NCBI RefSeq assembly: GCF_040412425.1
Contig: NC_089744.1
Span: 29,712,501 to 29,776,500, forward strand
From: Macrobrachium rosenbergii
Taxonomy: Eukaryota; Arthropoda; Malacostraca; Decapoda; Palaemonidae
Reading direction: 5' to 3'
Length of the DNA: 64,000 nt
Positions 1-64,000 of this stretch are shown one piece after another. The position numbers and the translations under genes were made by a program. The notes under the pieces were generated by a model. The model was not told where the DNA came from, did not search any database, and saw only the letters and a list, made by a program, of their open reading frames with translations. How positions within the stretch are numbered: the first letter of the stretch is position 1; each line of letters starts with the position of its first letter.

Positions 1-1639
1 CTGGCAATCTGGAAAAACACCTGCTCTATTTAGGTAAGCCACTATTATAGTTGCTCGAGGATCGCATATTCCAAAATTTTAGACATAAAAGATAAATTTG
101 ATACAGGCCTATATGAACTCATTTCCTTATAGTCAAGAGTACCCTTTAAAACTGGCTTAACAGTTTCTATTTTCTCAGATATAGGGAATTTGGGTTCAGA
201 GATGCACCAATTTACGATCTTCAAAATCACATACTCAAAAGTCAGAAAGGTCTCAGCTGTAACTATTTCCGATATAGGCACCGGATCTGATGAAGAATTT
301 GTTTTCTTGACTTTCTTAATAATTCTAGTGACATCGTCAATAGTTATTCTATTAAAAACAGGAAATCTAGCATTGCAGTAATAATGTTGTGACGCGGTGC
401 TCCTGCAAAATCCGAAACTATATTTTCAATTTTATTCTCCAAGAACTCTAAAAACTTGTCAGCTAAAACTCGATCACTCTAACCTTCAGGGAGTTTCTTC
501 TTTGAATTTCCTGTTAAACGGCCAAGGAGATTATATAACTTGTTTGTATAATATTCAGCCTCACGAATTTTCCTATTACAGTACTCGGTTTTCCTCCTTT
601 TTATCAGAAGGTTATATTAATTTCTCGCAGATTTATAGGCTATTCATCCCATGAACGATTAGTTTTTAATCTGCTCCAGTTTCTCCTTTCGTCTTTTCTC
701 TCTCTCTTTTTCCCAGTAGTTCTCCATTAAACCATGGAGATTTATCATTAGCTACATTTTTTTTTTTTTCCACAAATGGACACATATGATCATAGTCATG
801 TTTATTCACGCGATTATACACACTTATCAGGCATTCAGCACATGCTGATTCCCTCGATTCAAGGGGTTAATGGTCGCAGAGATTTTGAGAATCTTAGTTT
901 ATTTTCTGAGTTACAATCCCTATAAATTCAACAGGGGAAAAACTAGATTTGTTTCTGTATTTCAGCTTTTTCATCACTTTGCATTTTCTTTTTGGTAAAT
1001 AAAAAGTAGGCCTAATCAGACTATGCACAGGAGAAATCGTACATCTCTCCTCAACTTGTATATTAATAACACTGATTTACAGCATCACACAGAACCAGGT
1101 GTCAATCAGCTATATATATATAACTACCAGGTAAGTTAGATGTTTGAAAATGATAGCAATTTTTATTATTGTTGACAAGACGATATGACTCAAGTAGATC
1201 ATTAAACTCTTCGACACCAACACTGGTGGGACCATCCATCCATTGATTAAAATCACCACAGACAAAAACACTTACTGCAAAATATAATGTCAAGCAATAG
1301 GCCAAACTCATCTAAAAAGACATTCACACTTGTCGAGTGAGGTCTATGGAATACGAAGAAAGACATCTTCGCACCAGGATATTCAAAGCTTGTTATATTA
1401 GTTCTTTTTACGAGCCTTATAATAGTGCATCCTTCGTGTACGAAAAAGCCGACCCCCCCCCCCTCCCTGGGAACGTGAATGAAACTATGCGTAGGTGGGG
1501 TCATTTAAGCAATCTTGGCAGTTTCATAGTCTTTTAGCCATTCTCAGCGACGGCAAGAATATAAATTGTATTTTCTGTTAAGTTTCTGATCTGTAGTGTT
1601 TTATTTTCCACAGATTTGATATTCACTTAACCACATTTT
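1..1639 (-). pseudogene. LINE ORF2 relic: endonuclease and N-terminal reverse transcriptase
   Basis: Minus-strand frames at 1504-1253 and 1311-1102 give an exonuclease-endonuclease-phosphatase domain: GGGVGFFVHEG, then VFVCGDFNQWMDG (the GDFN box with catalytic Asp and Asn). Further on, 281-45 gives VKPVLKG followed by SSYRPVSNLSFMSKILEYAI, the entry region of a LINE reverse transcriptase. The YADD box and C-terminus lie off the window. Frames are shifted and stopped, so this is a pseudogene. In an intact element ORF2 nicks DNA and primes reverse transcription at the nick. Confidence 0.8.
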
Positions 1640-2831
1640 TAAATTCCCGTTAGCACGTATATCTATGATCTGTGTTAGCAGCAATCCTCTTCATCTCATA
1701 ATCTAGAGCTTTGCATTCTTTTGAGTTCACCGCATGATCACATTTATGATTGTCTCTCTCACAGTTCATACAACGCATTGCAACAGCGTTGCAGCCCTTT
1801 GTCCTGTGATTTCCTATGCATTTTCCACATGTTAACTCATCAGCTTTATTTTTGAACCTACAATTTTTTTCCAAGTGACCATATCTTTGACGATAATAAG
1901 TGATGACATGATACCTACCACTCACCGTATAGATGCCCCACCTTAGTTTCACTTTGTCGCCATTATCATGAAAAGCCTTCCTACCTCAGGCTCACACTTC
2001 AATATCCAATGAAACGTTCCGCTGGAGGCTGGCTTTTTAAGCACAACTGATATCCTCTTATCAGTTTCAGAGATTGATTGCAAATAACTATTCCTCTCAA
2101 TCATGTCGTTTACCGCATCCCGTTCTGCTTCATATGTATTCCAAATCATGATCCTAGGTTTATATTTTCCAATCTTCTTAATGTCAGTTCCCTGAACCTC
2201 ATTGCTAATCTTATTCGCCGCCACGTCCCAGATACGTTCATCTTCAAAATTTAAAATAACATGCCCATGGTTCGTCGACCTAGTATCAATAATAGGGATG
2301 TCATTTAAAGCGTTTGCAACATCATTCCTTTCAGTGATCTTCTCAGGCGGTTGTTTGACTTAATGATCAACAAATTCTTTCGTTTAACTTTGTCAGCATA
2401 AGTTATCTTCTCAGGTTGAGGAGCAGCCATCTTTTTCATGATTAAATCAACTTTCATTTCAAGATTTTCAAATTTCATACCCCAATCTCGTACATTGGCA
2501 ACTGGGCCACGTGCAGACTCGGCACTCCTGTCGTCAAGTGCATTGGACAGCTGATCCTGCAATTCAGCAATTTTGGCTTTTTGACTCTCAACTTCCTTTT
2601 TACGTTTCTTATATTCATCTTGAAGACTTTCACAATTATCTCGCCATTTCCAGGCATACTCATAGCAGTTTGATTATAGCCACTTCAACTTCGTAGTGTT
2701 TTTCTTACTTCATCAAGATGCACACATTCTTTGTGGTACCAAGCACCACATTCACATCCAGTCCATTCACCTTGTTCACTATCTTCGTTCTCGCAAGAAA
2801 GACAAATCACTACAGTGATTTTACTAGTCAT
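1640..2831 (-). pseudogene. LINE ORF1 relic: PHD-like finger, acidic/basic middle, CCHC zinc knuckles
   Basis: ORF1 of the LINE is a nucleic-acid-binding chaperone-type protein. The first open piece (2831-2685, 48 aa) begins with Met and has C-x2-C, then C-x-C and H-x2-C (GCECGAWYHKEC), resembling the first part of a PHD zinc finger. A stop and frame changes follow. A charged stretch lies at about 2562-2305. The last piece (1952-1650) has zinc knuckles: RYGHLEKNC (first Cys apparently lost), CGKC-x3-H-x4-C and a CMNC-based third. At least four frame breaks separate the pieces. Domain order and ligands are seen; the ORF1 role is family knowledge. Confidence 0.75.
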
Positions 2832-2835
2832 AACG

Positions 2836-4367
2836 ACTAGGTAACCCCATTAATAGGGGTGGGGCAGAGTTAAAAACAACTTCGTCCGTAATTGCAGTTT
2901 CATTCGGAGCAACTCAGAAACACGTCCGATCGGCACAACCTTTCCTTATTCGAGTACCTTAGAATTTTGGTCATCGTATTAATTAGTGTGAGTCATCTTT
3001 ACTGTTGAAAGGTGCTTTTCCATACAGAAGGAATTTTCTGAACTCAGCCATCATTACCCGAACAAAGAACATAACATGTCAGAAGGGCATTGAAAGGCAG
3101 ACATCGTGGACAACATTAACCCCGAGACTAGTGCAGATGTGTATTGGCAGAAATATAGTGATTTATTAATTAAAATGTGTGTGTGTGTGGTGTGTTTGTG
3201 TTTGAGAGGGAGAGTGCGTGTATAAGGATGAATGAATAACACCACCCACAATTGATGATTAATTGATTTAAAACAACGAGCCCAAAGAAATTCTTTGAAG
3301 AAACAAGCACAAGTCTTCCTGTAAAGATTTGGTCGTCGAAATAATTTTGCACTCAGTGACAATAAAAACAATGCTATATTGTCACTATCCCCTCGAAATG
3401 AAGCAGTGATTATTTTTTCTTATCATATTTGTTAGCCAGAAAAACTTTTAAATCATAATGCTCTCAGCGGTACAGACTTCAAAACAGTAAACAAGGATGC
3501 AATTCCAACCAAATACATTCGGCAGTGTGGCCCAAATTCTTGATGGCATCTTGTAGAAGACAATTATAAAAGTGTCATGGTACCCTGAGTATGTGGACTA
3601 GGGACGATCCACATTCATTTATAAACTTCCTTATAGTAAAAGCAAACAATTATTTTTGTTAACATTCAAGTAAAATCAACTTGAAATGAGTAGGATAACG
3701 TCTACTGTAATTGTAAAGGTAAGAACGCGACACTAGTCTTAACTGTTTGGTTATTATGCAAGATGCTGCTTGATAACAATCGATAATAGTGTATTATCTC
3801 CTTTTTGATATTTCTTAAGCCGGAGAGAAAGTTATTAAGAGAGGCAGTATGCCAAATAAGAAGATTAAGAAGACTAGGATGATTTTTTAAGTGGAATTTT
3901 AACACTCAAGTTTATAATGTAAAATCGCTAAAGGAATTTCATGAAAAACTGAAAAACCACTTATTTTCTTCAGCAATCAAGGCATGTACGTAATCGGTTG
4001 CATGATTTGTATTATTTCAAATAAACGTTTAACACATCACTAAAGCATGCGGTCTCCCATTTGTTCAAAAGTTCAAGCGAAGATGCAGTGCATTACTACC
4101 CTAGAACAATCACTTTGGTGTTTTAATAATTTATTTACAGTATATTTTTAATTATTGATATATGAAATTTACTCATATTTTTTTTCTTTTTTTTAATAAA
4201 TGATTTCTTTCTGTATTTTCCTTGTTACGTCTTTCAAATGAACACCACATTCTTTGGAAACTTGAGATTCAAGTTAATGGACCCTGTGGTGCGCTTGTTG
4301 CACATGAATAGGGTCCATCTTTTGAGTAATAATAATGTATGTAATAACAATAATTTGATGTCATCAC
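2836..4367. other. Non-coding spacer, no gene recognised
   Basis: AT-rich sequence with a short (GT)n tract near 3176-3200. ORFs here lack family motifs, codon structure or splice context. The left end may include 5' UTR of the LINE, which ends near 2835 to 2960. I see no promoter or RNA gene. Confidence 0.5.
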
Positions 4368-4650
4368 TTTTTCGTGATAATGGAAAGAGAAACCCACAAG
4401 ATTCCTGTGTATAACTTGTTTACTTGTAAATATTTACATATTACTTTAATCGCGAGTACTTTCAGGTCCTAACTGTGACCCTTTTTCAAGAGATGTGAAG
4501 GTAGTCAGCCTGACTACCTTCACATCTCTTGAACAAGGGTCACAGTTAGGACCTGATAGTGCTCGAGATTAAAGTAATATGTAAATATTTACGACTAAAC
4601 AAGTTATACACAGGAATCTTGTGGGTTTCTTTTTCCATCTTCCGAAAAAA
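4368..4650. repeat. Near-perfect palindrome (fold-back/MITE-like)
   Basis: Bases 4381-4508 are the inverted complement of 4510-4637, centred on a single unpaired base at 4509. Several sub-blocks across the arm have the same coordinate sum, so the arms have almost no net indels. Weaker pairing continues to about 4368 and 4650. The ORFs here mirror each other across the axis and are artefacts of the palindrome. It is likely a fold-back or MITE-type insertion; no target duplication was found. Confidence 0.85.
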
Positions 4651-5169
4651 ACTGAAAGAAGTTTTTGTTTGGCTAATAATAATAATGTCCCATACAGATG
4701 GAATGCTTCGCGAAACATTACTATTTTCCTCCTTTTGGCAATTGGCAAGGTCTTAGAAGCAACACCAACCGCCATCAGGAGAGCTAGGGAAAAGGTCACG
4801 AGAATCCGTAAGTTAAGGTTATAAACAAAAGCAAAGAAAATATTTTATAAATCCGTCTGTAGGCTTTTGTTTAGCCGTTTGGGAACTTTTATTTTCATGT
4901 GCGCTCCGTAACTGGCACAGAGTCTTATCTGGTATGATGTCAAGATTAGTGCACAAAGGAAAGCCGTAAGTTGCCGCACGTTAGGCTGACGTAGCCTAAC
5001 CCCCAAAAGACGAGACAGTAGCCTATAGGTTGGCAATCCTCCCCACCCCCGAACCTAAGCCTTAATTAGAAAATTTTTTTGTTTTCCTCGTTTTGAATTA
5101 GGTTTAAGTTTTTGTAAAAGGTAGATATCTATTGTATACCCAAATGATGGGCTACCTAGTGTTAGGTTT
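4651..5169. other. Non-coding spacer
   Basis: No coding motif or repeat family recognised. Several short matches to GTTAGGCTA-like words occur, which recur elsewhere in the window's AT-rich spacers. Confidence 0.4.
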
Positions 5170-5181
5170 CATCTTGGTTTG
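5170..5181 (+). repeat. Target-site duplication, left copy (SINE)
   Basis: CATCTTGGTTTG is repeated exactly at 5460-5471 on the other side of the SINE. Confidence 0.85.
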
Positions 5182-5459
5182 AGCTCTTCGTTGGGAGTGT
5201 CGGTATAGCTGTGGACTGGCACTCGCCAGGACCGAGGTCGAGTCCCCGGCCGGCTGATGAAGAGTTAGAGGAATTTATTTCTGGTGATAGAAATTCACGC
5301 AACAATGTGGTTCAGATTCCACAATAAGCTGTAGGTCCTGTTGCTAAGTAACCAATTGGTTCTTAGCCACGTAAAATAAGTCTAATCCTTCGGGCCAGCC
5401 CTCTCTAGGAGAGCTGTTAATCAGCTCAGTGGTCTGGTAAAACTAAGGTACACTTAACT
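5182..5459 (+). mobile_element. tRNA-derived SINE with intact target duplications
   Basis: A 278-bp element with a tRNA-like head. An A-box-like TATAGCTGTGGACTGG sits at 5204-5219 and a B-box-like GGTCGAGTCCC at 5236-5246, spaced as in an RNA polymerase III promoter. The body (5260-5455) is non-coding and resembles a SINE family I associate with decapod genomes. Perfect 12-bp flanking repeats show insertion by target-primed reverse transcription and fix both ends. The head lacks a mature tRNA fold and so is not a tRNA gene. The partner LINE is not identified. Confidence 0.85.
5204..5246 (+). promoter_or_regulatory. Internal RNA polymerase III promoter (A and B boxes) of the SINE
   Basis: The A box at 5204-5219 and the B box at 5236-5246 match tRNA-type type-2 promoter boxes with short spacing. 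They would drive SINE transcription if active. Confidence 0.65.
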
Positions 5460-5471
5460 CATCTTGGTTTG
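5460..5471 (+). repeat. Target-site duplication, right copy (SINE)
   Basis: Exact repeat of 5170-5181. Confidence 0.85.
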
Positions 5472-5653
5472 GGTTAGGCTAAGCAAAGTTGACCTTGCAG
5501 TAGGTTAAGCTAAGAAAAGGTTCGGATGGAATGTTTGGTAAAACTGAAGGTAGAGCTAAGCGGTAACTCCGCATGGAGTATTACTTTGGAAATTGATTTT
5601 CCATACAGTACTTTGGCTGTTTATCAAGAATTGGTATTTCTAAGTAATAGAGA

Positions 5654-6247
5654 CACCGCGGGTATTTAGCGAGAAAGGGCAGTTTCTTATAGTATTTTGG
5701 TTGCTTATTTACAATTCAACGTTATTTTTTGGCGGTCGGCTGTAATTAACCTGTAATTGTCCCCTGAAGTACATCCAACAAGGGGTTTCCTAAAGCGATC
5801 TTCACAAGACAGAGCACGGCTACGTCTGTTTCGAACGGTTCATATCCCGTCCGGCAAGTGCAGTACTTTGGAAACTGGTTTTTTCAACACCTTTAGGGCT
5901 TCTGACACTGGCGGTGCATTTGTTTGTTGTCAGCCAAATGGAATGTCCCTTCGCCGTGTTTAGTACTGGCCCGGGGGGTTGGTGAGTTACCCATACGTTA
6001 ACAAGTTATTGCACTTGCCAGACGGGATATGATATGAACCGTTCGAAACAGACGTACCGGTGCTCTGTCTCGTGAAGATCGCGTATGGAAACCCCGGATT
6101 CCCATCGGGGTCCCCCTTACCGTTGGGTAGAGTTCAAAGGTAAATTGTAAGTTAACTACAGCCGACCGCCAAAAATTAACGTTAAATTGTTAATAAGCAT
6201 CCAAAATACTATAAGAAACTGCCATTTCTCGCTAAATACCCGCCGTG
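5654..6247. mobile_element. Fold-back element with long inverted arms
   Basis: The left arm (about 5656-5863) and right arm (about 6013-6246) are inverted copies. For example, 5658-5670 pairs with 6231-6243 and 5832-5841 pairs with 6036-6045. Arms carry small indels (coordinate sums differ by 24 bp). A unique centre of about 150 bp separates them. No transposase is present, so it is non-autonomous. ORFs here are arm shadows. Confidence 0.8.
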
Positions 6248-7357
6248 TACCTAAACTTAGTTCTACCCAAGAATTTGCTGTTAGTTTTTGTTGGTTGACT
6301 GTAATTAACCTCAGAAGTTGTATGCTGGCCATCCTGGAATGCAATCACGCATGTGCAGTGTTATGGGGAGCTTTTGGAAAAAAGTTTAGTTTCCTTCCCC
6401 CCGACTAAGTAACACTGCCTGCTAGGGTAGGTTAGGTTAGGGTACTTTAGGTTAGTATAGTTCTTTTTGTAATAAGTTTTCTTAGCCAATTCCTTCTTAA
6501 ACATATGTCTCCCTGATGACTTGCGCATGCACGGAACCATTCCATAACAACATCATGGCAGTCCAGTCATTCTCCACACTTTTCCAAAACCCCACTTTCC
6601 CAAAGGGTTCCCAACCATTTTGGGTAGATATGAGGTTAATAATAATTGATTGACAATAAACACCACCTCCTTTATGAGCAACACTAAAAGTATAGGAAAA
6701 TCAGTTTCCAAGGTAATAGTCCATGCTGTTGCTTAGAAATACCAAAATGAAGACTACTACTGCATTGCCATTCTGTTTCAGTAACTGTTAGGCTAATTTA
6801 CTTGGAAAATGGGCATCATGTTTAGTACCCAGCCCTTTGGGAAGGAATGTGAAAACATAAACAAAAGACTAGATATTATAAACAGAAACAAGAACATAAA
6901 GAAAAGGCAGTAATTATTAACGGTCGCCGACTGGTAGGAACCAGGCTGCGGTAGTAATCTTCTGTTTTACCAAATGTTCTAGCTTATGTTTTGATTAGGC
7001 TAGCCTAGGAGGTAAGAGTGCAGACAAGTGGCCCTCCTCGCTATTTCCACAGGTTGCAGATGGCTTGAAGGCACATCAGCTCCAATACAACCCAACAAGG
7101 AAATATACCTACCTAATCTAACCTTAAACTAGGGCAACATTCCCTGACCGGGCCTGGGAGAACACCATCCCCCTCCATGTGACATCTTGTTACACGACGA
7201 CTTGTGTTTTGGTTATGAAGTTGTCATGAGTGGCCTATTCTAGGCTTATAAGATAAAATAATTTCTCTACCAAATATTCTGCATGCTGTCAAATGATTAT
7301 AGACTAGGCTACTATGATAGTTTTATTTTTTGGCAAATAGACCATGTAGGCTACTTT
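6248..7357. other. Non-coding spacer with short TTAGG-like runs
   Basis: Around 6425-6460 there are a few GTTAGG/TTAGG-like words, too short and imperfect to call telomeric repeat. No gene or RNA recognised. Confidence 0.4.
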
Positions 7358-7750
7358 TATTTTAGTAACTTACCAAGTAATTACATAGCTATAGTTTCAA
7401 ACTCGTGCGGCAGCTTAAATTCAAAATTTGTGGTAGCACTTCAATTGTTTAGTGCAGGTGACCAGCCCCACCCACTTAACAGGAATATTAGGAACAAATG
7501 AGCAGACAACCTCTTTCTGTTTCTGCTGAGCTCAATGTAAACATCTGGTGTTTGCAGCAGCTTTGTTCATTATTTTCCAGTTGTGTAATTGAATTTCGTT
7601 GAAGTATTATCGCTTATTTCAAGTAGCCTTCAAGCTTGAAAGCTTTCACGGTCAGTTTTTTCTGGTTTTGTTTTATGTATAAATTTTTTGCTACTGTAAC
7701 GAAGTTGCAACTAATGTAAGTGTAAGGGCAGGAATGTAGTAAGGGGAGAT
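7358..7750 (+). mobile_element. DIRS family A, element A1: 5' fragment
   Basis: Begins in a T-tract, followed by the family-A terminal repeat (ACCAAGTAATTACATAGC near 7371), the leader and the start of gag up to a Cys-rich segment near 7710-7740. It stops where element A2 begins at the TTT of 7750-7753. No 3' half was found in the window. It matches the leaders of A3 (20511) and A4 (30615). Confidence 0.7.
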
Positions 7751-8201
7751 TTTCTATAAGTAGCTTACCCAGTAATTACATTGCTGTAGTTTAGCTTGAA
7801 TTTTGAAATTCGTGGTAAAACTCTTCTTCTTCTGGCTGAGTCGGTGACTTGGCACTGCCCACTTTCTGGAAAGGAGAGGAACAACTCATGAAAAGAGCTT
7901 CAATATGTTTCTGCCATCCTAGAATTCACACAATTGTTGGAGAGCAGGTTGTTTTTTGAAATCATCTTATGGTTTCACGAATCGGTGAAGTATTTTGACT
8001 ATTGGCCTTCGGGCACGGGTATTATTCTTTATATTGTGGATTTGTCTTTTTTTTTTTTTTTTTTTTTTTTTTTTGTCTGGTTTTGTACTTCATTTCTTAT
8101 GGGAACCGGCTTTTCTCTTATCGGGAATCGCCATACACTGATAGGTCTGTTATCTATCAGTGTTCTTTTCCTTAGACAACTTCACAATTTAGACTTTTGC
8201 A
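7751..8201 (+). mobile_element. DIRS family A, element A2: 5' part
   Basis: Starts at TTT with a diverged family-A terminal repeat (ACCCAGTAATTACATTGC) and a leader with a long poly-T (about 8047-8074). It is interrupted at TTT 8202-8204 by element B1. Its gag reappears at 17204, and the summed length before the Cys motif (about 450 bp) matches A3 (about 442 bp), which supports one split element. Confidence 0.7.
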
Positions 8202-8559
8202 TTTGTTCCTACACAAATACAAACCCTCAGTCCTTTACTTATATGGGGATACTTTCAGCGAAGCTGAACTGGCCGCTAAAGACTTAACAAGGCATGTGTT
8301 GGTATTACTACCAGCTGGGAAGTTGGTTGGTAACAGTGGGAAACCCACAGTACCAACCGCCCGGCTTCGCGCATTCACTTTACTTTCCGGCCTCATCTGG
8401 TGCGGACATGTTTTCCTGCTCTCTGCTCGGACCTTCCTGGATGCTAAAGCTTCAATCTTTTCATGGTGTGTTTGTTCCTGTTTTTCATTTTGGCTTGTTA
8501 CTTCAGTATAACTGTGCGTGTTTGTAATTTTGGATGATCTGTTACAAACCCATGATTTG

Positions 8560-10250
8560 GATAAGCCTGTGCGCCGGATTTGTCCTGGTAAGGACAAGAA
8601 ATGTGGTGCTTTCTGCTGTAGTGCAGATTCTGACTCCCACTCCCTTTGCTTAAAATGTAGGGAAGGGAGCAAGGACCCCCCGATTGTACTGTTGATGATC
8701 CCTGCGATGAGTGTAGGCTTTGGTCCCCCGAGCAGTGGAATAGGTACTCTCGGAGACCCAGATACAAACGTAAGGAGACTAAGGCGTCAGAGGGGCTGTC
8801 TTCAGCTCCTTCGACTCCGACGGTTGCTAATCCTTCACAATCGTATCTGAGTCCCGAAGGCCTTCCCTTGCTGCCCCTTAACAGCACTGAATCTATCTCC
8901 CTGTCCCCTGTGTCTGCATCCGCAGTCACAGAGGAGGCGAGATCGGGTGACCTAGCCTACACTCCTCTCAGTTCCCCCCCTCACCCAGAATCCCTAATCC
9001 TTGAGTTAGGGGGGCCCCCCCTACCTGCCTTTGTCTTCTACAGGATTGGTTTCTGTGCCAGGTTTGAGTCAGGCGTGGGAGTCGCTCGGGATGATTGGCA
9101 ACCCTGTCTTCCTTCGCTCCTCGAGCATATCAACTCTGCTGCGTGGGCGGGAGTACTGCTCCCTCCTCCTACTACACACACGGTTGACACTCTCACAACC
9201 ACCTCCATCACTGCTGTGCTGCCGAGGAGCGTGATGACCTCGGTGGGAACACATCATGCCTATGGTGCGGTTCCTACTCCTGCCATCTCAGTGTTGACAC
9301 TTGCCGGACCGGTCTGCTCGGTCACTCCGCTGCCTCCCGGCTACGCTCCCATGTGTCCTGCCTCACTCCCACTGTTACCCGTGCCTACACTGGACTGCAT
9401 AACGTTTCCTGCATCTCCAACTGTTCCTGCCATGTACGCCCACAGCATGAGTCCCCTCGGGCTCTTGTTCCATCTGCTGTCCCTGCCCCAATCCCCGTTG
9501 ACCCCTGGTCTGTCTTCAGTAAGCTGGGGAATGCAGCCTTGTCGTTGCTTGAGAAGAAGAAGAAGAAGCGAGCTCGTCAATCATCCCCATCTTCGTCTTC
9601 CTCTGCGTCATCGTCATCGTCATCCTTGTCTTCGCCTTCGAAGTCCAACTGGGCTAAGAAGGGGAGGGTGGTCCCTCCTCACCCTAAGAAGACTCGTTCT
9701 TATGAGGGGGCGCAGTCCTCTCCTCGGGGGAAGACTGCTGGGTCTCTCGCTGGGAGGGATACCTCGGTACCCTCCTCAGACGGTTTGGGAGCTTCGTCCT
9801 CCCAGACTGGTTCCGTTTTGGTGCCTCCTAAGCGAGCGTCGCCGAAGGCACGGTCTCCTACAGGAGACCGTGCAGTCTCGACTTCCGTAGCGAGCTCGAG
9901 CACAGAATGGGAGAAGGGGAAGAGCCTTCGGGCTTCTCCTCCACCCAACCCATCATCCTTGCCCAAGTCAGACAAAGGATTGGCAGGGAAGGTGCCCAAG
10001 GACGTCTCGACTCCGAAGATGTCGGGGGAACCATGAAAGGGTCCCTGCAGGCTTCTTCATCTGTTTCGACATCGAAGAAGGCTAGAACATGCCTGGACGA
10101 TAAGGACAGTGGCCTCCAATCGGCAGTCCGCGCCCCCGCGTTGGTCTCCCCTGCATGCCCCAGTGTGGAGGTCCATCCAGCGTCGGAGCATGGATCAGCT
10201 TTGAGGAGACCGTCCCCTTATCATCAGACGGGTAAGTCCGTCTAGGCCCT
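8560..10250 (+). pseudogene. DIRS gag-like protein (B1), zinc motif plus Ser/Pro-rich region
   Basis: The frame around 8570-8860 shows CGAFCCSADSDSHSLCLKCR followed after a shift by DDPCDECRLWSPEQW, a two-part Cys motif (C-x2-C twice) with following Trp residues that recurs in the family-A gag. A long low-complexity region rich in Pro, Ser, Thr and Lys follows, including a poly-Lys run and a Ser repeat near 9555-9640. Frame changes occur near 8690 and 10030. A Gag role (RNA/cDNA packaging) is inferred from position. Confidence 0.6.
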
Positions 10251-10253
10251 CTC

Positions 10254-11861
10254 ATGATGCTCCACCGCGGGTTGGAGATCATGAGGGGTCCGTGGCCTCC
10301 ACTGGTTATACCAGCGGACGCGACGGTAGTGTTCGCTCTGCCTCTCCCACCCCCTCAACTTCCTCAGGATTCTCCGGGAGGAAACGGGTTCGGTAGGATT
10401 GCTAGGGCTGAGGATTCTCCGGGAGGAAACAGGGGGTCAGTAGGATTGCTGGGGCTGAGGCCCTTGTGCAATCAACATCAAGCGCGTCCGGTCCTTCTTT
10501 GCTCCAAGCGAGCGAGGGGTCGTACACCTCTTGTACAGGGCAGAGAGACAGGGTCTGTCTCAGGCTCTCTTGCGGGTGGGGCCTTTCTGGATGACTGTCT
10601 CTCAGAAGGTCCTCTTCTGAGAGATCCGGACACTCCGGAAATGCAGAGGGCTTTTGTCAACGTCGTTGTGCTGATCCGTCAGGATAACAGTCTGGAGGAA
10701 CCACTTCCAACTCTCTTGGAAGAACGGTCGTCCAGGTTGGAGGAGTTCTACACTTCCAAGAGGGAGCCCAAACCCTCCCTTGGCCTACCGTGTTCTCCCA
10801 TGGCGGATAGCGTCCTCAAGCAGGTGAACGACTTGGTCTCCAGACCATCGCCTTCGCTTAGCTCGACTCACTCCACCAAGCTTTTACCTCCCCCTCTCCC
10901 AAGGCAGAAGAGATACTATGTGCCCTCGGAAGGAGCACTGCAGCAGAAGGTCGTGGAACTGCGACTAACTTGGCCAGCTCCTGGTGCCACTTCAGCTCAG
11001 CTAATGGGGGAGCATGTGCTTCTCACGCAAGCTGAGCTGAACGCTTTGGAGGGTACAGCTCTGTCTGCCCTCCAAGCGATCTCCTGGCTTGACAACTGGG
11101 CCTTCGCGTTGTCGAGAATCACATCTTCGTCTGGTGCTCAGAGCGAAGACCCAACCTTCAGGAGTCTCTGCCAGTCTGGGGGTAAGGCTATTTCCTTTAT
11201 AACCCACCAGACGGCAAACCTCTGGGCAAACCTGGTACTGAAGAGAAGGGATGCGGTGTTATCCCGGATCTACAGATCAGTGGGCGCTGAAGCTGCAGTC
11301 TCCCTGCGCAATGGACCCATTCTGGACTCCACCTCCCTCTTCCCCAGGGGAGAGGTGGACGCTGCAGTGGACAAGAGGAAGGCAGTCAATCGCTTCCTTA
11401 ACACTCGCACTTGTTCAACCAACAATTGGATGACCCTGCTGGGCACTCTTTCCTCAATAGAACAATTCATCAATTTAGTGAGATTGCACATGAGGACCCT
11501 GCAATTCTTCCTGAAGTTCAGGTGGAATCGAAAGACCCAAGAGGGTTCGTTTGTCTTTCAGATAACGAACGAAATTAAGGAGGATCTGCGGTGGTGGCAG
11601 TCCACAGACAGGTATGTAGAGGTAAAGTCTCTTCTCCCGTTGAACCCAGAAGTTCACGTGGTTCTCTTACACTTCCAGGAGCAAGTTTGCAACAAAGTTA
11701 TAGCAGTACACTTGGACAATATTATGGCCGTGGCGTGCATCAGTCATCAAGGAGGGACTCAATCCTTTTCCCTCTTCGAGATGGCCAAGTCCCTTCTCCT
11801 TTGGGCGGATCAGAAATTCATCCAGGGAAAACTCAGTGTGCTAGCCGACGGACTGAATTGA
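10254..11861 (+). CDS. Long fused DIRS ORF (gag C-terminus joined to RT thumb and RNase H end)
   Basis: A 535-aa open frame. Residues 1 to about 375 are gag-like (VNVVVLIRQDN; LTQAELNALEGTALSALQAI; AVDKRKAVNR). The protein then jumps to the segment that follows the RT palm (WMTLLGTLSSIEQFINLVRL, LHMRTLQFFLKFRW, TNEIKEDLRWW). Next comes only the later part of RNase H (AVHLDNIMAVACISHQGG, LLLWADQKF, LADGLN). The RT catalytic boxes and the DASD start of RNase H are deleted, yet the frame stays open. No RT activity is possible. Start codon is arbitrary; it may be read through from gag. Confidence 0.7.
   Translation: MMLHRGLEIMRGPWPPLVIPADATVVFALPLPPPQLPQDSPGGNGFGRIARAEDSPGGNRGSVGLLGLRPLCNQHQARPVLLCSKRARGRTPLVQGRETGSVSGSLAGGAFLDDCLSEGPLLRDPDTPEMQRAFVNVVVLIRQDNSLEEPLPTLLEERSSRLEEFYTSKREPKPSLGLPCSPMADSVLKQVNDLVSRPSPSLSSTHSTKLLPPPLPRQKRYYVPSEGALQQKVVELRLTWPAPGATSAQLMGEHVLLTQAELNALEGTALSALQAISWLDNWAFALSRITSSSGAQSEDPTFRSLCQSGGKAISFITHQTANLWANLVLKRRDAVLSRIYRSVGAEAAVSLRNGPILDSTSLFPRGEVDAAVDKRKAVNRFLNTRTCSTNNWMTLLGTLSSIEQFINLVRLHMRTLQFFLKFRWNRKTQEGSFVFQITNEIKEDLRWWQSTDRYVEVKSLLPLNPEVHVVLLHFQEQVCNKVIAVHLDNIMAVACISHQGGTQSFSLFEMAKSLLLWADQKFIQGKLSVLADGLN
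10368..10457 (+). repeat. 45-bp in-frame tandem duplication in B1 gag
   Basis: Two adjacent copies starting at 10368 and 10413 (GATTCTCCGGGAGGAAAC), 15 codons each, slightly diverged. Confidence 0.8.
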
Positions 11862-12619
11862 CACCGCTAAATTCTTCCAACAGAATGGACTCTGGACCGT
11901 CAGGTCTGTGAAGATCTTTGGAAATTATGGGGAAGGCCGTTCCTAGATCTTTTTGCAACATCCAAAAATCATCAGCTTCCTCTATTTTGCTCCTCTTTCC
12001 TGGACCCTTTGGCTTGGGCAGCAGATGCTCTTCTCCAAGATTGGTCCAATCTAGATGTGTATGCATTTCCCCTTTCAGTATGATAAGGGAGGTATTGAAC
12101 AAACTACAATTTCATCCGAATGTCAAAATGACCCTTGTGGCTCCTTTTTGGCCCCAGAAGGGAGTGGTTTGCAGACCTTCTAGCACTAATGATAGACTTT
12201 CCGTGGCTCCTCCCAACAATTCCAGAGCTTCTCAGACCACCCCATTTCAGGAAGTTTCATCAAAACATATCCACTCTGGCCCTGACAGGGTTTCAACTGT
12301 CATCAAACTCCTGCGAGCGAAGGGCTTTTCAAGACCTGCGGCCCAAGCTATTGCCAACAGCAGACGTAAATCCTCTACCAGAGTCCATCAGGCAAAGTGG
12401 AACGAAACATCTCATTTTCTAAAACCGCTTTAACCCAACTGGCAGATTTCCTCCTGTATCTGAGATCCATCAGGGGCCTTTTGCCCTGTACTATAAAGGG
12501 CTATAGATCAATGCTCAGCTCAGTCTACCGACACAGAGATCTAGATCTTGCTTCAAAGCAAGACATCTCAGACCTTATCAAGTCATTTGAGTGTTCTAAA
12601 CCTAAGGCACAACAGACAG
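11862..12619 (+). pseudogene. DIRS tyrosine recombinase, N-terminal part (B1)
   Basis: Frames show a conserved linker (LFATS-like and 'DWSNLDVYAFP'-like peptides near 11945-12080). A core-binding segment follows at 12290-12420 (STVIKLLRAKGFSRPAAQAI, STRVHQAKW) and 12430-12610 (TIKGYRSMLSSVYRHRDLDL, SDLIKSFECSKP). The catalytic Arg, His and Tyr region is missing because B2 begins at 12620. Frameshifts occur near 11860, 12080 and 12425. Confidence 0.7.
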
Positions 12620-15600
12620 TTTGTTCCTACATGATATATAAACCATTGGTTCTTTACATTAGGAATTACTACTTACAGCGAAGCTGGAAACGGCTGTTGA
12701 AAACTGTTGAACAAGGTGGTTAGGCAGTAACTACCATCCGGTAGGCAGGAGTCCCACCTGCCCAGATGTAAACATTCCAATTTGCTTTCTGCCATCGTGC
12801 TGTGCAGGTATGTGATCATGCTCTCTGCTCTGACTGCTGTTTTTCCACTTTTATTCCGGTGGGATCTTTCTCTTTATTTACCTTGTGTATATATTTGTGT
12901 GTTTGATATTTTTTGATATTTTACAAACCCACGAATTATATTTTCCTATTGGAATGCCGCCAGCCCCAACGTGTATGCTGTCAGTACTGTTTTGAGTGCT
13001 CAATCAGTTCCGAAACACCCTGGGATCAATGGCAAGGGTTTCACCCGTTATCAGTCAGTGGTGTTGATATAATCAAATAATCAGCAGCACCACCGCAGCC
13101 CTTTATGCTGTTCTCATACCCTTTGTGCTTCTGGGTTAGGCATGACTATAATTAATCATCTGTGCTTAGTTTTGTTCTTGGTCACCTGCGGTGCTTAATG
13201 GGAGAAAATGGTTGTTGGGGGGGGAGCCACAGAGACGTCGCAGGTTTGATTTACGTCCCTGGTGGCGCAATTCCTCCTCCTTAGTTCTCCCCCATGTGAG
13301 CTTCCTCTTGCTCCCCCTTGGGGGAGTTCACCCCTTCGTCATCTTTGCTCGCCATCAGGTGAAGATCGTTGGGAGGGGGCAGCTCAAGACATACTTCTTG
13401 TAGGGGCCTCCTCTCATTTTGTTGGCCAATCCTCCCTCGGAACGAGAGGAGTCTCTCTCTACTAATTGTCTTTGCTTTTTTCTTCAGGTTGACAGCAAGC
13501 ATTGTAAAGGTATAGCAGCAGTGATGTCTGGGTATCTTTTTCCATTGGTGTTCGATATCCTGGCCTCTGTGGAGTTTCCCGGTGAGCATTCATACATGAT
13601 CTTTCAACGATGACCCCGGTTTTGTTGATGGCGATGCGAAGGTCCCCACGTCGGTGTCTGCGTCTTCATCTGTGACCCTGACGAGGTGGACCAAGTGCTG
13701 TTCTGCTGGCACTCCTGTATGCCATGCCACTGCCGCCTGTCGTACCCCTAGTCACATCTGCTCTTACTGTACCTCCTGTCTTTTTGCTCCTGTTGCCCTG
13801 GTGGCCAGTCTCTGGGCCGCTCCCGCTGTACCTCCTGCCTCAACTGCCTGGTTGCTCCTGTCGTCACTGCTGAATGTTCTTGAAGCTCCTGTCGTGCTTC
13901 TTGCCTCAGCTGCCCTGGTTACTTCTCCTGGTGTTCCTGTTGCTTGGGCCGCTCCTGTTACGCTTCCTGATTTAGCTGCCTCGGCAGTTCCTGTGCTTCC
14001 TGACCACCATCCGGTAGAAGATGTTGGAGAAGAGATCGAGGAAGAAGTCCTGTGAGATGTAGTAGTTTTCTTCAACTTGATCTTCAACTTAGTCTTCTGC
14101 TGCCTTCTCCCCTTCTTCTTTGAGGCTCGCTCCGAAACAGTGTTTGAAACAGCGGCCTAAGAAGAGGAAGGCTGCTTCTCCCTCCCTAAGAAGTCCCGCC
14201 ATGGGGTTTTCAAGGGGCTGCCTCCCTTCATGGGGAGGCAGTGGGATCTCTTGTCGGTTCTTCCTGGCCTTCAGGCTCGAGAACCAAATCGCTTACCATG
14301 AGGTGTTGCGTTTCGGGTGTCACGGGCATGCAGACTTTGGTTTGCACTCCCGTTGCCATTCTAGGGGTTCTGCCTCTAGACTGGTGCTTTGTCATGTGCT
14401 CAATTTTGTAGTCACACCTAGTGCTTGAGAATCTTCAGAGTCTCTTGCATCCCAAACCGTTGTCGGAGAGACCTCTCACCATCCCGGTTCAGGCACAGGG
14501 CAAGAGACAGAACCAAGTCATGCAAGTGTGTCTGTTCTTGGCAGTACTGTTTTGAGTGCTCGACCAGTTCCGAAACAGTGCTCGGTCAGGTTCCTAGCCA
14601 GGTGTCTCGGTCCCGAGGTTTTGAGCGCCTGGAGAGGCAAGGAGGAGGTTCCCTTCAGAGGTCCTGCAGGACTTCTGAGAGACTATCTCTTCGGAGAGGC
14701 AGTGCGTTCTCTCGTTTGGCTCTTCCCGGCCCTTAGGGTCGGGAACTGATTCGCATTCCCCATTGGGATCTTGTGTGTCGGGGACCTCGAGTGTGCGACC
14801 TTTCAAGGCCACACTCTCGATTCTAGTTCTTAGAAGTGTACGTCTAAGACAGATTCTGTGCCTGTTCCTCCATGGTTTTCTTCGGAAGCCGAGAGGAGTT
14901 TACTCCCGATGATTGTTCTTACGAGATTTGGGAGAGTCACCAAGGTTCGGACTCCTTGGAATCTTGAGCACTTAGCGAGGAGCGCTTGGATTGCTCAGAT
15001 TCCTTGGGATCATGAGCGCTTGACTGGGGAGTTGACAAGTGTCCGAGATTCTGCAGAATCTTGGTCACTCCCCAAACCAGTACTAGGGAGTTCGCTCTTC
15101 AGTTTGGTTTAGGCACAGGACGAGAGGAGGTGTCAAAACATTCAGATGGTTCGACACTTCGTTTTGACTGCTCAGTCAGTTCCGAAACTCATGTCTCGGA
15201 CCCTTGGGTTCAAGCACTCAGGTTAGCAGACAAGAATTCCCTTTAAACCTTCTTCTCGAGGGGCTTCGGCCTCGAAGGAGATTAAAGCATGTCTTGAGGA
15301 CAGCGCTAGTTCACTGCTGAGCTTTCCTGGCTCGGCTCGGCTCATCCCTGCTTGCTCGCCCAGCCATGATCGGTTAAATGCAATCGGTTCAGATCGGCTT
15401 GGCCCGCTCGCCCATCCGCCAATTGCGTTTACGTGATTGGCTTGGCCCATGCACTCAGCTCCTGATAGCGTTTCGGGACTGGCTCGGCTCGCTCGCCCAG
15501 CCCCTGATCACGTTCACCTGATCAGTTCGGCTTGCCCGCCCAGTCCCCAATCATGTTTTGAGACTGGCTCGGCTTGCTCTCCTTCTCAGGAGACTCAGCT

Positions 15601-17203
15601 CAAGTGAACTTTCACTCTCTTCAGGTTAGCGCTTTCCTTCCTCTGTGCTGCTGTCATCACCTCTGGTTGATGATCACCTGTGGTCAGCTTTCCTGCTTGT
15701 TTTTTAGCAGGGCAATTAAGAATGCTTTGCTTCTTCCTCTTCATGGGATGCGAGTTGGATAGAGAGGACTCCGATGAGTTTTGTTTCTTATCGGAGTTCC
15801 GCTACAAGGGTCTGCATCTCAGGCTCTGTTCTCAGATCGGCTCGCCATACATCAAAGTAGTCGAGGATGGTTTTCTGGGTTTTGGCGAGGTTTTCCCACC
15901 AAGAAGAAGAGATCAGGAGTGTTGTGCCCCAGGAGGACTCGAGGATCTTCTTCTTCGAGATGCGGACACCCTCAGTTTTCTTTTCGCAGAGATCTTCACG
16001 CTGATTCGTCAGCACAATGATCTCGGGGAGAGGACCATGGCATCCCCTGTGAATTTCTCCTCACTGCTCCTTGCAGGGGTTATGTTGGGGCTGCCGCAGT
16101 CCCTGCTTGCTATAAGGACTTTCTCAACCAGATGAATGCCCTTTCCCTGGGCAAGGAGTTCATTTTGGTCAAACCACCTAATCAATCTCCTTCCCCTTCC
16201 TCTTCCTCGACAGAAGCGATTCTTCTTGCCTCGGGAGGGTCTTATGCCGACTAGCAGATTGTCTTGGCTCTGACTCCTCCAGACTCAGATCTCTTGCTGT
16301 TTCTCTTTCCTGCAAAGGGCGTTCCCTCTCGCAACAAGAGACAGCAAACCTGGAGGACACCGCTATGGTGCCCCTCCAGGTAGTCTCCTGATGAATCTGT
16401 GATCCTTCACTTTTTCAAGGCTTTGCCTCCTCGGATGCAATCATTCCTGAAGAGGCCTCTGCCTTCAAGAGACTGCTCCAGTCTGGAGGTGGGTTTTCCT
16501 ACCTAGCACCAGACAGCAAGCTGTGGGCAGTTCTGGTGCTAAGAAGAGGGACGCTGTCTTGATTCTGTTCTCCAGTTTAGTAAGTCCTGAGTCATCACAT
16601 TCCCTCAGGAATAGACCTTTACTCGGTTCCGCCTGCCTCTTTCTTATAGTAGGTAGATACCGCAGTAGTCAAGGAACGTGCCAGGGCAACTGCCCTGTCC
16701 TCCAGACAATGGCAGGCTAGCCCTTCCTCACCCCGTAAGAAGTCTCAGGCTCCAAGGGCACTCGCAGAACACCCAGCCTTCCTCATTCTCTTCTTTGAAA
16801 GAGAACAGAGGGAGGAGAGGAAGGGAGAACACTCGGAACGGCATCCTCCTCCTACTGGTGCCTTGATGAAGTGAGTCTTCCTAATGTAAAGGACCAATTG
16901 TTTATATATTGTGTGGGAACAAATCACAATTTTTTAGAGTAAATTGTATTTTTCCTAACTATACAAACCTTATGGTCCTCATGCCATGACATTACATTTA
17001 TGCCTGCCTCATGCCACCCTCAATCTGAAACCTGAGCCGAGGCAAATTGGAATGTTTACATCGGGGCAGGCGGGATTCCCGTCCACCAGACAGTAGAGTT
17101 TTAATGGCCGTTTTGAGCTTTGCTGTAAGTAATTCCTAATGTAAAGGACCTCAGGTTTGTATAGTTAAGAAAAATACAATTTACTTTAAAAAACTGTGAT
17201 TTT
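12620..17203 (+). mobile_element. DIRS family B, element B2: both ends present, no RT
   Basis: Left end TTT 12620-12622 with the family-B terminal repeat (12630-12780). The right terminal repeat (17030-17190) is its inverted complement and ends at TTT 17201-17203. An internal complementary region lies at 16880-16970. Inside is degraded gag-type sequence (Pro/Ala/Val-rich near 13650-14050, SECSISSET-like peptides, a block resembling B1 gag C-terminus at 15700-16560). I find no RT, RNase H or recombinase, so it is a non-autonomous or deleted copy. Confidence 0.75.
16880..16970 (+). repeat. Internal complementary region (ICR) of B2
   Basis: The first half complements the extreme left end of B2 (around 12620-12665); the second half complements the extreme right end (around 17150-17203). 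This two-way complementarity is diagnostic of DIRS1-type elements and is thought to template circle formation. Confidence 0.7.
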
Positions 17204-18650
17204 GCTGTAATTGTAGGGTGCAATAATGTATTAAGGAGGAACTGTTGCTGAATGTAATGATTGCCCAAGTGCTCGGCGCCTGCTCTCAAGTGCCTAGCGC
17301 CAAGTGAGCTTAAGTGGAAGGAACTTACGTCTCACCTAGAGAAGTTAGTGATAGGAAGAAGAATGCGGCCTCTAGCGCCGAGAAACATTCTTCTCTTAGT
17401 AAGCCTAAGTTAAAAAACCCTGCTATTCCTTCTTTCCCCTTCCCACTTTTTCTCTTGCTACTAGCCCTCCACTTACTTCCACGCCTGGCTCCTTTGCTTC
17501 CAACCCTCGCCATTGCCAGTCTCGAGTCAAGGTTTAACAAGATTTTAACCTAGTAGTGGATACAGTGAAGTGCAGGAGGTGGCTACTCATCCCCTCGGTT
17601 CTCCTAGACCAAGGTCATTGTCATACTCCCCTAAACCTGGGAGAGGACATACCGAAAGTCCAATGGAGGCTGATGGGGTTGGCCCACAGGTAGCTGCTCC
17701 CTCAGTCGACCCTTTTGCGCGCTCCCAGGAGGTGTCTTCTCAGCCTGCCGGTTCTCCTAGATGAAGGTGTCTGTCTTGCTCCCTTGAACCTGGGAGAAGA
17801 CATGCCGGAAGTCCAAGGGAAGTCGGTGGGGTTTGCCCATGAGTTGCTGCCCCCTCAGTCAAACCTGTTGCACGTATATCCCAGGTTTTGACAGACAGCC
17901 ACTGGAAAGGCATCTTGGGTGTGCACCAGTTGTCCAACTCTTTAGGCTCAAGCCCGGACTTGGAAGCGCTGCAGGCGCTTTCTAGATTCGTCTTGTCCGT
18001 TGAAGAGGCATGCAGACTATGCTGACAGCTCTCTGGGTGGAGTCCTCAACCTTTCTGCAGTGCATAGGACAGCTGGAGTATTTTTCTCCTGAGCTTACTT
18101 CTGTTGGGCTCCAGTATTTGGCTCCCAAGCGTCCAACGATCCCTCTCAGGCACCCGTTGTCATTGTTCAAGTGCCCATCTCCTCATGAGTGTGTGATGCC
18201 AGCTCCTGAGCATCCTTCACCAGTTTCCCAGTGCCGGGTGGCAGCTCCTGAGTGCTGGCGCCAGTTGCCAAGGGCCCGGCACCCACTTCCAAGCTCCAGG
18301 TGCCAGCTCCCGAGTCCCCAGCACCAACTCTTCAGTATCAGTCTTCTGCTTGGAGGCCAAGCACCCATTTCCAACCTTGGGTCTTCTAGCTTGTGCAGCT
18401 CACCCCGAACATTTGTGGGGCGAGCTCTCCTACTTTTTTTTTTTTTTTTTTCTTCTTTTCTAACTCGGTCTTGCCTACCTCGACTTTCCTGAGGAGGAGC
18501 CATCCAGATGACAGACCTAGACTTCCCACATTGGTGTTTTCCTCATCTTTTAGGAAGGCACTCAAGGAGATTGAAGTTTGGTTGTCTGCTAAGAGGGAGC
18601 AAGGAAAGGCTTCCTTCGTCTTTCCTCCCTCGCGCTTAATCCAGAGGATT
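17204..18650 (+). pseudogene. DIRS family A element A2, continuation: gag relic
   Basis: Starts right after B2 with CNCR-type Cys residues matching the A3 gag motif (TKCRGQEC). It continues through a block equivalent to A3's LKSHLEKLERDRKRK and a Pro-rich region, to TFLRRSHPDDRPRLPTLVFS and EIEVWLSAKREQGKASFVFP, which align with A3's TFLMKKHSSEGTRLPKLVLS segment. Stops and shifts are frequent. Homology ends in a T-tract near 18650; pol is missing. A poly-T of about 18 lies at 18434. Confidence 0.65.
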
Positions 18651-19706
18651 TTTCTAATTGGCACAAAAATTACAATTGTGTATCTACAAAGCAGCCAGAA
18701 AGCAGGATACATTCCTGTGCAGCAGTCATGGCAGACATAGGAAAGGTACTAATTTTGATAGTACAACAGCTAATGGAAAACTAATTGGAAATACTGTAGA
18801 GGGCCAAAGGGACTAAATCAAGAAAGAGAGCAGAACTTGAGCTAACTGAGGAGGAAAGGAAGATGCATCATCAACAGATGGAAACTGCTACTTCAGATAT
18901 CCCACCAACTGCCACATTTGCACACAGTATTCCCAGTTACATTCCACTCAGCTCCACAAGAGGTATTGCAAGATTAGTACACCAGATTGAAAGTGCCTAC
19001 AGAAGCTAACTTGATTCCAGGAAAACTTACACAAAGCCTTTCTCAAAAACCAATTAATAACTTTGAGCATTACTTACATCTGAGTAGTCTGGCCAAGCAG
19101 CAGATGTCATCTATGCGCAAAATTGAAAAGAGTGTACAGTATATAACAAATTACCAACTTCCTGAGAGAACAGTTTGATCTCAAGTAACTCAAGATACAT
19201 GAAAGTGTAAAATTCTTGTGTAAAATGAATCCCAAACTTTGGTAGTCAGTTCACGTTCATGGCCATCCAAGCTCTAGCAGAAATCTTGTACAAGTAGTTC
19301 ATCTGCCCAGTGGTACTTGAAACTTAAGTTCCAATGGATGAATGAACCTGCAGTTGTATAATTTCAGCAACTCAAGAAGTTGAGAGTACAGCCTGAGTTA
19401 CTAAGGTAACCTTTTTTTTGGAAAACACACATTGCTATTCAAAAGTGTCAGCTGACCTTGACCAACCAACTCAGTCAAGCATACAAATGAAAAAGAAAGA
19501 CAGGAGTCATGAATGTCGGTAGGAATTATGCATGTCATTTCGAGTAATTACAGTTATTTCAGTCTGGATGATCTAGTATTTTGGGGCTTATGTTAAAAAT
19601 GTTATATTTTTAGAAAGAATTGTTTAAGTAATTTCATATTGTAAATGATTACCGTTTGTTTTTTAACATTTTCTTTGGGTTCTTAAACAGCTTTTTTTTT
19701 TTTCAG
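18651..19706 (+). other. Intron sequence with a possible unidentified coding relic
   Basis: At about 18800-19178 the plus strand shows an open, non-repetitive peptide pattern (SRKRAELELTEEERKMHHQQ, then FAHSIPSYIPLSSTRGIARL, a shift, and a 63-codon open stretch ending at 19178). It looks like decayed coding sequence but I do not recognise the family. The polypyrimidine tract and CAG at 19690-19706 form the acceptor of the next exon. Confidence 0.35.
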
Positions 19707-20265
19707 GATTGGAAATCGGCCTCGTTACCGCTCCATGGATATCACATTCCCACCACGGGAGCGCACTAGCAGCACAAGCAGTTTGACAGAGGATGGGACT
19801 AAACGCAGATCATCATCACGAGCCATAAAACGGCCAAAGTTTGATGATGAATTAGTTGAATCAAGTTTAGGAGGACAGTGTGCAACACCAATAAGTAAAA
19901 TTAGGACTCGTAACCCGTCTCTGTCTACTGCCTCTGACTGCTCAGTTTCATTACCACCAACTCCCTGTGTTACTTTAGATGTGCGTAAGCGCCTTTCTTC
20001 CAAATCCTCAAGTAAAAGAGCTAGGAAAGGTAGAGGGTCCCAAGCCATCGTAACAAAAGATTTAGGTCGTTGGAAGCCTACAGATGATTTGGGACTGATC
20101 ATTGGAGTACAACAGACTTGTGATTTGGTAACTGTCCATAGAGGTGTTAAATTTTCCTGTAAATTCACTTTGGGAGAAATTCAGGAGAGATGGTATGCAC
20201 TTCTCTATGATCCTACAATATCTAGAATTGCACAGCAGGCCATGAAAAATCTACATCCAGATCAG
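19707..20265 (+). CDS. MCRS1: MCRS1 exon: N-terminal conserved region
   Basis: Microspherule protein 1 is a nuclear/nucleolar scaffold found in INO80 and NSL (KAT8) chromatin complexes and at spindle microtubules. This 559-nt exon encodes a basic Ser-rich stretch, KRRSSSRAIKRPKFDDELVE (a likely nuclear localisation signal plus conserved motif), a Ser/Lys linker, then TKDLGRWKPTDDLGLIIGVQ and GVKFSCKFTLGEIQERWYAL, the Myb/SANT-like MCRS N-terminal domain. The acceptor is CAG at 19704-19706 and the donor GTATGA from 20266. The in-frame Met at 19735 is probably internal, because the frame is open up to the acceptor with one leftover base. Confidence 0.93.
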
Positions 20266-20510
20266 GTATGATAGTTATTTGTTTGTTGTTTGTATAAGAT
20301 TTTTGTTCTGATGAATGACCTAATTTTCCATATACAGTACTCCAGTCTGCTTGTGGGGATATTATAGTTTTGTTTTAGAGCTTCTCATGAAATGACATGA
20401 AAGTGGTAAAATATAGTTTGAATTGTATCATTATGTTTTGTTGAGCATTATAGGCTGGACTTAAGTGCTGCAGTTTATATATCTCCAACATACATGTGTG
20501 TACATAATGT
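20266..20510 (+). other. MCRS1 intron, unique part before DIRS A3
   Basis: AT-rich intron after the GTATGA donor. Nothing else recognised before the T-tract at 20510-20514. Confidence 0.6.
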
Positions 20511-20529
20511 TTTTATGCAGTGTAAGTAA

Positions 20530-20690
20530 CTTACCAAGTAATTACATAGCCATTGGTTCTCTAACCTACGACAGCTTAAAAATTCAAAATTCGCACGGTG
20601 GCACTACTATCTTTAGTGTGTAGGTGACAAGGTCCCGCCCACCATCCGTGACACGAGGAAACAACCCAGCATAGAGCTCAATTCGCTTTC
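20530..20690 (+). repeat. A3 left inverted terminal repeat
   Basis: Pairs with 27710-27866 in inverse orientation over about 155 bp, from ACCAAGTAATTACATAGC to GAGCTCAATTCG. Confidence 0.85.
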
Positions 20691-20856
20691 TGCTGGCTTC
20701 CGGTCAACATCAGAAGTTTTCACGCAAGCTACTTCTTCACTTTTCAACTTTTTCTTTGCACGAATTTGTTGAAGTATTCAGACTTTGTTGCTTTGTGGCT
20801 TGCTATCATTGTTGAATTGTTGTTCGAGTTAACTTTAGGAATTACTTTAGTTAACA

Positions 20857-22572
20857 ATGTCAGATTCCAGTTCATCTAGTATTCGCTTTTGTTCTGAGGA
20901 TTGTAGAACTAGGCTAACTAAACTTTCATATGATTCTCATACAAAATGCACTAAATGTAGGGGGCAAGAATGTAGTAAGGATAATACTTGCATAGAGTGT
21001 CAGGATTGGGAGGATAAGAAATGGAAAACCTTGAAATCTCATCTAGAGAAATTAGAAAGAGATAGGAAGAGGAAAGCAGCCATTAGGGCTGAAAATAGGG
21101 CCAATGCAGATTCCATTCCTTTGGATAATGTAGGGGATAATAGAACTACCACTCCTCCAATTCCTCCTCCTTCTCCTATCCTAAGTCCTCCTACTTTACC
21201 ATCTACTCCTGTTCCAGGTTCCCATGATTCCGCTAGTGCTATTGCCAGCCTTGAACCAAGGTTCGATCAGAAATTTAGTGTACAGTATTATCTAATACTA
21301 TTATGGAAATGGGATCAGCTATTAAATCTCTAATGGAAAAAAAATATGAGTGTTGACAGGGAGGTTGGCAAGGTTTGCCCACGGGCAGTCACCCCCTCTG
21401 TCAGGCCTGTCATGCGCTCCCAGGCTTTGGCTAATAGCCATTGGAAAGGCTTTCCTGTGCATCAACTTTCTTCAGATTCGGAATCTTCCAGTCCGTGCAA
21501 GAAGCTCCCATATCGCTACTCTATTTCTTCATGCCCGCTCAAGGGACATGCGGATCTTGGCGACACCTCTCCCCTGGCTGTCAAGAGGTACAGGGAGACT
21601 AGCCCACAACCTTCCTGCAGTTTAAGTCCAGCCTGATTCTCCTGCTCATTGTCGTCATTTGTTCAGTGACAGTCCTGAGTGCTATAAGTGTTCTAAGCTC
21701 CAAACTTCTTCTGAGCGCCAAGCGCCCACCAGCTCACGCCAGACTTCTGCTGATGAGCGCCTGGCGCCCTCCGTCTCGCGCCAGACTACTGCTGAAGGGC
21801 ACCTGGCGCCCGCCGTCTTGCACCAGACTTCCGCTCTAGAGCACCTGGAGACAACTCCCAAACTTCTGATGCCAACAGCCAAACTCCCAGCTTCTGCTTC
21901 TGGAGCCCATGCACCTTCTCCTGTTAATCCATCTTCCTCATCGGTCCAGGAAGATTCTTTAGCCCACTCAAGCGCCAAGATCCTTTTCTGCTCCAGAGTC
22001 CAAGGATAAATTATTGTCTCCTATCTCTTCAGAGGAGGAAGAGATTGTTAAGGATACAGGTCCCTCTTCTGCTTACTCGTCTCTTCTGCTTTTCCTCCTG
22101 GATAATTTCCCAGATTTCTTCGTGACTGCTTCGCATACTTCTCCAGCTTCTACCTTCCTTATGAAAAAGCATTCGTCGGAAGGTACCAGGTTACCCAAGC
22201 TAGTTCTTTCTCCTCCTCAAAGAAGGCTCCCAAGGAAGTTCATGTCTGGCTGGCCACTAAGAGAGAACAGGGCAAAGTGACATTCACTTTTCCACCCAGC
22301 AAATTGTTGAAGATGAGGTACTCCTATTATGCCACTAGGGGAGCTCCTCCCAAGGGGATTCTCTGGTCTGGTGGATTCAACTCTTAGAACAGCCTTTTCT
22401 TTGGCCAAGATAATGTTTTCCTCAGCTGAACTGGATCACCATATCAAGAATATTTTTAAGGTGTTTGAGATATTTGGTTTCCTTGATTGGGCCATCGGGG
22501 TGCTAGCAAGGAAGATTGAAGACTGTCCTGATATAGCTGAAGATTTTGCCTCCGATTGGCTAGGAGTTCTTT
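20857..22572 (+). pseudogene. DIRS gag-like ORF (A3), 5' part
   Basis: Starts MSDSSSSSIRFCSEDCRTRL. It then has a Cys-rich pair (TKCTKCRGQECSKD and TCIECQDWEDKKW) and a charged helix (LEKLERDRKRKAAIRAENRA) that is coiled-coil-like, then Pro-rich sequence. Frameshifts near 21335, 21640 and 22010 precede the C-terminal gag block (LDNFPDFFVTASH, LKIEDCPDIAEDFASDWLGV). A4 (30985-33050) has the same layout. Function as Gag is inferred from position and the zinc-binding-like Cys pattern. Confidence 0.75.
22569..22572 (+). repeat. CTTT target duplication, left copy
   Basis: CTTT here and at 23629-23632 flank the insertion. Removing the insertion plus one CTTT restores the gag frame seen in A4 (GVLSCSD versus GVLACTD). 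Confidence 0.7.
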
Positions 22573-23628
22573 TGTAATGATATAAAGAAAGATTAAATAG
22601 GGAAGCATAAGAAAAAGAATAAAGAGAGAGAGAAAAAGAATAAAGAGAGAGAACAACAATTAAGCCTTGGTTGTTATGCTTTGCGAGGCTAGAAATGTCA
22701 CGTAAGCTAACCACAGGAAACCGTCTTTATACGAACTCAAAACAGTGAGTGAGTATATCACGCCCAGGGCCATAAAACTGATCATAAAATCTGGAACCTG
22801 TGCCCTTGCGATTCAGCTGACCAAGCATTACCTAGCACCTTGTCAGGAGTTAACATTCCAGACATATCTATAATCCTGCCTTCAATAGGAGGCGTTACAT
22901 GAATTTCCATGAAAATGGACTGGACAAAGTGAAGTAGTTCACCATTTCTCCAATTAGACATTGTAGGGAGGTGCTAGTAACACCTCCTCCTGAGGTCATT
23001 TCCAATCAAGTCCTCTAAGGAGAGATTTTAACAACACCCACAACTGTCCTTCCCAGTCAGGCTGTTCGAGGGGAGGCCTTACAGATAATATCTTCCAATG
23101 AGGTACCTTCAAGGGAGGAGATGGAAGATAGCAAGAAGAACCAGGGGTTCCAGAGCAGAACGAAGCCAGAGAAGAATCATTAGAGTCGATAGTCACCAAT
23201 GCGAGAAGACACAGCACTTCCCCCCAGCTTCCGTGGTCCTAACCAGACTCTGACCGCGGACTCCTTAACCAGATTCTGTCCACAGCTACTTAACCATACT
23301 CTGACCACGGGCTGCTTAACCAGACATAAACTGAACTTCGACTAGCAAGAGTGGTTTTGAAGATAGTAAAACTGTAACCGTAATTGTACTTGTGGATGTA
23401 ATTAACTTTCATCATTAAAGTAAGAAACTACCCATTCGTCTCCATTACGCCTTTCTGAGAGATATCATTACATTTCATTTAAACCCCTTCCTAATAATGA
23501 ACTCGTAAGCTGCTGACTATGGGAAGAGACGCTGTGGACGAATACGTCGCCAACTTAGAAGAAAAAGGCAGGTAAGAAGGAAACAATAATATGTCACACA
23601 AGTTATGAAAATAAACTTGTGCACGACA
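22573..23628 (+). mobile_element. Probable solo LTR inserted in DIRS A3 gag
   Basis: A 1056-bp insertion beginning TGTAATG and ending CGACA (TG..CA ends), with a 4-bp CTTT duplication. An AATAAA signal lies about 15 bases before the end. There is no gag or pol of its own. An 11-bp inverted match (22573-22583 with 23462-23472) raises the alternative of a 900-bp LTR plus a stub of internal sequence; a short Met-initiated peptide (MGRDAVDEYVANLEEKGR) lies at 23519-23575. Superfamily unknown; a 4-bp duplication suits Gypsy-type integrases. Confidence 0.55.
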
Positions 23629-23855
23629 CTTTCATGCTCAGACAGAGCAATTAGAGGTGGCTCTTTAGAACTCGCCTCCCTATTTTCTATGGGCATCCTT
23701 AAGAAGAGGGAGCTCTGGTACAATAATATGTCACACAAGTTATGAAAATAAACTTGTGCACGACACTTTCATGCTCAGACAGAGCAATTAGAGGTGGCTC
23801 TTTAGAACTCGCCTCCCTATTTTCTATGGGCATCCTTAAGAAGAGGGAGCTCTGG
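23583..23855 (+). repeat. Exact 137-bp tandem duplication
   Basis: Copies at 23583-23719 and 23720-23855 read the same. Each includes the tail of the LTR-like insertion, CTTT and the following gag segment (CSDRAIRGGSLELASLFSMG). It therefore arose after the LTR insertion. Near identity implies a recent event, or an assembly artefact. Confidence 0.85.
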
Positions 23856-24831
23856 TGTTCGTTGACCTCAAAAGGAGTCTCACCGACTCAGAAGTCAGCT
23901 CTACTATTCGCTCCTTTAGACAGGTCTCACCTCTTTCCTCAAAACACAGTGAAGGAGAGTCTTTTGGACTTGCAGAGTAAGTCTACCACCAACTTGTTGG
24001 CACAGTCCATTAGACGTCCGAAGGAGCCTGTGCTTTCCACGTCAGGATCGTTCTCCCCTCTACAGTCTCAGCCCTTTCATGGAGGGAAAGCTAAGACCCA
24101 GCCTTGACTTAGATCAAACTTTTGACCTCCTACGAAGTCCATTAAGAGGTCTTCCTTCAAATCCAACCCCAAGAAGTGAGAAGTTAGTCCTCCGTGCCCA
24201 GGTAGGAGCCAGACTTCTACTTTATTGGAAAGAATGGGAGAGCAGAGGAGCAGATCCCTGGGTGATGAAGGTTCTCAAGGAGGGGTACTCCATTCCTTTC
24301 ATAAAGACTCCTCCTTTAGTTACATCTCCAATTGCCTTGACAGCGTACTCAAAAGGTTCCACAAAGTTTTTGGCCCTCTCTCAAGAAGTCGAATCCCTTC
24401 TTTCCAAAGGAGCAGTGGAAGAAGTGCTAGATCCCACTCGGAAAGTTTCTACAATTGCCTTTTCGTGGTACCAAAGGCCTCGGGGGAGCTGGAGGCCCGT
24501 TCTTGATGTCAGCGCCTTGAATGTGTTCATACTGAAGACGAAGTTTTATATGGAGACTGTTCACTCAGTCATGTCCTCAGTACAACAGAGGAACTGGATG
24601 GTCACCCTGGATATGCAGGATGCATATTTTCATGTCCCTGTTCACCCAGACTTAAGAAAATTTCTATGCTTCATTTTTCAGGACAGGATACTGCAGTTCC
24701 TGCCCCTATGCTTTGGCTTATCGACGGCTCCTCAAGTTTTCACACAAGTCCTTGCCCCTCTGGGGAATTGGCTTCACCTTCTGGGAATCAACATCAACTT
24801 ATATCTAGATAATTGGCTTCCCTGCTCGTGA
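23742..24831 (+). pseudogene. DIRS reverse transcriptase (A3)
   Basis: Copies the element's RNA into cDNA when intact. Visible boxes: SWRPVLDVSALN (entry), WMVTLDMQDAYFHVPV (first catalytic Asp, 24600-24642), PLCFGLSTAPQVFTQVLAPL (box B), and YLDN at 24802-24813 in place of the usual YxDD. The frame is broken near 23860-24110 and ends at a TGA at 24829-24831; homology continues in another frame at 24848 (LGILINKKKSLLTPTQEIPY). Dead in this copy. Confidence 0.85.
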
Positions 24832-24847
24832 AAAGTGCGCAGAGGAC

Positions 24848-25611
24848 TTGAGAAGAACTCTTCGCATGACACAGGAGTTAGGCATTCTCATAAACAAAAA
24901 GAAATCCCTTCTGACACCAACTCAGGAGATTCCTTATTTAGGGATGATACTGAACTCTCGGACTTTTCGGGCTTTTCTGTCGCCCAAAAGAGTCGAGAAC
25001 TGCCTTCAGACTGTCAGTCAGTTCCTTGCTTTTCCTTCCTGCTCGGCAGTGCAGTGGATGAGTCTTCTGGGGACCCTCGCTTCAATAGAGCAGTTTGTGA
25101 AATTAGGCAGACTGCACATGAGACCCCTTCAGTTTTTCCTCAAAGCAAACTGGTGCAGAAAGACCCAACCAGACTCCCTCATCTTCCCGATTACGTCGGA
25201 AATCAAAGAGAAAGACTTCAGGAAGGGAAGTCTCTTCTCCCAGTGCACCCAGACCTTCTATTTTATTCAGATGCCTCTGACCTAGGCTGGGGCACCCTTC
25301 TGGACGGCTGGGAAGTCTCCGGAATATGGACTACGGTACAACATAATTCTCACATCAACATAAAGGAACTGAGAGTAATTCACCTGGGCCTTCAGTCCTT
25401 CTCGGATCTGGTCCGTGGCAAGAAGATTGTAGTACATGCAGACAACACCACGGCACTTGCTTACATTTGCAAATGGGGCATTCATTCCTTCTCTCTGTAC
25501 GAGACGGCGAGGGATCTCCTTCTGTGGCTGGAGGAGAACCACGTCACTCTTGTCACCCGGTTCATTCGAGGGAGAATGAACATGATTGTGGACGAATTAA
25601 GCCGCCTCTGA
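24848..25611 (+). pseudogene. DIRS RT thumb and RNase H (A3)
   Basis: The thumb segment (WMSLLGTLASIEQFVKLGRL, LHMRPLQFFLKANW) is at 24848-25200. After a frame change near 25205 comes RNase H: LFYSDASDLGWGTLLDGWEV (first Asp), NIKELRVIHLGLQ (Glu), VVHADNTTALAYI (Asp) and MIVDELSRL (last Asp). All four expected acidic residues are present. RNase H would remove template RNA during cDNA synthesis. Confidence 0.85.
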
Positions 25612-27042
25612 CAGGTCCTTCCAACCAAATGGACCTTAGACCTGATAGTATGTGACAACCTGTGGAAACCATGGGGCAAGCCCACAGTGGATCTTTTCGC
25701 AACGTTGAGAAACCACCATCTTCCCGTCCGTCTTTTGCCCTCCGGTCCCGGATCCTCAAGCATGGAGCACGGACGCCATGCTTTTGGACTGGACAGACTT
25801 AGATGTGTACGCCTTCCCTCCCTTCGGAATGATCAGGGAAGTAATCAACAAGCTGTCGACGCACCAGAACACCTTCATGACCCTAGTAGCCCCATGCTGG
25901 CCGAACAAGGAATGGTTTCCAGACATGATTCGATTCCTGGTAGATTATCCAAGACTCCTTCCACAAAAACGATCTCTGCACAGGCAACCCCACTTTCTCA
26001 GATTCCACCAAGGGTTATCCGCTCTGGCCCTGACAGGCTTCAGACTGTCAAGCGCCTCATCAGAGCAAAAGGTTTTTCGAGACAAGCTGCAGAGGCAATT
26101 GCAAGATGCAGACGAGCTTCTTCTACAAAGCTCTACCAACCAAAATGGGTAGTCTTCAGAAGGTGGTGCAGCCACCATAACATCTCTTTTTCTGAGACAT
26201 CTGTAAGTCAAAATAGCCGACTTTTTGATATTCCTAAAGTCCGTGAGGAAGCTATCGACCTCTACCATCAAAGGGTATAGGCCGATGCTCAGCTCAGTCT
26301 TTAAGCACAGTGGAATGGATCTGTCTTCTAATCAAGATATCAGCAACTTGATCAAATCCTTTGATACGTCCAAGAAAGAAAGTTCTTCCAACGTCTCTTG
26401 GAACTTAGATGTTGTACTGAAGTGGCTTTTACGGCCTCAATTCGAACATCTTTGTTCTGTTTCCCTGAGGAATCTCATGGAAAAGACTCTCTTTTAGTGG
26501 CTCTCACTACTGCCAAACGTATTAGCGAGTTACAGTCAATATACAAAAAAATAGGTTTTGCACAAGAGGATGCAGTCTGCTCTCTTATCTTGGTTTTCTC
26601 ACAAAGAACAAGGACCCTTCCAAACCCTGGCCTAGATCCTTCATCATCAAGAACCTTATGGATATGACCTGAGGAGGAAGAAAGACTCCTCTGTCCAGTG
26701 AGGTGTCTCAGGTACTATCTTCAGAGGACGGAAAAGATAGAGGACTTTCAAGCAACCTCTGATGCTCTGTAAGAAACCCAGTTTGCCCACTCTCCAAAAT
26801 ACCATATCCTTTTTCCCTGAGAGAGTTAATATTAGAAGCCCACTTTCAGATCCAGGTAGAAGCCTTTCCATTACTTAAATTTAAGGCTCACGAAATTAAG
26901 GCAGTCGCAACTTCCCTCTCTTTCAGACACAACTTGTCTCTTTCCATGATCCTACAGTTGACGCTCTGGAGATGCAAGTCCATATTCGCCTCACACTACC
27001 TCAAGGACATAGAAACCGTGTTTGAAATTGTAACACTTTAGG
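25612..27042 (+). pseudogene. DIRS tyrosine recombinase (A3)
   Basis: In DIRS elements this enzyme integrates circular cDNA without target duplication. Visible: LDWTDLDVYAFPPFGMIREV (linker), RLQTVKRLIRAKGFSRQAAE and STKLYQPKW (core-binding domain), and TTAKRISELQS (first catalytic Arg, near 26510). Then comes FKAHEIKAVATSLSFRHNLS near 26880, where the second Arg of the H-x2-R box reads Lys here but Arg in A4, and SHYLKDIE (candidate catalytic Tyr) near 26990. Several frameshifts make it inactive. Confidence 0.8.
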
Positions 27043-27564
27043 ACCTTTATCCGTGGCTGGCGTGGTGCTGGGAGAGAAAGCATAGGGAAACTCTGTTCCT
27101 TTGGTATCCACTCGCCTTGCCTTAAGGTTTTGAGTTGATGGGAAGCCTGGGTGTACATTGTACCTGGAGTACCCACCAGTTTCATTTTTTTTATTGGTAA
27201 TGGTTGGGTTATGGTTTTATTGTGTGGTGTAGGTGACAGTGTTGTCATTTTGTATTCTGGTCTTCGCCCAGGGCAAGGGCATCCTTTAAAACTTTGTCAG
27301 CATATGGTGTACTTCCTCCGCTGCAAAGTTCCCACTAATGTAGGGGCAACCCTTGGCTACACTGCCACGTCCACTACAAGTTGAGAGAAGCGCCGACCAG
27401 AGGCAGATAAGGAAACAACAAACATTTATTCAATGTTAGCAACTTTTGTATTTCAAATTCATTACTTACTTAATGCTTTGGAGTAGAATATGTCCATGCT
27501 CCTTCCCAATGCTTTGGAGTAGAATATGTCCATGCTCTTTCCCACCTCCTAACGATGTGGAATC

Positions 27565-27655
27565 AGCTGTGTAATTACTTGGTATGTTACTTATATAAAA
27601 ATGACATTTTTATGATAAAATAAAGCTTTATATATATTCTATTTACCAAGTAATT
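27565..27655 (+). repeat. Internal complementary region of A3
   Basis: Its two halves complement the extreme left (20511-20550) and extreme right (27850-27909) ends, meeting across a T-tract. This is the DIRS1-type junction template. Confidence 0.75.
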
Positions 27656-27709
27656 ACATGATCGGACCCACCCGCCCTCCCCCATGCATGGAAATTAGAG
27701 CATGAAACA

Positions 27710-27866
27710 AATTGAGCTCTCTGCTGGGTTGTTTCTTCGAGTCCCAGATGGTGGGCGGAACCTTGTCACCTACACACTAACGATAGTAGCGCCACCGCGC
27801 AAATTTTGAATTTTTAAGCTGCCGTAGGTTAGGGAACCAATAGCTATGTAATTACTTGGTATTGGT
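27710..27866 (-). repeat. A3 right inverted terminal repeat
   Basis: Inverse complement of 20530-20690. Confidence 0.85.
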
Positions 27867-27909
27867 AAGTATAAATAAAACTTTATTTTATTATAAAAAG
27901 GTCACTTTT

Positions 27910-29915
27910 GCAGCTCAGGATGCACTTCCAGTATTTACACAAGCTATAACTGGAGTTAAGTTAGAGCAAATTATATATACTTTACATCCTGGAGAACAAG
28001 TAAAGATCTCGTGCACTTGATTGAAGGCTAATTTTATAACAAATCAGGCTTTGTATTTATCTTTTCAGATTGTCATAATAACAGTTATTGTCTTGGATAG
28101 CAACAGTGACAAGTTTTTCCCTGTCAGACACTAATGATAATGGTGCCATTAATACTAGTGAAGAAAAATTTGGTCTTGATGATGTTATGATGTCAGCTGC
28201 AGGGACAGTAATGATGATGCAAATAATGAAAATGATTGATAGTGATATACATGATGATAAGTGATGGCTATTTTACATAATGAAGTAGGGCAACCTTAGT
28301 CATTCCACAAATCATATGCTCATATAAATGTTGAAATATGTTTAGAGTACCAATGTAGCCATTGAAGGAAATGATAAAACAGCCAAAGCTGGGATCAGTA
28401 TTATCCAGTCATTAATTTGTTAGTAACTAAAATCCAACATCTTAAGTAAATGGCAGACACTGTAGAATAATGAGTATCATAGCAACAAATTAAAACATTG
28501 AAAACATATCTTTGTGTTGTTGTTTGTTCTAAAATGAACACCACATTGATATAATATTATCTCATCTTCAAATTGGTTACCATCATTTGGACCCATAAAC
28601 CAGTCCCTGACTGCATAGAAAGCAGAAAACACTTTTACTGTACATTCAGAACATATCTTAAATGTTGTCCAACTTTCAGATCAGCAAAATGTATCAACTA
28701 TCGGAAACAAATAGTTGAAAGAAATTTTGTCAGAATCTTCAGCATTTTGAGCTATCCAATGTACACTATCAAATTTTTAGAGTTGCAGTATATTAAAGAA
28801 GATCCAACACAGTTCCTTTAGAAAAAATCTTTTGGGCCAGACTTGTGAGAGTCAAAAAAGTTAGCTTAGTATTCTGGTTATGCAGGCCTTAATGTTCCCG
28901 AGAGTTATGCTCTGCCAATGCAATTTCAAAAGCTTCATATTTCAGAAGTGTTGTTTAGTAAACACTGTGCAAGTCAGCTAAAATGATCTCACATTGATTA
29001 CCTGTAACAGAAGAAAAGGTTTATGGTTCACCTTCGGATAAAGCAAGGTCAGACTTGTGAATGAAATTATTTTTTGCAGTCTCTTTATAAAAAACGTTGG
29101 TCATATGATTGCACATGTCCAAGTCAGGTGGCATCTTGGCTAGATAATCACTTCTGTTGAGAGGGTGGGTTTAAATTGATGCTGAAATTTCAGCACATTG
29201 CAGTCAACTCAAAAGTTTCAGCACAAGACCATGTATCATATCAATTGTTTTAAACTTCAATCAGTCAAAGATCACTTCCAAAATGTTTTCATCATAAGGG
29301 AACATCAGATAATTTAAATTTTTTCACTAAATGTGTTTGCATTTGCAAATGCACTGGTACTAATTCTTTGTCCTTGAAAGTAGAAGTGTTGTATATGTAA
29401 AATGAAAGCTAGCATGTTGAGGAACATGTTAACTTGCATTTTTTTTTAGAATTTTATCCTTGACCAAAGAACTTTTATCAGCAGATAACTTGAGACATTA
29501 CTGTCGTGTGAAAAGGCTTAAGCTTCCCAAAGCAGTTGTGTAAAACATCAATTTTGTTTACCAGAGTCTTGCATTGTTATGATACAGACAAATATTTTGA
29601 TACAAGTATATAATAATGTGCTAGAATATGTAGCTCTTCAGATGTTCCCCTTTTCCAGATTTACAAATAAGGTTGCCACGATATGAACCATCATTCACCT
29701 CGAAGAATATTGGTCTTTTGCCCCACTCTTCAGTCTGGGTTTTTGGCTTATTATTGCTCTATGGAATTTAAAGTAATATATCTGGAAATTAATTTCTGCC
29801 TCACGGCTGGTTTTTAGTAAACCATATGTAATCAGAAAAAATATATGTAGACTTTTGATGCTTGTATTTAAATTTGCTTGCACTGTCCTTACCTTTGTGT
29901 TTTAATTTTTGACAG
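27910..29915 (+). other. MCRS1 intron, no gene recognised
   Basis: AT-rich. Some stretches (28080-28330, 28570-29400) look like decayed repeat or coding sequence, including an 82-codon open frame at 28573-28821, but no motif is recognisable. The acceptor TTTTTGACAG ends at 29915. Confidence 0.5.
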
Positions 29916-30179
29916 GTACAAGCAGTGCAGGCACGTGCACTTTATAGTAAAGCAGAAGAGGAACTTTTAGGCACTATCAAATCAAACTCAAATCCAAGTT
30001 TGCAAACCTTTGAAACTCATCTTCGAGAAAATCCTCATGTGTTTTTTTCATCTCGCACACCCAAAGCACTGTTAACCCACTGGTTACTACTCAAACAATA
30101 TCACCTTTTACCAGATCAGACTGTACCACCTCTCAGTAAGAGTGGACCAGTCAAGGATTTTTCAGAAGCTGAGCAACAG
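29916..30179 (+). CDS. MCRS1: MCRS1 exon: middle conserved region
   Basis: 264 nt (88 codons, phase 0 at both ends). It encodes VQAVQARALYSKAEEELLGT, ending the MCRS N-terminal domain, then LQTFETHLRENPHVFFSSRT and PKALLTHWLLLKQYHLLPDQ, and ends in the acidic KDFSEAEQQ. It is collinear with the vertebrate protein between the Myb-like region and the coiled coil. Splice sites are GACAG before 29916 and GTAATA from 30180. No stops or shifts, so it is under constraint, unlike the surrounding transposons. Confidence 0.93.
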
Positions 30180-30614
30180 GTAATATACAGGAATTGTATG
30201 ATTACAGTATTATCTATTGATTGTCATTTGTAGATTGCATCTATTTCCATGAAATGGAGACAGAATTTGAAATAGTTTGTATAATACACAGTCAGAGATG
30301 AGTACTAGAAACAAACCATCTTAGACTGTTTTTCTGGATATTTCATTTGTGGTACACAGTTACTATCTTGTTAAGCATTCTTCTGTTATTTTTTATATGG
30401 TATACCCATGTGCTTTTATCCCCATTGATAGAGTTTGAAAGTTTTGAAATTTCTGTACATTACATCTAGCAGGAAAGATGGATGTATCTACTGTACTATA
30501 ATTTTGTCTACTTGTCTCTTTAAATCAAGTGTTTTATTTTGCAGGTTAACACATACATTCATAGTTATGTTACAAATGTATTGTTCAATATAAAAATTTA
30601 TAAGAAACTATAAT
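30180..30614 (+). other. MCRS1 intron before DIRS A4
   Basis: AT-rich, nothing recognised. Confidence 0.6.
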
Positions 30615-30984
30615 TTTATATAAGTAACTTACCAAATAATTACATAGCTATTAGTTTCTACTTTATGTGGTAGCTCAAAATTCAGAATTTGTTGTAGCGC
30701 TCTTTTGTTTTGGGTCTAGGTAGACTGCCCCGCCCACTTAGGGGAAGGATAGGTACAACAGAACTAAAGAGCTCAATTCGTTTCTGCCGATCAGGAACTA
30801 AACATTTGGTTATTGAGCAGCTCTGATTTTTTTTTTTTTTTTTCTCCACCAGATGGTTGCAGATTTTCTTCATTTGGTGAAGTACTCTGCTTTTTGGTAG
30901 TGTGTTACTGTTAGTTAGCTTAGTTAATTCAGGATTTCTAATTGTGACTTTCCTAACTTTGACTATTTTTGCTTGGACTAATCT

Positions 30985-33066
30985 TGTCAGATTCTAGCCT
31001 GTCTAGCGTCAGATACAGTAGTAAAGGCTGTAAGATTAGGTTAACTTCAGCTAAGTATGACAATCATACCGTATGTAGTTCGTGTAGAGAGCAGGTTTGC
31101 TCGCCGGAACTTTGCTGTGACGAATGTAATGACTGGGATAAGGGGAAGTGGAAGACTTTGCATGCACATTCAGAGAAATTGCAGCATGACAGACTAAGAA
31201 AGGCTACTGCTAGGGCTGAAGCGAAGGCTTTTGCTAGTCAGGTTTTGTCCCCGGGAGTTGATGTGGCTGAATTACATGTACCTTCAACACCTGTGACTGC
31301 CTTTTCCTCTATCTCAAGTCTTCCGACTTTATTCCTGTAGCTCCGATTCCTGGCTCCCATTCTTCTGAACCCAAAGCCATTGCCAGCCTAGAAGCACAAG
31401 TTGATGAGAAATTTGATTTGTTGGTGAACACAGTTTCCCAGATTGGGAACTCAGTGCATGTCCATATAGACAAATTTAAGTGTGTTGGTGCAGTGTTAGT
31501 GGAGGGGGTGGCTACTTGTCCCACCGATGCTCCTAGACCAAAGTCCCTACTAAACTCCCTTTGCTCACCTGGGAGGAAGCAAACTGGCAGTCCAAGGGAG
31601 GTCGGTGGGGTTTGCCCATGAGTAGTTGCTTCCTCATCTGAGCCTGTTGTCCACAAATCCCAGGACTCAGAGGACCGCTGTTGGAAAGGCGTCCGCTTGG
31701 ACGTGTACACGTTATCTTCTAGTGACTCGGACTCCAATGGGGTCAAAAAGTGCAGTCGGCGCTTCGCTCAAGTGTTGAGACCATTGAAAAGGCCTGATGC
31801 CTCTGTGGAAGATGACTCTTCCCCTGGCTCGTAAGCAAGCGATGGAAAGGGTACGCAGCCCTCTTTCTTCTTGTAGCTTTTGGGAGTCCCCTCAAGCTCC
31901 TTGCTATCATTCAGTGTCCACCAAGCGCCATAAGTTGGCCAAGAAAGTGTTCGTTAGTCCTGTGTATGGGACATAAAGTGTCTGGCACCAAGAGTCTGAG
32001 AATTTAGTGTACGAGCGCCCAGGAGGTGATCTTTGTGTGTCTGAGCGCCCATCATTTGAACGATCAAAGTCTGAGCACCCTTAATATGATCGTCCAGTGT
32101 CCAAGCGCCCTTCATATGAGTGCCCATTGTCTGCACTTCCAGCTCATGGGTGCCCAATGCCCGAGCACCCCAAGGGTGATTGTGTGTTATATAAACGTTC
32201 AGTATATGGACATCAGATGTTTAAGCTTCCATTGTATGAGCGCCCAGTAGCCGAGTGCCCATTTTATGGGCGCCCAGTGTCCGAGCTTCAGGTATCCGAC
32301 CCTTTAGTGTTTGTGAAGGGTGTAAATGTTAGTAAATGTGCTGGGTCTGATCGGTCCGTGAGTGGGCGCCCAGTGTCCAAGCGTCCAGTATCAGTGGGCG
32401 CTAATGTTGATGTTTGTCCACCTGCCAGTAACCATACGGCATCAAAGGTGGGACTCTCTCTACCTAGCATATCAAGTGCCAGTTCCCCTTTAGTTGAGGA
32501 TCCAACTTTGGCTCTGGTGGCTTAGGTTCCCACAGACCCTCCGATGAAGGAGGAACCTGAGGATGAGGATACACCTATGTTGAACTATTTGGCTCTTTTG
32601 CGGTTCTTCCTGGTGTGTTATCCGGATTTCTTCTCTCCAGCTTGGTTGTTGGAGAAGAGGGATGTTGGACAAGCAGTCTCTTGTTCGCCTCCTCCTTGTC
32701 TGATACGACAGAAGTATGTCTTATGCCATTGGAGAAGCTCCTTCCTTGGGAGTTTCTGCCTCCTCCCAAGGGGACTTATCCATTCTCATCGATGCAACTT
32801 GTTGATCAGCCTTCTCTTCAGCTAGGATCCTTTTTACCACTTCAGAGTTAGATCATCTGCTGGAGGATATTTTTAAGGTCTTCGAGGTCCTGAGTTCCCT
32901 AGACTGGACCATAGAGCGTTGGCAAAAAAGATCGAGAACTGCTCATTGCTTCAGGAGAACTTTGCCGCAGATTGGTTGGGTGTTCTGGCCTGCACGGATA
33001 AAGCAGTGAGAGACAGCACCCATGAGTTGGCCACCATTTTTACGACTTGAATGCTTAAAAAGCATG
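30985..33066 (+). pseudogene. DIRS gag-like ORF (A4)
   Basis: Begins SDSSLSSVRYSSKGCKIRLT, then CSSCREQVC and CCDECNDWDKGKW (same Cys pattern as A3) and LEKLQHDRLRKATARAEAKA-like charged helix. Next is a region of short repeated peptides (31950-32400, with words like ERP, KRP and CPS repeating roughly every 30-36 bp). The C-terminal block (KIENCSLLQENFAADWLGVL, CTDKAVRDSTHELATIF) reaches 33066. Several shifts and stops. It ends where B3 begins. Confidence 0.72.
31960..32400 (+). repeat. Irregular short-period repeat in A4 gag
   Basis: Repeated words of the type GAGCGCCCA and TGTCCGAGC recur at roughly 30-36 bp spacing, giving a proline/arginine-rich repeating peptide in one frame. A related region exists in A3 (21690-21850) and A2 (18170-18350). 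Confidence 0.6.
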
Positions 33067-34149
33067 TTTGTTCCAACACGATATACAAACCGTCGGTCCT
33101 TTACATTAGGAATTACTTTCAGCGTAGGCTGGAAACGGCCGTTAAACTCGAGCAAGGTGGTTAGGCAGTAACTACCACCAGGTAGGCGGGAATACCTGCC
33201 TGCCCGGGTGTAAATATTCCAGTTTGCTTTCGGCCATCATGCATTGGAGACATGGTTTCGGATCTCTCTGCCTGACTGTCATTAAGCTCTCATTATCCCG
33301 GTGGGGTCTTAATGTACTTTGTGTATATATTACGTGTGTTTGATATTTATTAATACAAACCCACGATTTGTGATAACCTTGCATAAGCCGTCGTTCCCCT
33401 GCGTCTGTGTCTTGGGTTTGACGGCCAAGGGTGTATTTAAGGAGCGTAACTGAGTGGTAATGCTTCTCTTCCAGTAGCCCTTTATTTAGATCCTGAAGGT
33501 GTTCCCCTGTACGTTCAGAGATATTAGATTGGGACGTAATATCTTCGTTCCCCCACATTGATCGGGACATCAAATTTCGCTTCCCATCATGGGCTCCCGC
33601 CCTCCATGTGCAAAGGGCATGACTACTTCCTTCCTACTTGTTCTGAGTGTTGTTTTTGCTGCCTGCACTTAGAGTTGTGGTGGAGAGGAGGGTGCGGGCA
33701 TTGTCGGTATACGTTCCGCTTCCACAGCGCCCTTGGTGGCCTCCCCTCCGTCTTTCTCTCTCCCCGTAGGTTCTTCCTTATTTCTCCTTCGGTAGAGATT
33801 TCCCTCCTTCGCCCTCTTCGCTCGCTCATCAGGCAAAGACCGCGAGGGGGGGAGGGGGTCAGGCGACCTCTTCTAGGGTACCTCCTCTTGTTGTGTAGGG
33901 CAGTTCCCCTCGTAGTGAGAGGAGTCTCCCTCTACTAATCATCTTTGCTTTTTCTTTCAGATTGACAGTGAGCATCGTAGACGCAGCAGTAGTTGGCTGG
34001 ATATCTCAGGGGATATCTTGCATGATGGAGTCCTGACATTCATTCATTGTCGCTTCGGGACCAACCACAGTACCTAGTTGGAATGACAGTTCCATGTTGG
34101 GATCGTTCCGACTCTGTTCCCGCCAACGTGGATCGATCGCTATCATTGC

Positions 34150-34930
34150 TGGCCTTCATGTATGCTGTGGCACTGCCTCTTGGCGTATCTGTGATCCATC
34201 TGCTCCTGCTAACTCGACAACAGTCTCTGGGTGGCTCTTCCTGGTCTCCTGCTGCAGCCGCCCTGATCAATCCTGTCACTGCTGGTGACTTTCATGTGAC
34301 GTTCCTGGCTGTTGCTGTAGCTCCTGCCTTCCAAACCGCTTCCGTAGCTCCTGCATCGGCTGTCTTGATCGTGCCTGCTGCTTCTCCTGGTGGTCGTGCC
34401 CGGGCCGCTTCTGTTGGGTTCCTGCCTAGCTGCCCTGGAGGTTATGATGTCCGCCATCCTGTAGAAGTTGTCGGAGTGAAGGTGAAGGAAGTCGCCCTGC
34501 AGAAGCAATGTTCCTTGCCGTTGCGTTAGCTCCTGCCTTCTGAACCGCTGCCGTAGCTCCTGCATCGGCTGTCATGATCGTGCCTGCTGCTTCTCCTGGT
34601 GGTCGTGCCCGGAGCCACTTCCATTGTGTTCCTGCCTAGCTGGCCTGGAGGTTATGATGTCTGCCATCCTGTAGAAGTTGTCGGAGTGAAGGTGAAGGAA
34701 GTCGCCCTGTGGAAGCGACATTCCTGGCTGTTGCGGTAGCTCCTGCCTTCTGAACCGCTGCCATAGCGCCTGCATCGGCTGTCCTGATTATGCTTGCTGC
34801 TTCTGGTGGTCGTGTCCTGGGCCGCTTCCGTTGTTTTCCTGCCTAGCTGCCCTGAAGGTTACGATGTTTCATGTCCACCGTCCTGTAGATGTCTCAGTGA
34901 AGGTGAAGGAAGTCGCTCTGTGGAAGTAGC
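34150..34930 (+). repeat. About 210-bp tandem repeats in B3 gag region
   Basis: Equivalent points at 34360, 34569 and 34779 (CTGTC-TGAT-GTGCCTGCTGC type) give periods of 209 and 210 bp. Three copies, the last incomplete, each with CCTGTAGAAGTTGTCGGAGT-like sequence. The 210-bp period is 70 codons, but one copy is off by a base. Confidence 0.8.
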
Positions 34931-36734
34931 CGCCGTCTTCTTCATCTTATCTTCGATTTCGTCTTCTGCTGCGTCTTCCCTTCCTCTCCCAAGGTCCAAG
35001 GGGGTCCCGGGAATCAGACAGACCTCCATCGGCCGAAGGAGAGGAAGGCTGCTTCTTCCCCTTGATGCCCTTGGACGTCTAGGGACTGCCTCCTTCCGAG
35101 GAGGCAGTGGGTCTCTTGTTGGCTCTTCCCAACCTTCCGGTTAGGAAACCGATTCGCATACCCTTGGGTTCTGTGTTTTGGGAGCTATGGGCGCGCAGAC
35201 CTTGGTTTGCGATCCTGTTCCCAGCCCTAGAGGTAAGACTTTGTCTTGAAGGTGTGTGACCGAGACGATTAGTACCTTCTCATTGCCATCCTGGGCTCAA
35301 GGCAGCCTTTGGCCTTCCAGGAATTCAGGATGAGTTTTGCGACACTCGGTGGTTCGTTGAACAACAAAACCACAGTAGTGGCATTTGTCGAAAAACAAGA
35401 GGGAATTGTTTTTTCCTCCTGTTTCATCTGTCGACATTTGCAGGTACTCGAGTGTTCTATAGCGCACTCGACATCTCAATTAGCCAGATGCATCCCTGGC
35501 GGGGATGTATTGGTAGGCAAGCTGGCCTCAGGTTTGAGTGATTGGGATGGAACGTGCTGCTCACTCGAAGATGCATGAAGAGACTGCTCGACTGAGAATC
35601 CCTACCGTCTTTCTGTTGCCTTCCTGCACAACAAGTCGGTTGTTTTTCTCGCTCCTTCATACCAGACCCAGGGGCCGCTACAGTGAGGCAAGTCTTTCTG
35701 GGAAACTTGATATCTGCATTTTTCTCTCTGTATTTTTCTGTTTCGCCAGGAGTTCTCAAGCATTGCTCACCCCCGAGTTACAGACAAATGCTGGAAGACT
35801 TCACCTCTCGCCCGACCTGATAGCCGAGGCATTGAGAAGAGTTCTGCTTGACCCAGCCTCTTGTAGCAGCTACACAAGAAGCGGTTCTTCGGGCAGTACA
35901 TCCCGGTGTGTTCAGGACTGGGAGACCTTCCAGCTTCCCTTGCAAGCATAGGTTTTCTCGCCGAGCAGCAGCGGATATAGCTGGATATCTCTTGAAGTCC
36001 TCTGCAACACTCCCAGAGAATGGAGCCGTCTTCGCTGGTGGGTGTCGTTGACGGAACTTCTTCTCGGGTCAGAGTCTCTCTTCAAGTCTGGACTTCCTCG
36101 TCTTCTCCGCCGAGGGTTGCTTCTCTCTCTTTCATTTGTGAAGAATGTAGGTCCTTGCAACCTAGTCTTCTATCTGAAGTAGCCTTCTCCTCGGATGAGA
36201 AGCTTCTTTGGTCTTGCTGTCCCAGGGGAACTGTTCCCGGGTGGCATGTGATTTCGTTTAGGGTTCCTGTCCCATTCGCACGAGAGTCGTCTGATAGAGA
36301 TGTGCCCTCTTAGGACCATCTCTCATCTTGCCCCTCTTCCTCCTCCTCCCCCATCCTTCTACTTCTCCTTCGGGATGAGAATAGGACTCGAACCAATCCA
36401 GTCGCTGATGCGGTAAGACTACACATTGAGCACTCGTTCTGTTTTTCTCCTAGAATCATAGAAGCAATTCTGCTCCTTCCTCTAGCAAGGAGAGGAAGGA
36501 GAGACTGGCAATAAGGAAAACCCTATCTCAGCTTTTCGTTACCACCTCCACTCTAAGATTCTTCCAGTTGCTGTCGTATGAGTTGAAAAAGGTCCTGTAT
36601 TGACATTTGATCTTGTAGTTCCTACACTCCGATCAATATGTCAATCCTCCTCACTCTTTCGACCAAGAGGAGTAGCCCAGGGTGCAGAACTCCAGTCAGT
36701 TCAAGAGACTCGCTCAGATTCCTCCTTCCAACCA

Positions 36735-36840
36735 GTGAGTCTTCCTAATGTAATGGACCAACGGTTTGTATATCATGTCAGAACAAATTACAATTTTTGA
36801 AAGTAAATTGTATTTTTCCCAACTGTACAAACCCAAATTA
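36735..36840 (+). repeat. Internal complementary region of B3
   Basis: The first part complements 33067-33115 (left end); the second complements 37010-37060 (right end). They meet across AAATTACAATTTTT, placing the circle junction at a TTT shared by both ends. Confidence 0.8.
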
Positions 36841-37479
36841 TGCCCACCTCATGCCACCCCTCAATCTGAACCTGGACTAAAAAGGCAAACTGGAATGTTT
36901 ACATCCGGGCAGGCGGGGCTACCTGGCGGTAGTTACTGCCTAACCACCTTGCTCAAGAGTTTAATGGCCGTTTCAGTACACTGAAAGTAATTCCTAATGT
37001 AAAGGACCTCGGGTTTGTGTAGTTAGGAAAATACAATTTACTTTCAAAAATTATAATTTTGATGTCAGAAAAACCTATTTTTGGTAGTTGCTGTTGAGCC
37101 TTCAAAGAATTACCTTCCATGGTCTACCAGAGCTCAGTGGTGACCAAACTAATATCAAAGAATTCTCTTGTAGTTGGTCGGTTTGGCCAGGTATTTTGTC
37201 GTAATGATTAACATGATAAAACGTGATGGAGTATATAATGGACTCAGAGATAAGAGGGCACTTTCCCTTATCTTCATCGAAGCTGAACCCAGTTTTTCCA
37301 GTATCAAAAGAACCTGCAAGAAAGAGAAGTGACTATTGCGCACGCATATCCGCCCTCTTGTTTACAACCGGGCCGTTAAAGACCAAGGAGCCATTACTCT
37401 GTTGGTCAATGCAGGATGATCCCTTGCCCAAATCCCATGCCTTGTCATTAGGGAAGTAGGAGGGTTTTGAGGACTCGAC

Positions 37480-37560
37480 AGCAACTACCAAAAATAGGTT
37501 TTTCCCATGTCAAAACCTGATTTTTTGATAGTGTAGTCGCTTGTTTCGTCCTCGAGCTTT
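37480..37560 (-). repeat. Internal complementary region of C1
   Basis: CAGCAACTACCAAAAATAGG here complements the 37070-37100 end, and the following GATAGTGTAGTCGCTTG complements the 46165-46200 end. The two meet across T-rich sequence. Confidence 0.8.
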
Positions 37561-37869
37561 ACAAAGAAATTGACAGGTGACGAAAAAGGCTTAATCTCAT
37601 AATTTTTAATCCCAACACCCCAAAGGAAAAAACATTTCTGGTCCGAGGTCAAGCCACAGATTTCAAGTCCCATTCTTTATTCCAAATACTCTTCAGGTTT
37701 TGGCACCAAGGAACAAGAAACTGTACATGAACTTATGTTTTAGGATGTAGTTCTACAGTGGCTTAACCAAAGCATGCTGGGTTTGGTTGTGATATTGTCA
37801 TCCTTCTCCCAGCAATAGTTAGCACACTCACTGTCAATAAGACCCCTGGTTTTCTGCCATAGCACCTAC

Positions 37870-39125
37870 GGGTTAAGACTAACCATGCCACCTACTGATA
37901 CACAGTGCAGTCGAATTTGTTAGAGCACGTGGCAATAATTTAACTGATGACCACCCTGTACATATGGAGACTTCTTCGAAAGGGACATTTCTGGAGAAGG
38001 CCAACGACATACTTTCCTAACATTATGTGACCTAGGAAAGGAATGTGGGGTTGCCTTTTTAATAAGAAACACTACAATCATTCTCAGCCCTTGTAGGGAG
38101 AGTGGTTAGTTTGTGCTAGGATGTAGGAAAATAGGACCCCCTGGGATGTTTGCCGTGACTTCTAGGTAAACCTTAAGTGCTTGAACCGGGTATAATGTCT
38201 TGTCTGCTAAATTGAGTTTTCTTATAAGAATAAATTTCCCTTATAAAGGATCCTTATTCTTGGCCAGGAATGATGGGCCAGGGGACAATAATAACTGATG
38301 GTCAGGTGTTTGCGTGGTGCATGGTCCCCATCTAAGAAAGCCCAGTTTACTAATACGAGCTCCTGATGCTAATGCAATCAAGAAGCTTGCCTTTTGTAGC
38401 ATGCACGTTGTGGTTGTATTGGGTCCACTGAATTGACAGGTTGATAGAAGTCTAAGCACTTTGTTCAGGGACCAAGTAATTGGAAGCCTTTCAGGAGTGG
38501 GCCTTTGTAGAGCAAAAAACTGCGGAAGGGAAGTGACAACTTCTATACTGGAGTCAATCCTGAATCCATAAAGCAAGGGTTCCATTAATGCAGCCTTGTA
38601 TGCCATGACTGTTGTAACCGCAAGACATTTGTCTTCAAAAGGGTATATAAGAAAAATGAAAAGTATTTCTATAGAAATCTCAACGGGACTCTCAGTATGG
38701 ATATAATCTAACCATATTTTCCATACGGACTGGTATTGCCGGATAGATGATGTCCATAATTTTTGCCCTAGGTACTTAGCGATGTTGGGTGAGTAATTTT
38801 CATGATAGATATTTTTTTTAAAAATCCATACGTGAAGGTCTCGGCTCGGAAAGGAGGATGCGTAAACGACTTTCCCTCCTACTGTCTGGGATAGAACAGC
38901 GGACAATAGTGGAATTGATCTTTTCATCCGTTGTTGAAGTAATAGGAACCAGTGCCTGTTTGGCCAATTTGGTTCTATCAGGTAAACTGTTCCTTTGAAG
39001 GTTAGAAGTTTGCCCAAAACCTTTGAAATCAGGGACAGTGGGGGAGAAAGATATTGTCCTCCCCTTGTCCCAGTCTTTAGGAAGGCATCTCTTGCTGTTG
39101 CTTGACTCTCCAGGTTCGGAGACAT
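37870..39125 (-). pseudogene. DIRS tyrosine recombinase (C1)
   Basis: A 294-codon open frame (39125-38241) covers the linker and core-binding domain (LWTSSIRQYQSVWKIWLDYI, TVMAYKAALMEPLLYGF). It then has ASFLIALASGARISKLGFLR, where GAR carries the first catalytic Arg. After a stop, 38230-37870 continues in shifting frames with LNLADKTLYPVQALKVYL, SHNVRKYV (second Arg box) and a GWSSV-K-like end with candidate Tyr. More complete than the family-A copies but still broken. The enzyme would integrate circular cDNA. Confidence 0.82.
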
Positions 39126-39699
39126 ATATTAGGAGTTTGTGATTCTAGTATGTGGCGAAGAGGTCCACCTCCGGTTGTGGAAGCATGCTGGCTATTGTTT
39201 GAAAAGAGTGGTTGTCCAACATCCACTCTGTTGAGGCTGTCGTTTTCCTTGATAGAGATTATGCTATTACAATGAGACCCCATGTGAGGTGAATTGCAGA
39301 CATGTGCCACTTCCTTGCTTGCACCATCCGAAGGATGTCTAGCATTACCGTACTGAGAGGAGGTGAATGTGATCCCGACCTCTTGATGTAGGATATTGTA
39401 GTTATGTTGTCTCTCTTCTGGAGGTTTGAGTTTTTTGAGAGACAAAAAGACAGCCATCAGCTCCAGGAAATTGATATGAGAATTCCTCAGAGTAGCTGAT
39501 CATCCCTCTGCCACCTGACGATCCTCTCAATGTCCTCTCAACCTGTCAACAAGGCATCTGTGTGTATTGTCACTGATACAGATGGAGGAGTCAGGGTGAC
39601 CTGTTTCACCAGAGATTCCTTCCGGGTCCAAGGCCGAAGTATCTCCCCAACTTTTTTAATCCTTTGATGAGGTCGGTCTCGCATCTTTTTTCATGCATG

Positions 39700-40300
39700 C
39701 GATAGCCAGAATTTGTTCACATTTTTAGTTGCAATCTAAGTATTGGATCTATTACTGATGCTAACTGCAGCAGGCCCATCATACGTTCTGATTGCCATCT
39801 GGGAACTCTGGGCTGTGCGAGGAACGTTTTGAGGACTTGCCTTATTCCGTTTTGAGTATGATGGGGAAAGACAACAGGCCGTGAAGAGGATACCAACACA
39901 GTCCCAGCCACTGAAAGTGTCTGCTGGGCAAGAGGTAGGAAGTTTTCAAATTTGTTATAAAACCTTTTGACTGTAGTCTGTTGACCATTGCTCTTAGGTT
40001 TTTCAAGCACTCTTTTCTTGTGCGTCCCCAGATCAACCAGTTGTCTAGGTAGGCTGTTAGTTGTATTCTTTTTTGTTTGAGTTCTCAAACAAATACCATT
40101 GCTAATTTTGTAAAATATTCCTTAGGCAATGTTTAGCTCAAAGGGCATGACTTTGAATCTGTACATATCTTTCCCTATCAGGAACGTTAGGAAGGGGCAG
40201 AAGGGAACGGCTGTAGGGATGTGCCAGTATGCATCTTTCAGATCTATAGAAACTAAGTTCCTTTTATAATGATTCAACATACTTAGTCAACAGTAATTAT
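39700..40300 (-). pseudogene. DIRS reverse transcriptase core (C1)
   Basis: The minus strand reads VSIDLKDAYWHIPTAVPF (first catalytic Asp) and GKDMYRFKVMPFELN (box B region, usual Gly replaced by Glu). It then reads LTAYLDNWLIWG, with YLDN at 40051-40040 in place of YxDD. A thumb-like part (NLRAMVNRLQSKGFITNLKT) follows. Frame breaks near 40125 and 40080. The RT N-terminus is not seen upstream of 40300. Confidence 0.8.
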
Positions 40301-40920
40301 CTGAAACTTATGGCAAACAGTGTTTTTGTTCTGTGTTGATTGGTTGAGAATCACTCTTCTTTTGGAGGAATCCTTTTTGAGAACACAAAGAGATATACTT
40401 GTTGGTGAATATACTCTCACAAAGTGATCAAGTACCTGGTTATTACACAACTATTCACAAAATCCAAAAATTTACTTCACCTTAGCCAGATACCTGAACT
40501 CTCATAACAATAAAATTATGACTGAACACGCTAAAGGTAACAGTGATCCCTTAAAACTTGTTTATCACTTGAAAAAATCAATCTAAGTTTATCAAGTTAT
40601 GAGTGAAGTAGTAACTGTTAAGCAAGAAATATACTAGAAGGAAAGGGCATCACTCCATCAAACAACTATAATTGTTCCCCTGGTCTTAGTTCACTTAAAA
40701 AAAAACTCTGAAGGAGAACAGTACATGTTTATCACTTACCTTGTACCTTGTGCATACACAAATAACCCTGTTCACTGGTGGTCGGAAATGAAACACTGTG
40801 CTTTTAAAACTTCAAATACAAAAATTTATATTGCAGTGCACTCCCTGAACACCTGAATTAGCGCTGGTCACCCACCAGCCCGAACTACATCCCCATAGCT
40901 TTTACTCACTAAGTGGGTAA
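40301..40920. other. Unassigned sequence inside C1
   Basis: AT-rich, no domain recognised. It may be decayed RT/gag or another insertion. Confidence 0.35.
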
Positions 40921-42376
40921 TTAACCCTTAAACGCCGAGCCTCTATTTACAAAAGTGTCTGTCGTATGCCGGCGGCGTTCAGAAGTTAGCGCCGAAGTGG
41001 AAAAAAAGTTTTTTTCAAAAAATCACAGCACGCTTAGTTTTTAGTTTTTAAGTTCATTTTAAGAGTTCATTTTTGGCTCCTTTTTTTGTCATTGCCTGAA
41101 GTTTAGTATGCAACCATCAGAAATGAAAAAAAATATTATTATATATAAATATGACAGCGCAAAAAAAAAATTTCATATATAATTGTATACAAATCGTGCT
41201 GTGAGCAAAACGGTTAAAGCTAGAGTTATTTTTTTATTTTTTTTTTTCGTTGTATTGTAAACTAAATTGCGATGATTTTGGTATATAACAAATTGTAAAA
41301 TGATCAAAGCAACACAGAGAAAATATTATCACAAAATGATGCATGAATTCGTAACACGCGGACGTAAAAACAAGTTTTTTCTAAAATTCACCATAAATCA
41401 AAATATTGTGCTAGAGACTTCCCGTTTGTTGCAAAATGAAGGTAATTGATTGAATATTACTAGACTGTAAGTGTTTTAGCTTACAATTGCAGTTTTCAAC
41501 CATTTCGGTCGAGTTAAAGTTGACCGAAGGTCGAATTTTTTCTATTTATCGTGATTGATATGAAAATATTTCAAAACTGATAAAAGCTACAACCATGAGT
41601 TATTTTTTGTTGTATTCTACATGATATTGCACACATTTTCATGTATAACATTTTATGTAAGGCCTAATGTAAACTAATATAAAACGGTGCAGAAATTACG
41701 ACAAGGTGACTAAAGAAATTCGGAGATTTTCAGCAGAGTTACCGCGCACGGAGGGAAGGAAGAAGTTTTTTCAAAAATTCACCATAAATCGAAATATTGT
41801 GCTAGAGACTTCAAATTTGTTACAAAATGAAGGTAAATGATTGAATGTTGCTAGAATGTAAGAGTTTTAGCTTGCAGTTGCATTTTTCGACCATTTCGGT
41901 CGAGTCAAAGTTGACCTTAGGTTTAAATTTTGGCACTTATCGTGATTTATATGAAAATATTTCAAAACTGGTAAAAGCTACAACCATGAGTTATTTTTTG
42001 TTGTATTCTACATGAAATTGTGCACATTCTCATGTATAACACTTTATGTAACGCCTAATATAAAACGGTGCAAAAATTACGACAAAGTGACAAAAGAATT
42101 TCTGAGATGTGTTGCTGAAGCTCTGTAGTGCGAGAAGAAAGAAATTCGCGCATGCGCGGCTGGGTAACGCTTGTAAACAAAACAACAGCGTGATCCGTGA
42201 ACTCCCAGTATCCCTCAAGGTGCGTGATTTAAAATCTTTCGCAAACTAGGCCTATAACTATTTTTCCACGAATATTTAAAAAAACTTTTTGTAGTCGATG
42301 TACCGTACGTCCACTCGGCACCCAACAGACAATTTTAGTCGACGTACGATACGTCCAGTCGGCATTTAAGGATTAA
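40921..42376. mobile_element. TTAA-flanked non-autonomous element carrying satellite (short copy)
   Basis: TTAA at 40921-40924 and 42373-42376. The left end after TTAA is CCCTTAAACGCCGAGCC and the right end is GGCATTTAAGGA, its diverged inverse. TTAA targets and CCC-type termini are hallmarks of piggyBac-superfamily elements. No transposase. The interior has two full ~390-bp satellite units (shared word CACCATAAAT at 41389 and 41780) plus a partial third. The right end carries two copies of a GTCGACGTACGATACGTCC-like subterminal motif. 1456 bp in total. Confidence 0.85.
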
Positions 42377-44191
42377 CTGTCAGCGTTACCAACACTTACA
42401 GGAAAATCTTGTTAAATGAGTTACCTGAAGAACCGTTGGCAACGCTACTTCAAGTCCCGGCCGAGTGAGGCCGAGATCCCCAATTGCTTTTCGTTCGCCA
42501 CAGTGTGTGGGTGTGTCCCACATCAGGCAAACTTTTGGTCATTTAGCCCGACCCCCATTTAAAGAATTTGGATATCAGATTACGATTTGGACTGTTTTCA
42601 ACGCATTTTCTCCTGGATGGATACTTTATTGATTGGATTTGGAACTTCTATCCCAGTTTTGACTTTGGGATCGGTACTTTGGACTCGATTAGGTAAGTCA
42701 AACAAGAAGATGTCACCGTCTGCTAGCGCCGATACTTCCACTTCGTTTACATCTTCGACAACGGAGCCTTCTACTGCTGGAGATGCTGACTTCTTAGAAG
42801 GTTCTTGCTTAACCTATTCTAGGATTATTTAAAACTTAAGGATATAAACTATAAAGAAAATAATCCTCTTATAATCTGGTTTTCTGTGGCCAAGACTACC
42901 CTTTTATCTGATATTCGGCCATCGCTGTTTTAGGTAAATAGGATATTCCTTAAAAAGGGGTTCCTACTTAATCTGTTAGGTTACTGCCTCTTCTAGGTTT
43001 ATATCACCTTTAAGGATATAGGCTACACAAGATCCCTACTAGTATGTAGCCTCACAGACATGCTACAGAGTCATAAAAAAGTAGGTTATTTTATTGAGTG
43101 TAGGATACTGTTTATATATAATCATAGGCTTATTTGTTCTTTCTTAACCTAGTATAGGGTATTGCCTAATCCAGATTATTATAGATCACTTTTAAATGTA
43201 TAGGCTAGGCTATATAAAAACAGAAAACTTACTATGTAACCTTATAGGTAAGTCTACTATTTTTTGTCTAACCGAGGTTGTTGTTTATATCCAATCCTAG
43301 GCTATTTGGTCTACTATATAAAACAATAACTCACTAATGTGTAACCTTAAAGCCAGGCCATAACTTACTCTGATCTACGCTACTGCCTAATCTGGATTTA
43401 ATTCACACTTGAGGGTATGGGTTACATAAAACACAATTAGCTTACCTTTGTATATAGCCTAAATGATAGGTTACCATCTCATCCAGCACAGATTACTATT
43501 TCATTTAGTCCCAGGTTAGATGGTCTAGGCTAACAGTTTATCCAAAAATGGGATGTTTCATAAAAAGTTACCACTTAACTTGATATAAAGTAATGCCTAG
43601 GCTAGTCCTGGATTATTTAGCTCATGCTTAAGTGCACAGGCTTATATAAAAGGAAAAAATTTATACTAATACGTAGCCTTATTGTTAGGCTATCAATTTA
43701 TTTTGCCCAGATATTGTTATTATCTAATCCTAGGGTCCTGGGTCAAAGGTAGGCCACTTAAGGATATGTAATCCAAGGACATAGGCTACAGACAACATCC
43801 ACTATTAACTTAGTCTAAATTGTCCTCACTTACTGCTTAGATTATTGTAGACGTCGTATAATCTTAAAGGATTTTCTATATTAATGGAAAGTTGTGGAAC
43901 ACTTCTTTTAGTTAAAACATTTAGTTGGAATTTGAAAGAATTTTCACTTTATGAAACTAGGTAGCAATAAACGCTTTACGAAACTAGGTAGGCTAGCAAT
44001 CAACGAGTGGGGTCCCGGCTCTCATGACAAAATTATCAATTTCAAAAGTTTAAAACTAAAACTTTTTGTAGAACTTAATATTAAGCACTTATCTTGCTAT
44101 TTTTGATGTTTCCATGATCCTCGATAATGAAAACGGAGAAAAAGTCAAATTTTTTTTGGAGCGCTGGCAACGATGTGAATAGTTTGCTATA
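42377..44191 (+). other. Unassigned stretch inside C1 with an 81-codon open frame
   Basis: At 42587-42832 an open frame starts MDCFQRIFSWMDTLLIGFGT and becomes Ser/Thr-rich (SPSASADTSTSFTSSTTEPS). Upstream is GC-richer sequence unlike its surroundings (42440-42560). It might be a transposon gag start or a promoter/first-exon-like fragment; I do not recognise it. 42840-43900 is AT-rich with recurrent TAGGCTA-like words. Confidence 0.3.
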
Positions 44192-45887
44192 CAGTGAACC
44201 CCCCCTCCCCCCCGTATCCGCGGTCTCAAGATTCACAGACTCACCTATTTGCAGATTTCTCTGTGGAACATATATACGCATTATTTGCTGAAAATCCGCC
44301 CATTCACGGTATTTTTCACTGAGAAATATTCACTAATTACTGTATTTTCATCTCATTTTCATAACTAAATGCACTTTTTGTGATAAAACTATTAAAATAC
44401 TTAGTAAGTACTCGAGTTACGGTATTTAACCTTATGATAATTTGATTTTGCAATGGGGTAAGCAATTAATACCGATACGACAATATTTATAAAATATTTT
44501 AAAATTCACGAGGGCGCAGGCAGCAGCATACAGGCAGTGAGAGAGATCAAATTACAATATACCAGCTTCTTTTCCTCCAACTCTTTATCCCATCTAGTTA
44601 AAAAAGTAACTGAGAATGATAAAAGTATTGTTAGTGATGTTATACTCTTGCATAAATGTGTACAGCCATAAACAACCGACCGAGAAACTGTTGTTTTGTT
44701 TATCACCAAATCGGATAACAACAGACCTTTTGCTTGTATTTCAACCATCGTACGGTAATACACAATTACTGTAGGTTATAGTAGAAGTGATGTTTATTAG
44801 AATAGGAGTGATATATTTTTACATTATACCCTTATTCGGTATGGATAAAAGATCGGCAAGGAAGTGTACTGCTAAATTTAAGCTGGAAGTTGTAGCTGAA
44901 GCTGAGAAAACAAGTTCAAGCTGCTAATGACTAAATTATCATGCATCGGCAACATGTATGAAACTCGACCGTAATTAAAATTGGAGAGAAAGTATGTTAA
45001 TCAACACTACTGGGCATGAAAGAATGCATTACTGCTATTTTTACGCTGATAAACAATAAATACATAAAGCTCTTATGATGAAATCAAGTGAAAATAACAA
45101 ACAGAATCTTGATTTTTTTTACACAAAATAAACGCCTCCAAACGGCCAACATCATCTCTTAACAAAAAAAAAAAATAGCTAAATTAATTTCACAACGAGA
45201 AGTACAGTATTTAAGTTATATTTAGAAGGAAGAAAAGCACTCTAAACTGAGTTAAACACGGTGAAATAAACGATTTCCAAACCAAAACATTGACGGCTAT
45301 GACCGCAATAGATAATACAAAAGCAATATAAGAATATATATACAATATTATTGGGTACAGTGAATTAAGGCATAACATTTTAAAAGATGCATATTCGTTA
45401 TGATGTTTGTATAATAAGATATGTGAATATAGAGTATAGCACAATGTAGGCTAGGCTACCGTATATGTATACGATATACTATAGTGTAGGCTAAGCTAAT
45501 TTTGTTTGTTATATTTCTCTTTGTATTGAATTATCATAAATCACTGCATGAACCTCCAGAATTAGCTGATATTAATAATTACTATACTGTGTATGTATAG
45601 GGTATGCTTTATAGTGTAGGCTAGGTTACCATATATGTATACGTGGTACTGAATACCCTAATGTAGGCTAGGCTATATTCGAGATACGTTTTTCCCAACA
45701 AACGATGGGTATTTTTGGAACCTAACCCCATTGTAAGTAGGATAATACCTGTATAAGCATTTTTAGTTATTTTTTTGTGTCCCTGAACTATCAAAATAGG
45801 CAGTTCTAAGTTTAAGTATTCGCGGGTTCTAGCTATTCGCGGGGGAGGGTGTGGTACGCATCCCCCGCGAATATGGGGGGTTTATTG
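44192..45887 (+). mobile_element. Pogo/Tigger-like DNA transposon relic
   Basis: TA dinucleotides flank it (44190-44191 and 45888-45889). The termini CAGTGAACCCCCC and GGGGGGTTTATTG are inverted, as in Tc1/mariner-pogo elements. A short transposase remnant lies near 44840-45000: MDKRSARKCTAKFKLEVVAE (helix-turn-helix start), then a shift and NWRESML-like sequence. The catalytic DDE region is absent, so it is a deletion derivative. Confidence 0.75.
44840..45000 (+). pseudogene. Pogo/Tigger transposase N-terminal remnant
   Basis: About 50 codons of a Psq/CENP-B-type DNA-binding domain with a frame break near 44920 and stops. The K-F-K-L-E-V-V pattern is typical of the family's first helix. Confidence 0.6.
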
Positions 45888-46203
45888 TAGACCAGAGAGA
45901 GTAATGGCTCCTTGGTCTCTAACGGCCCGGTTGTAAACGAGGGCGGATGCATGTGCACAATAGTCATTTCTCTTTCTTGCAGGTTCTTTTGATGTTGGAA
46001 AAACTGGGTTCAGCTTCTTTGAGTCCATTATATACTCCATCACGTGTTATAATGTTATTCATTACGACACAACACCTGGCCAAAAAGACCAACTGGAAGA
46101 GAATTCTTAGATATTAGTTTGGTCACCATGGAGTTCTGGTAGACCATGGAAGGTAACTCCTTGAGGACGAAGCAAGCAACTACACTATCAAAAAGTGAGA
46201 TTT

Positions 46204-47760
46204 GTGGTGCTCGTCCACTTCTAAGCGGGGTCACTCGGTCACTCCCTCCCAACATTCTTCCCTGTTGTTCACTCCTTTAGATTGCACCAGTTTGTTTCCA
46301 CAAGAAACTTTGGAACGAGTGACGGGCGAACTGCAGAAGAAGTCAACCCAAGACCTGCTCCCTCAGTCTGCCAAGAGGACTAGGATTCTTGCATGACCTT
46401 CTTCTTCATCGGTTTCAAATGTCAGGACTTCTTCTCCACTGGCTTAGAAGCTCTTTCGAGGAAGTAGAGGCCGGTTCCAGTCCCGTCCGAGAGCCAATCT
46501 GCGTCCAGTGCGACCCAGCAAGAAGCCTTCCAACAAGCCCATCCCTCGCTAGTGAGCTCGAGAAGCAGGCGGTGGAAGAAGTCGAGGATACAAGCACAGA
46601 GGGATTTTACAATCGCCTCTTCGTAGTCCTCAGGTCATCAGGGGGATGGAGACCTGTCCTGAACGTCAGTGCTCTGAACTTCTTTATTCAAACTACGAAG
46701 TTCAAAATGGAAACGAATCAGTTGGTCCTGTTAGCCATCCACCGGGGAGATTGGATGGTCACGGTAAATATGCAGGACACATACTTTCACATTCCAATTC
46801 ACCCAAACTACAGAAAGTATCTGAGATTCATGTTCCAGGACAGGGTCTTCCAGTTTCAGGCTCTGTGCTTCGGCCTCTCCACAGCTCCTCAAGTTTTTAC
46901 CCGTGTTCTCGCTCCATTGGCGAAGTGGTTGCACCTCATGGGAATAAAAGCGTCTGTACCTGGACAACTGGCTCCTACGCTCCCCCTCGAAATCCCAGTG
47001 CACGGAGGACCTTCAGAAGACTCTTCAGCTTGCACAAGATTTACTCAGTCAATTCTACATTTGGGGATAGTGATAGATTTTCAGAATTTTCAGGCTTTTC
47101 TGTACCAACAAAGGATTCTCACTTGCATCAGGAAAGTCTGGAAATTCATTTCTCGCCCATCCTGCTCAGCCAATGCTTGGATGAGCCTTCTAGGAACACT
47201 GTCCTCAATAGAGGAGCTTGTTCCTCTGGGCAGATTACACACCAGACTGCTACAATTTTACCTCAGAGCCAACTGGTGGAGGAAAGTCTTTCCAGATTCA
47301 TTCGTCTTCGAAATCACCCCCGAAATCAAGGAGGACCTTCATTTGGTGGCTGGTGGAAAACAGATTTGTGACAGGGATGTTGCTGTCTCCTGTGAACCCC
47401 GACCTAATGTTTTACTCCAAAGCGTCAGATCTGGGTTAGGGAGCTCTTCTCAACGGTTTTGAGGTGTCGGGGTTATGGTCTCCGACCGAAAGAAACCTCC
47501 ACATAAATGTAAAAGAGTTGAAGACGATACACCTTGCTCTTCAGTGCTTTGCAACAGAGACCTTTGACAGGACAGTTGCGGTCCATTTGGACAGTATGAC
47601 CGCACTGGCCTACATCAAGAACACCATGGAGGGACCCACTCCTTTTCGCAGTGCGAAGCGGCCAAGGACTCTATTCTGTGGGCAGAGAGCAACAAGACCA
47701 CCATTGTGACCTGCTTCATCCAGGGCAAGGAACGTCCTTGCGGATGAATTGAGTCGCGGC
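46204..47760 (+). pseudogene. DIRS RT and RNase H (A4)
   Basis: Gag end/RT entry (WCSSTSKRG, GGWRPVLNVSALNFFI), then WMVTVNMQDTYFHIPIHPNY (first catalytic Asp reads Asn), LCFGLSTAPQVFTRVLAPLA, and YLDN at 46957-46968. Thumb WMSLLGTLSSIEELVPLGRL. RNase H: PDLMFYSKASDLG (first Asp replaced by Lys), NVKELKTIHLALQ, AVHLDSMTALAYI and VLADELSRG. Frame changes at about 46960, 47355, 47440 and 47640. Two acidic catalytic residues are altered, so the copy is dead. Confidence 0.83.
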
Positions 47761-48870
47761 AAACAGGTTCTACCAGCGGAGTGGACACTCAGTCCACAGG
47801 TGTGCACCAACCTGTGGAGGCTGTGGGGAGAACCTTTGGTAGACCTGTTTGCAACGTCAAGAAACCATCGTCTCCCTCTGTACTGTTCCACGACGCTGGA
47901 TCTGCAAGTTTGGGCGACAGATGCCATGCTGCTGGATTGGTCGGATTTCAACGTTTACGCCTTTCCTCCCTTCAGCATGGTAAGGAAAGTGTTGAAGTTC
48001 AGTACCCATAGCAACACTTCAGTGACCCTGGTGGCTACCTTTTGGCCACAAGGAATGGTTCCCAGGCCTTCTAAGTCTGTTGGTAGATTATCCAAGGCTT
48101 AAACCTCAGAAGAGAAATCTTCTCAAGACAGCCGCACTTTCAACGTTTTCACCTAGGCTTATCCCCTCGCTCTGACAGGCTTCAGACTGTCAGGAAGCAT
48201 GTCAGAGTGAATGGTTTTTCAAGGAAGGCTGCAGAAGCTATTGCAAAGTGTAGGCGACGATCTTTTGCTGCAGTCTACTAAGCTAAGTGGACAGTATGAG
48301 GAAGACCCTTTTTCTGATGGCCATAGCTACAGCTAAAAGGACTAATGAGCTGCATTCCCTTGATAAGAGAGTAGGCTTTGCTCAAGGTGATGCTGTTTGT
48401 TCGTTGACCTTAGGATTCATGGCAAAGAACGAAGACCCTACTAAACCCTGGCCACGTTCTTTTTCAGGCAAGAGCCTGTCTAACATCCTAGGTCAAGCGG
48501 ATCAGGAGAGAGTCCTCTGCCCAGTTAGATCTCTTCACGAGTACTTAAGGAGAACCAATGGAATTAGAGGTTCTTCTCCTGAACCTGTAGTGTTCAGTTA
48601 AAGACCCCAGTCGTCCTTTTTCTAAAAACACCTTAAGGTTCTTTTTGAGGACTGTGATTTCTGAATCACACTCAGAGATTTCCTGCCTTTATGTAAGGTC
48701 AAGGCACATGAAATTAGGGCAGTCACAATGTCGCTGGCCTTCAGACGTAACCTATCGCTGGCTTCTATCCTGCAGTCCACATATTGAAAATGTAATTCAG
48801 TGTTTGCAATGTCCTACCTACACTATGTTGAAACAGTACATGAAAGATGCAGCACTCTAGACCCGTACTT
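47761..48870 (+). pseudogene. DIRS tyrosine recombinase (A4)
   Basis: Linker LDWSDFNVYAFPPFSMVRKV, core-binding segment (RLQTVRKHVRVNGFSRKAAE in a shifted frame), then ATAKRTNELHSLDKRVGFAQ (first catalytic Arg) and LCPVRSLHEYLRR. A second box near 48705 reads KAHEIRAVTMSLAFRRNLSL (Arg intact), with the end near 48830 (MSYLHYVE, candidate Tyr). Several stops and shifts, and part of the core-binding domain is missing between 48275 and 48290. Confidence 0.78.
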
Positions 48871-49379
48871 TGCAGCTGGCATGGTGTTGGGGGATGAAGG
48901 ATAGGAGGAATGTCTTTGTTTTTCCTTTATCCACTCTCCTTGAATAAGGATTGTTTTCTTGGGAAGCCTGATTGGCACTGTGTCGTGAGTGCCATCAGTT
49001 TGTTTGAATTTTAACGTGTTTGTGGTGTAGGTTTTAAATTTCATTTGGTCATATTTTATTGTACTGCGTCCGGGGCAAGGGCACACACATATTTGATGTG
49101 TCTTTTTGGATTTTTAGCTTTGGCAACCTGCAATTGATTCCTATGTTGCAAAACACATGCTAAAGTAGAGGCGACTCTTGACTCTACTGCCACATCGCTA
49201 CAGGTCGAGAGGAACTCCAACTTGAGGTAGTACCTATCTGCCATAACTCCCTTACCAAGTAAGGTTACAACAAGAATTTCACAATGCTAGCTAATTTCTT
49301 TATTTCAAATTCATCTCCATCTCCGAGTGTTTTTTTAGTAGTTTTGTCTGTGTATCCCACCACCTGTCAGTGTGGGATT

Positions 49380-49475
49380 CAGCTATGTAATTATTTGGTT
49401 AAGTTACTTAAATGAAAATGACATTTTTATAATAAAGTTTTATATATACTTACCAAATAATTACATGATTGGAGT
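49380..49475 (+). repeat. Internal complementary region of A4
   Basis: Complements both extreme ends of A4 (30615-30650 and 49640-49688), as in A3. Confidence 0.75.
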
Positions 49476-49499
49476 CCTCCCGCCTCCCCTCTCATGGAC

Positions 49500-49660
49500 G
49501 TAGAGCATAAACAAATTGAGCTCTTTAGCTGTGTTTTACCTATCCTTCCCTGAAAGTGGGCAGGGCAGTCTACCTACACCCAAAACAAAAGAGCACTACA
49601 GCAAATTTTGAATTTTGAGTTGCTGCGTAAAGTAGAAACTAATAGCTATGTAATTATTTG
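49500..49660 (-). repeat. A4 right inverted terminal repeat
   Basis: Inverted complement of 30625-30785, for example GAGCTCTTTAGC with the left CTAAAGAGCTC. Confidence 0.85.
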
Positions 49661-49849
49661 GTAATTTTATCATGAAAATGACATTTTTCAGAAGTATGTG
49701 GTAGGAACAACTGAATGTAAATTCTGGTAGTATATCTGCAAAATTATTTCATTTGAACCAGCAAATTTCAGTAAAAATATAAAATTAAGTTTAAATTAAT
49801 ACAATTTAGTTTTTAAAGCTTTAATACTCCTACATGGTCATGTGTAGCA

Positions 49850-50272
49850 TTAAGTGTCAGCACTTCCAGTGTGAATCAGTGCATTAAATATTCCATCACG
49901 CCATATTAATTTAATATCCAATGGAATATCCTTAGTTATATTATAAAAATGGTCTGGCACCAATAGGCTCTGTTTACAAGGTGAATCTGTATCTCTTGTA
50001 CAAAATGAAAATTGAGAGTTTTTGCCCCCCGTTATTATAAACCAATAAGGTATTGCATGAAGAACAGAGGACTGAATTGCTTTTGTATTGGCTAAGACAG
50101 TCACAATATCACCTCCAAGTATTAATAACTCTTCTTTATCAGTTTGCTTGCAAAGTTTTTGTAAAGGTTCTACATCTCCCGTTGTAAGTGATAGCTGTAA
50201 CATGGATAGTGGTTGTGGGATTACTGAAGTGTGAGGTAGGCTATCCAAGTGAACATCCACGTGATGAGTTGT
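49850..50272 (-). CDS. Probable terminal coding exon of an antisense host gene
   Basis: The minus-strand frame is open for 140 codons plus TAA. It is preceded by a good acceptor (TTGATTTTCCAG, 50284-50273) and followed by an A/T-rich 3' region with ATTAAA-like signals. The peptide is non-repetitive and protein-like (TTHHVDVHLDSLPHTSVIPQ at the start; LLILGGDIVTVLANTK; PYWFIITGGKNSQFSF; DIKLIWRDGIFNALIHTG near the end). No stop or shift, unlike the transposons around it. I do not recognise the family. It lies in the MCRS1 intron just past DIRS A4. Confidence 0.55.
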   Translation of the reverse strand, partial: TTHHVDVHLDSLPHTSVIPQPLSMLQLSLTTGDVEPLQKLCKQTDKEELLILGGDIVTVLANTKAIQSSVLHAIPYWFIITGGKNSQFSFCTRDTDSPCKQSLLVPDHFYNITKDIPLDIKLIWRDGIFNALIHTGSADT

Positions 50273-50560
50273 CTGGAAAATCAACATAAATATTAGTTCA
50301 ATTATTTTTTCTGCAAAAGTCCTATTCTATATTATAGGGAATATACTCAAGCTGAATTATAAAAATTGCAAACAGTCTGAAACAAGTGCAATTCAATTAG
50401 AAATCATGGGTCTATGGTGTGGGAGCTATTAATATTTCATTGGAATATTGTACCTATGACTGGGGTCTTGATAATGTATAGCGGTCACAAATTAAAATTT
50501 TCTGAAAATTTTAGGTACAGTACTGCAGTGTTTTGTGAAACCATTGATATTTTCCAACAG

Positions 50561-50763
50561 ATTCATGATTCAGAACTATACGAAAGTAGCGATGACTTGC
50601 TGGAGCATGAACTTGGGATAGCAAGCCGAGGAAGCAAAAGAGAGATAAGGTTACTTGAAGACCAGGTCTCCAAATGGCAAGTCTTGGTAGATACAGTCAC
50701 AGGAATCTCTCCTCCAGAATTTGACAACCAGACATTGGCTGTCCTACGTGGTCGATTAGTAAG
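50561..50763 (+). CDS. MCRS1: MCRS1 exon: coiled coil and pre-FHA region
   Basis: 203 nt, entering in phase 0 (CCAACAG acceptor) and leaving with two bases of an Arg codon (donor GTAGGA from 50764). It encodes ESSDDLLEHELGIASRGSKR, a basic/acidic helix (EIRLLEDQVSKWQVLVDTVT) and SPPEFDNQTLAVLRGRLV. This matches the MCRS1 segment just before the FHA domain, a coiled coil used in self-association or partner binding. An upstream open stretch to 50414 is intronic. Confidence 0.93.
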
Positions 50764-51011
50764 GTAGGATTTGCTCATCTTTCAGTTTGGAACAAAATCC
50801 AGTGACATCTACATGATGTAGTAGAAATGCAAATGTTGCAGAATTACCTCTAAAACATTTTACTGTGTTCTTAAAGACATAGTCTTTAGCTGAATATTGG
50901 TATAATACAAACATCTTCGTGCAGATTAATACCAGTACAGTCACTTTTTGAATAAGTTTAAATAATGTGTTTTTGTTTTAACATGAGCAAGTATTTATAG
51001 AGGTATGCTCT

Positions 51012-51217
51012 ACTGACACAGTAACATGGTAATTTTCATTTAAAGTTAATTTACTCTTGAAAATCATTTCCAAATCAGCCGCAGATCTAGGATGGTCCAG
51101 AGTGGCGATTATGTCACAAACACCCACTTTGCCTAGTGGTAGGAGAGGGAAACGTTTACCCAGTGGTCCTAGATATACAGTACCATAATTATTGCACAAA
51201 TGCAATAATTTTACCTT
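51012..51217 (-). CDS. Probable upstream exon of the antisense host gene
   Basis: On the minus strand, an acceptor-like CATACAG ends at 51218. An open phase-0 frame follows: KVKLLHLCNNYGTVYLGPLG, PLLPLGKVGVCDIIATLDHP, DLEMIFKSKLTLNENYHVTV. An alternative acceptor (ATCTAG) lies further in. A weak donor (TCA/GTAGAG) near 51012 would join in phase 0 to the exon at 50272. Boundaries are uncertain. If real, MCRS1 exon 50561-50763 sits in this gene's intron and the two genes interleave on opposite strands. Confidence 0.45.
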
Positions 51218-52110
51218 CTGTATGATATATGATACCATGTGTACACTAATGGAATTATTCACAGAATTGTACAATAATCAACTGGAAATGTACAATGATT
51301 TGAACATTTTTGTCAGTATGAAAAAATGGAGAAGAAATTGCATTCTCTCTCTCAACTGTTTTATGAAGAAGTGTCTAACTATATGTGTTCAGTTGACACA
51401 AGGATTTTATTCAAGCCCACAGTGCAGAATTTAAATGTAGTACAGTAGAGTATTAATAATATTTCTTAAATATTATTGTGACGTAAACCTTAAAATTGGC
51501 AAACTTGCTCAAGAGTCCAGGATTGGTAACTCTCCTTATTAATGTTTGTTTCTTATGGGAAAATATTATCTTTAAATACAATTTCAAATAATAAGACCTC
51601 TACTGGAAAGTAATCCTTGCTTTAATCTAGAGTTAACTGTAAGAATTCTCTCTTTCTTTTTCACATTTTGATAAATCTTGAGTTAACTGTAATAATTTTT
51701 TCTTCCTTTTCACATTTTGATAAATCTATGTTATATCAACTTTAAACATACTGGCTTTTCAAATGACATTTTTGCTGATGTGTTGAGCTTTCAGAGGAAT
51801 TGTAGATTTTGAGGAAACTAGAAATGTAATGGATCATGAAGTTGTAATATAAGTGGTTTTCCTTCTTATGTAGAGGGAATAGTTAACATTGTTGTACAAA
51901 GGTAGGTAGTTAGAAGAATTCTGTGTAAAAAGTAATGCATCAGTGCTTCAGTAGCATTTCATATATCATTTATTCATGTTTTCTTGAACAGGTTTAGTTT
52001 TTCATTTTAATTCTAAATTTAATTGTAACTAAAAAGGTCTGCCTGAAGAGTTGACAAATTTACGAATTTTGTTAAATAAGTATTAGCTATGAAAATTTTT
52101 TATATAGCAG
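51218..52110 (+). other. MCRS1 intron, AT-rich, with a 50-bp tandem duplication
   Basis: GAGTTAACTGTAA-type units start at 51630 and 51680 (period 50). Nothing else recognised. Confidence 0.5.
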
Positions 52111-54042
52111 TTAACCCTTAAATGCCGAGCCTCTATTTACAAAAGTGTCTGCCGTATGCCGGCGGCGTTCAGAAGTTGGCGCCGCAGCTGACACGCTTAG
52201 TTTTTAAGATTAAGAGTTCATTTTTGGCTCCTTTTTTTGTCATTGCCCGAAGTTTAGTATGCAACCATCAGAAATTAAAAAAATATCATTATCATATATA
52301 AATATTGGAATATATGACAGCACAAAAAAAAATTTCATATATAATTGTATACAAATCGTGCTGTGAGAAAAATGGTTAAAGCTAATAAGTTATTTTTTTA
52401 TTGTATTGTACACTAAATTGCGATGATTTTGGTATATAACAAACTGTAAAATGATCAAAGCAACACAGAGAAAATATTATCACAAAATGATGCATGAATT
52501 TGTGACGTGCAAAAGTAAAAAAAAGTTTTTTTCAAAAATTCACCATAAATCAAAATATTGCGCTAGAGACTTCCCATTTGTTGCAAAATGTAGGTAATTG
52601 ATTGAATATTACTAGACTGTAAGTGTTTTAGCTTCCAATTGCAGTTTTCGACCATTTCAGTCGAGTTAAAGTTGACTGAAGGTCGAATTTTTTCTATTTA
52701 TCGTGATTTATATGAAAATATTTTAAAACTGATAAAAGCTACAACCATGAATTATTTTTTGTTGTATTCTACATGAAATTGCACACATTTTCATGTATAA
52801 CACTTTATGTAACACCTAATAGAAAAGGGTGCGAAAATTACGACAAGGTGACTAAAGAAATTCTGAGATTTTCAGCAGAGTAACCGTGCGAGGAGGTAAG
52901 GAAAAAGTTTTTTAAAAAATTCACCATAAATCGAAATATTGTGCTAGAGACTTCCCGTTTGTTGCAAAATGAAGGTATAAGATTGAATGTTACTAGAATG
53001 TAAGAGTTTTAGCTTACAATTGCATTTTTCGACCATTTCGGTCGAGTCAAAGTTGACCATAGGTTTAAATTTTGGCACTTATCATGATTTATATGAAAAT
53101 ATTTCAAAACTGATAAAAGCTACAACCATGAGTTATTTTTCGTTGTATTCTACATGAAATTGCACACATTTTCATGTATAAAACTTTATGTAATGCCTAA
53201 TAGAAAACTGTGCAAAAATTACAACAAAGTGACTAAAGAATTTCTGAGATTTTCAGCAGAGTTAGGGCGGACGTAAGGAAAATAGTTTTTTTCAAAAATT
53301 CACCATAAATCAAAATATTGTTCTAGAGACTTCTCGTTTGTTGCAAAATGAAAGTAAATGATTGAATATTACTAAAATGTAAGAGGTTTAGCTTACAATT
53401 GCATTTTTCAACCATTTCGGTCGAGTCAAAGTTGACTGTAGGTTTAAATTTTTGCACTTATCGTGATTTATATGAAAATATTTCAAAACTGATAAAAGCT
53501 ACCACCATGAGTTATTTTTTGTTGTATTGTACATGAAATTGCGCACATTTTCATATATAAAACTTTATGTAACGACTAATATAAAACGGTGCAAATATTA
53601 CAACAACGAGACGAAAGAATTTCTGAGATGTTCGGCCGAGTTGCGCGCAGACGTAAGGAAAATGTTTTTTCAAAAATTCACCATAAATCGAAATATTGTG
53701 CTAGAGACTTCCAATTTATTGCAAAATGAAGGTAAAAGATTGAATATTACTAGAATGTAAGAGTTTTAGCTTACAATTGCGTTTTTTACCATTTTCGGTC
53801 GAGTTAAAGTTGACCGAAGGTTGAAATTTTGGCAGTTATCGTGATTTATGTGAAAATATTTCAAAACTGATAAAAGCTACAACCATGAGCTATCTTCTGT
53901 TGTATTCTACATGAAATTGCGCACATTTTCATAAATAAAAGTTTATGTAACGACTAATGTAAACGATGCAAACATTACGACAACATGACGGAAGAATTTC
54001 TGAGATGTTCGGCCGAGTTACCAGCAAGAGCGTAAGGAAAAA

Positions 54043-54074
<32 letters not shown>

Positions 54075-56191
54075 CAGAAATTCACCATAAATCGAAATAT
54101 TGTGCTAGAGACTTCCAGTTTGTTGCAAAATGAAGGTACATGATTGAATATTACTAGAATGTAAGAGTTTTAGCTTATAATTGCATTTTTTACCATTTTC
54201 GGTCGAGTCAGAGTTGACCATAGGTTTTAAATTTTGGCACTTATCATGATTTATATGAAAATATTTCAAAACTGATAAAAGCTACAACCATGAGTTATTT
54301 TTCGTTGTATTCTACATGAAATTGCACACATTTTCATGTATAAAACTTTATGTAATGCCTAATAGAAAACTGTGCAAAAATTACAACAAAGTGACTAAAG
54401 AATTTCTGAGATTTTCAGCAGAGTTAGGGGCGGACGTAAGGAAAATAGTTTTTTCAAAATTCACCATAAATCAAAATATTGTTCTAGAGACTTCTCGTTT
54501 GTTGCAAAATGAAAGTAAATGATTGAATATTACTAAAATGTAAGAGGTTTAGCTTACAATTGCATTTTTCAACCATTTCGGTCGAGTCAAAGTTGACTGT
54601 AGGTTTAAATTTTTGCACTTATCGTGATTTATATGAAAATATTTCAAAACTGATAAAGCTACCACCATGAGTTATTTTTGTTGTATTGTACATGAAATTG
54701 CGCACATTTTCATATATAAAACTTTATGTAACGACTAATATAAAACGGTGCAAATATTACAACAACGACGAAAGAATTTCTGAGATGTTGGCCGAGTTAC
54801 AGCGCAGACGTAAGGAAAATGTTTTTTCAAAAATTCACCATAAATCGAAATATTGTGCTAGAGACTTCCAATTTATTGCAAAATGAAGGTAAAAGATTGA
54901 ATATTACTAGAATGTAAGAGTTTTAGCTTACAATTGCGTTTTTTTACCATTTCGGTCGAGTTAAAGTTGACCGAAGGTTGAAATTTTGGCAGTTATCGTG
55001 ATTTATGTGAAAATATTTCAAAACTGATAAAAGCTACAACCATGAGCTATCTTCTGTTGTATTCTACATGAAATTGCGCACATTTTCATATATAAAAGTT
55101 TATGTAACGACTAATGTAAAACGATGCAAACATTACGACAACATGACGGAAGAATTTCTGAGATGTTCGGCCGAGTTACCGCGCAGACGTAAGGAAAAAG
55201 TTTTTTTTTTTTTTTTTTTTTCAGAAATTCACCATAAATCGAAATATTGTGCTAGAGACTTCCAGTTTGTTGCAAAATGAAGGTACATGATTGAATATTA
55301 CTAGAATGTAAGAGTTTTAGCTTATAATTGCGTTTTTTACCATTTGGTCGAGTTAAAGTTGACCAAGCTTGAAATTTTGGCAGTTATCGTGATTTATATG
55401 AAAATATTTCAAAACTGATAAAAGCTACAACCATGAGTTATTTTCTGTTGTATTCTACATGAAATTGCACACATTTCCATATATAAAACTTTATGTAACG
55501 ACTAATATAAAACAGTGCAAACATTACAACAACGTGTGAAAGAATTTCTGATGCGGACGTAAAGGAATAAGTTTTTTCAAAAATTCACCATAAATCGAAA
55601 TATTGTGCTAGAGACTTCCAATTGGTTACAAAATGAAGGTAAATGATTGAATATTACTAGAATGTAAGGGTTTTAGCTTACAATTGCGGTTTTTGACCAT
55701 TTCGGTCGAGTCAAAGTTGACCGAAGGTTGAAATTTTGGCAGTTATCGTGATTTATATGAAAATATTTCAAAACTGATAAAAGCTACAACCATGAGTTAT
55801 TTTCTGTTGTATTGTACAGCACATTTTCATACATAAAACTTTATGTAACGGCTAATATAGAACAGTGCAAAAATTACAACAAAATGAAGAAAGAATTTCT
55901 GAAATTTTCGGCGAGTTACAGCGGGGCGTAAGAAAAAGTTTTTCAAAAATTCACCATAAATCGAAATATTGTGCTAGAGGCTTTGAAATTGTTGCAAAAT
56001 GAAGGTACATGATTGAATATTACTAGAATGTAAGAGTTTTAGCTTACAATTGCGTTTTTCGACCATTTCAGTAGAGTCAAAGTTGACCGAAGGTTGAAAT
56101 TTTTTGTAGTCGACGTACGATACGTCCACTTGGCACCCAACAGACAATTTTAGTCGACATATGATACGTCCAGTAGGCGTTTAAGGGTTAA
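52111..56191. mobile_element. TTAA-flanked non-autonomous element with expanded satellite (long copy)
   Basis: TTAA at 52111-52114 and 56188-56191; the ends CCCTTAAATGCCGAGCC and AGGCGTTTAAGGG are near-perfect inverses. It has the same ends and flanks as 40921-42376, but 4081 bp long. Ten satellite units are marked by CACCATAAAT at 52541, 52922, 53301, 53679, 54083, 54462, 54836, 55230, 55586 and 55952 (spacing 356-404 bp). Long poly-T tracts interrupt two units. Open frames of 66-78 codons recur in the units. No transposase. Confidence 0.88.
52541..56100. repeat. About 375-bp satellite array (10 units)
   Basis: Each unit holds the same blocks in order: CACCATAAATCGAAATATTG, GTGCTAGAGACTTC, ACCATTTCGGTCGAGT, TTATCGTGATTTATATGAAA, AAAGCTACAACCATGAG. 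Units 3-5 (53301-54461) and 6-8 (54462-55585) match pairwise better than neighbours, showing a duplicated trimer of about 1.16 kb. Confidence 0.88.
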
Positions 56192-56640
56192 AAGGGCATC
56201 AGGAGTGTCGCTATTCATCTCAGCAGCCTCGAAAACTATGGATTAGACACTAATATCTGTCATTTTTGGTTATTTTAATGTCACCCCCTTCCCACCTCTA
56301 CCCCTTTGGTGCCAGTGATGTACCCCCCCCCACAGTATTCTTTTCCAGATAGTAAGTAATATGTATACTGAAATGAGGTATGATAAACCTGTAGAGTTGA
56401 TTTAGTTACTAAGTCTGCAAGCAGAACCAGCCCCCGTTTCAGGGAAGCCCTCCCCACCCCCACCCCTTTTGCTGCCCTTTGGTGATAGTGATATCTTACC
56501 TCCTACAGTATTCTTTTCCAGATAGTAAGTTATATGTATACCAAGTTTGGTTGAAATTGCTCAATGCATTTCAGAGTTATGGTGAAACACACACACATCC
56601 ATTTTTATATATATAGATAGATTAATAGTGTACTTAGAAG
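56192..56640 (+). mobile_element. RTE-like LINE 3' tail (putative)
   Basis: Ends in CCAAGTTTGGTTGAAATTGC, a short TTATGGTGAAACACACACAC stretch and a TATATAGATAGAT simple-repeat tail, which resembles 3' tails of RTE-type LINEs. A 173-bp internal repeat is visible (CAGTATTCTTTTCCAGATAG at 56333 and 56506). No coding region remains. Confidence 0.5.
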
Positions 56641-57470
56641 GTTGCCACTTATAGTTGGCTTTGTGCAGCACACTGTAGATGGCATTGGTGCTGTGTACTT
56701 TTGGCCTCAGCTGCATACCTTTTTGCTGTTTACTTTTCTTTCTCTGGAGTCTCCTAACTAAGCTGTCTAGTTTCTTTAAATTTACCATTCTCCAATTTTC
56801 ACCTCATTTAAGAAAAAATTCTTTTGGTGAGTGCTAGTAAAAATGTAATTCTGTGCCCTTATTAACCAGTTTGTATTACATGAATTGTTAATAATTTCAT
56901 TTTTTTATGTTCAGTTATTCAGTAAATATATCTAAGTATGTGTATCCACTGTCATACCATAGTTTAATTATGGTAATTTTTCTTCTGTTGCACGGTTTAA
57001 GAATATATCCTACAATAATGGTAAGTTGTTCCCTTGACTTGAATCATTTTTTGTAATCATGAAATATTTTGTGAGGGACATGTTTTCAGGGAAGCCTTCT
57101 GGTTATAAGAATCTTTATCCTTTAATTGTTGCAGTCTTTAGTTGCTTTGTTTTCTTTGTTACATTCTATGATTTCACTTTTAGTTTATCGCCATGCATCA
57201 CCATTATTAATGGTTTTATAGGGTTAGATTTGCAATAAGTTCTCCCAGTCTTCTAGCTTGTTCACACACAGTCAGAACTTTCATTGGGTCCAAGTCTAAA
57301 TATTTGCTCTTTGTCAATGATTTTCTGGTCTTTCCCAATGATCATAATGCTGCTACTTCTTTTGAGTGATTATTCCCCTTCTCTTCCCATCTTATGGCCC
57401 ATCATCTCCATCTGAGATTTCAGTTAGTTTTCAAGCCTATGGACACTGTGTCTCCCAGTAACATTCTTGA
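56641..57470 (+). other. MCRS1 intron, nothing recognised
   Basis: AT-rich. No motif, repeat unit or exon-like frame found. Confidence 0.5.
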
Positions 57471-57472
57471 TA

Positions 57473-59109
57473 CAGTCCGACCTCCTAAGACCAGCACCCT
57501 TGGGACCAGGCCATAGCCAGACCACAGAAAATCCCAGATTTTAGAAATTACCCATAAAAAATCCTCTATGTAAACAGTCTTGCCAGCTCATTTCACAGAT
57601 ACTGTATATTGCAGTGATATAAAAAGTAGAACAAAGCTCATGAATAATCACTGTCATTCGTTAGGTTAGTTCCTTAGCAAAATTCTGGCCTGCTCCATAT
57701 GCATCTCTCTGGAAATGCTTACACCTTCACTATGCTGGAGCTTAACCTCTTTATAAATGCACTGTCAAATTCAGATCTCACACCCTTCATTGTTTTTCAG
57801 CAATTCAAACTTATGGTTTTCGTTTTCAGCAAAAACCTAAAATCTGCTGCTTTCGTTTATTTAAACCTACATGTGTGTGTGTGTGTGTGAGATTAAGTTG
57901 TTACACCGACAGATATCCATTTGCACAAGTCAAATACTGTAATACAGTAGTATTAAGAATAATGATAATTTTAGAAAACTGTTGTTTTACATACTGTATG
58001 CAGGTATACTTCGTGCATTATTGTTTTATTATTATCGTATTATAATTTATGAACAAAACAAACGTGCGCTATTTGCATTCTGAAAAGCATCAGCTGATTG
58101 TATTTTACCGACATCATCACAGCAATTATTTGCTAAATGATATGCATTTCGGAGACGCGTTTTAAACGTAAATTATCAAAGCAGAGTTTAAAAATGCAAC
58201 TTACATTATTTTTAAATAAAGTAAAGGTGTGAATTCGGCAGCATCAGATGTTTCCTTTGCCTCTTCCAAAACGTTTTGTCGGCCTGCACATTATTCGTTT
58301 CTTCTGTCAGAGCTACAACCGTAAATTTAGTGGCATACTTTAACATTTTCCCCTCCATTGAGTAAAGCATGAATAAAGATTTATTCTTGTCTTATTTATG
58401 AAAGTCACCATTGAAAATCAGCAAATTTTTAACAAGTAATCAACTGTAACATAACTCTTAATAAACGTGTGTTAGTTACGATAACTGACATCGGCTAAAG
58501 TTTGTTTCTTGATTCGAATGTTTATATCAGTACTTGTTGTTTAAGCCAGTTTCGTGCAGACAGTAGTAAGTGGTGGTTAATTATAAGAAATAGTGATGAA
58601 TTCTTAGACAAGTCACATTGTTGGTAAGCCTGATTTAATGTATGAAGATTTGCATTTAACCTAATGAACTTTGGCTTCTAGGCCTGTTTATTAGTGAAAA
58701 GCTAACTCGGATATAATATGCATTATCAATGGTATCTACCAAAACCGAGACAGGCATAGATAGCCTAGCCTAGTGCAATCTACTGTAAATACACCTCACA
58801 CTATACTGTACATGATGTATATGATGAAATCATGTTTTTGGATGAAATTTTGATGATCGCACGATACACGAGTATATACTAATTACGGTATCCTGTATAT
58901 TTTTGAGTTTCGCAGAATGTTTTCGTTGGAAATTAATTGTGCTCGTGTATTTACGGAGCAAGCTTCAATTCCAAAATCCAAAAAATCCAAATACTGAAAC
59001 GTGGCACCGCCCTTGTAGCCACTCAAGAACTAATGGCAGCTGATTCAAAAACATCCTGGAATATGGGAGTTCCTGGACCACAGAATTCTGGATTTTGGAG
59101 GTCGGACTA
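57473..59109. mobile_element. Pogo/Tigger-like element with TA-flanked inverted ends
   Basis: Left CAGTCCGACCTCC after TA (57471-57472); right GGAGGTCGGACT(A) before TA (59110-59111). The ends are 12-bp inverted matches. No transposase frame is recognisable in the 1.6-kb interior, so it is a decayed or non-autonomous copy. A (GT)n tract lies near 57874-57890. Confidence 0.65.
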
Positions 59110-59140
59110 TAATAAGATGTCCAGTGCATCTCGGCCATGA

Positions 59141-59141
<1 letters not shown>

Positions 59142-59172
<31 letters not shown>
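59142..59172. repeat. (TTA)n microsatellite
   Basis: About ten consecutive TTA/ATT units. Confidence 0.9.
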
Positions 59173-59173
<1 letters not shown>

Positions 59174-59621
59174 ATTTTTTTAACCTAATCCAGGTACTTT
59201 GTAAGTGCACATGCATTACACATATTGCTCTATGAATAGATACTTTTTAATTATGTTACCAGAAATTCAACATTCTCTTTCCACATTATTCAGACTGTTT
59301 GCAACCTTTCCCGTTATTCTTTTAGTACTAGCTGCAGTTATTGTTCTCTCAGTAGTAGCTAAAGTCCAGTATGTCACCAGGTAAGAAATGTTCTACCATC
59401 TCCAAACACTGTCTCTCTACCTTTGCAAAATCCTTTTCTGCCACCTCTTCACTCTCAACTGCTTCATAAGATTCTCCAGTTCATTTCCACAATATTGGTT
59501 TTCCTCTGCGATTATTGGTAAAGATGGTACACCTCTTCATTTTTTGTGAGGGAGCATAATTGTCAGTTATTTCTTTAATTGGGGACTTTATATGTATTTA
59601 TTTTTTGTTATATATAAAAAA

Positions 59622-59629
<8 letters not shown>

Positions 59630-59704
<75 letters not shown>
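59630..59704. repeat. (CA)n(TA)n compound microsatellite
   Basis: A run of CA followed by a run of TA, about 75 bp. Confidence 0.9.
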
Positions 59705-59707
<3 letters not shown>

Positions 59708-59787
59708 AAAAGTACTGTTGGCTGTAGAGTTAATTATGATATGCAGTAAAACTGTACAATACTGATTATAATCTTTCTATTTCTCAG

Positions 59788-59896
59788 ATACCTTATGAGA
59801 TCAAGAGAGATAACTTTAGGACGTAAGGCTGCTGGTGTAAATGTGGATGTTGATTTATCATTAGAAGGGCCAGCATGGAAAATATCACGTAAACAG
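59788..59896 (+). CDS. MCRS1: MCRS1 exon: start of FHA domain
   Basis: 109 nt. The first base completes the Arg codon split with the previous exon; 36 codons follow: YLMRSREITLGRKAAGVNVD, then VDLSLEGPAWKISRKQ. The LGR and the K-I-S-R segment are the phosphopeptide-binding loops of the forkhead-associated fold. Acceptor TTTCTCAG ends at 59787; donor GTGCAG starts at 59897. The rest of the FHA domain is not in the window. FHA domains bind phosphothreonine peptides. Confidence 0.93.
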
Positions 59897-60881
59897 GTGC
59901 AGTATATAACTAAGAGTATTGTAGTCTGAAGAAGAAAAAGATACTGGAAGTATACCAGCATCCAGCTTCAATGAACAAACCCACACATTTTAACTTGGGT
60001 ACTTTCAGGTCTGCTCCAGGCCCACTGGATCTGGCACTCACTGCTTTTGTGGACATTTCCAGCAGTTGTTTATATAATCCAGTTCGTACTGTCTTTTTTA
60101 TAGTAACCCATGCATTGAGGATTCCCTTTCATAAGATTCCTTCCAAAGGAGTGGCTAGAATCTTCATTACTAGATGTTATAGTATTCTAGTCTTTGCCTT
60201 AGTCATGAGACCAGTACACACTGTCGATGTAACAGTTGTAGTGCCTTATAAATGTTTTTAAAATTCTGTCTCTGCTTTGCATAAAAGTCATCAACAAAGG
60301 GACTGGCTGTACAAGAATCGTGGGTGGCACTGGGGAGCATGCAGTCTCTAGATGAAACAGTGTTATGCTTGTGGCTCTGGTTGTGATAGTGGTTATCAGA
60401 GTTTGGGTCAGAATACTCTGATTCCACCTCTTTAGGATAAGTCCTGGAAGCTGGAGCAATTCTAATCAAGAATTCTAGGTTGGCTCTGGTCATGGGCTCA
60501 TCCCTGAGCAGCTTTGCTGGAAAATATTAGAATGGCTTCAGTCTCTGTTTTGACTGGAATATGATATTAGCATCGCTGGTCCTGGCGACGTCTTGGCCTG
60601 GCTAGGATTGGAACTTTGAGTGCGGTTCTGCCCAAAAATATGGCTTCTGGCATTGGCATATCCATGGCCTAGCTTGGAACTGGTTTTGGGTTGCAGTTCT
60701 GTATTCTAGTGTGGCTTTGTCTTGGCACTTTGCATTGATCTGGGTATGGTTCACAGTCATAATAGCAAGCATGGCTGTGGAATTAAATAGGCTCTGCTTG
60801 AGGTTCCTGGCATTGGTGGTGTGTGTCTTGATGTGGTCCTGGCTTGGCATGTTTCTGTCTGCAGTGATGGCATGAGTCATA
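59897..60881 (+). other. MCRS1 intron, nothing recognised
   Basis: The 60470-60880 part is rich in CTTGGC/GGCATTGG words, as is 61290-61640, suggesting one low-complexity segment split by the LINE fragment at 60882-61290. Confidence 0.4.
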
Positions 60882-61290
60882 GTTAGTTAGTTATAAATGA
60901 TTTGTTTAACCAGACCTCTGAACTCTTTTAGGGTTCTTCTCGGGCTGGGAAAAGAATGGGGGAAAGAGTACATAAAAAATTAAGTAGTTAACTAAATAAA
61001 TAAATAATAAAAAAAGGGGGGGATTTAGAAAAAAAAAAGGGGGAAGATTATATTTTACTTATCAATTTAATTTTGTTTAAGAAGAGAATGATATTATTAA
61101 TTGAAAAGTTATTACCTTCTGCTAGAATATCCTTTATTGATTTATTTTGTAAATAAGTCTTTCTTTCATGATGCCATCTGGGACAGTCAATCAAGATGTG
61201 TTTGATTGTTATTGGGATGTTACATCTATTGGCTTGGGTCTGGTCTTGAGTTGTGGTATGATTATGACCCAAATGTGGATTTAATTGCAG
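60882..61290 (-). mobile_element. LINE 3'-end fragment (Jockey/I-like)
   Basis: The minus-strand frame 61272-61048 shows ITIKHILIDCPRWHHERKTY and SIKDILAEGNNFSINNIILF, the C-terminal H-x4-C region found after the RT of Jockey/I-type LINEs. It is followed by a UTR and ends in (TAAC)-like repeats near 60882-60895. Strongly 5'-truncated, as is usual for LINE insertions. Confidence 0.7.
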
Positions 61291-61955
61291 CTCCTAAATG
61301 GTTAAAGCTTCAGCCATCAAGGAGGATTTGGCCCTACAAGCTGAGAAGGCTCTTGCAGTCATAGTCATCAGATTAGTGTTGGCAAGAATGTTGGAGGGTT
61401 TCTTGTGATGGTTCTGGCTACTGAAGCAGTGGTTCACAGTTCCATCTGGTAGCCTTGGTTGAGGTTCTGGATTAGGCTCAAACTGTTTGAGGAGGAGCTG
61501 TGGGAGTGGCATTTGGCACCAGCTTGGCTGTGGAAAGGCATTAGTAATATGGGTTGCACTGCCTAATCTTGCTGATCGGAAAAGAATTTGAGCTTTCAGC
61601 ATGGTATGGCTGTTGACCATGGCAGCTCAGCTGACACCTCTTCTAAAAAAAAGATTATCTTGAAAATAGTGACAAAAGGAGCTCTAAAAAGACCAAGGCC
61701 CAACAGTTAAGCTGAAGAGTAAAAAATCAGCCCATTCGATGTTTACTACATTACTGATGTCCAGTACATTGATAAAAGAGGTTTCAGATGGGGTAATCAA
61801 GAGAAAAGTGTAATACAAGCAATTACAAATCATGTGATAATGCCAAACCAAAGCTAATGTGAAAAAGAATATCACTAGTGGATGGGCATATGTGTAGCAA
61901 ACTAAGTAGAGCTTGGTGAGGTAACCTGGTAATTATCATGAGACGTGTAGTATAA
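61291..61955 (+). other. MCRS1 intron, nothing recognised
   Basis: Low-complexity G/T-rich beginning (see 60470-60880), then ordinary AT-rich sequence. Confidence 0.4.
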
Positions 61956-62544
61956 TAACACAAGTAGCCCCATGATAAGGCTTATGAAGCATGTGAAATG
62001 GGATATTTACCTTGCAAGCTACAAAAATAAGTTTCAGAAATGTTCGTTATTCATGATGTAATTTTCTCACAGAAAATATGAAAATATAATGAACATGGTC
62101 AAGTTATCAGATTCAAAAGTGCCCTTTTAGTTTAACCAGACATCTGGGCAAAGTAACTTTCATGATCTCTTTAAAGAGCCAATATTAACAACATATGTAC
62201 TGAAATGTAAAACCCAGACCTCTTTGAGTTGTCTCAGGTCTAGGTTTTACATTACATATATAGGTTTTACATTACATATATAGTGTTAATATTGGTTCTT
62301 TGGTTTTTACAGAGGTCATGAAAGTTACTCTGTCCAGATGTCTGGTTAAAGGTTTTACAACATTAACAAAATAGGGGCCACTTTTGAATCCGATCATATG
62401 ACCTCATATTTTTTTTTTTTCTGCTAGAGAATGACTGAATATAATGAATATTTCTCAAACCTGATTTTTTAGATTACAAGGCATGGTTTTTTGCAAGATA
62501 AATATCTCATTTCATAAGCCTTACCATCAAGCTATTTGTGTTAC
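61956..62544. mobile_element. Fold-back element
   Basis: Arms of about 260 bp: 62131-62147 pairs with 62334-62350, and 61977-61988 with 62511-62522. Indels total about 18 bp between blocks. The centre contains a 22-bp direct repeat (TAGGTTTTACATTACATATA). No coding capacity. Confidence 0.78.
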
Positions 62545-62645
62545 TGAGCTGTCTTTTTCATGACGCTTGCAGAGCCAATATTAATAATATAGATGATAAT
62601 TTAGGTTTAAAACATGACTGATAGTATTAACAATGTAGGTAATGT

Positions 62646-63537
62646 TAACCACAATGTATTAAAGTGAATTGTATTTTTCCTAACTATACAAACCTGAGGT
62701 CCTTTACAATTACTTACAGCAGAGCTGGAAACAGCCATTGAACTTTCAAACAATGTGGTTAGGTAGTTAACTACCGTCCAATAGGAGGGAGTCCTGGCCA
62801 CCCAGACATAAACATTCCAATTTGCCTTTTGGCCCAGGTGTCAGATTGAGGGGGTGGCATGAGGTGGGCATAGAAATGTAATGTAAAGGACCTCAGGTTT
62901 GTGTAGTTAGGAAAAATACAATTTACTTTAAAAAACTCTGATTCTTCCTACACGATATACAAACCATCAGTCCTATACAGTAGGAAGACTCACTGGTTGG
63001 AGGGAGGAATCTGAGCAAGTGTCTTGAACTGACTGGTTCTTTTCCTGGTGGACAGAGCAAGGAAGAGAAACCTGCCTCTGACAAATTGATCGTTGTACAG
63101 CCGCATGATCAGCTGTCAGACTTCTGGGTCTTTTTCGCATGAGGGAGGAAAACTTAACCTCATACGAAAATATTTGCCTTACTGTCTCTGACTCTTGAGG
63201 TTCATCCTAGCCTATTTTCGTATGAGGTTACATTTTCCTCCTCATGGGAAAGAGACCCAGAAGTCTGACAGCTGATCATGTGGCTCTACACCAATCAATT
63301 GGTCAGAGGCAGGTTTCTCGTCCTTGCTCTGTTTACCAGGAAAAGAATCGGTCAGTTCAAGAGACGCACTGGGATTCCTCCCTCCAACCAGTGAGTCTTC
63401 CTACTGTAAAGGACTGATGGTTTGTATATCGTGTAGGAACAAATCACAATTTTTTTAAGTAAAATGTATTTTTCCTAACTATACAAACCTGAGGTCCTTT
63501 ACATTACATTTTTGTGCCCACCTCATGCCACCCCCTC
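62646..63537. mobile_element. DIRS family B, element B4: terminal fragment folded into a palindrome
   Basis: 62646-62850 is a family-B right terminal repeat in minus orientation and 62880-62990 its ICR. From 62848 to 63172 the sequence is the inverted copy of 63213-63537, with a 40-bp spacer. ICR and flank are thus present twice, head to head. Confidence 0.75.
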
Positions 63538-63779
63538 CTTAGAGGAAAGAGCAGGTTTGCTTCTATAATCCTGAAAGAAAAATATAATGGAAGCTTGATA
63601 TATATACTTATCTGCATCGACTGCCAGTTCCAGTACTCAACGACTCAAGTCCACTCTCAGCCCGAAGGAAGGAGAGGCCAGTCACTCCCGTAGTCATTCT
63701 CACATCCACAACCAAACATCTTAGGCAAGATGCAACCCTGTCATGTTAGAGGAGCTGGTTAAGCTACACAGCTTGTTGA

Positions 63780-64000
63780 GCAGCCTCCACAGGTCCCAAG
63801 GAAAAAGTGTCCAAGGACTTGTGGGCAGTGCCCTGAAGGTAGAACAAGGTGAAAGTGGTCTGTCGAGACCACACCCCTGCTTTCAGTACCTAAGGAACTG
63901 ACAGGTTCTTCCGGAATGTGAGGGTTGGACCAATGCCCCTGACTTCGGGAGCTCTCAGGCGGAAGGTACCGGTGCCGTCTTTGCTAGCAGCAGAGTACGC
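63780..64000 (-). pseudogene. DIRS-type tyrosine recombinase C-terminus (another family, edge fragment)
   Basis: The minus strand reads FRLRAPEVRGIGPTLTFRKN (second catalytic Arg box, His replaced by Pro), LKAGVWSRQTTFTLFYLQGT (candidate catalytic Tyr) and SLDTFSLGPVEAAQQAV. A stop lies before the LKAGVW block. It differs from the family A and C copies. The rest lies beyond the window; 63538-63779 is its probable 3' flank. Confidence 0.65.

What the first reader, a model, noticed from the sequence alone, without database searches (positions are those of the whole stretch)
40921..56191. A piggyBac-type TTAA element that carries and expands a satellite
Two copies (40921-42376 and 52111-56191) share TTAA flanks and CCCTTAAA-GCC inverted ends, but contain about 2 versus 10 units of the same ~375-bp satellite. 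This suggests the mobile element seeds satellite arrays, or that satellite copy number changes inside it after insertion. The link between TTAA ends and satellite content is seen directly; the direction of causation is inference.
Basis: partly seen in the sequence, partly recalled or inferred. Interest (0 to 1): 0.8.

Follow-up and report, generated by a model that had tools for sequence, protein, structure and literature searches.

The report
Satellite-carrying TTAA jumping element family
The two sequences are copies of a common, non-coding jumping-DNA family that carries a short run of tandem repeats inside it; the run travels with the element and can lengthen afterwards, a combination already known from other animals.

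Summary
A (40921-42376) and B (52111-56191) run TTAA to TTAA, share 14-bp inverted ends (12 of 14 matching) and carry 2 versus 9 full plus 1 partial units of about 379 bp. The host genome (3.18 Gb; probably a decapod, inferred) has 1,564 exact matches to a 21-base left-end word and 26,517 to a unit word. All 31 complete copies read carry satellite; 29 have TTAA on both sides. Eight empty-site alignments from six insertions support TTAA insertion. Of 42 clusters chosen by unit word alone, 30 have an end at element distance; shifted controls 0-3. Units keep their position class between copies (71 of 101; permutation mean 35), so arrays ride with the element. B also shows an unequal exchange, its duplicated tracts 1.6% diverged against 7.3% for A/B, so that growth postdates the A/B split. 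Seeding of long free-standing arrays was not seen, on a small listed sample. No autonomous partner was shown. New member of a known kind (Pokey, miDNA4, Xstir, Cg_HINE).

The parts
40921..42376 (+). Element A, complete, TTAA to TTAA, 1456 bp, 2 full satellite units, right-unique segment present
40921..40938 (+). A left TTAA plus 14-bp terminal inverted repeat
41206..41386 (+). A: region of a diverged, partial 'unit 0' in register before unit 1
   Evidence: family consensus of this region aligns in register to the unit consensus, z 14.5 against 1000 shuffles; in A alone the signal is weaker, z 3.1 to 6.6
41387..41777 (+). A satellite unit 1
   Evidence: 93.2% to B unit 1, its best match
41778..42130 (+). 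A satellite unit 2
   Evidence: 90.0% to B unit 2, its best match
42131..42284 (+). A right-unique segment (RU), present in 19 of 31 complete copies, absent in B
42289..42376 (+). A right subterminal region, inverted repeat and TTAA
52111..56191 (+). Element B, complete, TTAA to TTAA, 4081 bp, 9 full and 1 truncated unit, RU absent
52111..52128 (+). B left TTAA plus 14-bp terminal inverted repeat
52367..52538 (+). B: region of the diverged, partial 'unit 0'
   Evidence: z 6.3 to 9.8 against shuffles for three units; family consensus
52539..55949 (+). B satellite units 1 to 9
53030..54190 (+). B duplicated three-unit tract, first copy
   Evidence: 16 substitutions in 1012 positions away from gaps against the second copy; 28 mismatches in 1144 aligned positions without that filter
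54081..54459 (+). B unit 5, chimeric: up to about column 112 like unit 8 (one site of eight like unit 2), the rest like unit 2
54191..55337 (+). B duplicated three-unit tract, second copy
55950..56103 (+). B unit 10, cut short by the right end; the like cut is seen in 10 of the other 11 RU-less copies, and in L045+5586 the printed stretch ends before it
56104..56191 (+). B right subterminal region, inverted repeat and TTAA

Best explanation
A and B are two insertions of one large family of non-autonomous, non-coding TTAA elements of piggyBac type. The body of the element is a short tandem array of a 379-bp unit. Shown: insertion at TTAA, array between the ends in every complete copy read, array inherited with the element through its spread, and array length altered by exchange between misaligned units, in B after its split from A. 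Inferred: movement is by a piggyBac transposase supplied in trans; the length change in B happened at its present site.
For: 31 complete copies, 29 with TTAA on both sides and 2 with CTAA on the left. Eight joined-flank alignments, from six insertions, run through unoccupied relatives of the target; in 3 of the 8 the TTAA is intact in the empty relative. Thirty of 42 clusters chosen by unit alone have an end at element distance, shifted controls 0-3. Best matches between copies join units of the same position class in 71 of 101 cases; permutation mean 34.9, maximum 54 in 2000. The right boundary exists in two forms, with RU (19 of 31) or without (12 of 31), so boundaries spread with copies. 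B units 2-4 recur as 5-7 at 96.8, 99.2 and 96.7%, unit 5 is a chimera of units 8 and 2, and the tracts differ at 16 of 1012 positions against 79 of 1081 for A/B. Unit number does not follow the tree of 30 copies: 18 changes, shuffled mean 16.5. PiggyBac transposases are present: 4,696 first-look candidates, 116 scored, all 117 matches above the curated cut-off, 0 of 14 control genomes ringing.
Against: No transposase with these ends was shown; a looser end search listed no right end beyond the one transposase that lay near an end. Twelve of 42 unit clusters had no detected end, and 14 of 47 listed ends had no exact-unit cluster at element distance. The 31 copies were found by similarity to B's left 390 bp, which includes the array's left edge and favours well-kept copies; only the best 40 of 3,383 candidates were scored. 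Two fetched copies (L040, L041) had no right end within 6 kb.
Confidence: 0.85

Rival explanations
1. Array length changes mainly before or during transposition (in source copies or in repair of the donor gap), and copies are then inserted with different lengths.
For: Two right-boundary forms each occur in many copies, so some changes did precede spreading; unit number varies among copies on a star-like tree.
Against: B's duplication (16/1012, 1.6%) is about a fifth as diverged as A/B (79/1081, 7.3%) and B's own end branch is 0.054, so this event is late in B's lineage. It could still have occurred in an unseen source copy of B.
Confidence: 0.3
2. The satellite is an independent, free-standing family, and TTAA elements picked it up or inserted around it repeatedly.
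For: 12 of 42 unit clusters without a detected end.
Against: Unit 1 and unit 2 differ between A and B about as much as the element's left part does (23/345, 22/315, 25/333), and a diverged unit 0 sits in register at the array's left edge in the family consensus: one old association rather than repeated capture.
Confidence: 0.07
3. The element belongs to another TTAA-inserting superfamily (for example Kolobok).
For: TTAA alone does not decide; Kolobok also inserts at TTAA (recalled; a Kolobok paper with 23 mentions of TTAA was in the listing, not read).
Against: Ends carry the CC[C/T]T motif and their 14 bp fall within the 12-19 bp given as piggyBac hallmarks in PMC2872659 (passages).
Confidence: 0.1
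4. B's extra units are an assembly artefact.
For: Tandem arrays are prone to misassembly (general knowledge).
Against: The repeated tracts differ by substitutions, small indels and poly-T length and have a chimeric junction.
Confidence: 0.03

Closest known systems
Pokey (piggyBac superfamily, Daphnia), PMC3849761 (passages read)
   Same: TTAA insertion, piggyBac type, crustacean, about 200-bp internal repeats varying from 2 to 5 per element, called highly recombinogenic
   Different: Pokey's repeats come from the rDNA spacer and evolve in concert with it, and lie in transposase-bearing elements; its small relatives mPok lack them. Here the repeats fill a non-coding element and keep position-specific divergence
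miDNA4 MITE with satellite, Xenopus tropicalis (Scalvenzi and Pollet 2014; not read, seen only as described in PMC12628747 and PMC9659126)
   Same: A MITE carrying one monomer or a variable array; model of internal array growth
   Different: Tc1/mariner type; capture of a pre-existing repeat proposed
Xstir tandem repeats on a MITE, Xenopus (Hikosaka and Kawahara 2004; not read, seen only in citing papers)
   Same: Internal part of a MITE amplified in tandem; PMC2872659 speaks of a piggyBac-MITE
   Different: Stem-loop mechanism proposed; separate tandem arrays also reported; sequences were not compared here
Cg_HINE Helentrons of the Pacific oyster, PMC7492417 (passages read)
   Same: Thousands of dispersed short arrays, mostly up to 5 monomers, as the centre of non-autonomous elements; joined flanks used to find paralogous empty sites
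   Different: Classified as Helentron, monomers mostly 140-180 bp
CMITE, Acropora corals, PMC2872659 (passages read)
   Same: TTAA, CC[C/T]T ends, non-autonomous, piggyBac-related
   Different: Tandem arrays there are of the whole element, not of an internal unit

Membership tests
piggyBac superfamily (non-autonomous member) | TTAA target site duplication | tested here: met
   29 of 31 complete copies TTAA on both sides, 2 with CTAA left; eight empty-site alignments from six insertions, 3 of 8 with intact TTAA
piggyBac superfamily (non-autonomous member) | 12-19 bp inverted ends with CC[C/T]T | tested here: met
   14-bp CCCTTAAAYGCCGA ends; arms match at 8 to 14 of 14 positions over 31 copies, the two values of 8 coming from a one-base deletion; a few single ends have a changed CC[C/T]T motif; definition from PMC2872659
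piggyBac superfamily (non-autonomous member) | DDE_Tnp_1_7 transposase in the element or in a partner with the same ends | tested here: inconclusive
   No frame of 150 aa or more in A or B. Transposases abundant in the genome; one lies 4.5 kb from a lone exact end, no right end listed; its DNA could not be read
MITE | Short, non-coding, high copy number, uniform size | tested here: not met
   Numerous and without frames of 150 aa in A and B, but 552-4081 bp and not uniform; MITE-like only
Classical satellite DNA | Tandem monomers in long arrays | tested here: inconclusive
   Tandem yes; the 100 listed exact units on contig 1 form clusters of at most 5 exact units. The remaining 26,417 of 26,517 places were counted but not listed
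Kolobok | Kolobok transposase and ends | not tested
   No Kolobok model was searched

The most novel reading that the evidence does not exclude
The array is not a passenger but helps the element move: none of the 31 complete copies lacks satellite sequence (the smallest, 552 bp, keeps parts adding up to about one unit), and a larger relative with the same ends and a transposase may exist near C1:21530298. The array would then be kept by transposition itself. The sample was drawn with a query that reaches the array's left edge, so array-free copies may have been missed.
Probability: 0.1. Interest if true: 0.6.

Novelty: new member of a known kind. Interest (0 to 1): 0.3.

Why it matters
It gives a family of thousands of end and unit matches in one assembly, in which the fate of a tandem array can be followed copy by copy: position-specific homology, two inherited right boundaries and a relatively dated unequal exchange. 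It supports the view that dispersed short satellite arrays are spread by transposons. It does not show conversion into long satellite arrays.

Tried and rejected
Viral contigs were searched for the end and for the unit: 0 matches each. A search of the paper library for four words from the element gave 0 papers. Facing pairs of copies about 4.7 kb apart in L033, L035, L039 and L042 suggested a composite element; their inner regions do not match one another, and by eye the printed frames over 120 aa showed no transposase (no family search was run on them), so I dropped it. The transposase at C1:21534779-21535849 downstream of a lone exact end at C1:21530298 was dropped as proof because no further end of either direction was listed before 23.6 Mb; that one of the 7 scored transposases on the listed stretch lies so near an end has roughly a 5% chance by my own rough reckoning, not by a call. 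Of 17 alignment rows spanning a joined-flank junction I looked at 8 in detail and left out 9: L023 against the window (70% over 103), one self-match of L024, and seven L045 rows (local tandem repeats, and L016, which overlaps L045). Never answered: a 21-base right-end word, A's empty site, an exact-unit count, a left-end count with mismatches.
Full report
Observation. The left end TTAACCCTTAAA starts at 40921 and 52111 and the inverted right end closes at 42376 and 56191. Counting TTAA at both sides, A is 1456 bp and B 4081 bp; the 14-bp ends following TTAA match at 12 of 14 positions in each. The unit of about 379 bp starts twice in A and ten times in B; B's tenth unit is cut to 154 bp. No other part of the window matches beyond T-rich runs, and the 400-bp flanks of A and B show no match to each other. 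No open frame of 150 codons or more lies in either copy.

The family. The window lies at G000:C4:29712501-29776500 of a 3.18-Gb assembly in 78 contigs. B's left 390 bp gave 3,383 first-look candidates, of which 40 were scored, giving 41 matches. Exact 35-base left ends number 712, exact 21-base left cores 1,564, exact 18-base ends 3,528, each with 0 in the reversed control; a looser end pattern gives 6,710 against 549 in its control. A 35-base unit word with up to 3 mismatches has 26,517 matches, control 0, which at 379 bp each would be about 10 Mb or 0.3% of the genome (inference).

Anatomy of copies. I fetched 20 stretches of about 9.8 kb. Of the 30 short loci I analysed 10 (L021-L030), because L001 is B itself and L002-L020 lie in the stretches; L021 also overlaps L050, which I noticed only on checking. 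Together with the window this gave 38 left ends (37 distinct), of which 31, all distinct, had a right end in reach. All 31 carry satellite; 29 have TTAA on both sides and 2 have CTAA on the left. Sizes run from 552 to 4081 bp. B, with ten unit starts, is the longest; the commonest rounded count in the 30 copies used for the tree is four (12 of 30; the 552-bp copy was left out for lack of a unit over 300 bp). Seven left ends had no right end: five lie in short loci, but L040 and L041 had none within 6 kb. Of 191 unit matches 4 fell outside an assigned element, all in L021 next to a neighbouring right end; matches within 6 kb of a left end without a right end were counted as assigned. This set was chosen by left-end similarity, so I made a second test that does not depend on the ends.

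Satellite chosen by itself. The 100 unit places listed, all exact and on contig 1 up to 59.75 Mb, form 42 clusters with at most 5 exact units (same strand, gaps under 1.6 kb). Thirty of the 42 have at least one end of the right orientation at element distance (300-2400 bp on the left, up to 1400 bp on the right). The distances fall into narrow groups, 439-493, 825-876 and 1606-1674 bp on the left and 241 or 563-612 bp on the right, with single values of 358 and 1317. Shifting the ends by eight offsets gives 0 to 3. Twelve clusters had no detected end; one of them (8162347-8165302) merges two copies, one with a listed left end at 8163295, but I left it in the misses. Conversely 33 of 47 listed ends have an exact-unit cluster at element distance and 14 do not. 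No long array was seen, but only 100 of 26,517 places were listed.

Transposition. Joined flanks of 31 copies were compared with the DNA held. Of 17 rows that span the junction I examined 8, from six insertions; the other 9 are named under Tried and rejected. In the 8, the joined flanks align through an unoccupied relative of the same target repeat at 69 to 86% identity; the TTAA is intact in 3 of the 8 relatives (L023 against L033, L025 against the window at 42817-43272, L049 against L031), and the other 5 carry substitutions or a gap at the site. This supports insertion at TTAA with a four-base duplication. The ends carry the CC[C/T]T motif, and PMC2872659 gives TTAA with 12-19 bp CC[C/T]T ends as piggyBac hallmarks (passages). 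PF13843 was found in the genome: 4,696 first-look candidates, 116 scored, 117 matches, all marked above the cut-off, many without stop codons, and none in 14 control genomes. No transposase with these ends was shown. The best-scoring one lies 4.5 kb downstream of a lone exact end, but no further end is listed there.

Array history. Units sit in the same positional class as their best match in another copy in 71 of 101 cases (permutation mean 34.9, maximum 54 in 2000). Divergence within a copy (10.5%) is about that between copies (10.0-12.3%), so there is little homogenisation. A's units 1 and 2 are closest to B's units 1 and 2, and A/B divergence is alike in the left part (25/333), unit 1 (23/345) and unit 2 (22/315), with 9/88 at the right end. 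A diverged partial unit lies in register before unit 1 in the family consensus (score 134, shuffled maximum 67, z 14.5, reversed control 29). In the single copies it is weaker: against three units z 3.1 to 6.6 in A, where two scores do not exceed the shuffled maximum, and 6.3 to 9.8 in B. The right edge has two forms, with a 154-bp segment (19 of 31) or without it (12 of 31), the latter cut within a unit at a like place in 11 of 12, the print for L045+5586 ending short of it. The array therefore predates the spread of the copies and was carried by it.

Change of length. In B, units 2-4 recur as units 5-7 (96.8, 99.2, 96.7%). At sites where units 2 and 8 differ, unit 5 matches unit 8 up to about column 112, with one exception, and unit 2 after it, the mark of an exchange between misaligned units. 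The repeated tracts differ at 16 of 1012 positions away from gaps, 1.6% (28 of 1144 without that filter), against 79 of 1081, 7.3%, between A and B. The event is thus later than the A/B split. On the tree of 30 copies, which is star-like with only 3 of 27 inner branches well supported, unit number needs 18 changes, no fewer than shuffled labels (mean 16.5). Whether B's growth took place at its present site or in a source copy cannot be told from one assembly.

Known relatives. The kind is known. Pokey in Daphnia is a piggyBac element with 2 to 5 internal 200-bp repeats (PMC3849761, passages). miDNA4 and Xstir are satellite-bearing MITEs of Xenopus (seen as described in PMC12628747, PMC9659126 and PMC2872659; the original papers were not read). 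Oyster Cg_HINE elements carry thousands of short arrays (PMC7492417, passages). Five paper searches on satellites in such elements (titles and starts of abstracts of the listed rows seen) and one for sequence words listed no report that I could recognise as this family; most subscription papers are not in that library. The passages seen of the crayfish repeat survey PMC7859515 did not describe such an element.

Host. Among the 120 listed of 1,122 matches of a window reverse transcriptase, the named eukaryotic ones are Macrobrachium proteins at 45-56% identity; the top rows bear metagenome labels.

Verdict. Confirmed observation, interpretation partly right: a satellite-carrying TTAA element whose array travels with it and can grow; seeding of free satellite arrays not shown. 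New member of a known kind.

Noticed in passing
G000:C1:7.99-8.27 Mb: 13 of the 42 unit-selected clusters of contig 1 lie in about 280 kb, far denser than elsewhere on the listed part of the contig.
   Followed up: no
L033, L035, L039, L042, L045, L049: Six of 20 fetched stretches hold a second complete copy within about 7 kb, five in opposite orientation; inner regions of four of the pairs do not match one another.
   Followed up: partly
L024 near its right end; G000:C1:21528276 and 21530298: Hints of copies abutting at a shared TTAA, as reported for Pokey.
   Followed up: no
window 42817-43272: Relative of the repeat into which the copy in L025 inserted; unoccupied, TTAA intact.
   Followed up: partly
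window 23953-26280 and 46323-47462: Reverse-transcriptase frames (RVT_1; the second below the Pfam cut-off); the second has Macrobrachium relatives.
   Followed up: partly
window 19687-20268: Frame with the N-terminal micro-spherule protein domain (MCRS_N, E 4.8e-34), likely an exon of a host gene.
   Followed up: no
window 23583-23856 and 34298-34926: A perfect 137-bp tandem duplication and a threefold 210-bp repeat, neither matching A or B.
   Followed up: no
window 54045-54074: Poly-T tract of 30 just before B unit 5, shorter before unit 8.
   Followed up: no
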